37,324 bases of DNA, from NCBI GenBank assembly GCA_947589285.1, contig CANPZV010000010.1:1-37324 (forward strand). The letters run 5' to 3'. Origin of the DNA: an uncultured Clostridia bacterium. GTDB lineage: Bacteria; Bacillota; Clostridia; Christensenellales; Borkfalkiaceae. The translations under genes were made by a program, and so were the position numbers. The stretch's first letter is position 1, and each line of letters starts with the position of its first letter. The notes under the pieces were generated by a model that saw nothing but the letters and a program-made list of their open reading frames with translations, made no database searches and had not been told where the DNA came from. Of the stretch, positions 1-37,324 are shown piece by piece.

Positions 1-300
1 CTCAAACGAAGTCCGTGGTAGCGGCGTCATGCTGAGAAGCAATGTTGTTCGAAGCCGAAAAGCTGACCCGAAGCATCCCGCCGCTATTATGATGAGGTCG
101 CCCCCCCGCGAGATTCTTCGGTTCAACGTCTCGGACTTCGTTCAGTCCCCGTTTCTCAGAATGACGCGGGGCGGCAAGACGGAATCAGTACGAAACCCCT
201 CTGTCACTTCGTGACATCTCCCCTATAAGGGGCGACAAGGAAAGGACGTCACGCCTCGACCTCTCCCCTATAAGGGGCGACAAGACAGGCTTACATCAAA
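1..300. repeat. Dispersed modular repeat island 1
   Basis: No gene is supported here. Bases 1-175 form a composite repeat that recurs, diverged, at about 33534-33712; both contain the phrases AAAGTCCG or GAAGTCCG, GCGGCGTCATGCTGAGAA, GACCCGAAGCATC and CCCCGTTTCTCAGAATG. Bases 202-216 are a hairpin unit (TGTCACTTCGTGACA) followed by CCCCTATAAGGGG at 220-232 and again at 265-277, each continuing with CGACAAG. The same pair of hairpin units recurs near 26656-26686, and inverted near 28580-28612 and 33225-33257. Short open frames here are repeat translations. Confidence 0.8.
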
Positions 301-303
301 ATA

Positions 304-954
304 TTACAAGTCCACGCTTTCAAACCGTCTCATGGAGAGGAGCGCGGCAACGGCGGTCATGCCGCCGTACAGGACAAGGCCGCCGAACAAGACGGCAAGT
401 TTCGCCCCATAATTTGCGGGGTCGGGCAGAGTGAGCGGCGCGAAGAAGGGCAAATGCCTGACCGCGACCAAAAGGCCGATGAGGACAAACTGCACCGCCG
501 CCGCGATCACGAACGGCACGCCGACCTTTTCGGGGCGGCCATAGTGCAGGGGAAAGAACGCGAGGTTGAACACGCCCATGAGCAACCCTCCAAACCCGCA
601 GAAGGCTAAATTCGCGCTGTTTCCCGCGAGGTTGACGCGCATCTCCTCGGGAAAGACCGTCTGCTTTACGGCGATACAAACCGCCGCCAACAGCAGAAGC
701 GCGCATTGGAACGTGACGGCGGTCATGATCCGCGCGAGGGGGACCTCCCTCTTCTTGACGGGGAGCGAGCAAGTGAATGTCAAATCCCCGCTCTCCCGCG
801 CCGCCATGGAGATGAAGAAAACAGACAGCCCCGAAAAGAAGAAGATGACTTCATAGGGATAGTTCGGCACAAAGACGAGTGCCGCAAACGCCAAAAAGAC
901 AAAGGACGTCGGGTGCAGACAGAGAGAAAATTCCTTCTTAATGAGTGCTTTCAT
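304..954 (-). CDS. ABC-2 type transporter permease
   Basis: Integral membrane subunit of an ABC exporter, 216 residues from the chosen start. The N-terminus MKALIKKEF followed by a hydrophobic segment, and about six membrane segments in all, are typical of ABC-2 permeases of the PF13346 type, which often pair with ATPases like the one just upstream. The segment ending in LPVKKREVPLAR matches the conserved cytoplasmic motif seen after TM2 in this group. The start at 954 is preferred over an in-frame ATG at 978 because GAGGAG lies 6-7 bases before it. The gene overlaps the end of the ATPase gene by 17 bases, so translation is probably coupled. The substrate is unknown; peptide or bacteriocin export or self-immunity is common for such AbrB/GntR-headed ABC-2 operons, but that is inference. 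Confidence 0.85.
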   Translation of the reverse strand: MKALIKKEFSLCLHPTSFVFLAFAALVFVPNYPYEVIFFFSGLSVFFISMAARESGDLTFTCSLPVKKREVPLARIMTAVTFQCALLLLAAVCIAVKQTVFPEEMRVNLAGNSANLAFCGFGGLLMGVFNLAFFPLHYGRPEKVGVPFVIAAAVQFVLIGLLVAVRHLPFFAPLTLPDPANYGAKLAVLFGGLVLYGGMTAVAALLSMRRFESVDL

Positions 955-1774
955 TTTGTCTCCTCTTTTCCCATTCAAGGTGGATCATGATCTCGTCGAG
1001 GGTGGCTTCCCGCCCCTCGGACGTGCCCGTGACCAAGCCCCCATAACCATCTTTTCCTTCCTTCACGCCGATCGCCCGCGCCGCGGCCGCCTCCGAAAGC
1101 GAGGCAAAGCGTTGGAAACGGTATCGTCCGATGAGCGTTTCGAGCGGGCCGTCCGTAAGGAGCGTCCCGTCCGACAGGTAAAGAATTCGGTCGGCGACGC
1201 GCATGAGGTCAGACGTGATATGCGTGGAAAACAACACAGTAACGCCCTGCTTTTTGAGGGAGAGAAGCGTATCGCAGAAGTCCTCGCGGGAGAGCGGGTC
1301 GAGGCCGCTCGTCGGCTCGTCCAAAAGGAGCAATTTCGCCCCATGCGATAAGGCGAGCGCGAGGGAGAATTTGATCTTCATTCCCTCTGAAAGCTCCCTC
1401 ACCCGCTTGGTGAGGACAAGTGCGTACTCTTCACAGTAACGTTTGAAGGCCTTCCCGTCCCAATGGGGATAAAAGGGCGCGACCGCCTTTGCGACGGCAG
1501 AGAGTGTTTTATTCGGATAGAACCGAAACCCGCCGCCGACGTAGCCGATCAGCTCCTTGGCAGCTCTTTCTTCCTCCGAGAAGTCCCGTCCGAACACCCT
1601 GACTGTCCCTTCGGACGAAATCAGCCGCATGATGGATTTGAGCGTGGTACTCTTTCCCGCGCCGTTGCGGCCGATCAGCCCCGCAATTTCTCCAGCCTCC
1701 ACCGCGAAGGAGATGCCGCCGAGCGTGAAATTGGGGTAGACTTTTTTTAAGTTTTGGACTTCGAGCGCGTACAT
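938..1774 (-). CDS. ABC transporter ATP-binding protein
   Basis: Nucleotide-binding subunit (278 aa) of an ABC-2 exporter. Visible motifs are Walker A GLIGRNGAGKST (about residues 33-44), the signature LSEGMK (about 128), Walker B LLLLDEPTSGLDPLSRED, and the switch histidine in FSTHITSD. The start at 1774 has GGGGAGAG a few bases upstream and lies two bases after the stop of the AbrB-type gene. The 3' end overlaps the permease start. The C-terminal extension after about residue 210 is typical of the CcmA/YtrB-like exporters of Firmicutes. The gene order regulator-ATPase-permease resembles the B. subtilis ytrABCDEF head, but the regulator here is AbrB-like rather than GntR-like. Substrate not determinable. 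Confidence 0.92.
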   Translation of the reverse strand: MYALEVQNLKKVYPNFTLGGISFAVEAGEIAGLIGRNGAGKSTTLKSIMRLISSEGTVRVFGRDFSEEERAAKELIGYVGGGFRFYPNKTLSAVAKAVAPFYPHWDGKAFKRYCEEYALVLTKRVRELSEGMKIKFSLALALSHGAKLLLLDEPTSGLDPLSREDFCDTLLSLKKQGVTVLFSTHITSDLMRVADRILYLSDGTLLTDGPLETLIGRYRFQRFASLSEAAAARAIGVKEGKDGYGGLVTGTSEGREATLDEIMIHLEWEKRRQNESTH

Positions 1775-1776
1775 GG

Positions 1777-1995
1777 TCAGCTCTCCCCGTCCTTGACCTG
1801 CTTGACGGCGTTCAAAAAGGACTCCGCATACGAGAACGGTTGCAGGGCGATGCCCTGGTTTTTGTCCGCCATGAGGAGGAGTGCGTCTCCCGCATTGAGA
1901 GAAAACATGTCGCGCACTTCTTTGGGAATGACGATCTGCCCCTTGGGGCCGATCTTCACGGTCGCAAGATATTTGCCTTCGGGAAAGTTTTCCAT
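1777..1995 (-). CDS. AbrB/SpoVT-family DNA-binding regulator
   Basis: Small dimeric swapped-hairpin DNA-binding protein (72 aa). The core ATVKIGPKGQIVIPKEVRD (about residues 11-29) is the classic SpoVT-AbrB motif, followed by FSLNAGDALLLMADK. It is first in a three-gene operon with the ABC ATPase and permease. The start has AGGAG nine bases upstream. A strong promoter and a perfect 15-bp palindrome lie directly upstream, so autoregulation of the transporter operon is the simplest reading (inference). It is not obviously the antitoxin of a toxin-antitoxin pair, because no toxin gene follows. The C-terminal roughly 20 residues are helical and not recognised. Confidence 0.88.
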   Translation of the reverse strand: MENFPEGKYLATVKIGPKGQIVIPKEVRDMFSLNAGDALLLMADKNQGIALQPFSYAESFLNAVKQVKDGES

Positions 1996-2009
1996 ACTGT
2001 ATTGCTCCT

Positions 2010-2058
2010 AAAAGTATTACTTTTCTTACATTATATACTTTTCAAATCCACTTGTCAA
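2010..2058 (-). promoter_or_regulatory. Sigma-A promoter and candidate AbrB operator
   Basis: On the minus strand a consensus -35 TTGACA (2053-2058) and -10 TATAAT (2030-2035) are separated by 17 bp. Just downstream, 2010-2024 is a perfect palindrome AAAAGTATTACTTTT, and its half-site AAAAGTATA recurs between the -35 and -10. The palindrome covers the expected transcription start, where a bound repressor would block initiation. The promoter call is strong; the operator role is inferred. Confidence 0.8.
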
Positions 2059-2089
2059 TGGTTTTTTTGAGAATTTTGAGATTTTTCGG

Positions 2090-2765
2090 TATTCCCGCGC
2101 TACGTCTTGCCCTTGGCCCTCCCGTGGGAGGTATCGTTCTCGCCCCCTCCATGGGAGGGGGTACGCGTCATGTTGAGGCGAAGCCGAAACATCCCGAAGA
2201 ACGAAGTCCGTTCTTTCCCCCTCGGGATTCATCGCTACGCTCTGAATGACGCAATCCCCCCACCATCCGCTATGCGGGAGCCTCATTATATAAGCCTTCC
2301 CCCCCGAGGGGGTCGCAAAACGCAATTCTTGCGCATCAGCACAGTGTGCTGTGCGCTGCGTTTTGCGGTGAGTGAGCGCATTATCCCGCGCGAACGGTGA
2401 CCGCCCCGCCCGCATTCTTATTGCTCCAAGGGCGGCACGAGCCGTAGGCGAAGTACTGCGGGTCTCTACCCGCATGAGACAGTGGCACGGCTCTGCCGTG
2501 ACGGTTGAGGGGCATCTTGATTGGAAGCACCCCTCATCAGTCGCCTTCGGCGACAGCTTCCCCCCACAGGGGGGAAGCCTTTGGACAAGAAAAGCTGAGG
2601 GACAGTCCCCTATAAGGGGCGACGAGGGGAATTCGTTTGAGGGGATCCTTCGCCTTCGGCTCAGGATGAGCCTCTCCCGCTCATTCTGAGCGTAGCGAAG
2701 GTCCTTGGTCGATGTCCCCCCACCCCCCGTTGCGTTTTGCGACCCCCGTAGGGGGTAGGCCGGAG
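2090..2765. repeat. Dispersed modular repeat island 2
   Basis: About 680 bp without a credible gene. Modules seen: CCCTCCC-type GC palindromes at 2116-2165; a 46-base segment 2165-2210 found exactly, inverted, at 33367-33412; a long inverted repeat at 2314-2367; and 2634-2760, whose phrases recur inverted at 28400-28567 in the same order (TTTGAGGGGATCCTTCGCC, GGCTCAGGATGAGCC, CCTTGGTCGATGTCCCCCC, GTAGGGGGTAGGC). The frames that stay open here are translations of repeats. Confidence 0.8.
2314..2367. repeat. Long inverted repeat with inner hairpin
   Basis: Perfect 11-base arms CGCAAAACGCA (2314-2324) and TGCGTTTTGCG (2357-2367) enclose a second hairpin CAGCAC/GTGCTG (2337-2342 and 2346-2351). 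Part of the outer arm (TTGCGTTTTGCG) recurs near 2730. It could form an extended RNA stem or cruciform. It lacks a T-run, so a plain terminator role is not supported. Confidence 0.6.
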
Positions 2766-2768
2766 ACG

Positions 2769-2797
2769 AAAAAAGAGAGCCGTGCGGCTCTCTTTTT
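2769..2797 (-). terminator. Intrinsic terminator of the three-gene ATPase operon
   Basis: Stem AAAAGAGAGCC (2771-2781) pairs with GGCTCTCTTTT (2786-2796) around a GTGC loop. On the minus strand the stem is followed by a U-run (A-run at 2769-2774), ten bases after the stop at 2807. The flanking T-run on the other side could also stop plus-strand transcription. Confidence 0.85.
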
Positions 2798-2806
2798 CGG
2801 AAGTTT

Positions 2807-4888
2807 CTAAATCACGTCCCCGTAGAGGTCGGTGAAGAGTTCCTCTGTGAGGAACACACGGCGGGCACGGCAGTCCGTAAACTCGGAAATGTACCCGAGG
2901 CACGCCATCCACTCGACGATCATGCCTGCCCGACTGTACCCGATCCCGCACCTGCGCTGAATGTAGGAGATGCTCGCGCTGTGCAAATCCACGCACAACT
3001 TCAACCCGTCGAGATAAACTTTGTCGGGCGGTTCGAGGCGCACCATCTCGGCGGGCGGCTCGGAGATGGGATAGAAGTCGAAGTGTTTGTTTGCCCCCGT
3101 GGCGATGCGCCGCACGGTAGCCCGCGGCGTCTCGGAGATGACCGCCTGCACCCTGGTCTCGTCCTCTCCCTCGCGATAGTAGCCGTCACCGCTCCCCACG
3201 AGGAGGTCGGACGGTTCGCAGAGGACGGAAATCCCCTCCCGCGCGGGGCGGAATTCGGGCCGTTCGCCCGCCGCGCCCGTGAGGCGGAAGTTCAGTCTCG
3301 CGCCGAACAGGCCGATGATGCGCGGAGGAAGCGTCTCCTCGGAGGCGTCGTTGACGGAGAGAATGACGCGTATGCCCGCCGCCCGCGCCCTTGCGATCTT
3401 CTCCAATTTATCTGCGAACTGCTCCCGCTCGGTCTCGTCCATGGGGGGAAGCCCGTCCATGACGAGGAGGATATTCTGCGGGCGCGTCTCCCCCTCCTTC
3501 GGGGGAGCGGTGAGGCCGCAGAGGATGTCGAGCATGGCGAACAGCCCGTGTTTCGTCGTGACCGTCCGCGGGGTGTAGGCGTGGGGAAGTCCCCCATAGG
3601 GGAGGAAGTCGGCGTGGCAGAATGCCGCAGAGAAGATGCGGAGTTTTTCGGGGGAGTACCGCGCGGCAAGCTCCCCGATCGCGCCGTGGAGGTAGGCGTT
3701 TCCCTCGACGCCGTTGTCGCTCGCGATGAGCAAATTATGATCTCTGAGGTCGCAGACGACGTCCTGCCCCTCGTGCGTCTTGCCGATGGCGAGATACAGC
3801 CCGTGCCTGCGCGGGTATTTGATCGTCCTCGCGAAATAGGAGACGGGGAGGGTCTTGCGCATTCCCTCGGGGAAGGGGACGACGAGTTTAACGAGATCGA
3901 GCCGTTCGTTCTCCTCGATGCTCGCGCGGCGGAAAAGCCCGAGCGCGTAGTGGGTGACGTACTTCTTCATGCGCGGATAGACCTCCGCGCTCGCCGCCCT
4001 GACCGTAAAGCCCACGACGGAATAGCCGATGTCTATCCTGATCATCTCGGCCTTCACCAGGCAGAAGTCAAAGACTTTGAAGAAGAGGTCCCGCACGGCC
4101 TGTACCGAGCGGAGGACGTCCTTGCCGATCCGCTGGCGGGGGCAGGCGCACGCGATGAGGTCGGAATCGGCGACCTTCGGCTCGCACGACTCCGCGCTCT
4201 CGATGCACGGGAGAATGAGGGACAGTTCGTCCACGTTGAGGGTGTCGGCGATCCCGTCGCCCAGCTCGCTGTCCATTACGGCGGCGTCCACGATCCTGCG
4301 TTTGTGCGCCTCGACGATCTCCTCGATCTCTTCGTCCGTCATCGGCTTGATGAGGCAGTCCTCGTCGTAATCGTCGTCATCTTCCGCAAAGAGCATGTCA
4401 AAATCGGCGTCGTCCAAGCCGCCGCCGTCGTCGGTCCCCTCGTCCTCCTCTATGAGGGCTTTGAGCCTCTTCTCCTCATCGCTGAGCCGATCGCTGCTGC
4501 CGTCATAGTCCCCGTAGAGGGTATGGAGCAGGTCTTGGTCATACTTTTTTGCGTTGCCGAAGAGACCGTCGAAAAAGGCCTGCACGGGGCTGCGCACTCC
4601 CCGCCGCTTGGGGAAGGCGGGCGCGGGCTTTTTTTCTTCGCGGGGGACGGTCTCCCCGCTGACGCGGGCGAACACGTCGTCGAGAGACTCGGGCGGCGCG
4701 GGAGATCTTCCCGCCCCCGCCGTGACGTATTCAAGCCCCTTGTCGTAGAACAGAAGGTCCCGCTTCACGAGATCGTTCACGAGGGTATAGACGGTGTAAT
4801 AGTCCGCGGAAAACCGCTGCTGTATGGCGGGAATGGTGACCCGCTGCTGTCTGAGGATATATTCCTCCATCTTTTTCTTGTCTGCCAT
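2807..4888 (-). CDS. FtsK/SpoIIIE-like protein with degenerate ATPase motifs
   Basis: 693 residues, no membrane segment. Residues 1-55 look like a winged helix; 140-190 are very acidic. Residues 280-590 follow the FtsK motor order: an alpha-like part, then GLYLAIGKTHEGQDVVCDL, matching the strand before FtsK Walker A. The P-loop position (FtsK GATGSGKS) reads SDNGVEGN (about 390-397), losing the GK[ST]. YGGLPHAYTP aligns with FtsK YEGIPHLLTP. The Walker B position reads LLVMDGLPPM (474-483), with the glutamate replaced. ARAAGIRVIL aligns with the conserved ARAAGIHLVL. The C-terminal ASISYIQRRCGIGYSRAGMI (638-657) is a clear FtsK gamma winged helix, which reads polarity sequences in true FtsK. 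It is therefore likely a non-hydrolysing DNA-reading paralogue. It is last of three cotranscribed genes; the start has no competing upstream start. Confidence 0.8.
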   Translation of the reverse strand: MADKKKMEEYILRQQRVTIPAIQQRFSADYYTVYTLVNDLVKRDLLFYDKGLEYVTAGAGRSPAPPESLDDVFARVSGETVPREEKKPAPAFPKRRGVRSPVQAFFDGLFGNAKKYDQDLLHTLYGDYDGSSDRLSDEEKRLKALIEEDEGTDDGGGLDDADFDMLFAEDDDDYDEDCLIKPMTDEEIEEIVEAHKRRIVDAAVMDSELGDGIADTLNVDELSLILPCIESAESCEPKVADSDLIACACPRQRIGKDVLRSVQAVRDLFFKVFDFCLVKAEMIRIDIGYSVVGFTVRAASAEVYPRMKKYVTHYALGLFRRASIEENERLDLVKLVVPFPEGMRKTLPVSYFARTIKYPRRHGLYLAIGKTHEGQDVVCDLRDHNLLIASDNGVEGNAYLHGAIGELAARYSPEKLRIFSAAFCHADFLPYGGLPHAYTPRTVTTKHGLFAMLDILCGLTAPPKEGETRPQNILLVMDGLPPMDETEREQFADKLEKIARARAAGIRVILSVNDASEETLPPRIIGLFGARLNFRLTGAAGERPEFRPAREGISVLCEPSDLLVGSGDGYYREGEDETRVQAVISETPRATVRRIATGANKHFDFYPISEPPAEMVRLEPPDKVYLDGLKLCVDLHSASISYIQRRCGIGYSRAGMIVEWMACLGYISEFTDCRARRVFLTEELFTDLYGDVI

Positions 4889-4900
4889 GACCGCCTCCCG

Positions 4901-6556
4901 TCACTCTGTACTGTAAATATATTTCTTGTCAAAAGGATCTGTCCTGCCGATGTACTCTTTTTCGTCGCGGAGGGGAAGATCGGCGAATTCCCTGCATTCG
5001 TAGTACCGCTCCAATTTGGAGAACAGCACATATCCGCAATTTGCCTCGGTGATGATGCACTCGCCCGCGACGAAGCGGGAGAGCATGCTGACGGGGACGA
5101 GCGGAATGGTGTCGAAGGAGAATTGGTTCATCTCGTACCCGCTCCCGTTGAGGGCGGAGACGGGGGAGAGCCGCGTCACCTTTCCGCACTCCTTGGAGAA
5201 CTTTTCGAGCGTTCCGGGGTCGTTGGACCCCATGAAGATGTGCATGTTGAGGTTCTCGACGACGATCTCCGCGACGGCGTCGCTGTACACGCTGTTGAGT
5301 TGGGCATACGACTGCATGATGAGGATAAAGAAGATGTTCCGTCCCGCACAGGCGGAGATGGTCGTCTCGAAGTCCTTCATCGCGGGGAAATTGCCGAATT
5401 CGTCCAAAATGAAGTAGAACGGGACCTTCCGCATGCCCGTCGGCTGTGCGTTGGCGTGTTCGATCAGAAGGCGGTAGGCGTCCTGAATGAAGAGGCTGAT
5501 GACCTTGAAATGCACTTTCAGTTCGTCGCGGTAGCAGATGAACACGGCGACGGGCTTCTCCCCCGTCAGAATGCTCATCTCAAAGGAGTTACAACTCGTC
5601 ACGAGGCGCATCGCGCTCTCGCGGAATACCGACAGTTTGGAGCTGAAAATGCTGATGATGCACTGCCTTGTGACGTTTGCCGCCTCGGGCAGCGTGCTGT
5701 ACGCGATCGCCCGCGCGCGGGAGGAGGAGGGACGGGAGGAGAAGAAGGAAGGGAATCCGTTCGTGATCTCCCCCATCAGGGTGATGATCGTGCCGAAGGA
5801 GAAGGTCCCCTCGGTGATCGGACGGCGGCGGCTGTTGGCAGTGGAATCCCGATCGCTGTCCTCGAGCATCCCCCAAAGATATGCCTTCAAAAGCTCCCTC
5901 GCGCTGTCCTCCCAATAGGGGTCGCGCTTGTCCTCGGTGGGGCAGACCATCTGGGCAACGGTGTCGATGTCGTTGCCGACCTCCTCCGTCATGAGCCTGA
6001 CCCAGCGGGCGATGGCCTCGTCGAGGGCCTTCTGGTCCTCATATACGACGCCGCGGAACTTGTTCCTCGGGCCGTTCGGCGTCATGACAAGTTCGACCTC
6101 CTTGTACACCGAAAAGATGGAGTGGTACTTGCGGAAGATGGGCGTCAGGGGGTTCCAGCACTCCGAATGGAGGTAGTTCCTGAAATTAAGGAGGAGGACG
6201 GTGTACCCCTCCTTCTCCAATGCGGCGGCGGTGTGGCGGTAGATCTCCCCCTTGGGGTCGGAGATGACCATGCTCTTCTTGTTCTTCGCCCGCGCAAAGG
6301 AGATGACGGTGGGAATGACGTAGGAGGTCGTCTTGCCGAGCCGCGTGGAGGCGATGACGCCGACGTGGTTCTCCTTCTCGGAATAGGTCTGAAGGAGCCT
6401 CCCGCCGACGTACCTCGCCGCTTTGAGTACGCCCGTCACCTCCCTTTCGGGGAGTTCGTCATACCATACGCTGTTCGGAAAGTCCTCGTTCATGTCGCTG
6501 TAATGGACATACGCCGTATTGTCGTAATCTTTGAGAAGTTCACTCATGATATCCAT
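4901..6556 (-). CDS. Soluble VirD4/TraG-like ATPase
   Basis: 551 residues from the ATG at 6556, chosen because GGAGG lies eight bases upstream; a GTG at 6565 falls inside that Shine-Dalgarno sequence. P-loop ASTRLGKT (about 69-76) fits [AG]x4GK[ST]; Walker B is FYFILDEFGN (about 380-389), typical of type IV coupling proteins; MQSYAQLNSVY (about 414) is the conserved motif after it. ISDPKGEIYRHTA near 100 is also typical of the family. Unlike VirD4/TraG it has no N-terminal membrane helices. No relaxase, VirB4 or other conjugation gene is nearby. It overlaps the upstream gene by 17 bases and ends 12 bases before the FtsK-like gene. In VirD4 relatives this fold pumps DNA or protein through a hexamer; the substrate here is unknown. 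It is the only protein of the operon with intact nucleotide-binding motifs. Confidence 0.85.
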   Translation of the reverse strand: MDIMSELLKDYDNTAYVHYSDMNEDFPNSVWYDELPEREVTGVLKAARYVGGRLLQTYSEKENHVGVIASTRLGKTTSYVIPTVISFARAKNKKSMVISDPKGEIYRHTAAALEKEGYTVLLLNFRNYLHSECWNPLTPIFRKYHSIFSVYKEVELVMTPNGPRNKFRGVVYEDQKALDEAIARWVRLMTEEVGNDIDTVAQMVCPTEDKRDPYWEDSARELLKAYLWGMLEDSDRDSTANSRRRPITEGTFSFGTIITLMGEITNGFPSFFSSRPSSSRARAIAYSTLPEAANVTRQCIISIFSSKLSVFRESAMRLVTSCNSFEMSILTGEKPVAVFICYRDELKVHFKVISLFIQDAYRLLIEHANAQPTGMRKVPFYFILDEFGNFPAMKDFETTISACAGRNIFFILIMQSYAQLNSVYSDAVAEIVVENLNMHIFMGSNDPGTLEKFSKECGKVTRLSPVSALNGSGYEMNQFSFDTIPLVPVSMLSRFVAGECIITEANCGYVLFSKLERYYECREFADLPLRDEKEYIGRTDPFDKKYIYSTE

Positions 6557-8159
6557 TGTAACCACCTCCGAATCCGTAATATGTATTGTGTTTTTCGCAG
6601 ATGAGACGGTAGTACTTCTTCACGTCGCCGTCGGTCAGCTCAAAGGCCGTCCTCCTGTGTTCGCGGACGGCGGCGTCGAGGATCTTGTCGATCTCGTCGG
6701 CCGTGTACTCGGAGAGGACTGCGGGCGCGACGGCCGCCATGGCGACGGAATTTGCCCCGTAGACCGATTGCTTCTCCCTGAAGATCTCGGCAGGGAGCCA
6801 GCTCTTCTCCTCCTTGGAGAGGGGAGCGATGCGCACGACGTCGCACAGGCCCTCCAACCGCTTCTCCCACTCCGCGTCGCAGAAGCACACGGGAAGCACG
6901 GGGGAGAGATCGATGGACACCCCGGGGCGCACGAGGCGGAACCGTCTCCGCTTCGCGCTCTTGAGGAAGTTCTTGGCGGCGTCGAACACCCGCTCGTGGA
7001 TCTCCCCGCGGAAGAACATCAGATATACATTGAATTTGTCCTCCGCGCACCCGCGCACAAAGAGATTGTTCTGGGTCGGCTCGAGGTCATACTCGGTCAT
7101 GTCTGAGACCTCGACGCGCTCCACGCGGGCAGAGGGGAACGCCCTGCGGACCGCGGCGGCGTACCGCTCGGTCATGTAGACGCTCTCCGACGACAGGCAG
7201 ACGGGGCAATACCCGTCGATGCCGCGCAGATCGAAGTTCTCGATGCGGGCCGCGACGTCCTCCGTCTCCCTGCTGAGGTAGGGGCGGACCGCGATGAGAG
7301 GCGCGGGGTCAAAGGGCGCGTCCGTGAAGGAGAGCTTCAGGGGAAGCGCGCTCGCCTCGGCAAAGAGTTCCTTATTGGGGGAGAGAATGACGGCCTCCTT
7401 GTCCTTCTCGTCCACGGCGGTGCTGTAGATGAGGCGGGCATGGGCCTTGGAATAGAGGTCGCGGCGGACGATGCCCTGCGCGAAGGCCTTTTCAAGGAGC
7501 AGATAGCCGCACCCGCCGTCGGGATCGGCCTTCCCATAGACGCTCTCAACGCGCCGCGCCGTCTCGTCGTGGCCGAGCCGCTTGAGCAGCCCGCTCAAAG
7601 GCACGAGATAGCGCGATCTGTCGTCGGGATCGTACGCAAGCCCCGCAAAGAGGCCCTCGATGCTGTTCCATTCGGCGGCCTTCCTGATGTTCTGCAAGCC
7701 GCGGGCGGGATCCTTGCCCATGACGATGCCCTCGCCGAGCAGTGCGCCGAGAATGACGAGGAAGGGCACGCAACCCCCCTCCGCCACGGCGAGAAGATTC
7801 TCGCACGCGACGGCCTGCACCGGCTCCGTGAGGGGAAGTTTGTACCGCTCCGCAAGGGAGAGCGCGCTCCCCTTGATGTCAAGGAGGCGCACCGTCTCGG
7901 GGTCCTCCTCCCGCTGTTCCCCGCGCATGGCAAAGAATTGGCGGAGCCTGCGCAGCTGCATATAGAGCTGTTCGCTCTTCAATTCCTGGATCTCGTCCCG
8001 CCTGACAAGCCCGAAGAGCCGCTCCCTCTCCTCTTCGGGAAGGAGAAAGATCCGCGCAAATACTCCGAAGAGCGCGCGCTTGTCCCCGCAAAAGCGGCCG
8101 ACGACCGCTTCGGCGAGAAAGTAAGTGTGCAACATGATTTCCGTAAGATACCCTAACAT
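6540..8159 (-). CDS. Unrecognised protein, Sel1-like part plus degenerate AAA+ fold
   Basis: 539 residues, first gene of the operon. I do not recognise a named family. Residues 115-215 have alpha-helical repeats of Sel1 character (for example ARGLQNIRKAAEWNSIEGLF). Residues about 310-500 follow the order of a Lon/Clp-type AAA+ domain: CLSSESVYMTERYAAAVRRA sits where GxPGxGKT is expected but has lost the P-loop; YLMFFRGEIHERVFDAAKNF sits where Walker B and the arginine-bearing helix are expected; SIDLSPVLPVCFCDAEW resembles the sensor-1 strand; and PLSKEEK with the later helices resembles the AAA+ lid. The AAA+ reading is inference from motif order only. Cysteines 318/321 and 425/427 might bind a metal. 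AGGAGG and AAGGAG precede the start. The last 17 bases overlap the VirD4-like gene. Confidence 0.6.
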   Translation of the reverse strand: MLGYLTEIMLHTYFLAEAVVGRFCGDKRALFGVFARIFLLPEEERERLFGLVRRDEIQELKSEQLYMQLRRLRQFFAMRGEQREEDPETVRLLDIKGSALSLAERYKLPLTEPVQAVACENLLAVAEGGCVPFLVILGALLGEGIVMGKDPARGLQNIRKAAEWNSIEGLFAGLAYDPDDRSRYLVPLSGLLKRLGHDETARRVESVYGKADPDGGCGYLLLEKAFAQGIVRRDLYSKAHARLIYSTAVDEKDKEAVILSPNKELFAEASALPLKLSFTDAPFDPAPLIAVRPYLSRETEDVAARIENFDLRGIDGYCPVCLSSESVYMTERYAAAVRRAFPSARVERVEVSDMTEYDLEPTQNNLFVRGCAEDKFNVYLMFFRGEIHERVFDAAKNFLKSAKRRRFRLVRPGVSIDLSPVLPVCFCDAEWEKRLEGLCDVVRIAPLSKEEKSWLPAEIFREKQSVYGANSVAMAAVAPAVLSEYTADEIDKILDAAVREHRRTAFELTDGDVKKYYRLICEKHNTYYGFGGGYNGYHE

Positions 8160-8207
8160 CTCTTTGATCTCCTTCCTCCTTTCAGATGCTTCGTTTTTCC
8201 GTTTCGC

Positions 8208-8241
8208 AAAAAATAAAACCGTCTTTTCTGCAAAAGACGGT
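8208..8241 (-). terminator. Intrinsic terminator inside the operon leader
   Basis: Ten-bp stem ACCGTCTTTT (8218-8227) with AAAAGACGGT (8232-8241) and a CTGC loop. On the minus strand it is followed by TTTTATTTTTT. It lies about 50 bases before the first start codon of the three-gene operon, so the promoter upstream can reach the genes only by read-through. Confidence 0.85.
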
Positions 8242-8439
8242 CTTTCCGCGGGCTACCCAAAGGTCAGCGTGCAAGTACGGGAGCATGGGATACTCCTCTT
8301 GCCGCCGTGCCGAAGAAAGACGGGCCTTTTGCCTTTGCGGGGATATTCCCCCGCAGGATCGTACGCTTGCATCCTGACATTTTTGTTTTCGTACTCCTCT
8401 CAGATGATTTTTACAAAATATATGTTGTATCTCACAACC
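8208..8439 (-). ncRNA. Structured leader RNA of unknown class, upstream of the ATPase operon
   Basis: The predicted start is about 8439, seven bases after a consensus -10. Reading on the minus strand: a small hairpin GTTGT/ACAAC, an A/U-rich linker, then GTCAG...CTGAC and GCAAG...CTTGC, which can pair over about 110 nt and enclose further hairpins (TGCGGGG/CCCCGCA; GGAGTAT/ATGCTCC). After them come GGGTAGCCC and an intrinsic terminator. The 5' strand of the long-range stem can alternatively pair locally (CAGGAT/ATCCTG), so two mutually exclusive folds exist. That, with a terminator before the first gene, suggests a riboswitch or attenuator. A free-standing RNA such as a 6S-like species is the alternative. 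I could not match it to a known riboswitch consensus. Confidence 0.6.
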
Positions 8440-8445
8440 ACGGAT

Positions 8446-8474
8446 ATTTTATCACCCTTTTCTGATCTTGTCAA
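8446..8474 (-). promoter_or_regulatory. Sigma-A promoter of leader and ATPase operon
   Basis: Consensus -35 TTGACA (8469-8474) and -10 TAAAAT (8446-8451) with a 17-bp spacer on the minus strand. It diverges from the ktrB promoter about 130 bp away. Confidence 0.85.
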
Positions 8475-8603
8475 CAGTTTGAACGCATTTTTTCGGAAAA
8501 TTTTTCGGATTTTTTTGAAAGTGCGAAACCGCGGAAAAGGGCCGTCTTTTTTCGGCGTTCCGCCCGATTCTTTCCGCCTCTTCCGCATTTCCCGCAAAAA
8601 CGC

Positions 8604-8632
8604 TTGATAATTGCCGCGCGATTTGATAAAAT
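8604..8632 (+). promoter_or_regulatory. Sigma-A promoter of ktrB
   Basis: -35 TTGATA (8604-8609), 17-bp spacer, -10 TAAAAT (8627-8632). Start of transcription expected near 8639, giving a short leader of about 24 bases that contains GAGGAAA before the ktrB start. Confidence 0.8.
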
Positions 8633-8662
8633 ATAGATGTTATCCTTTTACCGAGGAAAAGC

Positions 8663-9997
8663 ATGAAGCTGAAAACGAAAAGAAAGATGAGCATATGGCG
8701 GTATCTGACCCTCGGGTATCTCATCGTCATTCTCACGGGGAGCATTCTGCTCGTCCTGCCCTTTGCGGCGAGGGAAGGCTCCACCAACTATATCGACGCG
8801 CTCTTTACGGCGACCTCCGCCGCCTGCGTCACGGGGCTTGTCCCCTTTGACACATTCACGCACTGGACGCTCTTCGGGCAGATCGTCATCCTCATCCTCA
8901 TCCAGATGGGCGGGCTGGGATTCACGATCTTTGTCTCCATCGTCTTTATCATGCTCAAGCGCGGATTCGGGCTGTATGAGAGGAGCGCGGTCGTCCGCTC
9001 CCTCGGGAGCAACAACCTCATGGGCGTCAAGACGCTCGTAAAACAGATCGTCATCGGGACTTTTATCTTCGAACTCCTCGGCGCGGGGCTACTCTCTATC
9101 CGCTTCATCCCCGATTTCGGCGTCGGGCAGGGCATCTATTTTTCGGTCTTTCACTCCATCTCCGCCTTCTGCAATGCGGGCTTCGACCTGATGGGGGACG
9201 CGGGTTCCCTCTCGTCATACGCCTCCGATCCCCTCGTCGTCATCACGGTCTGCGCCCTCATCTTCATCGGGGGGCTGGGCTTCTGCGTGTGGGGGGACAT
9301 CTTCAATTGCAGGGCCAATCCCAAGAAATTCCAATTCTATACGAAGTTCATTCTCATCGTCAGTCTGATGCTGCTCACGATCTCGACGGGGCTGTTCCTC
9401 GCCTTCGATTGGAACATCGGCTATGCCGACAAGGGCTGGGGCGGGAAGATCCTGTGCGCCCTCTTCGACGCGACGACGGCGCGGACGGCGGGCTTCTACA
9501 CGGTGGACTACGCGAAGTTGTCTGAAAGCGGGTATCTTCTGACCGTCATTCTGATGTTCATCGGCGGCTGCTCGGGGTCCACGGCGGGTGGCATCAAGGT
9601 CGGCACGGTCGCGGTGATGATCATGGGAATGGTCGCCGCCCTCGGGGGGAAGAAGGACATCAACATCGGCAAACGCCGCGTGGATATGTCCCAGCTCCAT
9701 CAGGCCCTCGCGGTGTTCACGGCGTACCTCTCCATCATTCTCGTCGCCGTGATGAGCATCTGCGCCTTTGAGCCGCTCACCTTCAAGGAGGCACTGTTTG
9801 AGACGGTCTCCGCCCTCGGGACGGTGGGGCTGAGCCTCTCGGTCACGCCGCGCCTCGGCGTCGCCTCCAAGATCATTCTGACGCTTTTGATGTTCGCGGG
9901 AAGGGTGGGCGTACTCACGATCGCCATGGCCCTCGGACGGAAGAACAAATCGGAGGCGAAGATCAAACGCCCCGTGGAAACGATATTTATCGGATAA
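8663..9997 (+). CDS. ktrB: Potassium uptake channel subunit KtrB/TrkH
   Basis: Membrane channel (444 aa) of a Ktr-type potassium or sodium/potassium uptake system. The four pore loops of the SKT superfamily are visible, each with its filter glycine: TSAACVTGLV (51-60), SISAFCNAGF (165-174), TTARTAGFYT (271-280) and SALGTVGLS (383-391). FIGGCSGSTAGGIKVGT (299-315) is the conserved stretch containing the intramembrane gating loop. Length matches KtrB (about 445) rather than longer TrkH. It is followed after eight bases by the cytoplasmic RCK gate subunit, so the two form one complex. Confidence 0.93.
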   Translation: MKLKTKRKMSIWRYLTLGYLIVILTGSILLVLPFAAREGSTNYIDALFTATSAACVTGLVPFDTFTHWTLFGQIVILILIQMGGLGFTIFVSIVFIMLKRGFGLYERSAVVRSLGSNNLMGVKTLVKQIVIGTFIFELLGAGLLSIRFIPDFGVGQGIYFSVFHSISAFCNAGFDLMGDAGSLSSYASDPLVVITVCALIFIGGLGFCVWGDIFNCRANPKKFQFYTKFILIVSLMLLTISTGLFLAFDWNIGYADKGWGGKILCALFDATTARTAGFYTVDYAKLSESGYLLTVILMFIGGCSGSTAGGIKVGTVAVMIMGMVAALGGKKDINIGKRRVDMSQLHQALAVFTAYLSIILVAVMSICAFEPLTFKEALFETVSALGTVGLSLSVTPRLGVASKIILTLLMFAGRVGVLTIAMALGRKNKSEAKIKRPVETIFIG

Positions 9998-10005
9998 GGA
10001 GAAAT

Positions 10006-10656
10006 ATGGTATCTGTTTTACTCATCGGCATGGGGAAATTCGGGCGGGAGCTTGGCGAACGGCTCCTCGGCATGGGCGACGAAGTCATGATCGTGGACAA
10101 GGACGAGGACACGATCAACGCCCTTGCTGCCCGCTATACCAATGCCCTCATCATGAACTGCATGGTCATGGACAACCTCCGCTCGCTCGATATCCCCTCC
10201 TACGACGTCTGCGTCGTTGCGATCGGGGACGACTTTCAGGCCTCCCTCGAGATCGCGTCCAACCTCAAGGACCTCGGGGCAAAGCGCGTGGTCTCCAAGG
10301 CCTCCACGGAGATCCAGCGGAAGTTCCTCATGCGGGCGGGCGCGGACGAGGTCATCTATCCCGACAGGGACGTCGCCGAAAAACTCGCCGTCACGCTCAA
10401 CTCGGCGAACGTCGTCAACTTCATCGAACTCGACGCCGAACACGCGATCTTTGAGATCGAGACCCCGAAGAAATGGCTGAAAAAGCGGGTCATCGACATC
10501 AATCCCCGCGTGAAGTTCGGCATGAACATCTTGACCGTCAAGAAGGGCAACAACGTCATCGCGACGGTGGACGGGAACTATGTGTTCGAGGAGGGCGACC
10601 TCATCGTCGTGTTCGGCAATACCGAGGCCATCCTGCGCTTTACAAATAAGAAATAA
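10006..10656 (+). CDS. ktrA: KtrA/TrkA regulatory RCK subunit
   Basis: Cytoplasmic ring-forming regulator (216 aa) of the KtrB channel. The N-terminal Rossmann motif LLIGMGKFGRELGERL (5-20) and the acidic residue ending strand 2 (IVDKDEDT) form the nucleotide-binding RCK_N domain; residues 135-216 form RCK_C, the region that binds c-di-AMP in B. subtilis and S. aureus KtrA (known from the family). AGGAGA precedes the start. The last 101 bases plus downstream DNA are present a second time at 12300-12432. Direct regulation by the cdaA product encoded in this window is a reasonable inference. Confidence 0.93.
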   Translation: MVSVLLIGMGKFGRELGERLLGMGDEVMIVDKDEDTINALAARYTNALIMNCMVMDNLRSLDIPSYDVCVVAIGDDFQASLEIASNLKDLGAKRVVSKASTEIQRKFLMRAGADEVIYPDRDVAEKLAVTLNSANVVNFIELDAEHAIFEIETPKKWLKKRVIDINPRVKFGMNILTVKKGNNVIATVDGNYVFEEGDLIVVFGNTEAILRFTNKK

Positions 10657-10688
10657 CTCAATGGCTTTTGGGGGAGAATATGAAAAAG
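10556..10688 (+). repeat. Direct repeat copy 1 (ktrA 3' end to start codon of next gene)
   Basis: 133 bases nearly identical to 12300-12432, with five mismatches by eye. It covers the last 101 bases of ktrA, the spacer and the ATGAAAAA that begins the hydrolase gene at 12424. In this copy the ATG at 10680 opens only an eight-codon vestige ending TGA, so the real hydrolase start has been displaced downstream by the inserted gene. Confidence 0.9.
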
Positions 10689-10702
10689 GAAAGGGGAATC
10701 TT

Positions 10703-12217
10703 ATGAGGTTCCAAAAATACTTTTTAACAACTTGTCTCAGCATCATCTTTGCTTTTTCTGTTGTTGCATGCGCACCGCAAAATCACCCCTCACTTGTCGA
10801 TCCTTCGCCCGTCGATCCCTCACCCGTCGATCCTTCACCCGTCGATCCTTCACCCGTCGATCCCTCACCCGTCGATCCTTCACCCGTCGATCCCTCGCCC
10901 GTTGATCCTCCGCCCGTTGATCCTTCGCCCGTTGATCCTTCGCCCGTTGATCCTTCGCCCGTTGATCCACCCGATGAGACAGTAAATTATGAGGTATTAA
11001 CGGATATATCTTCCGTTTCTCTTGTTGCGGGCGATGAACTCTTTGGCGTCACTAAACTTACCGCAGAAGTTTTGCGGGACGGGAATCAATTCGCCGCCGT
11101 GCCTGAATATTCTTCTGCCGATCCCTCCGTGGCGGAAATTGACTACGACGGTAAGATTACGGCAAAGGGATATGGGAAAACTACAGTCTCCGCTTCTTAT
11201 GAAGATGCTTGGGCCACGGTGGAAGTCACCGTGTTTGAAACCGCCACTGCAGAGGACATTAACTCCTTTTCCGAAACATACGTCGGCTTATTCGGCCGTA
11301 CTTATGAGCGAAACAATGCAATATATTTCGACAATCCGGCTACAGGTTTTGAGGTAAGTTTCCTCGGCGAAAAACTGACTGCGGATATCGGCCTCGAAGG
11401 CAATGTCTATATCTGTATATATACCGATGGCAACACCGCGCCTACGCGTGTCAAGATCCCCTCAAGCGGGTCCATAGTCTTGGCAGAGGGCCTCCCGCAC
11501 GGGATCCATACGATCCGCATTTTGAAATCTTCCGAAGTTAACAAAGGTGCTTTTTCTTTGCGATCCTTGAATGCCGATTGTTTTCTGCGTGCGCAAAAAA
11601 CAATCGGCCCCAAAATTGAATTTATTGGCGATTCGATCACGGCGGGCTACGGCGATCTTTCACATCAAGGTCCAACGTGGACACTGGAAAATTCTGATGC
11701 CTGTTCAACTTATGCCTGTCTCTCCGCACTCTCGCTCGATGCTGACTTCTCTGTTGTGGCACTTAGCGGAATTTGCGTAAAAAAACACATATTTGTCTCA
11801 GTAAATATGGAAGAAATGCACCCGCTTACATCTTTGCGCACCAATGAATCGTGGACATACGAAACAGATGTGGATATTGTCGTTCTCAACCTTGGGACAA
11901 ATGACGGTAGATATATCCTGCTCAAGGACGCAGAATATGCAAACCATTTTTCCGATGATTACATGAATTTCGTCATGAACCTGCGAAATATATATCCTAA
12001 TGCCTATATCATTTGTATCTACGGTATGATGGGGAAGGTCGAAGCGATAGACGACGGGATCAAAGACGTTGTGACGGCTTTGCAGGACGAAAAAATCATC
12101 TATTTGGATGTTTTCGAAGCGGATCTTAACGGTGCAGAATCGCATCCATGCAAAGAAGCTCACGAGCAGTATGCAAAACAATTAACGGAATATATTGAGA
12201 CACTACCTATCGGCTGA
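10703..12217 (+). CDS. Secreted lipoprotein, Pro-rich stalk, BIG2-like domain, CE2-type SGNH esterase
   Basis: 504 residues from the ATG at 10703, which gives a clean lipoprotein signal (hydrophobic stretch ending in the lipobox VVAC). Next come twelve VDPSP-type repeats, a probable wall-spanning stalk. A bacterial Ig-like BIG2 domain follows (SSADPSVAEIDYDGKITAKG). The rest has carbohydrate-esterase family 2 layout: a beta-rich domain with HGIHTIRILKSSE, then SGNH motifs GDSITAGYG (nucleophile Ser about 311), NLGTNDG (about 396) and a catalytic His in SHP (about 480). CE2 enzymes remove acetyl groups from plant polysaccharides; the substrate here is inferred. Base composition is clearly AT-richer than ktrA and the following gene, and the gene lies exactly between two copies of a 133-bp repeat, indicating insertion. 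Confidence 0.85.
   Translation: MRFQKYFLTTCLSIIFAFSVVACAPQNHPSLVDPSPVDPSPVDPSPVDPSPVDPSPVDPSPVDPSPVDPPPVDPSPVDPSPVDPSPVDPPDETVNYEVLTDISSVSLVAGDELFGVTKLTAEVLRDGNQFAAVPEYSSADPSVAEIDYDGKITAKGYGKTTVSASYEDAWATVEVTVFETATAEDINSFSETYVGLFGRTYERNNAIYFDNPATGFEVSFLGEKLTADIGLEGNVYICIYTDGNTAPTRVKIPSSGSIVLAEGLPHGIHTIRILKSSEVNKGAFSLRSLNADCFLRAQKTIGPKIEFIGDSITAGYGDLSHQGPTWTLENSDACSTYACLSALSLDADFSVVALSGICVKKHIFVSVNMEEMHPLTSLRTNESWTYETDVDIVVLNLGTNDGRYILLKDAEYANHFSDDYMNFVMNLRNIYPNAYIICIYGMMGKVEAIDDGIKDVVTALQDEKIIYLDVFEADLNGAESHPCKEAHEQYAKQLTEYIETLPIG
10796..10975 (+). repeat. Twelve-unit 15-bp tandem repeat in lipoprotein gene
   Basis: Twelve in-frame 15-base units (GTCGATCCTTCACCC type) encode VDPSP, one variant being VDPPP. 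Units 1-7 use GTC and units 8-12 GTT for valine, showing block-wise expansion of two subtypes. Length changes by slippage would stay in frame and alter only stalk length. Confidence 0.95.
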
Positions 12218-12299
12218 GCATAGCCTTTCTGGTACGTCCTCCCAAAAAGAGGGAGTAATAAAAAATGAGGTCGTGATCTGCCATCTATGAAATTTTTCT

Positions 12300-12432
12300 T
12301 CATCGCGACGGTGGACGGGAACTATGTGTTCGAGGAGGGCGACCTCATCGTCGTGTTCGGCAATACCGAAGCCATCCTGCGCTTTACAAATAAGAAATAA
12401 CACAATGGCTTGGGGAGGAGAATATGAAAAAA
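12300..12432 (+). repeat. Direct repeat copy 2 (duplicated ktrA 3' end)
   Basis: Second copy of 10556-10688, offset by 1744 bases. It carries a non-coding copy of the last 101 bases of ktrA including its TAA stop, then the spacer with GGAGGAG and the functional start of the hydrolase gene. The left junction lies directly after AATTTTTCT. Confidence 0.9.
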
Positions 12433-13356
12433 GTTTTGATTGCACTCGCGCTCGCAGTGACGCTGTCGCTCGGCGCATTCGCCGTCGGCTGCGGCGGCGG
12501 GGACGACAAGACGGGAGGCAACGTGGAACAGGATAACGTCACAGACCAAACACCCGAGGAGAGGGAACTCCGCGTCCTTCCCGAGGGCTTCACCTACGAG
12601 GTCACAACGAAGGAATGGACGGTCAAGGGGGAAGATGTTTCGATCTACGGGAAGATCTGGTCGCCCGACGCGAAGGGGAAATTCCCCCTCGTCATACTGA
12701 GCCACGGCTTCAACGGGCACTACACGGACTTCCCCACGGAGTGCCAACGCCTTGCCCAGCGCGGCTACGTCGCCTACGCGTTCGATTTCTGCGGGGCGCA
12801 GTCGGGCGGCAAGAGTACGGGCAGGACGGCGGAGGAATATACCCCGCTCACGATGAAGCAGGACCTCATCGCCGTCATCAACGACCTTCAACGCCTGCCC
12901 ATTGTGGACAAGACGCAGATCTTCCTCTTCGGCGGCAGCCAGGGGGGATTCGTCACCGCGCTCGCCGCGGCCGATGAGACGGTGCGCGATAAGATCGCCG
13001 CGATCGCCCTGTACTTCCCCGCCTTCAACATCCCCGACGATTGGCACGGGAAGCCCGAGGTCAACACCCCGCTCATGGGCTACTCCATCGGGGCGGAATT
13101 CATCAGATCGGTGCAGGACCTCGACCCCTATGCGGTCATCGGGGGATTCAAGAAGGACGTGTGCATCGTCTGGGGAACACAGGACGCCCTCGTCGCAAGG
13201 AAGTACATCGACAGGGCCGTCGAGACCTACGGAAAGGACAGGACAGAGCTGACCGTCCTCAATGGCGCGGGCCACGGCTTTTCGGGGCAGGATCTTCTGA
13301 CCGCCGTAGATACCGTTCTCGCCTTCCTCGAAGCAAGGACGTATGTGAGCCAATAG
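12424..13356 (+). CDS. Alpha/beta-hydrolase lipoprotein
   Basis: 310 residues. Lipoprotein signal peptide with lipobox AVGC near residue 22, then an acidic/Gly-rich linker. The alpha/beta-hydrolase fold shows the oxyanion segment LSHGFNGHYTDF, the nucleophile elbow FGGSQGG (Ser about 172), the acid in WGTQDAL (Asp about 254) and the catalytic His in GAGHGF (about 284). Best guess is a surface esterase or peptidase of the DUF/BAAT-like hydrolase group; substrate unknown. The start follows GGAGGAG. In the ancestral order it probably followed ktrA directly, as shown by the duplicated spacer and start codon at 10680. A bidirectional terminator ends the gene. Confidence 0.85.
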   Translation: MKKVLIALALAVTLSLGAFAVGCGGGDDKTGGNVEQDNVTDQTPEERELRVLPEGFTYEVTTKEWTVKGEDVSIYGKIWSPDAKGKFPLVILSHGFNGHYTDFPTECQRLAQRGYVAYAFDFCGAQSGGKSTGRTAEEYTPLTMKQDLIAVINDLQRLPIVDKTQIFLFGGSQGGFVTALAAADETVRDKIAAIALYFPAFNIPDDWHGKPEVNTPLMGYSIGAEFIRSVQDLDPYAVIGGFKKDVCIVWGTQDALVARKYIDRAVETYGKDRTELTVLNGAGHGFSGQDLLTAVDTVLAFLEARTYVSQ

Positions 13357-13372
13357 ACCGAATACAAAAATC

Positions 13373-13405
13373 GCCCCGCGGCTGTCTGCCGCGGGGCCTC
13401 TTTTT
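13373..13405. terminator. Bidirectional terminator between convergent operons
   Basis: Stem GCCCCGCGG (13373-13381) and CCGCGGGGC (13389-13397) with T-run 13400-13405 for the plus strand and an A-run before the stem (U-run for the minus strand). It ends both the ktr-hydrolase run and the leftward cdaA operon. Confidence 0.9.
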
Positions 13406-13409
13406 ATCC

Positions 13410-14258
13410 TTACGGAAGGGGAAGAAGCATTCGCGTCTCGGCCTTGTATGTATCGAATCCCCTCTTCCGCGATTGGTGCTTATCCGCCATGGGAATGCTC
13501 ACGAAGAGGAACATCAGCGTATTGAGGAGCGCGCCGAAGAGCAGGTACCACCGCGCGGGATCGACGCACACCGCCGCAAGGCCCACGCCCCACCACATCA
13601 GGATCTCGCCGAGATAGTTGGGGTGGCGGGAATACTTCCAAAGGCCGTTGCGGATGAATCCGCCCGTCCCCTTTTTGCGGAAGGCGTGCATCTGACAGTC
13701 GGCGACCCCCTGCAAAAGGACGGCGAGGAGGCAGACGACGAAGAACACCGCCGCGCCCGCATTGAGGGCGGGAGCGTCGCTCATGACGTAGACGGCGGGG
13801 AGGATACAGCTGTAGACGACGAGCGTCGGGAACATGTGAATGCCGAAGAGGTTGACAAAGAAGTACAGCTTGCCCGTCTTTTCCTTCAACATGGTGTACC
13901 GCCAATCCTGCGCGGTGAGGTTTTTGAAGGTGTACGCCCAATTCGCCGTGAGCCGCACCCCCCACACCGTGATCGCGATCAGAAGGAGGATCGCGGGCAT
14001 GGTGGGCTTAAATTCCGCCAAGAGGGCGAAGAGAATGGCGATCGGCTGGACGCTCCAATAGGGGTCGTAGACGGAGGAATTTCCGAAGATCAGACTGAAA
14101 CAGAACACGACGACGGTCGCCGTGACGTCGGCGATGAGGAGCTTTGCCCAGAGGTCAAAGGGGCAGAATACATACACTGCGATCCCCGCCGCAAGTGCGA
14201 GCAGGTAGACGATGGCGACGATGATAAAACTCAAAGGCCTGTTTTCTTTCAGTTCCAT
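13410..14258 (-). CDS. DUF1295 / steroid 5-alpha-reductase-like membrane protein
   Basis: 282 residues with about seven membrane helices. The C-terminal segment GLWKYSRHPNYLGEILMWWG (about 205-224) is the signature of DUF1295 and related isoprenylcysteine-methyltransferase/5-alpha-reductase proteins, where the RHPNY motif binds the nucleotide or methyl-donor cofactor. VYDPYWSVQP and WGVRLTANW near the N-terminal third are also DUF1295 hallmarks. The reaction is not established for bacterial members. It is last in the cdaA operon, 12 bases after the aspartokinase gene, with GGAGG before its start. Confidence 0.85.
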   Translation of the reverse strand: MELKENRPLSFIIVAIVYLLALAAGIAVYVFCPFDLWAKLLIADVTATVVVFCFSLIFGNSSVYDPYWSVQPIAILFALLAEFKPTMPAILLLIAITVWGVRLTANWAYTFKNLTAQDWRYTMLKEKTGKLYFFVNLFGIHMFPTLVVYSCILPAVYVMSDAPALNAGAAVFFVVCLLAVLLQGVADCQMHAFRKKGTGGFIRNGLWKYSRHPNYLGEILMWWGVGLAAVCVDPARWYLLFGALLNTLMFLFVSIPMADKHQSRKRGFDTYKAETRMLLPLP

Positions 14259-14270
14259 AGGTTTCCTCCG

Positions 14271-15599
14271 TTACGGTTCGTGAAAAAATTCTTCGTAGAC
14301 GGCACGGACCGTGCGCTCATAGTCGCTGTTGTCCACCCCGACGATGATGTTCAGCTCCGAGGAACCTTGGTCGATCATCCTGACGTTGACGCCCGCATTG
14401 GCGATCGCCGAAAAGAGCCGCGCCGAAGTACCGACGCTTTTCGCCATGCCGTGCCCCACGACGGCGATGAGGGCGACGTCCGAATAGATGTTGGTCCTGT
14501 CGGGCAGGACGGCCTCCTCGATGTCCCGCCTGACCTCCTCGAGGACCCCGTGGGAGAGGAACTCGCTGTCGATGATGAGGGACATCGTGTCGATGCCCGA
14601 GGGCAGGTGTTCAAAGGAGATGTTGTGCCGCACAAGCACGTCCATGATCTTGTAGGTGAAGCCGATCTCGGTATTCATGAGCGACTTCTCGATGTTGATG
14701 ACGGTGAAATTCTTCTTCCCCGCGATCCCCGTGACCGTCCGCATGCGCCCCGCCTCCGCGAGATACCGCGCGGTGGGGAGGATCAGCGTCCCCTTATCTT
14801 CGGGGCGGAAAGTGTTGAGGATATGGATGGGGATATCCGCCTCGCGCACGGGGAAGATCGCCTCGCTGTGGAGGACGTTCGCCCCCATGTAACTCAACTC
14901 GCGAAGTTCCCTGTAACTGAGCCGCGGAATGCCCGCGGGGCTTGAAACGATGCGGGGATCGCAGGAGAGGAAGCCGCTCACGTCCGTCCAATTCTCGTAC
15001 ACGTCGGCAAGGACGGCCCGCGCGACGATCGCGCCCGAAAGATCGCTCCCCCCGCGGGAGAACGTCTTGATCTTCCCGTTGCCGTCCGCGCCGTAAAACC
15101 CCGCGATGACGGCTCGCCGTTTGCCCTTCAGGGCCTCTTTGATGAGTTGATATCCGACGGGGTCGAAGCGGCCGCCGCCGTCAAAGCGGATGACGTCCTT
15201 CGCATCGACGAACGGCACGCCGAGAAGTGCCGCCATGATGCGCCCTGTGAGATATTCCCCGCGGGACGCCGTGAATTCCTCGCTCCTTTCGCGAACGATG
15301 TCCTCCTCCGTCCCGCTGAGCGCGGCCTCGACGTCAAAGTCCAGATGAAGCTCCGCGACGATGCGGCGGAAGCGGGCGGCGACTTTTTCGAATGCCTCCC
15401 CCATCCGTCCCGTCTCCATGAGATTGCGGTGCGCCTCATACAGCAGATCGGTGACCTTGACGTCGCCGCTGTACCTCTTCCCGGGGGCGGAGACAACGAG
15501 ATACCTTCTCGCCTCATCGCCCCTTACGATGTCTGCGACGCGGCGGATATTGATGCCGTCGGCCATGGACGTCCCGCCGAACTTGCATACTTTAATCAT
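14271..15599 (-). CDS. lysC: Aspartate kinase (YclM/aspartokinase III type)
   Basis: Phosphorylates aspartate, the first step toward lysine, threonine, methionine and diaminopimelate for peptidoglycan. 442 residues from the ATG at 15599; a further in-frame ATG at 15692 lies inside the upstream gene and would add residues unlike the family. KFGGTSMADG (about 4-13) is the kinase signature; SRGEYLTGRI, FSRGGSDLSGA and ENWTDVSGFLSCDP match substrate and ATP sites. Two C-terminal ACT domains follow, with SLMNTEIGF and NVRMIDQGSSELNI, implying allosteric feedback. The arrangement resembles B. subtilis YclM more than LysC. The start overlaps the end of the DUF1015 gene by eight bases. Confidence 0.93.
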   Translation of the reverse strand: MIKVCKFGGTSMADGINIRRVADIVRGDEARRYLVVSAPGKRYSGDVKVTDLLYEAHRNLMETGRMGEAFEKVAARFRRIVAELHLDFDVEAALSGTEEDIVRERSEEFTASRGEYLTGRIMAALLGVPFVDAKDVIRFDGGGRFDPVGYQLIKEALKGKRRAVIAGFYGADGNGKIKTFSRGGSDLSGAIVARAVLADVYENWTDVSGFLSCDPRIVSSPAGIPRLSYRELRELSYMGANVLHSEAIFPVREADIPIHILNTFRPEDKGTLILPTARYLAEAGRMRTVTGIAGKKNFTVINIEKSLMNTEIGFTYKIMDVLVRHNISFEHLPSGIDTMSLIIDSEFLSHGVLEEVRRDIEEAVLPDRTNIYSDVALIAVVGHGMAKSVGTSARLFSAIANAGVNVRMIDQGSSELNIIVGVDNSDYERTVRAVYEEFFHEP

Positions 15600-16743
15600 A
15601 GCTGATCTCTCTTCCCTCCAAACTGTACCGCTTGTTTTCCTCTCCGATCGTGAACGTGTGGCGGGGCATGAGTTCGCCCCCCTTGATGTCATAGAAGAGA
15701 TCGTCCTTTTCGATCGGTCTGAAGATCACGCCGATCCCCTCCCCCCTGCGGGAGAGGGCGTCTGTATCCTCAAAGTATTCCACCTTCCCGCCGTTGGCGC
15801 GGAGGTATGCGGAGATGACCCCGTCGGCTCTCCTCACGGCGTCCGCACCCGCGGGAAGCATGCAGTAGAGGAGGTGCCCCTGCCGTTTGCACTTGATGTT
15901 CCGCGCAAAATAGTCGGCAAAGGCCTCTTCGTCCGTGTCGGTGACCAGCCTGTGTACGGGCCTGATCTCCACGGCGGGGTCGTAGATGTTGATGCACTCG
16001 ACGAGGGCGAACCGCGCGGGGTGGTTGCGCACCTCCGCTCCCTTGAGGGTGGGTTTGAGTTCCTCCCAATACATCTTGGCGGCGGCGATCTCGTCGTGGC
16101 CGTCGGCGACGGCGAAGCACGGCTCCCCGCGCGTCGTCATCTCCTCGGCGACGTCATAGGCGTAGTCCTCCCCGATGAAACTGCCGCAGATCCTCCCTCC
16201 CTCCTCCATGAGGGGGAAGTCGTACAGCGTTTCAAGGTCGTACCCCGAGAGCATTCTCGCGAGCTTCATCTTCTTGTCCCTGTAAAAGAGGAGGATATGG
16301 GGGAATTCGAGCAGCGTCTTTGCCCTGAACGCCTTCAACGTCTCCGCGCGGGGGGAAGGGGCTTCCGTCGCGCGGACGGGCGTGACTTCCCTGTGCGCAA
16401 AGGAGAACTGTTCGAGGTCGAGCGCGGCGACGATCCCCGTCCTCACGCGCCCGTCTTTCAGCGTGCGCTCCACAAAGAGGAAGCTCCGCCCGATGCGGTC
16501 GAGCTTCTCCTCGGCCAAGGTATCGTAGAGCTTCGCCGCAATGGCGTCCGCCGCGTCCGCCTCCTCCCCGTCATAGACGTCGGGGAGAATGAGGTTGAGA
16601 CAAGAGGGCGCGTTGCCGATATTCTTTGCAACGCGCTCCCAAAAGGTCCTGTCACTTGCGTGACTGTCGGCGGCAGGTACCGCCCATTTTTCAAAGCCGC
16701 CGCGCGGCAGAAAGAGCCGTGTGGCGCGGAAACAATTCTTCAT
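15592..16743 (-). CDS. DUF1015 family protein
   Basis: 383 residues, cytoplasmic. Recognised by the DUF1015 landmarks: RTLKDGRVRTGIVAALDLEQ (about 92-111), VRATEAPSPR, FAVADGHDEIAAAK (ADGH box), and RPVHRLV. In this family the ADGH box is usually followed by HR; here it is DE, as in clostridial members. The function is unknown; a serine-kinase-like activity has been proposed for relatives. Its ATG overlaps the TGA of the 35-codon gene upstream as ATGA, so translation is coupled to it, and its end overlaps the aspartokinase start. Confidence 0.85.
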   Translation of the reverse strand: MKNCFRATRLFLPRGGFEKWAVPAADSHASDRTFWERVAKNIGNAPSCLNLILPDVYDGEEADAADAIAAKLYDTLAEEKLDRIGRSFLFVERTLKDGRVRTGIVAALDLEQFSFAHREVTPVRATEAPSPRAETLKAFRAKTLLEFPHILLFYRDKKMKLARMLSGYDLETLYDFPLMEEGGRICGSFIGEDYAYDVAEEMTTRGEPCFAVADGHDEIAAAKMYWEELKPTLKGAEVRNHPARFALVECINIYDPAVEIRPVHRLVTDTDEEAFADYFARNIKCKRQGHLLYCMLPAGADAVRRADGVISAYLRANGGKVEYFEDTDALSRRGEGIGVIFRPIEKDDLFYDIKGGELMPRHTFTIGEENKRYSLEGREISYD

Positions 16744-16847
16744 ACCAGATTGATCACGATGACGCAGGCCGCCGCGAGGACGAGCGCGAACAGTTTCAGC
16801 GGAATGTGCGTCAAAAATACGCGTTTCAAAAATTCTGCGAATTTCAT
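16740..16847 (-). CDS. 35-residue membrane protein resembling the CdaR membrane anchor
   Basis: A gene missed by length cut-offs. It starts at ATG 16847, which overlaps the cdaA stop as ATGA, and its own TGA overlaps the next ATG in the same way, so it is locked between two coupled genes. The product has a basic N-terminus (FLKRVFLTHIPLK) and one hydrophobic helix (LFALVLAAACVIVINLV). In most Firmicutes this slot is held by cdaR/ybbR, whose start looks the same (short basic stretch, then a helix ending VN) before several outside YbbR domains. Here only the anchor remains. It is either a deliberate mini-regulator of CdaA or a decayed cdaR kept as a coupling cistron. Identity is inferred from position and pattern, not from long sequence identity. 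Confidence 0.7.
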   Translation of the reverse strand: MKFAEFLKRVFLTHIPLKLFALVLAAACVIVINLV

Positions 16848-17698
16848 GCCTTCTTGCCCTCCGAAGAGAATTCCCTGCTGTAATAGTCTTTCAGGATGCG
16901 TTTCAGCCCGACGGAATCGATATAGCGGGAGATCTGCACGTCCTGATTCCTCTTCTGTGCGTAGGAGATGATGCCCGTCTCCTCGGAGACGATGATCGTG
17001 GACACGTCCGCGACCTCAGCGATGCCGATGCCCGCCCTGTGCCGCGTGCCGTAGTCGCTCGGGAAGGTCTTTTGCGTCAGGGGAAGGAAGCACCCCGCGG
17101 CCATGATCTTGTCGCCGTTGATGAGCATCGCGCCGTCGTGGAGGGGAGCCTTGGGGACGAAGATGCCCTCGATGAGCTGGCTCGAGATGTCGGCATTGAG
17201 AAGGACGCCGCTCTCGATGATGTCCCTCGGCATACTGCCGTTAGAGAGGACGATGAGCGCGCCCGTGTTGCTCTTGGAGAGGTTGAATACCGCCTTCGTG
17301 ATGGCGTTGATGCACTCCTCCGCACGCTGGATGTGCTTGTCGGGCGAGCTGGCGACATGCCGCTGCCCCGCCTTGCCCGCGTTGGCGTTATAGATGCTCC
17401 GCTTGATCTCCGTCCCGAAGATGAACAGGAAGAAGAGGGACAGCACGGAGACGAAGAGGAAGAACCACAGCGCGTCCACCGCCACGGAGAATACCGTGAT
17501 CGTCCCCATGCAGAGAATGAGGAGGATGTACACGGGAATAAAACGCTTTGCGTTGTTCTCGTACAGCGTCCGCAGCACAAAATAGATCACAAAGAAAAAC
17601 AGAATCAGTTCAAGGACGGTGACCCATTGGTAGGGGGCCTTGGCATACGACGTAAAAAAGTCCTTTATGCCCGTCCAGACTTCCTGCCCCGATCTCAT
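16844..17698 (-). CDS. cdaA: Diadenylate cyclase CdaA (c-di-AMP synthase)
   Basis: Membrane-bound enzyme (284 aa) making c-di-AMP from two ATP. Three N-terminal membrane helices (about 27-45, 54-72, 77-95) precede the DAC domain, with the catalytic DGA motif PLHDGAMLI (188-190) and GTRHRAGIG (RHR about 219-221) intact. GGAGGGAGGG lies before the start. In Firmicutes it is usually followed by cdaR and glmM; here a 35-codon anchor gene, DUF1015, aspartokinase and DUF1295 follow. Its product is known to bind KtrA-type RCK_C domains, and ktrA is encoded 6 kb away. Confidence 0.95.
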   Translation of the reverse strand: MRSGQEVWTGIKDFFTSYAKAPYQWVTVLELILFFFVIYFVLRTLYENNAKRFIPVYILLILCMGTITVFSVAVDALWFFLFVSVLSLFFLFIFGTEIKRSIYNANAGKAGQRHVASSPDKHIQRAEECINAITKAVFNLSKSNTGALIVLSNGSMPRDIIESGVLLNADISSQLIEGIFVPKAPLHDGAMLINGDKIMAAGCFLPLTQKTFPSDYGTRHRAGIGIAEVADVSTIIVSEETGIISYAQKRNQDVQISRYIDSVGLKRILKDYYSREFSSEGKKA

Positions 17699-17744
17699 GA
17701 TACCCTCCCTCCCGCTGAGCGCGGAAATAACGGTTTCATACTAT

Positions 17745-17773
17745 ATTATAGCGAATTTTGCGGAAAAAGCAAA
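17745..17773 (-). promoter_or_regulatory. Probable promoter of cdaA operon
   Basis: Perfect -10 TATAAT (17745-17750) with a weak -35 TTTGCT (17768-17773) at 17-bp spacing on the minus strand, about 47 bases before the cdaA start. Confidence 0.65.
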
Positions 17774-17784
17774 GAATTTTGATA

Positions 17785-18765
17785 TTATCCGAAAAATATT
17801 TTCGCAATGGCGGCAAACAACGCCCCCTTTGCCGAATATTTTCCGTTTTTCGCCCCGCAGGAGAGGGCGTAAAGCCCTTCGTACATCGCCTGTACGCGCT
17901 CCTTCCCGAGCCGCTCCGCCGCCTCCCTGTTCTTGCGGACGGAATAGGGCTTGACGCCGAGGACCTTGGCCGCCTCCCCGTCGGAGAGCTTCATGCCCGA
18001 GATCTCGCACAGCGTGCGGTAGTGGGAGGTGAGGGAGGACAGCACGGCGTATTCGTCGAACCCCTTTTCGAGGAGGTCGTGCAGGATCTCGTTAAAGGCG
18101 TTCCCGTTCCCGCGGGAGGCCGCCTGCGTCAGTTCGTAAATTTTATATTCGACGTCCTTTGCGACATTCTCCTCCACGGTCTCGGCCGTCACCCTTCCCC
18201 CCTCGCCGAGCAAAAGGAGGAGCTTGTCGCACTCCTTCGCCATGCGTGCGGCGTCGAGGTTGCAGTAGCGGACCATGAGGGAGACCGCGCCGCTGTCCGC
18301 CGTGAGGCCCTTCTTCCGCATGAGGCCGAAAAGCCAGCGGGAAAGCGTCTCCTCGCTCTCGCGGGAGCAATCGACGAGGGTGATCCCCTTCTTCCTCCTC
18401 AGATCGGCGGAATTGGCCTTTTTGCCGCCGTTGACGATGACGAGTACGGTACTTGCGCAGGGGTTTTCCGCATAGGGGCGCAAGATCTCCCACTCCCTCT
18501 CGGCGGGATAGAGATCGTACACCCTGACGAGCCGTCTTTCGTCCATGAAGGGGAGCGCGCGGAGGTCCCCCACGAAGGAGGCGAGCCTGTCGCCCTTGAG
18601 GGTCTCCCCCTCGACGCGGACGTCGTTGAGCATGGGCATGGTGATACCGCAGGCCGCGGAGATGCTCTTCACGGCGTGGTCGCGGAAATAGGTCTCCTCT
18701 CCGTCCACGAGGTAGATGGGGTCAAGCCCCTCCTGCAACGATCTTGCGAGCTGTACGAACTTCAT
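17785..18765 (-). CDS. holA: DNA polymerase III delta subunit
   Basis: Clamp-loader subunit (326 aa) that opens the sliding clamp. The N-terminal segment DPIYLVDGEETYFRDHAVKS (about 15-34) is the HolA signature; the P-loop is naturally absent in this family. Further matches are LPFMDERRLVRVYD and the three-domain layout ending in the collar domain (GVKPYSVRKNREAAERL). The start overlaps the comEC stop by four bases. The comEC-holA pairing is usual in Firmicutes. Confidence 0.92.
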   Translation of the reverse strand: MKFVQLARSLQEGLDPIYLVDGEETYFRDHAVKSISAACGITMPMLNDVRVEGETLKGDRLASFVGDLRALPFMDERRLVRVYDLYPAEREWEILRPYAENPCASTVLVIVNGGKKANSADLRRKKGITLVDCSRESEETLSRWLFGLMRKKGLTADSGAVSLMVRYCNLDAARMAKECDKLLLLLGEGGRVTAETVEENVAKDVEYKIYELTQAASRGNGNAFNEILHDLLEKGFDEYAVLSSLTSHYRTLCEISGMKLSDGEAAKVLGVKPYSVRKNREAAERLGKERVQAMYEGLYALSCGAKNGKYSAKGALFAAIAKIFFG

Positions 18766-20750
18766 AGCAATAGGATTATATCACGATCGAGAAAATATTT
18801 CAAGGTCCCGCACCCCTTTTCGACGCACAAATCGGCGCGGAGGGCGGAAACTTCCCCAAATTCGAACTTCACGGCGATCCCGCGCACAAAGAGCATGAGC
18901 GTATCGTCCGTCTCATATGCAAAGGCGAGTTCCCCCTCCGCAAACGCCCTGCCAAAGATGACGTCCGTCTCGCGCAGGCCGTCCTCCTTTTCGCGGAGGC
19001 AATACACCCGCTCCGCTCCCGTAAACGCGGCGATGTTCACCGCCCGCGTCTGCTCCTCGGAGAGGACCACGGCGGCGTCGATGGACCCCGTATGGCGGGA
19101 GAGGAAGTCCTTGCAATCCGCAAGGGAGAGGTCGCCGTCGAGGATGAGGACGCTGCTCTCCTCCGTCCTGACGAGCGCGAGCATGCCGTCCCCGCTCTCA
19201 TAGACGTCGATGACCGCCCCGCCGAAGAGACAGTTTTCGGCGACGAGGCAGAGCGAGAAGAGCAAGACCGCAAAACATGCCGCAAGACAGCGCGCAAGAG
19301 GGCGCAGACGGACGCGCTCCGTGCAGAGGACACAGCCCGTCAGCCACACGACCCCCGCCGCCCCGAAGGCAAAGCCCGTGAGGACCCACCCGAAGTCCTC
19401 CGCCGCAAACAGGAAGAGGAGCGCGGAGAAAAGTCCCTTGGGGAACATCAGGAAAAAGCCCGCGGCGGGCGGTATGACGAGCGAGAGGAACATACAGAGG
19501 AGCAGGGTCAGAAAGGCGAGGGGCAGGAGGGGCACGACGACGAGATTGAGCGCGATCCCCCACACCGAGAAGTATCCGAAGGCCTCCATCATGACGGGGA
19601 AGGTGAAGAGCTGGACGGAGAGGCTCGCCGCAAGGTACCCGCCCAAGAACTGCGGGAGATGCGCCCGTTTGAACAGGCGGGAGAGGCTCCCCGAGAAGAG
19701 GGCAAGACCCAGGCACGCGCCGAAGGAGAGGCGAAACCCGACGGACAGCCACTGCGCGGGCAAAAAGAGGAGGACCCCGACGGCCGCAAGGGAAACGGAG
19801 TTTATCATGTCCGTCTTTCGTCCCAAAAGCCCGTTGATGCTCAGAAAGACGCACATGATGAGAGCGCGGAGGGAGGAGACGGCAAACCCGCAGAGGGCGC
19901 AATAGACCGTGGTGAGGGCGATCGCGGGGAGGGCGGCCCACCGCCGCAGGGGACGGCACAGGAGCAGGACGGCCGCATACAGAATGCCGATGTGCAGGCC
20001 CGAGACGGCGAAGATGTGCGCGATCCCGCCCCGCCGCACGGCCGTCATGAATCCGCTGTCCACCATGCGGGAGTTGCCCGTCAGAAGGGCGTAGGCGATA
20101 TACCCCTCCTCCCCGCCCATCTCCTCCGTCGCGGTATCAAAGAGCTTTGCGTTCAGAAAGAGGAGCGGATGAAAGCCCTTCTCCCCCTCCTCATAGGTCT
20201 CTGCGTCCGCGCGGTAACGGATATCGTTGACAAAATCATAGGCGTCCGGCGATCCGCCCGCGGGCAGGGGATTCCGCGCTACGTTTGCAAAAAAGACGAT
20301 CCTGTCGCCCGTGCGGAGTTCCTCCCCCGCGACGACGGCGGCGAGCTTCCCCTGTACGCTCTCCCCGTCGAGCAGGACGCCGTCAAGTTCGGCCTCGGTG
20401 TAGCCGTCCCGCACGCTGACGAGGACGGCCGTCCCCTCCACGGTATAGCTCCCCTCCCGCTTGCCGGAGAGGAAATTTTCGGTATAAATGTGAATGCCGA
20501 GGACGCCCGCCGCCGCAAATACGCAAAGACACAGGCACATCGCAAGGAGCCGCTTCTTCGTCAAGGGGACGGCGGCAAGCAGCACAAAGCAGAGGAGCAA
20601 CAAAAAATCGGAGGGCAACAGCCCGCCGAAACGGATGCGGCAATACAGAAAGATCCCGAAGGCGATCCCAAAGGCGCAGAAGAGCAGGGGACGGAAGTTG
20701 ACGCGGGGAAGCGCATGGCCCGATTCGGACGCTTCCCTTTCCCGCTCCAT
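18762..20750 (-). CDS. comEC: ComEC/Rec2 DNA uptake channel with degenerate beta-lactamase domain
   Basis: 662 residues. Early membrane helices and a DUF4131-like OB region (to about 190) precede the competence domain (about 215-500) with the hallmark GGIAHIFAVSGLHIG (241-255), the channel that carries single-stranded DNA across the membrane. After the last helix a metallo-beta-lactamase-like domain (about 505-662) is recognisable (VIDVYESGDGMLALVRTEES, ILDGD), but where the HxHxDH zinc motif should be the sequence reads VVLSEEQTRAVNIAAF. The nuclease-like domain is therefore probably inactive. GGGGGAGAG precedes the start. Confidence 0.9.
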   Translation of the reverse strand: MEREREASESGHALPRVNFRPLLFCAFGIAFGIFLYCRIRFGGLLPSDFLLLLCFVLLAAVPLTKKRLLAMCLCLCVFAAAGVLGIHIYTENFLSGKREGSYTVEGTAVLVSVRDGYTEAELDGVLLDGESVQGKLAAVVAGEELRTGDRIVFFANVARNPLPAGGSPDAYDFVNDIRYRADAETYEEGEKGFHPLLFLNAKLFDTATEEMGGEEGYIAYALLTGNSRMVDSGFMTAVRRGGIAHIFAVSGLHIGILYAAVLLLCRPLRRWAALPAIALTTVYCALCGFAVSSLRALIMCVFLSINGLLGRKTDMINSVSLAAVGVLLFLPAQWLSVGFRLSFGACLGLALFSGSLSRLFKRAHLPQFLGGYLAASLSVQLFTFPVMMEAFGYFSVWGIALNLVVVPLLPLAFLTLLLCMFLSLVIPPAAGFFLMFPKGLFSALLFLFAAEDFGWVLTGFAFGAAGVVWLTGCVLCTERVRLRPLARCLAACFAVLLFSLCLVAENCLFGGAVIDVYESGDGMLALVRTEESSVLILDGDLSLADCKDFLSRHTGSIDAAVVLSEEQTRAVNIAAFTGAERVYCLREKEDGLRETDVIFGRAFAEGELAFAYETDDTLMLFVRGIAVKFEFGEVSALRADLCVEKGCGTLKYFLDRDIILLL

Positions 20751-20784
20751 AGATCTCTCCCCCTCTGTTACTCAATTTTTCATC

Positions 20785-20813
20785 ATTTTACAGAGAATTT
20801 TGTCGAATGTCAA
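20785..20813 (-). promoter_or_regulatory. Sigma-A promoter of comEC-holA
   Basis: -35 TTGACA (20808-20813), 17-bp spacer, -10 TAAAAT (20785-20790), on the minus strand, about 35 bases before the comEC start. Confidence 0.85.
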
Positions 20814-20874
20814 CCGATTCCGGAGAGTGCGGAAGGAAATTCGCCCAAAATCAATTTTTTCGGGCGTCTCCCGC

Positions 20875-20903
20875 TTGCAAGCCGAGCCGTTTCATGGTAT
20901 AAT
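20875..20903 (+). promoter_or_regulatory. Sigma-A promoter of the large helicase gene
   Basis: -35 TTGCAA (20875-20880), 17-bp spacer, -10 TATAAT (20898-20903). It is divergent from the comEC promoter, and the leader is about 28 bases. Confidence 0.75.
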
Positions 20904-20938
20904 GTGGAAGAAAAATCATCATATCCGTCAGGTCAAAC

Positions 20939-23900
20939 ATGGCAAAATCAGAAAAAGATCTCTCCCTCCAACTGCGCTTCCCCGCATACGTCGGCTACGC
21001 GGACCACTACTTCTCCGCGCCCGCCTCTGTCATCGTGCGCAACGACGCCCTCACGGACGCCGCGATCGCCGTGCGCGTCACCTGCGGGGAGGGGCTGTTC
21101 GTCTACTGCGAAAAGGCGGTCACCGTCCCCTATGATAGCTCTGTGGAACTCGGCCTCGAGGGGATCTTCAATCCCGTGTTCCTCTCCGAATGCGACCGCG
21201 TCACCCCCTGCACCGCGACGGCGGCCATTTTGAAGGACGGCAAAGAGATCACTTCGGAGACGGCGGAGATCATCGCCCTCCCCTTTGACTTCTGGGAGGG
21301 CATGAAGGGCAATCCCGAACGGCTCGCCTACTACGTCCGTCCCCGTCTGCCCGACTGCAACTCCGTCCTCCTCGAGGCGGGCAACCGCCTGAAAGTCTGG
21401 GGGAGCGACCACTCCAACGGCTACGAAAACTGCGACAAGAACAGCATACGGAGCGTGCTGGCGGCGATCTTTGCCGTCCTCAAGGGCAAGTCCATCGAGC
21501 GCGACGGCGAGATCGACGCGACCGCCCCCCTCTCCTGCATGCGGGACAAGCTGCTCGAGGGCAAGAAGGCGACCGCGCTCGAACTCGGCGTCCTCGCCTG
21601 TTCCTGCCTCGAGGGCGCGGGGCTTCACCCCGTGCTTGCCATCGGCGAAAAGGACGTCGGCGTCGGCGTGTGGCTGTATGAGACCTGCTTCCTCGACAGC
21701 GTTTCGGAGGACAGGGAGATCGTGGAGAGATACATCTCCGACGGCATCAACAATTTGGCCTTCTTCGACGCGGACGACCTCTTCTCGGACAAGAAGGGGG
21801 CGTACGTCATCGCCGAATCGCACTTCAAGAGCAAACTCGAACGGGGGAAATACTCCCTCTTTACGGATATCCGCCGTTGCAGACTGGCGGGGATCAGACC
21901 CTGCCCCGCCCGTGAAAAGGGAGAAAACGGCTATGAGATCTACAGCGAGGAGGAGACTTCGGGCGAACAGCCCCCCGCTCCCCTCCCCGAACTCGGCAAG
22001 CAGGAGACCGTCGCGACGGGCAGCGAAAAGTGGGAGAGGCGGCTCCTCGATCTCTCGGGCAAGAACGCCCTTTTGAACTTCACGGGCAAAAACGCCCTTC
22101 ATCTCCAATGCTGCGGCGCGGACGAACTGCAACTCGTCGCGGCCTCCGCGCCCCTCCGCATCATCGGCAGCGGCGAGACGGCCGACCCCTTCGGCGCAAA
22201 GACGGACGGGCAGAAGAAGGAACTCGTCCGCCTCGAACAGGAACAGGGATTGCTCAAGGTCTACGGGAGCGCGGAGGAGGCGGCAAGCACCGCCCTCCGT
22301 CTTTTGCGGCGCGACCGCACGGCACAGGAGGAGACGGGCGCAAGCACGCTCTACCTTGCCATCGGCTTCCTCTGCTATGCGACGAAGGAGGGGCAGACCC
22401 GCTACGCCCCCCTCATGCTCATACCCGCCTCCCTCAAACGGCAACGGGGGATCGACGGCTGTATCCTCTACGCCGAGGGGAAGGAACGCTTTGTCAACGC
22501 GACCCTCCTCGAATACCTCAAACGCGAATTCGGCGTGGACATGCGCGGCCTCGGGGGGAACATCTCCTCCCTCAAACCGAGCGAGATCTTCGCGACCGTC
22601 CGCGCGGAGACGGCGCGCATGAAGAATTGGAAGGTCTGTGAGGACGCATACCTCGCCTCCCTCTCCTTCGAACGCTTCCTGATGTGGAACGACCTCCGCC
22701 GCTCCTACGAGGAGTTCGGAAAGAACGCCCTCTTCTCCGCCCTCAAGGACGGGACGTTCGAGCATCACGCCGCCCCCGTCTCGGGCGAGGACGAGAGCGA
22801 TCCCGCCGACTACTTCCTTCCCCTCCCCTCGGACAGTTCGCAGTTCTCCGCCGTGGCCCTCTCCGACGCAGGCTCCAGCTTCGTCCTGCACGGCCCCCCG
22901 GGGACGGGAAAGAGCCAGACCATTGCAAACATCATCTCCAACGCCCTCGCCAAGGGCAGGAGAGTTCTCTTCGTCGCCGAAAAGCGGGCCGCGCTCGACG
23001 TCGTAAGAAAGCGGCTCGACAGCGTGGGCATCGGCGCGTTCTGCCTCGGCCTCTACGGCGACAAGGCGGACAAGGCCGCCACGATCAAGAAGATCGAATC
23101 GGCCCTCGCGCTCAGGCCCGAGGAGGGCGGCGGGCGCAACGCCAAGGAGGTCCTTGCCCTCATGCAGGGCCTCTCCGCGCCTATGCTCGCCCTGCACCGG
23201 CGGCGCAAACTCGGCCTCTCCGTCTACAGCGCGATCCTCGGCTACCTCGAAAACAAGTCCGCGCCCGACATTCTCGACATCGAGAGCGGCTTCTACGACG
23301 CCTTGACGGAGGAGAAGTTTGCCGAATTCAAGACGGTCATCCTCCGCGCGGCCGCCGCCGCAAGGGAGTGCGGCTCCGTTGCGCATTCCCCCTTTGAGAA
23401 CGTCGGCCTGACCGCGTGGTCCCCCCGGCTTCGCGACAGAGTGTTCTGCGCCTCCGAGGTCGTGATCGCCGAGAGCAGGCACTTCAAGTCCTTCTTGACC
23501 CTCTTCCTCGAATTCTACCGCCAGACGGTCTCCTCCCTCTCCGAGGCCAAGATCCGCGCGCTCATGACGCTCGCGGACGACCTCAAAAACGGAAAATATG
23601 ACAAATATTTCGCCGCGACGTCCGCCGAAGAGTTCTCCGCCTTCTTCAACGCGAACCGTCAGCTCGACAGCTGCCTCGGCTACTACTTCAAGCACTTCAA
23701 GTCCCTCGTCGATCCCGACAATCCCGCCGAACTCAAATCTCTCCGCGCGGGCGGGGATTGGCGGCTGCTGAAGAGCGGAAAGAGTACGCTCAAAAAGCTC
23801 AACCGCGTCGCCCTCTCCCCCATCCGCGACGAGGACGTCGTCAAGTTCCTCGTCACCCTTGCGGACATCTCGGAGGCCGAGGACAGGGTCGCGGGATTCG

Positions 23901-26470
23901 CGCTCTCGAAGAGCTTCCTCGACAGGGGAAAGCGCGTCAATTACAAAAAACGGAGCGATTTTTTGGAGGATCTGTACCGCCTGCACGACGGCAACGCCTC
24001 GATCTTCTCCGACTACAACGCCGAGGCCTTCAACAGCATGTGCGTGCGTGCGGCGAGCGGCTATACCCTTCCCGTCCTCGACGGCTACGTCAAGGCCGCG
24101 GAGGCCTTCTTCGCCGCGCTCGACAGCTTCGTCTCCGTCACACAGACGGACAGGACAAAGAGCGACGAGAGCGACATCGTACAGTTCTATGCGCAGAAGG
24201 CGGCGGGCCTCATCGACAACATCGACCTGCTCAACAGCTGGTGCATGTACCGTGCGACGGCGGAGGAGATGGCGTCGCGCGGGCTTACCTTCCTCACCGA
24301 CGCCCTCGAGAGCGGCAAACTCGGCACGGAGGAACTGCTCGCGGGCTTCGAAAAGAACGTCTACCGCAACTTCCTCGAATCGGTCATTCCGAACGACAAA
24401 GACCTTGCGGGCCTCACGGCAGGGACCCTCGAGGACACGGCCGAAAAATTCAGGCTCGCCTATGACGCCTTCACCCGTGCGACGCGGCAGCAGATCCGAA
24501 GCGCGCTCATCGCCCGCCTCGCGGACGAAAAGCTCGACGCCGACAAGGCGAGCTTCTACCGCATCGCCAAGGGGAATCTCAGGGGTTCGTCCCTGCGCTC
24601 CCTCTTTGAGGAGATCCCCGACCTCCTCGCGGCCGCCTGCCCGTGTATGCTGATGAGTCCCGTCTCCGTCGCGCGGTATCTGCGCCCGCAGGCAGATCTC
24701 TTCGACCTCGTTATCTTCGACGAGGCCTCGCAGATGTCCACGGCAGAGGCGGCGGGTTCCATTGCGCGGGGCAGGGCGGCGATCGTCGTCGGCGACCCCA
24801 AACAGCTCCCTCCCACCACCTTCTTCCGCGGGGAGATCGCGGACGACGGTCTCGGGGAGGAGGACCTCGAGAGCGTCCTCGACGACTGCCTCGCCCTCGG
24901 TCTGCCCGAGCGGCATCTCCTCTGGCATTACAGGAGCCGCCACGAGAGCCTCATCGCCTTCTCCAACAGCATGTACTATGAGAACAGGCTGTGTACCTTC
25001 CCCTCGCCCGACGCGATGGAGCGGAAAGTCCGCCTCATCAGGGTGGAAGGGGCATACGACAGGGGCGGCTCCAAGCGCAACGCCAAGGAGGCGGAAGCCC
25101 TCGCCGCGGAGGTCGTGCGCCGCCTGAAGGACCCCGAACTCAAAAAGTTCTCCATCGGCGTCGTCACCTTCTCCGCCGCCCAGCAGGAGGAGCTTGAGAG
25201 CGTCCTCGGGAACGCGCTCGCCAAGGAAAAACTCGAACAGGCCGCCTACGAGAGGGAAGAACCCCTCTTCATCAAGAACCTCGAGAATGTGCAGGGGGAC
25301 GAGAGGGACGTCATTCTCTTCTCCGTCTGCTACGGGCCTGACGTCGCGGGCAAGCTCTCCCTGAACTTCGGCCCCCTCAACCAGGCGGGCGGCTGGCGGA
25401 GGCTCAACGTCGCCGTCTCCCGTGCGCGGATGGAAATGCTCGTCTATGCCTCCCTCGACGCCTCGATGATCGACCTCAGAAAGACCTCTTCGGCGGGCGT
25501 CAGCGGCCTCAAAGCCTTCCTCGAATATGCCGAAAAGGGCAGAACGTCCCTCGCCCTGCGTGCGGGCGACGTCAAACCGGGGAAAGGGATCGGGAAATTC
25601 ATCGCGGAGGAGCTTGCCGTCTATGGCTATCAGTGCCGCGTGGAGGTCGGGACGTCCGACTTCAAAGTGGACGTCGCCGTCATCGACCCCGCCCGCCCCA
25701 CCGAATTTTTGCTCGGCGTGCTGTGCGACGGCAACCCGTCCTTCTCCGTGAAGGACAGGAACGTCCTCCAGCCGCAGATCCTGAAGCGCGGCGGGTGGAA
25801 CGTGCTGCGCCTCAACAGCGTGAGCTTCTACAACAACCCCAAGCGGGAGATCAAGCGCATCAAGGACGTGCTTGACAAGCTCACGGGCGCAGACAGAAAG
25901 GCGGGAAATTGGCTCGCAAAGTACAAGCGGCCCTATAAATTCGTCAAGCCGACGGACGCGGAATCCCTCGGCTACATCACCGACGGCGACCATGAAGAGG
26001 AGATCGCCGCCCGCCTCGACGAGATCGTGACGGCGGAGGAGCCGATCTCCCGTCCCTTCCTCAAACGGCGGCTCTTTGCCTCCCTCGGCATCCAGAAGAG
26101 CAGTGCGCGGGCGGAGAGCTACCTCGATCCCCTCATCGACGGGGCGTCGTTCAAGCGCACAAGGGCAATGGGGACCGATTACTTCTACAAGACGGCCCGC
26201 GCCATCTCCGTTCCCCGCGTGCGCGTGGAGGAGGAGAAGATCCGCAAAAATCCCGAGGACATCGCCGTCTATGACGTCCTCGCCCTCATTCGGGGCGCGC
26301 TCGAGGACAGGGTGTCGATGTATTTGGACGAGCTGTGCGGCCTTGCCGCGGGGGTATTCGGCCTTCGGCAGAGCGAAAAGCTCACGGCGTACATGGAGGC
26401 CTGCGTCGCCTACGGCGAGGAGACGGGACTTCTTGTCCGCTCCGTCTCCGACCGCATCACCCTGCGATAA
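20939..26470 (+). CDS. DUF4011 / SF1 helicase / Vsr-like nuclease / DUF3320 protein
   Basis: 1843 residues, stand-alone. An N-terminal beta-rich part is followed by a transglutaminase-like stretch (about 160-260), where GYENCDKNSIRSVLAAIFA matches relatives but the usual Cys (GTCLD) reads ATALE and the usual His is missing. DUF4011 starts at RRLLDLSGKNALLNF (about 368). The SF1 helicase (AAA_11/AAA_12) has GPPGTGKSQTIA (about 651), VIFDEASQMS (about 1257), VVGDPKQLPPT (about 1283), HYRSRHESL, NVQGDERDV (about 1450) and NVAVSRAR. A Vsr/MTES_1575-type nuclease domain (about 1547-1645) contains VGTSDFKVDVAVID and LGVLCDG. DUF3320 (about 1690-1750) contains EEEIAARLDEIVTAEEPISR. Such single-chain helicase-nucleases occur in anti-phage and DNA-processing contexts; a defence role is inference. 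There is no partner gene. Confidence 0.88.
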   Translation: MAKSEKDLSLQLRFPAYVGYADHYFSAPASVIVRNDALTDAAIAVRVTCGEGLFVYCEKAVTVPYDSSVELGLEGIFNPVFLSECDRVTPCTATAAILKDGKEITSETAEIIALPFDFWEGMKGNPERLAYYVRPRLPDCNSVLLEAGNRLKVWGSDHSNGYENCDKNSIRSVLAAIFAVLKGKSIERDGEIDATAPLSCMRDKLLEGKKATALELGVLACSCLEGAGLHPVLAIGEKDVGVGVWLYETCFLDSVSEDREIVERYISDGINNLAFFDADDLFSDKKGAYVIAESHFKSKLERGKYSLFTDIRRCRLAGIRPCPAREKGENGYEIYSEEETSGEQPPAPLPELGKQETVATGSEKWERRLLDLSGKNALLNFTGKNALHLQCCGADELQLVAASAPLRIIGSGETADPFGAKTDGQKKELVRLEQEQGLLKVYGSAEEAASTALRLLRRDRTAQEETGASTLYLAIGFLCYATKEGQTRYAPLMLIPASLKRQRGIDGCILYAEGKERFVNATLLEYLKREFGVDMRGLGGNISSLKPSEIFATVRAETARMKNWKVCEDAYLASLSFERFLMWNDLRRSYEEFGKNALFSALKDGTFEHHAAPVSGEDESDPADYFLPLPSDSSQFSAVALSDAGSSFVLHGPPGTGKSQTIANIISNALAKGRRVLFVAEKRAALDVVRKRLDSVGIGAFCLGLYGDKADKAATIKKIESALALRPEEGGGRNAKEVLALMQGLSAPMLALHRRRKLGLSVYSAILGYLENKSAPDILDIESGFYDALTEEKFAEFKTVILRAAAAARECGSVAHSPFENVGLTAWSPRLRDRVFCASEVVIAESRHFKSFLTLFLEFYRQTVSSLSEAKIRALMTLADDLKNGKYDKYFAATSAEEFSAFFNANRQLDSCLGYYFKHFKSLVDPDNPAELKSLRAGGDWRLLKSGKSTLKKLNRVALSPIRDEDVVKFLVTLADISEAEDRVAGFALSKSFLDRGKRVNYKKRSDFLEDLYRLHDGNASIFSDYNAEAFNSMCVRAASGYTLPVLDGYVKAAEAFFAALDSFVSVTQTDRTKSDESDIVQFYAQKAAGLIDNIDLLNSWCMYRATAEEMASRGLTFLTDALESGKLGTEELLAGFEKNVYRNFLESVIPNDKDLAGLTAGTLEDTAEKFRLAYDAFTRATRQQIRSALIARLADEKLDADKASFYRIAKGNLRGSSLRSLFEEIPDLLAAACPCMLMSPVSVARYLRPQADLFDLVIFDEASQMSTAEAAGSIARGRAAIVVGDPKQLPPTTFFRGEIADDGLGEEDLESVLDDCLALGLPERHLLWHYRSRHESLIAFSNSMYYENRLCTFPSPDAMERKVRLIRVEGAYDRGGSKRNAKEAEALAAEVVRRLKDPELKKFSIGVVTFSAAQQEELESVLGNALAKEKLEQAAYEREEPLFIKNLENVQGDERDVILFSVCYGPDVAGKLSLNFGPLNQAGGWRRLNVAVSRARMEMLVYASLDASMIDLRKTSSAGVSGLKAFLEYAEKGRTSLALRAGDVKPGKGIGKFIAEELAVYGYQCRVEVGTSDFKVDVAVIDPARPTEFLLGVLCDGNPSFSVKDRNVLQPQILKRGGWNVLRLNSVSFYNNPKREIKRIKDVLDKLTGADRKAGNWLAKYKRPYKFVKPTDAESLGYITDGDHEEEIAARLDEIVTAEEPISRPFLKRRLFASLGIQKSSARAESYLDPLIDGASFKRTRAMGTDYFYKTARAISVPRVRVEEEKIRKNPEDIAVYDVLALIRGALEDRVSMYLDELCGLAAGVFGLRQSEKLTAYMEACVAYGEETGLLVRSVSDRITLR

Positions 26471-26523
26471 GGTTCACGATCGGAGAGACACTCGGGGAAA
26501 TTAAGCGCATTCAAAACGCCCTC

Positions 26524-26690
26524 TTGCCCACCCCTTGAGGGGTGGGTGTCGAGCGAAGCGAGACGGAAGGGGTGTCATACAAAATCAGAACGACACCCCC
26601 TCAGTCACCTGCGGTGACAGCTCCCCCTCAAGGGGCAGCCAAGAGAAACCCCCTCTGTCACTTCGTGACATCTCCCCTGAAAGGGGCGAC
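26524..26690. repeat. Dispersed repeat island 3
   Basis: Consecutive hairpin modules: CCCACCCCTTGAGGGGTGGG (26528-26547), GTCACCTGCGGTGAC (26604-26618) with CCCCCTCAAGGGG, then TGTCACTTCGTGACA (26656-26670) with CCCCTGAAAGGGG (26674-26686). The last pair is the unit seen at 202-232. No gene between 26471 and 26772. Confidence 0.8.
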
Positions 26691-26716
26691 GAGGGACTAT
26701 ACTCTCTCTCAAATAC

Positions 26717-26743
26717 AAAATCCGCACACGGTGTGCGGATTTT
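26717..26743. terminator. Bidirectional terminator
   Basis: Stem AAAATCCGCACA pairs with TGTGCGGATTTT around CGG, with a T-run on the plus strand and an A-run on the other side. It separates the rightward helicase gene from the leftward membrane-protein gene. Confidence 0.85.
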
Positions 26744-26772
26744 TCCCTTATGTTTAGAAAATCGAATCCAAG

Positions 26773-27291
26773 TCAACCCTTTTTCAGGATCTTGTCCTTA
26801 AAGAGATCCAGTATCACAAGCAGCGCGGCGATCAACGAGAAGATCCCTCCCAATATCGGTCCGATATCCAGCACGAGTTCTATCAATATCGCCGAATACA
26901 CCACTTTCATCATTCCTTCGCCGAAAGATGAAAGCTGTATCATAAAAAAATAGAGGACGCCTGCTAAAATAAACGACGCCGCGGATACGGCCTTTGAAAT
27001 TTTATCAAACTTCCCCAGAGCCGCAAGTATGGCAAAGACGATGCCGCAAATCAAAAACAGATAGGTGAGGATATTTGCCGAAAAATTGAAATAGACTTCG
27101 AGACCTGTGCCGCTTCCCGTGGAGGTTTCCTCTGCGTAACCAAATGTCATTTGCGCACCCGTAAAACTCTGCAAAACACTATACGAAAAGTATGGGCTGA
27201 AATGGCTTGCGGGCGCGAACATCATAAAGATGGCGGCAATGGCGAATCCACACGCAATATACAGCAGCAAATTCTTTTTGATTTTGTTCAT
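26773..27291 (-). CDS. Small four-helix membrane protein, unrecognised
   Basis: 172 residues from the ATG at 27291, chosen because GAGGAGG lies seven bases upstream (an in-frame ATG at 27306 overlaps that site). Hydrophobic helices lie at about 9-27, 72-92, 100-120 and 132-160, with a polar Ser/Gly/Thr-rich loop (YAEETSTGSGTG) after the first. No motif was recognised. Base composition is AT-richer than the surrounding housekeeping genes, suggesting recent arrival or relaxed constraint. It has its own promoter and terminator, so it is a single-gene unit. Confidence 0.7.
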   Translation of the reverse strand: MNKIKKNLLLYIACGFAIAAIFMMFAPASHFSPYFSYSVLQSFTGAQMTFGYAEETSTGSGTGLEVYFNFSANILTYLFLICGIVFAILAALGKFDKISKAVSAASFILAGVLYFFMIQLSSFGEGMMKVVYSAILIELVLDIGPILGGIFSLIAALLVILDLFKDKILKKG

Positions 27292-27326
27292 GAAAAACCT
27301 CCTCAAAAATTATTTCTGTAGTTGTA

Positions 27327-27355
27327 ATTATACCATATTCCGCACAATTTCGCAA
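27327..27355 (-). promoter_or_regulatory. Promoter of the four-helix membrane protein
   Basis: -10 TATAAT (27327-27332) and -35 TTGCGA (27350-27355), 17-bp spacer, minus strand. Confidence 0.7.
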
Positions 27356-27397
27356 GAAAACCTTATATAATACTTTTTTATGCAAAAAACGATTTTA

Positions 27398-27412
27398 ATA
27401 ATGTAACATTAT
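27398..27412. promoter_or_regulatory. 15-bp palindrome upstream of the membrane-protein promoter
   Basis: ATAATGT-A-ACATTAT, perfect 7-bp arms, in the AT-rich gap between the yraN stop and the membrane-protein promoter. It is a possible operator; no regulator is assigned. Confidence 0.4.
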
Positions 27413-27425
27413 GTTTTAAGTCTTT

Positions 27426-27788
27426 TTATATAAATGCGTTTTCGAAGTATTCGATCTTTCCCTCAAAGACGGAGGAGACGTCAAAGCGGATCGGGACCTC
27501 CCTCTTCTGCAACTCGCACCAAAATTTGGCGATCATGCGGTATCTCTGCTGTTTTTGGCGGGTCACCGCCTCGGTGGGAAGCCCGAAGGCGTCCGTCTCC
27601 CTCGCCTTGACCTCGACGAGGCAGGTGTAGCCGTCAGGACTTTTCGCCACGACGTCGGCCTCGCCGAACGGCGTTTTGAAGTTCCGCTTGAGGATCTTAT
27701 ACCCGTGCTTTTTCAGGTACTTGACCGTCAGGTCCTCTCCCTGCCGTCCCAAAATTTTTTTATGAAGGTTCTGCGATGGATCCTGCAT
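27426..27788 (-). CDS. yraN: YraN/UPF0102 nuclease-fold protein
   Basis: 120 residues, with the UPF0102 pattern LGRQGEDLTVKYLKKHGYKI (about 13-32), GEADVVAK, LVEVKARE and FGLPTEAVTRQKQQR, a Holliday-junction-resolvase-like fold with acidic residues E..D..EVK. The cellular function is unsettled; rnhB-yraN is a common neighbour pair. The start at 27788 has AGGGAG eight bases upstream and places 61 bases inside the end of rnhB. A TTG at 27752 would still overlap rnhB. Confidence 0.88.
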   Translation of the reverse strand: MQDPSQNLHKKILGRQGEDLTVKYLKKHGYKILKRNFKTPFGEADVVAKSPDGYTCLVEVKARETDAFGLPTEAVTRQKQQRYRMIAKFWCELQKREVPIRFDVSSVFEGKIEYFENAFI

Positions 27789-28348
27789 ATCCCAAACTCC
27801 CTGATCGCTTCGATGTGCTGTTTGGTGCCGTAGCCGACGTTCCTCTCAAAGCCGTATTCGGGGAACTCCTCGGCGTATTTTTGCATGAGTTCGTCACGGT
27901 AGACTTTGGCGACGATGCTCGCCGCGCCGATCGAACAGACGAGGGCGTCCCCCCTGACGATGCTCCTCTGCGGAATGGCGACGTCGAGCGTCATGTTTCC
28001 GTCCGTGAGGACGAAATCGGGCGCGAGCTTCAGGCCCTGAATTGCCTTTTTCATGCCCAGCCGCGTCGCCTGTAAGATGTTGATCTCGTCGATCGTCCTC
28101 TCGTCCACTTCGGCGATGGAGATGGCTCTGGCGGTCTCTTTGACGCGCTCGGCAAGCTCTTCGCGCCGCTTTGCGGAGAGTTTTTTGCTGTCGTCAATGC
28201 CGAGAATGCGTCTTTCTTCCTCGAGGGGCAGAATGACGGCGGCGCAGACGACGGGACCCGCGAGCGGGCCTCTGCCCACCTCGTCCACCCCCGCCACGGC
28301 GGTGTACCCCATGGAGAAATATTGTCTTTCGTAAGTGAGTTCGTCCAT
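27728..28348 (-). CDS. rnhB: Ribonuclease HII
   Basis: Removes RNA from RNA/DNA hybrids and single ribonucleotides from DNA. 206 residues; the active-site block AGVDEVGRGPLAGPVV (about 19-34, Asp-Glu pair), DDSKKLSAKRRE, the later catalytic aspartate in VLTDGN and GAASIVAKVYRD are all present. The C-terminus GYGTKQHIEAIREFGICRIHR is normal. It overlaps yraN by 61 bases. Confidence 0.95.
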   Translation of the reverse strand: MDELTYERQYFSMGYTAVAGVDEVGRGPLAGPVVCAAVILPLEEERRILGIDDSKKLSAKRREELAERVKETARAISIAEVDERTIDEINILQATRLGMKKAIQGLKLAPDFVLTDGNMTLDVAIPQRSIVRGDALVCSIGAASIVAKVYRDELMQKYAEEFPEYGFERNVGYGTKQHIEAIREFGICRIHRRTFIKKFWDGRERT

Positions 28349-28384
28349 ACTTGTGTGTCTGAAATAAGTTGATTTTTAAGGGAA

Positions 28385-28690
28385 ATGCGGTGACCCCCCC
28401 ACCCCCTCCCATGGAGGGGGCAAAAGCCTACCCCCTACGGGGGGAGGCTCCCGCGTAGCGGGTGGTGGGGGGGACATCGACCAAGGGGATTCTTCGGTCG
28501 CTTCGCTCCCTCAGAATGAGCGGGAGAGGCTCATCCTGAGCCGAAGGCGAAGGATCCCCTCAAACGAAGTCCCCTTGTCGCCCCTTTTAGGGGAGATGTC
28601 ACGAAGTGACAGAGGGGTTTCAAAACCCCTTTGGCTCACTCTGTTCGCCACTTCCCCTGAAAGGGGCAGCGAGAATGCGGCGAGGCAAGC
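28385..28690. repeat. Dispersed repeat island 4
   Basis: About 300 bp without a gene. In inverted orientation it repeats the module order of 2634-2760: GGCTCATCCTGAGCC-type and TCAGAATGAGCGGG-type palindromes, GGGGGACATCGACCAAGG, GTAGGGGGTAGGC. The CCCTCCCATGGAGGG unit (about 28404) and the TCACGAAGTGA/CCCCTTTTAGGGG hairpins (about 28580-28612) are shared with other islands. Confidence 0.8.
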
Positions 28691-28707
28691 AAAGAAATGT
28701 TCGAAAC

Positions 28708-29559
28708 TTATATCAATCCAACGGATTTGAGGTCATCAATATTGTCGAATTGGACCCGGCCGAGGCGGCACTTGCGGAAATCGTCAAGCACGGCCCTCTC
28801 CCCCCGCTCGTAGTCGTATTCTCCGCCGCGGATCACAAAACCGCGCCTCAGGCAAACGCCGTCGATCATTTCAAGGGGAGTGCCGCCGTCGATGCCGTAG
28901 CGGGCCATCAACCCTTGCGGAGCCTTTTGCGCAAGCTCCTCGAGAAGGCAGAGCGCGATCTCGTCGATGGCCAAAATGTCGTCGTTGATGCTCCCGACGT
29001 AGGCGAGCCGCCGCGCCAAGGTCTGGTTCTCGCAGGAGGGCGGCATGACGCCGGGGGTGTCGAGAAGTTCAAAACTTCCGCACTTGACCCACTGCTTGGC
29101 CCGCGTGACGCCCGCCTTATCGCCCGTTGCGGCCTTCCTCCCGCCCGCGAGCAGGTTGATGAGCGTACTCTTTCCCGTGTTCGGGACCCCCGTGATGAGG
29201 AAACGCATGGGGCGGACGGTGCCCTTCTCCCTGTTCCGCGCGAGGCGGCCGCTCACGATCGTCTCCATCGCCTGCACGAGGGGACGGGCGGCGCGTTGGT
29301 CCGTCGCATTGACCGCAACGGCCTGCTTTCCGCACGCATGAAGAGCCTCTATGGCGGCGTCGGGATAGGCCATGTCCGCCTTGTTGAGAATGTACAGGAC
29401 GGATTTTCCCCCTACCATGTCCGCGATCTCCCTGTTGTAAGAGGCCGCGGGACACCGCGCGTCAAGTACAATGGCGACGCCGTCGCAGAGTTTTAAGTTT
29501 TCTCCCATCACGCGCATGGCCTTTGCCATGTGCCCGGGATACCATTGAATATTTTTCAT
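28708..29559 (-). CDS. rbgA: Ribosome biogenesis GTPase YlqF/RbgA
   Basis: Circularly permuted GTPase (283 aa) needed for late assembly of the 50S subunit. The order G4 (NKAD, about 59), G1 GVPNTGKST (about 124-132), G2 threonine in GVTRAKQW, G3 DTPG (about 169) is diagnostic, as is the start NIQWYPGHMAKAMR. The C-terminal helical domain (about 190-283) matches. Single gene between two repeat islands; no clear promoter was seen in the repeat DNA upstream. Confidence 0.95.
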   Translation of the reverse strand: MKNIQWYPGHMAKAMRVMGENLKLCDGVAIVLDARCPAASYNREIADMVGGKSVLYILNKADMAYPDAAIEALHACGKQAVAVNATDQRAARPLVQAMETIVSGRLARNREKGTVRPMRFLITGVPNTGKSTLINLLAGGRKAATGDKAGVTRAKQWVKCGSFELLDTPGVMPPSCENQTLARRLAYVGSINDDILAIDEIALCLLEELAQKAPQGLMARYGIDGGTPLEMIDGVCLRRGFVIRGGEYDYERGERAVLDDFRKCRLGRVQFDNIDDLKSVGLI

Positions 29560-29574
29560 GATCGGAAATGTGGG

Positions 29575-29835
29575 CAGCGAGGAGGCAATCCCCTACGGGG
29601 AACCTCCGCCGAAGGTGGTGGGGGGGACACTGCTCATTCTGAGCGAAGCGATGAATCCCGCGAGGAGGAAAGTACGGACTTCGTTTGAGGGGATTCTTCG
29701 GGCTTCGCCCTCAGAATGAGCGGCTTGCCTGCCTCCTCCCACGGAAGGGGCAAAAGCATCCCCCCCGAAGGGGTAGGCTTTCTTAACTCCCCGCCGCAAT
29801 TTTTAATTTTTAATTTTCAATTTTTAATTAAAATA
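29575..29835. repeat. Dispersed repeat island 5 and AT-rich tail
   Basis: No gene. Modules: CCCCTACGGGG, CTCATTCTGAGCGAAGCGA, TACGGACTTCGTTTGAGGGG and GGCTTCGCCCTCAGAATGAG, shared with islands 1, 2, 4 and 6. Bases 29801-29835 are a low-complexity run of AATTTTTAATTTTT type next to the trmD 3' end. Confidence 0.75.
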
Positions 29836-29861
29836 TGGAGGGGGTCGTCCTTAATTGCCCC

Positions 29862-30527
29862 TCACTTCAACAGGTCGGGGCGCATTTTTTGGGTGAGAGC
29901 AATGGCCTGTTCATGCCGCCACTTGTCGATTTCGGCGTGATTGCCGCTGCGGAGAACCTCGGGCACGGTCAGTCCCCGATACTCCACGGGGCGGGTGTAC
30001 TGCGGGTACTCGAGGAGGTTTTCCGAAAAGCTCTCGTCCACGAGCGAGGCGGTGGAGAGGACGCCGTCGAGATACCGCGCAACACAGTCCACCAGCACCA
30101 TCGCGGGGAGTTCCCCGCCCGTCAGGACGTAGTCCCCGATGGAGATCTCCTCGTCGATGAAGAGGTCGATCGCCCGCTGGTCCACGCCCTCGTAATGTCC
30201 GCACAGAAGCACGAGGTCGCCGCCCGCGGCGAGGGAGATGACCTTATCCTGCGTGAGCGTCCTCCCCTTGGGGGAGAGGTAGATGCGCCTTGCCCTGTGT
30301 TCGGGATCGACGGCCTCGATGGCACTCCCGATGGGCTGGGCCATCATGACCATGCCCGCGCCGCCGCCGAAGGGATAGTCGTCGCATTTGAGGTGCTTGT
30401 CCTCGGTGTACTTTCTGATATCTACGACGTCGAGAGTGAACTTGTTTTCCTTCTGCGCCCTGCCGATGATGCTCTCGGAGAGGGCGGAAAACATCTCGGG
30501 GAACAGCGTTAAGACGGTGATTTTCAT
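29862..30527 (-). CDS. trmD: tRNA (guanine-37-N1)-methyltransferase
   Basis: Methylates G37 next to the anticodon to prevent frameshifting. 221 residues from ATG 30527, which gives the family start MKITVLTLFPEMF; upstream in-frame codons lie within the permease gene. Trefoil-knot SAM motifs DYPFGGGAGMVM (about 50), LLCGHYEGVDQR (about 109) and ISIGDYVLTGGELPA (about 130) are intact. No Shine-Dalgarno is evident; the start is one base after the permease stop (TGATATG), so translation is probably coupled. Usually it follows rimM directly; here an ABC pair lies between. Confidence 0.95.
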   Translation of the reverse strand: MKITVLTLFPEMFSALSESIIGRAQKENKFTLDVVDIRKYTEDKHLKCDDYPFGGGAGMVMMAQPIGSAIEAVDPEHRARRIYLSPKGRTLTQDKVISLAAGGDLVLLCGHYEGVDQRAIDLFIDEEISIGDYVLTGGELPAMVLVDCVARYLDGVLSTASLVDESFSENLLEYPQYTRPVEYRGLTVPEVLRSGNHAEIDKWRHEQAIALTQKMRPDLLK

Positions 30528-30528
30528 A

Positions 30529-31299
30529 TCAGACGATGAGATTGACCTTGTTTTTGAGAATGTAGCGCACGAGGAAGAAGCATGCCACGTCGATCGCCGC
30601 GACGAACAGGATCTGCAGCCACAGATAGAGGTGAACGGAGACCTCCGCCGCCGCCTCATAGATGGGCTGGATGGCGTAGAGGGCGAGCATCTGCCCCGCG
30701 ATATAGAGCGCGATGACGATGACGAACGTCATGAGCTTCCTATGGTTCGTGAAGAGCTGGCCGAGGGAGATACAGGTGTAGATGAGGAGCAGGGTCACGG
30801 GCAGCGTGACGATGAAGAGGATCAGCTCCTCCACGAATTGAAGGGGCATGGCGACGATGCTGTCGAACCACTCCTGAAAGGACACAAGGATATCGATGCC
30901 GATCTCGGAGAGGATATTGGCGGGCAGGCCGATGAAGAAGATACAGAGGGAGAGCGCGCTCACGAGACATGCCGCGAACATGGCGATGAGGGAGGAGAGG
31001 AGCTTCGCCCAGATGATCCCCATCGGCGAGACGGGCAGGGAGAGCGTCATATACCCCTCGCCCGTGAACAGCGTCTTATAGAACCGTGAGATGCCGAGTG
31101 CCCACGCCGCCCCGACGAGGGCCATAATGGCGAATACATAGAACAGGACGAAGAGTAACGTGAGGATCCCCTGCCCCGCATCCCCGATCTCCACGGCGAG
31201 CAAGATCCTCCCGATCGCGGCGAACACGACGACGGCGATCGCAAAGAACAGAAGAACGCGGAACAGCGCGATGAGTTCATGCTTCAAGAGTTTTACCAT
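30529..31299 (-). CDS. ABC-2 type membrane permease (inside rimM-trmD)
   Basis: 256 residues with about six membrane helices; LFTGEGYMTLSLPVSPMGII (about 77-96) is the typical cytoplasmic motif of clostridial ABC-2 permeases with the pattern gEGYLtftLPv. It overlaps the ATPase end by seven bases (ATGGTAA) with GGGAGG before its start, so the two subunits are coupled. Substrate unknown. It separates rimM from trmD. Confidence 0.85.
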   Translation of the reverse strand: MVKLLKHELIALFRVLLFFAIAVVVFAAIGRILLAVEIGDAGQGILTLLFVLFYVFAIMALVGAAWALGISRFYKTLFTGEGYMTLSLPVSPMGIIWAKLLSSLIAMFAACLVSALSLCIFFIGLPANILSEIGIDILVSFQEWFDSIVAMPLQFVEELILFIVTLPVTLLLIYTCISLGQLFTNHRKLMTFVIVIALYIAGQMLALYAIQPIYEAAAEVSVHLYLWLQILFVAAIDVACFFLVRYILKNKVNLIV

Positions 31300-31991
31300 C
31301 TGAATACCTCCCTGAAGAGTTCGTCGAGGCTCTTCCCCTCCCGCTCACGCACAACGTCGGCCTTCTCGTCGAGGACGACCAGCCCGCGGTTCAAAAAGAT
31401 CGCGTGCGTCAAAATCGGTTCGATGTCGGCGATGAGGTGGGTGCAGAGGAAGATCGTCGAATCCTGCGGCTTGTTCCTCATCACGACGTCGAGAATGAAG
31501 TCCCGCGCGGCGGGATCGACGCCCGCGATCGGTTCGTCGAGAATGTAGAGCTTTGCCTCCCGCGCCATCGTCAAGATGAGGCCGACCTTCTCCTTGTTGC
31601 CCTTGGAGAGGGATTTGATCCTCGCGTCGAGGCGGATGCCGAGGCGGTCGAGCATCTCCTTCGCCCTCTCCTCGCGGAAATCGGGGAAGAAGTCCTTCAC
31701 ATAGGCGACCGCCTGCGAGACCTTCATCCAATCCGCCAGAAAGTTTGCGTCGGGCAGATAGGCCGTCACCGCCTTGGTCGCGGCGCAGGGGGGCTTCCCG
31801 TCGATGAGGATCACCCCGGACGTCGGCTGGAGCATTCCCATCGCGAGCTTGATGAGCGTGGATTTCCCGCTCCCGTTGGGGCCGAGGAGACCCACGACGC
31901 CCCCCGATTCGACCTTGAGATCGACATTGCAGAGGGCGACCGTCTTTCCGTAGGTCTTGGAAAGATTCCCGCATTCCAAAATGAGCGACAT
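31293..31991 (-). CDS. ABC transporter ATP-binding protein (inside rimM-trmD)
   Basis: 232 residues: Walker A GLLGPNGSGKST (about 35-46), signature SLSKGNKEK (about 131), Walker B LYILDEPIAGVDP (about 150) and switch CTHLIAD. The signature has SKG in place of the usual SGG or SGQ, common in the clostridial YhcG/YtrB-like group. It begins 17 bases after rimM with AAAGGAG before the start. It pairs with the permease immediately downstream. Confidence 0.92.
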   Translation of the reverse strand: MSLILECGNLSKTYGKTVALCNVDLKVESGGVVGLLGPNGSGKSTLIKLAMGMLQPTSGVILIDGKPPCAATKAVTAYLPDANFLADWMKVSQAVAYVKDFFPDFREERAKEMLDRLGIRLDARIKSLSKGNKEKVGLILTMAREAKLYILDEPIAGVDPAARDFILDVVMRNKPQDSTIFLCTHLIADIEPILTHAIFLNRGLVVLDEKADVVREREGKSLDELFREVFRW

Positions 31992-32008
31992 GTTTTCTCC
32001 TTTGCGGC

Positions 32009-32509
32009 CTATAAGACCGCGACTTCCTGATATCTCTTTTTATTGACGACGATGCGCATGGCGTCGGGATCGACGCTCACGACGACCCCGTCCGCGACGG
32101 GAAACATGATCTCCTTCCCGTCCTTTTCTATGGTGTAGATGTCCGTTGTGGCCTGCCGCACGTCGGTGAGCTTGCCCAAGCGTTCCCCCTCCTCCGTGAC
32201 GACCTCGCTCCCGAGGAGGTCGGCGATGTAGTAGACGCCCTCCTCAAGCTCGGGGGCCTCGTCGCGGGGGATGACGATCTCCTTATCCCGCAGAAGTTCC
32301 GCCGCGTTCCTGTCGGCGACGCCGCGGAGGTTGAGAAAGACGTCCTCCCCGCCGATGCGGCAGGAGAGGATCCTGTACTCCGTCCCGTCGATATAGACGC
32401 GTTTGAGGGAGGAAAAGTCCTCCGCGCTGTCGGTATAGGGCTTTACTTTGACCTCGCCGCGGATCCCCTGCGGCTTCAGAATGCGGCCGATCGTGAGCTG
32501 TTTTTCCAT
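32009..32509 (-). CDS. rimM: 16S rRNA processing protein RimM
   Basis: Assists 30S head assembly. 166 residues from ATG 32509, giving the family start LTIGRILKPQGIRGEVKVKP; upstream in-frame codons belong to tmk. RimM N-terminal beta-barrel (to about 95) and PRC barrel (GVYYIADLLGSEVVTEEGE onward) are complete. The start is one base after the tmk stop (TGATATG), the same junction form as permease-trmD. Confidence 0.93.
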   Translation of the reverse strand: MEKQLTIGRILKPQGIRGEVKVKPYTDSAEDFSSLKRVYIDGTEYRILSCRIGGEDVFLNLRGVADRNAAELLRDKEIVIPRDEAPELEEGVYYIADLLGSEVVTEEGERLGKLTDVRQATTDIYTIEKDGKEIMFPVADGVVVSVDPDAMRIVVNKKRYQEVAVL

Positions 32510-32510
32510 A

Positions 32511-33137
32511 TCAGAACCCGAAGAGCGCGCCCACCGCTCTGCGGATCTCCGCCTGCGTGCGCTCCTTCTCCTCCTCGCTCTTGATGATGACGATGTGTTC
32601 TCTCTCCCGATAGCGGTCGAACACTTCGAAGAATTTGTTCCTGACGTCGCGCTGCCTTTCAAGGGTCTCGTACCGTTCCCGCGCGTCCCTCTTCTCAACG
32701 CGCCCCATGCCCGTCTCGGGGGAGAGGTCCATGAAGAGGACGAGGTCGGGCCGAAGAAGCTCCATTGCGGGGCGGTTGAGTTCCTCCACCCATTCGAGAG
32801 GGACGAGGCCGCCGTTGTAGGCAAAGGAGGAAAAATAATACCTGTCGCAGAGGACGGTCGTCCCCTCTTCCAGCGTCTTTTTCATGCCGTAGACGGGATT
32901 TTCGATGTGGTCGAGACGGTCGGCCGCGAACATGGCGGCGATGGTGTGTTCGCCCGTGTCCACACTGCCCTTCATGCAGGCGTGGACGAGCCGCCCGAAC
33001 GGAGAGTCCGTCGGTTCGTGCGTGCAGACGTTGGGGACCGAGCGGCCCGCAAGATATTGGGACAGCAGCTTCATCTGCGTACTCTTTCCGCTGCCGTCGA
33101 TGCCTTCAAATACGATAAATTTGCCCTTTGTGTTCAT
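32511..33137 (-). CDS. tmk: Thymidylate kinase
   Basis: Phosphorylates dTMP to dTDP. 208 residues. P-loop FEGIDGSGKST (about 10-20), substrate motif THEPTDSPFG (the DR[YF] box is CDRYYFSS, about 96), and a lid region with RxxxRYE-like basic residues. The first conserved strand starts only seven residues after the ATG, so the start is secure, yet no Shine-Dalgarno precedes it and the -10 box lies eight bases upstream, suggesting a leaderless mRNA. First gene of tmk-rimM-ABC-ABC-trmD. Confidence 0.95.
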   Translation of the reverse strand: MNTKGKFIVFEGIDGSGKSTQMKLLSQYLAGRSVPNVCTHEPTDSPFGRLVHACMKGSVDTGEHTIAAMFAADRLDHIENPVYGMKKTLEEGTTVLCDRYYFSSFAYNGGLVPLEWVEELNRPAMELLRPDLVLFMDLSPETGMGRVEKRDARERYETLERQRDVRNKFFEVFDRYREREHIVIIKSEEEKERTQAEIRRAVGALFGF

Positions 33138-33145
33138 ACAGAACG

Positions 33146-33174
33146 ATTATACCAAAAAACGGGGAAATTGTCAA
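33146..33174 (-). promoter_or_regulatory. Consensus sigma-A promoter of tmk operon
   Basis: Perfect -35 TTGACA (33169-33174), 17-bp spacer, perfect -10 TATAAT (33146-33151). Only eight bases separate the -10 from the tmk ATG, so transcription should start at or within a base or two of the start codon. Confidence 0.9.
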
Positions 33175-33214
33175 TCCCGAATTCCGCGCATTTCTCACGA
33201 TCATAATGGGAGCG

Positions 33215-33820
33215 AGTCTCGTCGCCCCTCTTAGGGGAGATGTCGCGAAGTGACAGAGGGGTTTTGAAACCCCTTTGCCCTCGCAAGCTCGGGGACTTCC
33301 CCTACAGGGGCAGCGAGGGAATACGCGTCATTCAGAGCGAAGCGAAGAATCCCGTGGAGGAGGGTACGGACTTCGTTCTTCGGGATGTTTCGGCTTCGCC
33401 TCAACATGACGCGAGGCAATGGGCAGCGAGGATAAGGTGACCCCCCCTACCCCCCTCCCATGGAGGGGGCATGCGCCGCGGCACCCCCATGGAGGGGGTA
33501 TCGCTCATTCTGAGGGCGAAGCCCGAAGAATCCCCTCAAACAAAGTCCGCGGTCGCGGCGTCATGCTGAGAAAGGAAGCTGTACGAAGTCAAAAAAGACA
33601 GACCCGAAGCATCTCGCCGCGACTATGGAAACGCCCCGCGAGATTCTTCGGTTCCGCTTGTCTGACTTTGTTTCGTCCCCGTTTCTCAGAATGGCGCGGG
33701 TCTGCTCCGCAGGTTTATGAGATGCTTCGGCTTCGTCTCAGCATAAGCGCGTTGCGCTCGTGCCGCGCTTGGAATCAAATAGAATGCGCGCCTCAGCATG
33801 AGCGCGCCGCGCTCAATATT
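33215..33820. repeat. Dispersed modular repeat island 6
   Basis: About 600 bp without a gene. It contains CCCCTCTTAGGGG with TCGCGAAGTGA, paired GAGGGGTTTTGAAACCCCTTT, ATTCAGAGCGAAGCGAAGAAT, the 46-base segment 33367-33412 (exact inverse of 2165-2210), CCCTCCCATGGAGGG, and 33534-33712, a diverged copy of 1-175. The tail 33715-33815 has several GAGATGCTTCGGCTTCG and CAGCATGAGCGCG phrases. Confidence 0.8.
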
Positions 33821-33827
33821 CAATTCC

Positions 33828-33859
33828 AAAAAGAGTGCCGCTTGCGCGGCACTCTTTTT
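33828..33859 (-). terminator. Terminator of ppdK
   Basis: Stem AAAAAGAGTGCCGC (33828-33841) with GCGGCACTCTTTTT (33846-33859), TTGC loop; the A-rich arm gives the U-run on the minus strand. It lies 12 bases after the ppdK stop. Confidence 0.85.
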
Positions 33860-33870
33860 GGGTTTTTTTC

Positions 33871-36516
33871 TTACTTTCTCGGATTTCTGATGTTTGCCTG
33901 TGCGGCCGCAAGGCGTGCGATCGGCACGCGGTAGGGCGAGCAGGAGACATAGTTCAGCCCGATTGCGTGGCAGAACTCGATGGAGGAAGGATCCCCGCCG
34001 TGTTCGCCGCAGATGCCGACGTGCAGTTTGCGGTTGGCCTTCTTGCCCATCTTGACGGCCATCTCCATCAGTTTGCCGACGCCTACGGTGTCGAGGCGGG
34101 CAAACGGATCGCTCTCGTAGATCTTGGACGAATAGTAGGCGGGAAGGAACTTGCCTGCGTCATCGCGCGAGAACCCGAAGGTCATCTGGGTGAGGTCGTT
34201 GGTGCCGAAGCAGAAGAAGTCCGCTTCCTTGGCGATCGCGTCGGCGGTGAGGGCGGCGCGGGGGATCTCGATCATCGTGCCGACTTCGTACTTGATCTTC
34301 TTGTGCTTGGACTTGATGACCTCTTCCGCAGTCTTGACAACGATGTCCTTGACGAACTTGAATTCCTTGACTTCGCCCGTGAGCGGGATCATGATCTCGG
34401 GAACGAGCTTCCAATCCTTATGACGCTTCGCAACGGCGATCGCGGCCTTCATGACCGCACGCGTCTGCATGACGGCGATCTCGGGATAGGTGACGCAGAG
34501 ACGGCAGCCGCGGTGACCCATCATGGGGTTGAACTCGTGGAGGTCGGCGATGATCTGCTTGATCTGCGCGACGGTCTTGTTCTGCGCCTTGGCGAGGGCC
34601 TCGATGTCGGCCTCCTCGGTGGGAACGAACTCATGGAGAGGCGGATCGAGGAAGCGGATGGTGACGGGCTGGCCGCCGAGAGCTTCAAACAGGCCCTCGA
34701 AGTCTGCCTGCTGCATGGGTTCGATCTTGGCGAGAGCCTTCTCTCTCTCCTCAACGGTGTCCGCGCAGATCATCTCGCGGAACGCGCCGATCCTCGCGGG
34801 ATCGAAGAACATATGCTCGGTACGGCAGAGGCCGATGCCCTGCGCGCCGAACGCCGCCGCCTGCTTTGCATCCTTGGGCGTATCCGCGTTGGTGCGGACG
34901 TTCAAGCCCTTGTATTTGTCGGCAAGGGCCATGATCCTGCCGAAGTAGCCGCTGTTGGGGTCTGCGGGCACGGTGGGAATGATGCAGTCGTAGATCTTGC
35001 CCGTGGAGCCGTCGAGGGAGATGCCGTCGCCCTCGTGATAGGTCTTTCCTGCAAGGGTGAAGCACTTGTTCTCCTCATCCATCTTGATGTCGCCGCAGCC
35101 CGAGACGCAGCAGGTCCCCATGCCGCGGGCAACGACGGCCGCGTGCGAGGTCTGCCCGCCGCGGACGGTGAGAATGCCCTGTGCGAACTTCATGCCCTCG
35201 ATGTCCTCGGGGGAAGTTTCGAGCCTGACAAGGACGACCTTCTTGCCCGCCTTGCCCTCTTTTACGGCGTCCTCCGCGGTGAACACGATGGAGCCTGCCG
35301 CCGCGCCGGGGGAAGCCGCGATGCCCTTGCCCACGACGTCCTTCTTGTCTGCCTCGGCGAGAGCCTTGGGGTCGAACTGCGGGTGGAGGAGCATGTCGAG
35401 CGACTTCGCGTCGATCTGCATGAGAGCTTCCTGCTCGGAGATCATGCCCTCGTCGATGAGGTCGCATGCGATCTTGATGGCCGCCGCCGCCGTGCGCTTG
35501 CCGTTACGGGTCTGGAGCATGTAGAGTTTCTCATTCTCGACAGTGAACTCCATGTCCTGCATGTCGCGGTAATGGTTTTCGAGGATCCTGCAGACCTCCT
35601 GGAACTGTTCATACACCTTGGGGAACACGCGTGCCATCTCCGCGATGGGCATGGGAGTGCGGACGCCTGCAACGACGTCCTCGCCCTGCGCGTTGGTAAG
35701 GAATTCGCCCATGAGACCCTTTTCGCCCGTGGCGGGGTTGCGCGTGAACGCGACGCCCGTGCCGCAGTTGTCGCCCATGTTGCCGAACGCCATCATCTGC
35801 ACGTTGACCGCGGTGCCCCAGCTGTAGGGAATGTCATGGTCCATGCGGTAGACGTTCGCACGGGGGTTGTCCCACGAACGGAATACGGCCTTGATGGCCT
35901 CGAAGAGCTGTTCCTTGGGATCGGAGGGGAAGTCCTTGCCGATCTTGTCCTTATATTCGGCCTTGAATTGGTTGGCGAGTTCTTTGAGGTCGTCGGCGTC
36001 GAGTTCAACGTCCTGCGTCACGCCCTTCGCCTTCTTCATGTCGTCGATGAGCTTTTCGAAGTACTTCTTGCCCACTTCCATAACGACGTCGGAGAACATC
36101 TGGATGAAGCGGCGGTAGCAGTCCCAAGCCCAGCGGGGGTTGTTCGACTTGCGTGCGAGGACTTCGACGACTTCCTCGTTGAGGCCGAGGTTCAGAATGG
36201 TGTCCATCATGCCGGGCATGGAGGCGCGTGCCCCCGAGCGGACGGAGACGAGGAGAGGATTTTCCTTGTCGCCGAACTTCTTGCCTGTGATGTGTTCCAT
36301 CTTGTCGATGTATTCCATGATCTCGGCGCGGATCTCGGCGTTGATCTGTCTTTCATCGACATAGTACTGCGTGCATGCCTCGGTAGAGATCGTGAAGCCC
36401 TGCGGAACGGGAAGCCCGATGTTGGTCATCTCCGCGAGGTTCGCGCCCTTGCCGCCGAGGAGTTCACGCATGTTCGCGTTGCCCTCTGTGAAAAGGTAAC
36501 AATACTTCTTTGCCAT
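33871..36516 (-). CDS. ppdK: Pyruvate, phosphate dikinase
   Basis: Interconverts pyruvate, ATP and phosphate with phosphoenolpyruvate, AMP and pyrophosphate; in anaerobic Clostridia it serves glycolysis with PPi saving or gluconeogenesis. 881 residues from ATG 36516, preferred over an ATG at 36525 because AGGAGG is ten bases before the former and one base before the latter. N-terminal ATP-binding domain (GGKGANLAEM, SVRSGARASMPGMMDTILNL), central phosphohistidine domain (RGGQTSHAAVVARG) and C-terminal PEP/pyruvate TIM barrel (GTNDLTQMTFGFSRDD, catalytic Cys in HVGICGEHGGDP) are complete. Single-gene unit with its own promoter and terminator. Confidence 0.97.
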   Translation of the reverse strand: MAKKYCYLFTEGNANMRELLGGKGANLAEMTNIGLPVPQGFTISTEACTQYYVDERQINAEIRAEIMEYIDKMEHITGKKFGDKENPLLVSVRSGARASMPGMMDTILNLGLNEEVVEVLARKSNNPRWAWDCYRRFIQMFSDVVMEVGKKYFEKLIDDMKKAKGVTQDVELDADDLKELANQFKAEYKDKIGKDFPSDPKEQLFEAIKAVFRSWDNPRANVYRMDHDIPYSWGTAVNVQMMAFGNMGDNCGTGVAFTRNPATGEKGLMGEFLTNAQGEDVVAGVRTPMPIAEMARVFPKVYEQFQEVCRILENHYRDMQDMEFTVENEKLYMLQTRNGKRTAAAAIKIACDLIDEGMISEQEALMQIDAKSLDMLLHPQFDPKALAEADKKDVVGKGIAASPGAAAGSIVFTAEDAVKEGKAGKKVVLVRLETSPEDIEGMKFAQGILTVRGGQTSHAAVVARGMGTCCVSGCGDIKMDEENKCFTLAGKTYHEGDGISLDGSTGKIYDCIIPTVPADPNSGYFGRIMALADKYKGLNVRTNADTPKDAKQAAAFGAQGIGLCRTEHMFFDPARIGAFREMICADTVEEREKALAKIEPMQQADFEGLFEALGGQPVTIRFLDPPLHEFVPTEEADIEALAKAQNKTVAQIKQIIADLHEFNPMMGHRGCRLCVTYPEIAVMQTRAVMKAAIAVAKRHKDWKLVPEIMIPLTGEVKEFKFVKDIVVKTAEEVIKSKHKKIKYEVGTMIEIPRAALTADAIAKEADFFCFGTNDLTQMTFGFSRDDAGKFLPAYYSSKIYESDPFARLDTVGVGKLMEMAVKMGKKANRKLHVGICGEHGGDPSSIEFCHAIGLNYVSCSPYRVPIARLAAAQANIRNPRK

Positions 36517-36558
36517 AAAAACCATTCCTCCTGAAAATTTCGGATTTTGTCACCAGCA

Positions 36559-36587
36559 ATTATACACGAACTGCGCCGAAAACACAA
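36559..36587 (-). promoter_or_regulatory. Promoter of ppdK
   Basis: Perfect -10 TATAAT (36559-36564); a weak -35 TTGTGT (36582-36587) at 17-bp spacing, minus strand. Confidence 0.65.
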
Positions 36588-36628
36588 GCCTTTCGGCAAA
36601 ATTTTTTTCTTTTTGGGCGAATTTCCGC

Positions 36629-36665
36629 AAAAAATCCCGCCTTTCCGCTATGGGAAGGGCGGGAT
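36629..36665 (-). terminator. Terminator of the SecB-like gene
   Basis: On the minus strand ATCCCGCCCTTCCC and GGAAAGGCGGGAT pair around a short loop and are followed by six U (A-run 36629-36634). It lies just after the stop at 36670. Confidence 0.8.
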
Positions 36666-36669
36666 AGAT

Positions 36670-37119
36670 TCAGTTCACCGTCTTGGGATCGAAGTTGATG
36701 GTGTAGCTCGCGGGTCCCCTGTCCTCGGGGAAGAGGGTCCCGCCCGAGACGACGGGCAGAACGATGGGCGGAATGAGGGCGTCCGCCGTCAGGTTGGTGA
36801 TCGCCGCGCGGAGATAGGGGAACATCGTCTCCGTCGCGTTCACCGCAAAGACGCGCCTGTCCTCGTCGGTGTCCATGTTCTTGACCTCGAACACGGCCAC
36901 GAGGCGGACGAGGATATCGAAGGGCTTGGGACTTTCCTCCGTCGATTCGATCTTGCACTCGAGCGTCACGATGTGAATGAGCGGGTTCTCGTTCACCGCC
37001 TGGATGCGGCGGGAGAAGAAGGGCTTGATCTCAAAGCGGGCGTTCGGCTCCGCCTTGATGTGGTTCATCTTGAAGGAGAGTTCGTCCGCAGACAGATTTT
37101 TCATGGAATATTCGATCAT
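36670..37119 (-). CDS. SecB-like chaperone
   Basis: 149 residues from ATG 37119; AGAGGTG lies six bases upstream, whereas an in-frame GTG at 37128 is part of that site. The fold pattern is that of SecB: an N-terminal strand ending FKMNHI, FEIKPFFSR, alternating beta strands (VTLECKIE, LVRLVAVFEV), and the conserved ATETMFPYLRAAITNLTADA (about 107-126), with PPIVLPVV after it. SecB binds unfolded proteins for export or folding. Most Firmicutes lack the classical SecB, so this divergent form may be a solitary or toxin-antitoxin-derived type, but no toxin gene is adjacent. It has its own promoter and terminator. Confidence 0.75.
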   Translation of the reverse strand: MIEYSMKNLSADELSFKMNHIKAEPNARFEIKPFFSRRIQAVNENPLIHIVTLECKIESTEESPKPFDILVRLVAVFEVKNMDTDEDRRVFAVNATETMFPYLRAAITNLTADALIPPIVLPVVSGGTLFPEDRGPASYTINFDPKTVN

Positions 37120-37148
37120 TTTTATCACCTCTTACCGAAATCTCCCCT

Positions 37149-37177
37149 ATTGTAGCAGATACGGCGGGAAAAGTCAA
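37149..37177 (-). promoter_or_regulatory. Promoter of the SecB-like gene
   Basis: -35 TTGACT (37172-37177), 17-bp spacer, -10 TACAAT (37149-37154), minus strand, 29 bases before the start. Confidence 0.8.
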
Positions 37178-37290
37178 TGTCCTGTGCGTGCGGAAGAAAA
37201 AAGATAAATGAAAATTTTTTTCATATGCCGCGTCGTTTTGCACGGGATGTAGGTTTGTCAAACATATGAGACGGGGTTGGAAGAAAAAAA

Positions 37291-37323
37291 TCAGTGCAGT
37301 ACGCCGTCGTTGAGATAGTCTAA
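37291..37323 (-). CDS. C-terminal end of an unidentified gene (partial)
   Basis: The last ten codons before a TGA at 37291 read LDYLNDGVLH in one minus-strand frame, which looks like real protein, and the stop is followed by a run of U. The gene extends beyond the window. The identity cannot be told, and with so few codons the call itself is tentative. Confidence 0.35.
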   Translation of the reverse strand, partial: LDYLNDGVLH

Positions 37324-37324
37324 G

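Follow-up and report, generated by a model that had tools for sequence, protein, structure and literature searches.

Genes A, B and C of the window, by which we mean the whole stretch of 37,324 nt that was analysed, probably encode a soluble machine that processes proteins with ATP as its energy source and in cooperation with ClpP. B would be its motor, A the coupler docking on ClpP and C an adaptor. The window is contig C10 of a 1.29 Mb genome (G000; 62 contigs, 86% complete). The three genes form one unit on the minus strand, with A at 6540-8159, B at 4901-6565 and C at 2807-4888, and none of the three frames is interrupted. The overlap between A and B is 17-26 nt long, and 12 nt lie between B and the start of C. 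A promoter-like site (TTGACA, 17 nt, TAAAAT; 8446-8474, minus strand) with 11 of 12 consensus matches was found 5' of A; six such sites occur between 1900 and 8900 versus 1.4 expected. A terminator-like hairpin with a T-rich 3' side follows C (2773-2794, minus strand, fold z -4.0). Because a second terminator-like hairpin (fold z -2.9) sits in the leader between promoter and A, at 8244-8215 on the minus strand, the leader may be subject to attenuation; ten sites of this type were found compared with 6.5 expected by chance. The sequence-only reading had described a unit closed by overlaps, one promoter and one terminator and made up of one intact and two degenerate translocase-like ATPases. This description was borne out, the leader hairpin being an addition to it. 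A Pfam search assigned all ten flanking genes to ordinary families, namely TrkH, TrkA, an ABC transporter pair, a MazE-like protein, an amino-acid kinase with ACT domains, a hydrolase, DUF1295, DUF1015 and a DUF4011 helicase.

Gene B (4901-6565, minus strand) encodes a soluble VirD4/TraG-family ATPase (PF02534, 2.9e-50; TraG-D_C, 1.2e-25) of 554 aa from a GTG start or 551 aa from the ATG at 6556. Its P-loop ASTRLGKT (residues 72-79; 6329-6352, minus strand) was recognised as a sequence pattern. No membrane helix was detected in B of the window, the top 19-residue hydropathy being 1.55, so that both the intact P-loop and the missing membrane anchor claimed earlier were upheld. The P-loop starts at residues 65-85 in the B family; among the best 80 of 115 relatives, its pattern is present in 77 and a hydropathy of 1.6 is reached by five. 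More distant VirD4-like proteins from 13 loci were scored with the same script: membrane-like windows precede the P-loop in L052, L053, L056 and L071, none was found in L054 and L057, and seven of the 13 loci were unscorable. The nearest family is the CD1115-family VirD4 (NCBIfam NF045973), on which B scored 227.2 bits, below the curated cut-off of 250. B has the nucleotide-binding domain and the TraG-D C-terminal domain in common with these coupling proteins. It differs from them in lacking the membrane domain, in having A as a constant partner and in having no adjoining relaxase (PF03432 searched). To our knowledge, VirD4-family ATPases serve as receptors or pumps for DNA or protein substrates and never as protease caps. 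B would be a ring ATPase of this family freed from the membrane and would act as the motor.

Gene A (6540-8159, minus strand; 539 aa) consists of a helical N-terminal half, a Lon-type AAA+ module without P-loop (residues 237-523; 6591-7451, minus strand) and a ClpP-docking-like C-terminal tail. In the predicted structure, only three residues lie between the first strand and the helix. The P-loop pattern was absent in 72 of 75 A homologues from the best 80 of 115 B loci, and the three matches lie off-site, at residue 437 of 448 (in the tail), 380 of 526 and 170 of 531, the first strand being near residue 320. The Ser-Lys protease domain is absent as well, since A stops 16 residues past the last helix of the AAA+ module in the model. 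A Pfam search with 11 members gave nothing consistent, and the A family matches no Pfam family. A shares the Lon-type AAA+ fold with Lon protease and differs from it by having neither P-loop nor protease domain and a ClpP-type tail in their place. The AAA+-like layout without P-loop that had been read from the sequence is accordingly of the Lon type, and the earlier suggestion of a possible adaptor fits in a now more specific form, a Lon-type module that is dead and ends in a ClpP-docking-like tail. As the Lon protease domain is replaced by this flexible tail, A would couple the motor to ClpP, either as a catalytically dead coupling ring or as an adaptor, with the tail docking on ClpP.

The tail of A carries the ClpP-docking-like motif YGFGG (residues 528-532; 6564-6578, minus strand) in a disordered segment (pLDDT 25-44). 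The pattern [ILVMYF]-G-[FLY] was found in the last 25 residues of all 75 A proteins from the best 80 of 115 B loci, compared with a mean of 11.6 and a maximum of 22 in 1000 shuffles of the tails, with 100 of 977 other proteins of the same loci and with 5 of 80 B proteins. The strict form [ILV]-G-[FL] occurs in 20 of the 75 tails (shuffles 3.9, maximum 10). All 75 fit [YFLI]-G-[FY], mostly followed by GG; when the tails were centred on the motif, the G was invariant, F (71) or Y (4) followed, and the next two places were G in 65 and 63 tails, other flanking positions being variable. Between 3 and 12 residues follow the tripeptide in 68 of the 75 proteins and none in three, while four end exactly in GFGG (L165, L166, L168 and L170). 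ClpX of the window's genome has LGFGG and its ClpC LGFG, these proteins being named by PF10431 matches and by eye and the ClpX loop being picked by eye from four tripeptide matches. The first motif residue of A in the window is Tyr, compared with Ile/Leu of ClpX. Docking of ClpX on ClpP via I/LGF loops is described in passages of two papers (PMC7112952; PMC12383707).

A species-genome collection was scanned with the B alignment, which gave 115 relatives, of which the best 80 were analysed; their genes were called by codon score, with frames uncorrected. A lies directly upstream of B in 75 of the best 80 of 115 loci, overlapping it or at most 26 nt away in 74, and a one-off arrangement was rejected on this ground. 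In L131, L187, L189 and L191 a different gene takes the place of A, and L117 is cut by contig ends and starts too near the end to show A. Loci titled Bacilli and Mollicutes occur among the B relatives (best 80 of 115). The spread is patchy. A was found in 10 of 61 genomes (the window's and 60 relatives), and B at at least 50% identity in the same ten. The A profile matched 44 of 396 genomes of the order, the window's included, at least seven of the matches being weak and confined to the helical-repeat stretch. In a phylum sample of 398 genomes, the window's own was the sole match, with none in the 397 others, which marks the family as rare outside the order. The carriers of the cluster of motor and ClpP tag are a group of gut bacteria.

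In 43 of the best 80 of 115 loci, a ClpP gene lies directly upstream of A, and together with the ClpP-docking-like tail of A this points to proteolysis. This link had escaped the sequence-only reading and is visible in the relatives alone. The one member scored of this second ClpP matched CLP_protease at 8e-61. The triad motifs are present in 42 (Ser), 43 (His) and 43 (Asp) of the 43 dedicated ClpP and complete in 42, one having no Ser motif in its gene call; one member was aligned to a solved ClpP. On the tree, the 43 form one group apart from nine housekeeping ClpP (one branch, SH-aLRT 100; L207 was left out of an original ten). Their N-terminal gate segment is mostly gone, positions 3-11 being absent in 40-41 of 43. 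The residue aligned to S. aureus Y63 is Gln in all 43 dedicated and Tyr in all nine housekeeping ClpP. Y63 is placed at the H site of ClpP, and Y63A is called constitutively active, in a passage of a review (PMC9035409). In these 43 loci, the system would work with its own ClpP, whose docking site is altered.

No adjoining ClpP was found in the window or in its nearest relatives L112 and L114, nor in 26 of 69 scorable loci overall; absence was unscorable in 12 of 81 rows, where A was missing or a contig end lay less than 700 bases upstream of it. The first tail residue is aromatic in all 43 ClpP-bearing loci (36 YGF, 4 FGY, 3 FGF). The 26 scorable loci without adjoining ClpP comprise 17 with LGF or IGF and nine with an aromatic residue, the window among them, so that tails of the aliphatic IGF/LGF type are confined to loci in which no ClpP was found (best 80 of 115). 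Fisher's test on tail type and ClpP presence gave 5e-10, uncorrected for kinship. On the tree, each trait changes nine times, and in a kinship-corrected paired test 2.9 of 5 supported independent pairs agreed on average and none opposed (p 0.25). The association between tail and ClpP is suggestive only, since the loci are related and do not count as independent. The focal clade (window, L112, L113 and L114; support 100) is nested among ClpP-bearing members, and the tree makes a nested loss of the private ClpP in this clade likely. G000 and G030 have one ClpP each, that of G000 (86% complete) on another contig. As the private ClpP is missing in the focal clade, A would need the housekeeping ClpP and would dock on this single enzyme.

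Gene C (2807-4888, minus strand; 693 aa) is an FtsK derivative with an N-terminal winged helix, an acidic disordered linker, an FtsK motor fold without P-loop and an FtsK gamma domain. The winged helix (residues 1-57; 4718-4888, minus strand) is gamma-like and is the constant part of the C family. Alignment with L115 and L119-L122 placed the degenerate P-loop SDNGVEGN at residues 390-397 (3698-3721, minus strand), and the gamma domain (residues 622-680; 2849-3025, minus strand) matched PF09397 with an E-value of 1.3e-13. The replacement of GATGSGKS by SDNGVEGN in an FtsK-like protein with a kept gamma domain, as read earlier from the sequence, was confirmed. The motor fold is kept in the predicted model despite the lost Walker A, the model being of low confidence, and the gamma domain is close to that of another FtsK-family gene in the same genome. 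C has the gamma domain in common with FtsK/SpoIIIE and differs by the missing P-loop and the extra N-terminal winged helix. At the level of the family, the difference is that a motor core was detected (BLAST with the L115 core) in no more than 8 of the 78 genes that follow B, while 63 of these 78 have a gamma-like winged helix at E <1e-3, the 78 being the loci with a same-strand gene downstream of B among the best 80 of 115. C would be a recruiting adaptor, with DNA or a DNA-bound client as its probable ligand, and would hand substrates to the motor.

The P-loop of C is intact in L115, L119, L120, L121 and L122 and missing in the window, L112, L113 and L114, which makes its loss common to the clade. 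It had been stated beforehand that relatives with intact Walker motifs would mark this copy as simple decay. Such relatives exist, but simple decay was rejected because the members without P-loop retain frames of 627-693 codons and because dN/dS between the window and L112 is 0.42 in the core and 0.18 in the gamma domain, though constraint is relaxed. The winged helix gave 0.19, and by these values constraint acts on C and is strongest at its winged helices. For whole genes, dN/dS was 0.13 (A), 0.08 (B) and 0.37 (C). Given this fast evolution, 0.37 overall and 0.42 in the core, C of the focal clade may be loosening.

In the window, L112 and G030 alike, the unit adjoins TrkH at the same site. 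In G032, no match to A, B or C was found in the stretch beside TrkH, and TrkH there adjoins a lipoprotein gene that is 69% identical over 299 residues to the one located after C in G030. This clean empty site indicates that the unit is an accessory block which was gained or lost cleanly. Some relatives have the unit near genes for a kinase, TIR-domain proteins, Snf7-like proteins and AAA proteins (Vps4-like, by eye); a Pfam search on neighbours taken by eye for VWA and PP2C proteins found no family. An XRE-type gene lies upstream in L072 and L079 and has no convincing counterpart in the window. Together with the patchy distribution, such neighbours would fit a role of the unit in conflict or stress. 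A known defence system was not adopted, as the PADLOC matches were weak and partial (C to SspH, 1.2e-5; B to mad8, 2.3e-5; A none).

The membership of B in the coupling-protein superfamily, with the CD1115 family as the nearest one (227 of the required 250 bits), could suggest that the unit is left over from a conjugative or mobilizable element or is a functioning part of one. The relaxase PF03432 and the VirB4-type PF19044 were searched for in the ten trio-bearing genomes. PF03432 exceeded the cut-off in only one (G005) and gave two sub-threshold matches in G018, in each case on contigs without the trio; PF19044 was found in G018 alone, on contig 11, the trio of that genome being on contig 25. 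Of 13 pattern matches to A in viral contigs none was confirmed, and plasmids gave no match, on which basis a phage or plasmid origin was rejected for A. With ordinary flanking genes and the empty site of G032 in addition, the conjugative element was rejected as very improbable. A soluble machine without conjugation genes, as proposed from the sequence, is supported by these results, and the location inside an integrative conjugative element that had been named as refuting it was not observed in the ten genomes searched with these two families. The earlier interpretation is supported in part, the guidance of the motor along chromosomal polarity sequences by the FtsK-like member being its hypothetical element.

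Another reading is a DNA pump or DNA-handling machine, in which B moves DNA, the gamma domains of C place or orient it, A serves as a structural ring, and ClpP, in loci that have it, does no more than turn the machine over. The origin of B in a DNA-coupling family, the FtsK descent of C with a gamma domain closely resembling that of another FtsK-family gene in the genome, and the intact P-loop of the FtsK motor in L115 and L119-L122 argue for it. We nevertheless consider it unlikely, because A combines a module of the Lon type, which is protease-associated, with a ClpP-type tail, because ClpP is directly upstream of A in 43 of the best 80 of 115 loci and because, of the 78 genes that follow B, only 8 have a detectable FtsK core, compared with 63 that have the winged helix. 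The focal clade might also hold a reduced derivative that has lost ClpP and the ATPase of C, the remainder being a non-proteolytic remodeller or on its way out. Its well-supported position (100) among ClpP-bearing members, the P-loop missing from C in all four members and the higher dN/dS of C (0.37 versus 0.13 and 0.08) agree with such a reduction; the strong constraint on A and B, the kept YGFGG tail, the three intact frames and the common site beside TrkH in the window, L112 and G030 make it rather improbable. The tail, finally, could be something other than a ClpP dock, such as a contact to B or a ubiquitin-like C-terminal GG. The exact GFGG ends of L165, L166, L168 and L170 and the motif kept without an adjoining ClpP would agree with this. 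It seems quite improbable, since the tripeptide has another 3-12 residues after it in 68 of 75 A proteins and is the very end of only three, no conjugating or deconjugating enzymes were seen by eye in the first residues of the 45 most widespread neighbour clusters, and the motif matches the ClpP loop of ClpX from the same genome.

The protein-processing machine with ClpP is the preferred reading. Points against it are the loci without an adjoining ClpP, the window among them, the lack of significance of the tail-ClpP association in the kinship-corrected test, the four loci with another gene in the place of A, the known use of VirD4-family ATPases as substrate receptors or pumps, and the fast evolution of C in the focal clade. 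Like ClpXP, ClpAP and ClpCP, the machine would combine a ring ATPase with a compartment protease and use a hydrophobic-Gly-Phe motif for docking. It differs from these in that the one intact P-loop of the focal set is in a VirD4-family and not an AAA+ subunit, in that a separate, dead AAA+ protein carries the docking-like motif as its C-terminal tail, and in that the dedicated ClpP has mostly lost its gate segment and shows Gln where the docking site otherwise has Tyr. A more specific version is put forward tentatively: a compartment protease with an unfolding motor from the VirD4 (FtsK-HerA) superclass instead of AAA+, in which B would thread proteins through the dead-Lon ring A into ClpP and the FtsK-gamma adaptor would send the machine to DNA. 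In many lineages, the docking site of a private ClpP (Gln) and the coupler tail (aromatic-Gly-Phe) would have changed together, insulating the system from housekeeping ClpXP. A search of the full-text literature, with most subscription papers and all bioRxiv preprints outside its range, returned no description of such an operon.

The energy-dependent compartment proteases known to us are powered by AAA+ rings. If the proposal is true, the unit would represent a new way to build such a protease, with a motor from a superclass of DNA pumps, and VirD4-type motors would gain a function beyond secretion and conjugation. It would also provide a natural private docking pair for ClpP and give a concrete function to the A family, which has no Pfam match.

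Upstream of the unit formed by genes A, B and C, a protein kinase with its neighbours was found in two fetched loci of relatives (L073, 16267-18766; L074 of genome G005, 15699-19988; PF00069, 3e-11). By eye, the kinase neighbours were of VWA-type and PP2C-type appearance; Pfam assigned no family to the two of these that were tested. Among the PADLOC models, mad8 was weakly matched by the VirD4-family protein B (P0002, 63-199; 2.3e-5), and mad6 was matched by kinases adjoining the unit in relatives. These sequence matches may be taken as a lead towards the MADS defence system. Genes encoding TIR domains lie near the unit as well, once together with leucine-rich repeats (L072 of G030, 5588-6688) and once with a methyltransferase (L078 of G024, 12054-13346).

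Another set of genes stands beside the trio in some relatives (L078, 2974-6909; L075 of G036, 4876-6653; L076 of G015, 4664-6172). This group includes an AAA ATPase (PF00004, 5e-36) that is Vps4-like by eye, a Snf7-like protein with a score under the cut-off (PF03357, 8e-4) and a RuvB-like AAA protein whose C-terminal winged helix is that of RuvB; a trypsin-like protease belongs to it as well.

In the window itself, positions 20939-26470 encode a DUF4011 helicase of 1843 aa with an MTES_1575 restriction-nuclease-like domain, possibly a defence gene separate from the trio. A terminator-like hairpin of 13 pairs (8215-8244), which may act as an attenuator, follows the promoter-like site and precedes gene A, and an ORF at 10580-12217 has a signal-like stretch followed by many VDPSP repeats. 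TrkH, the neighbour of the unit in the window, is adjoined in G031 by an integrase-like ORF, as judged by eye (L214 on contig C77, 3-437). It occupies the TrkH-side place where the unit stands in other genomes, and this site is possibly an insertion hot spot.

L057 (G041:C7) and L054 (G051:C23) encode further VirD4-like proteins, 606-616 aa long and lacking membrane helices; upstream of the one in G041 lies a weak partial match to A. G018 carries, on a contig distinct from that of its trio, a VirD4-like protein, alongside a match of VirB4 type and a weak one to a relaxase (C11, L070 region, 64716-78610). This region is probably a true conjugative element and provides a contrast case for the trio.

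The A homologues of four loci (L172, L173, L174 and L179) have FGYGG in the tail in place of YGFGG, and a dedicated ClpP is present in each; tail and protease constitute a natural variant pair for the putative docking.
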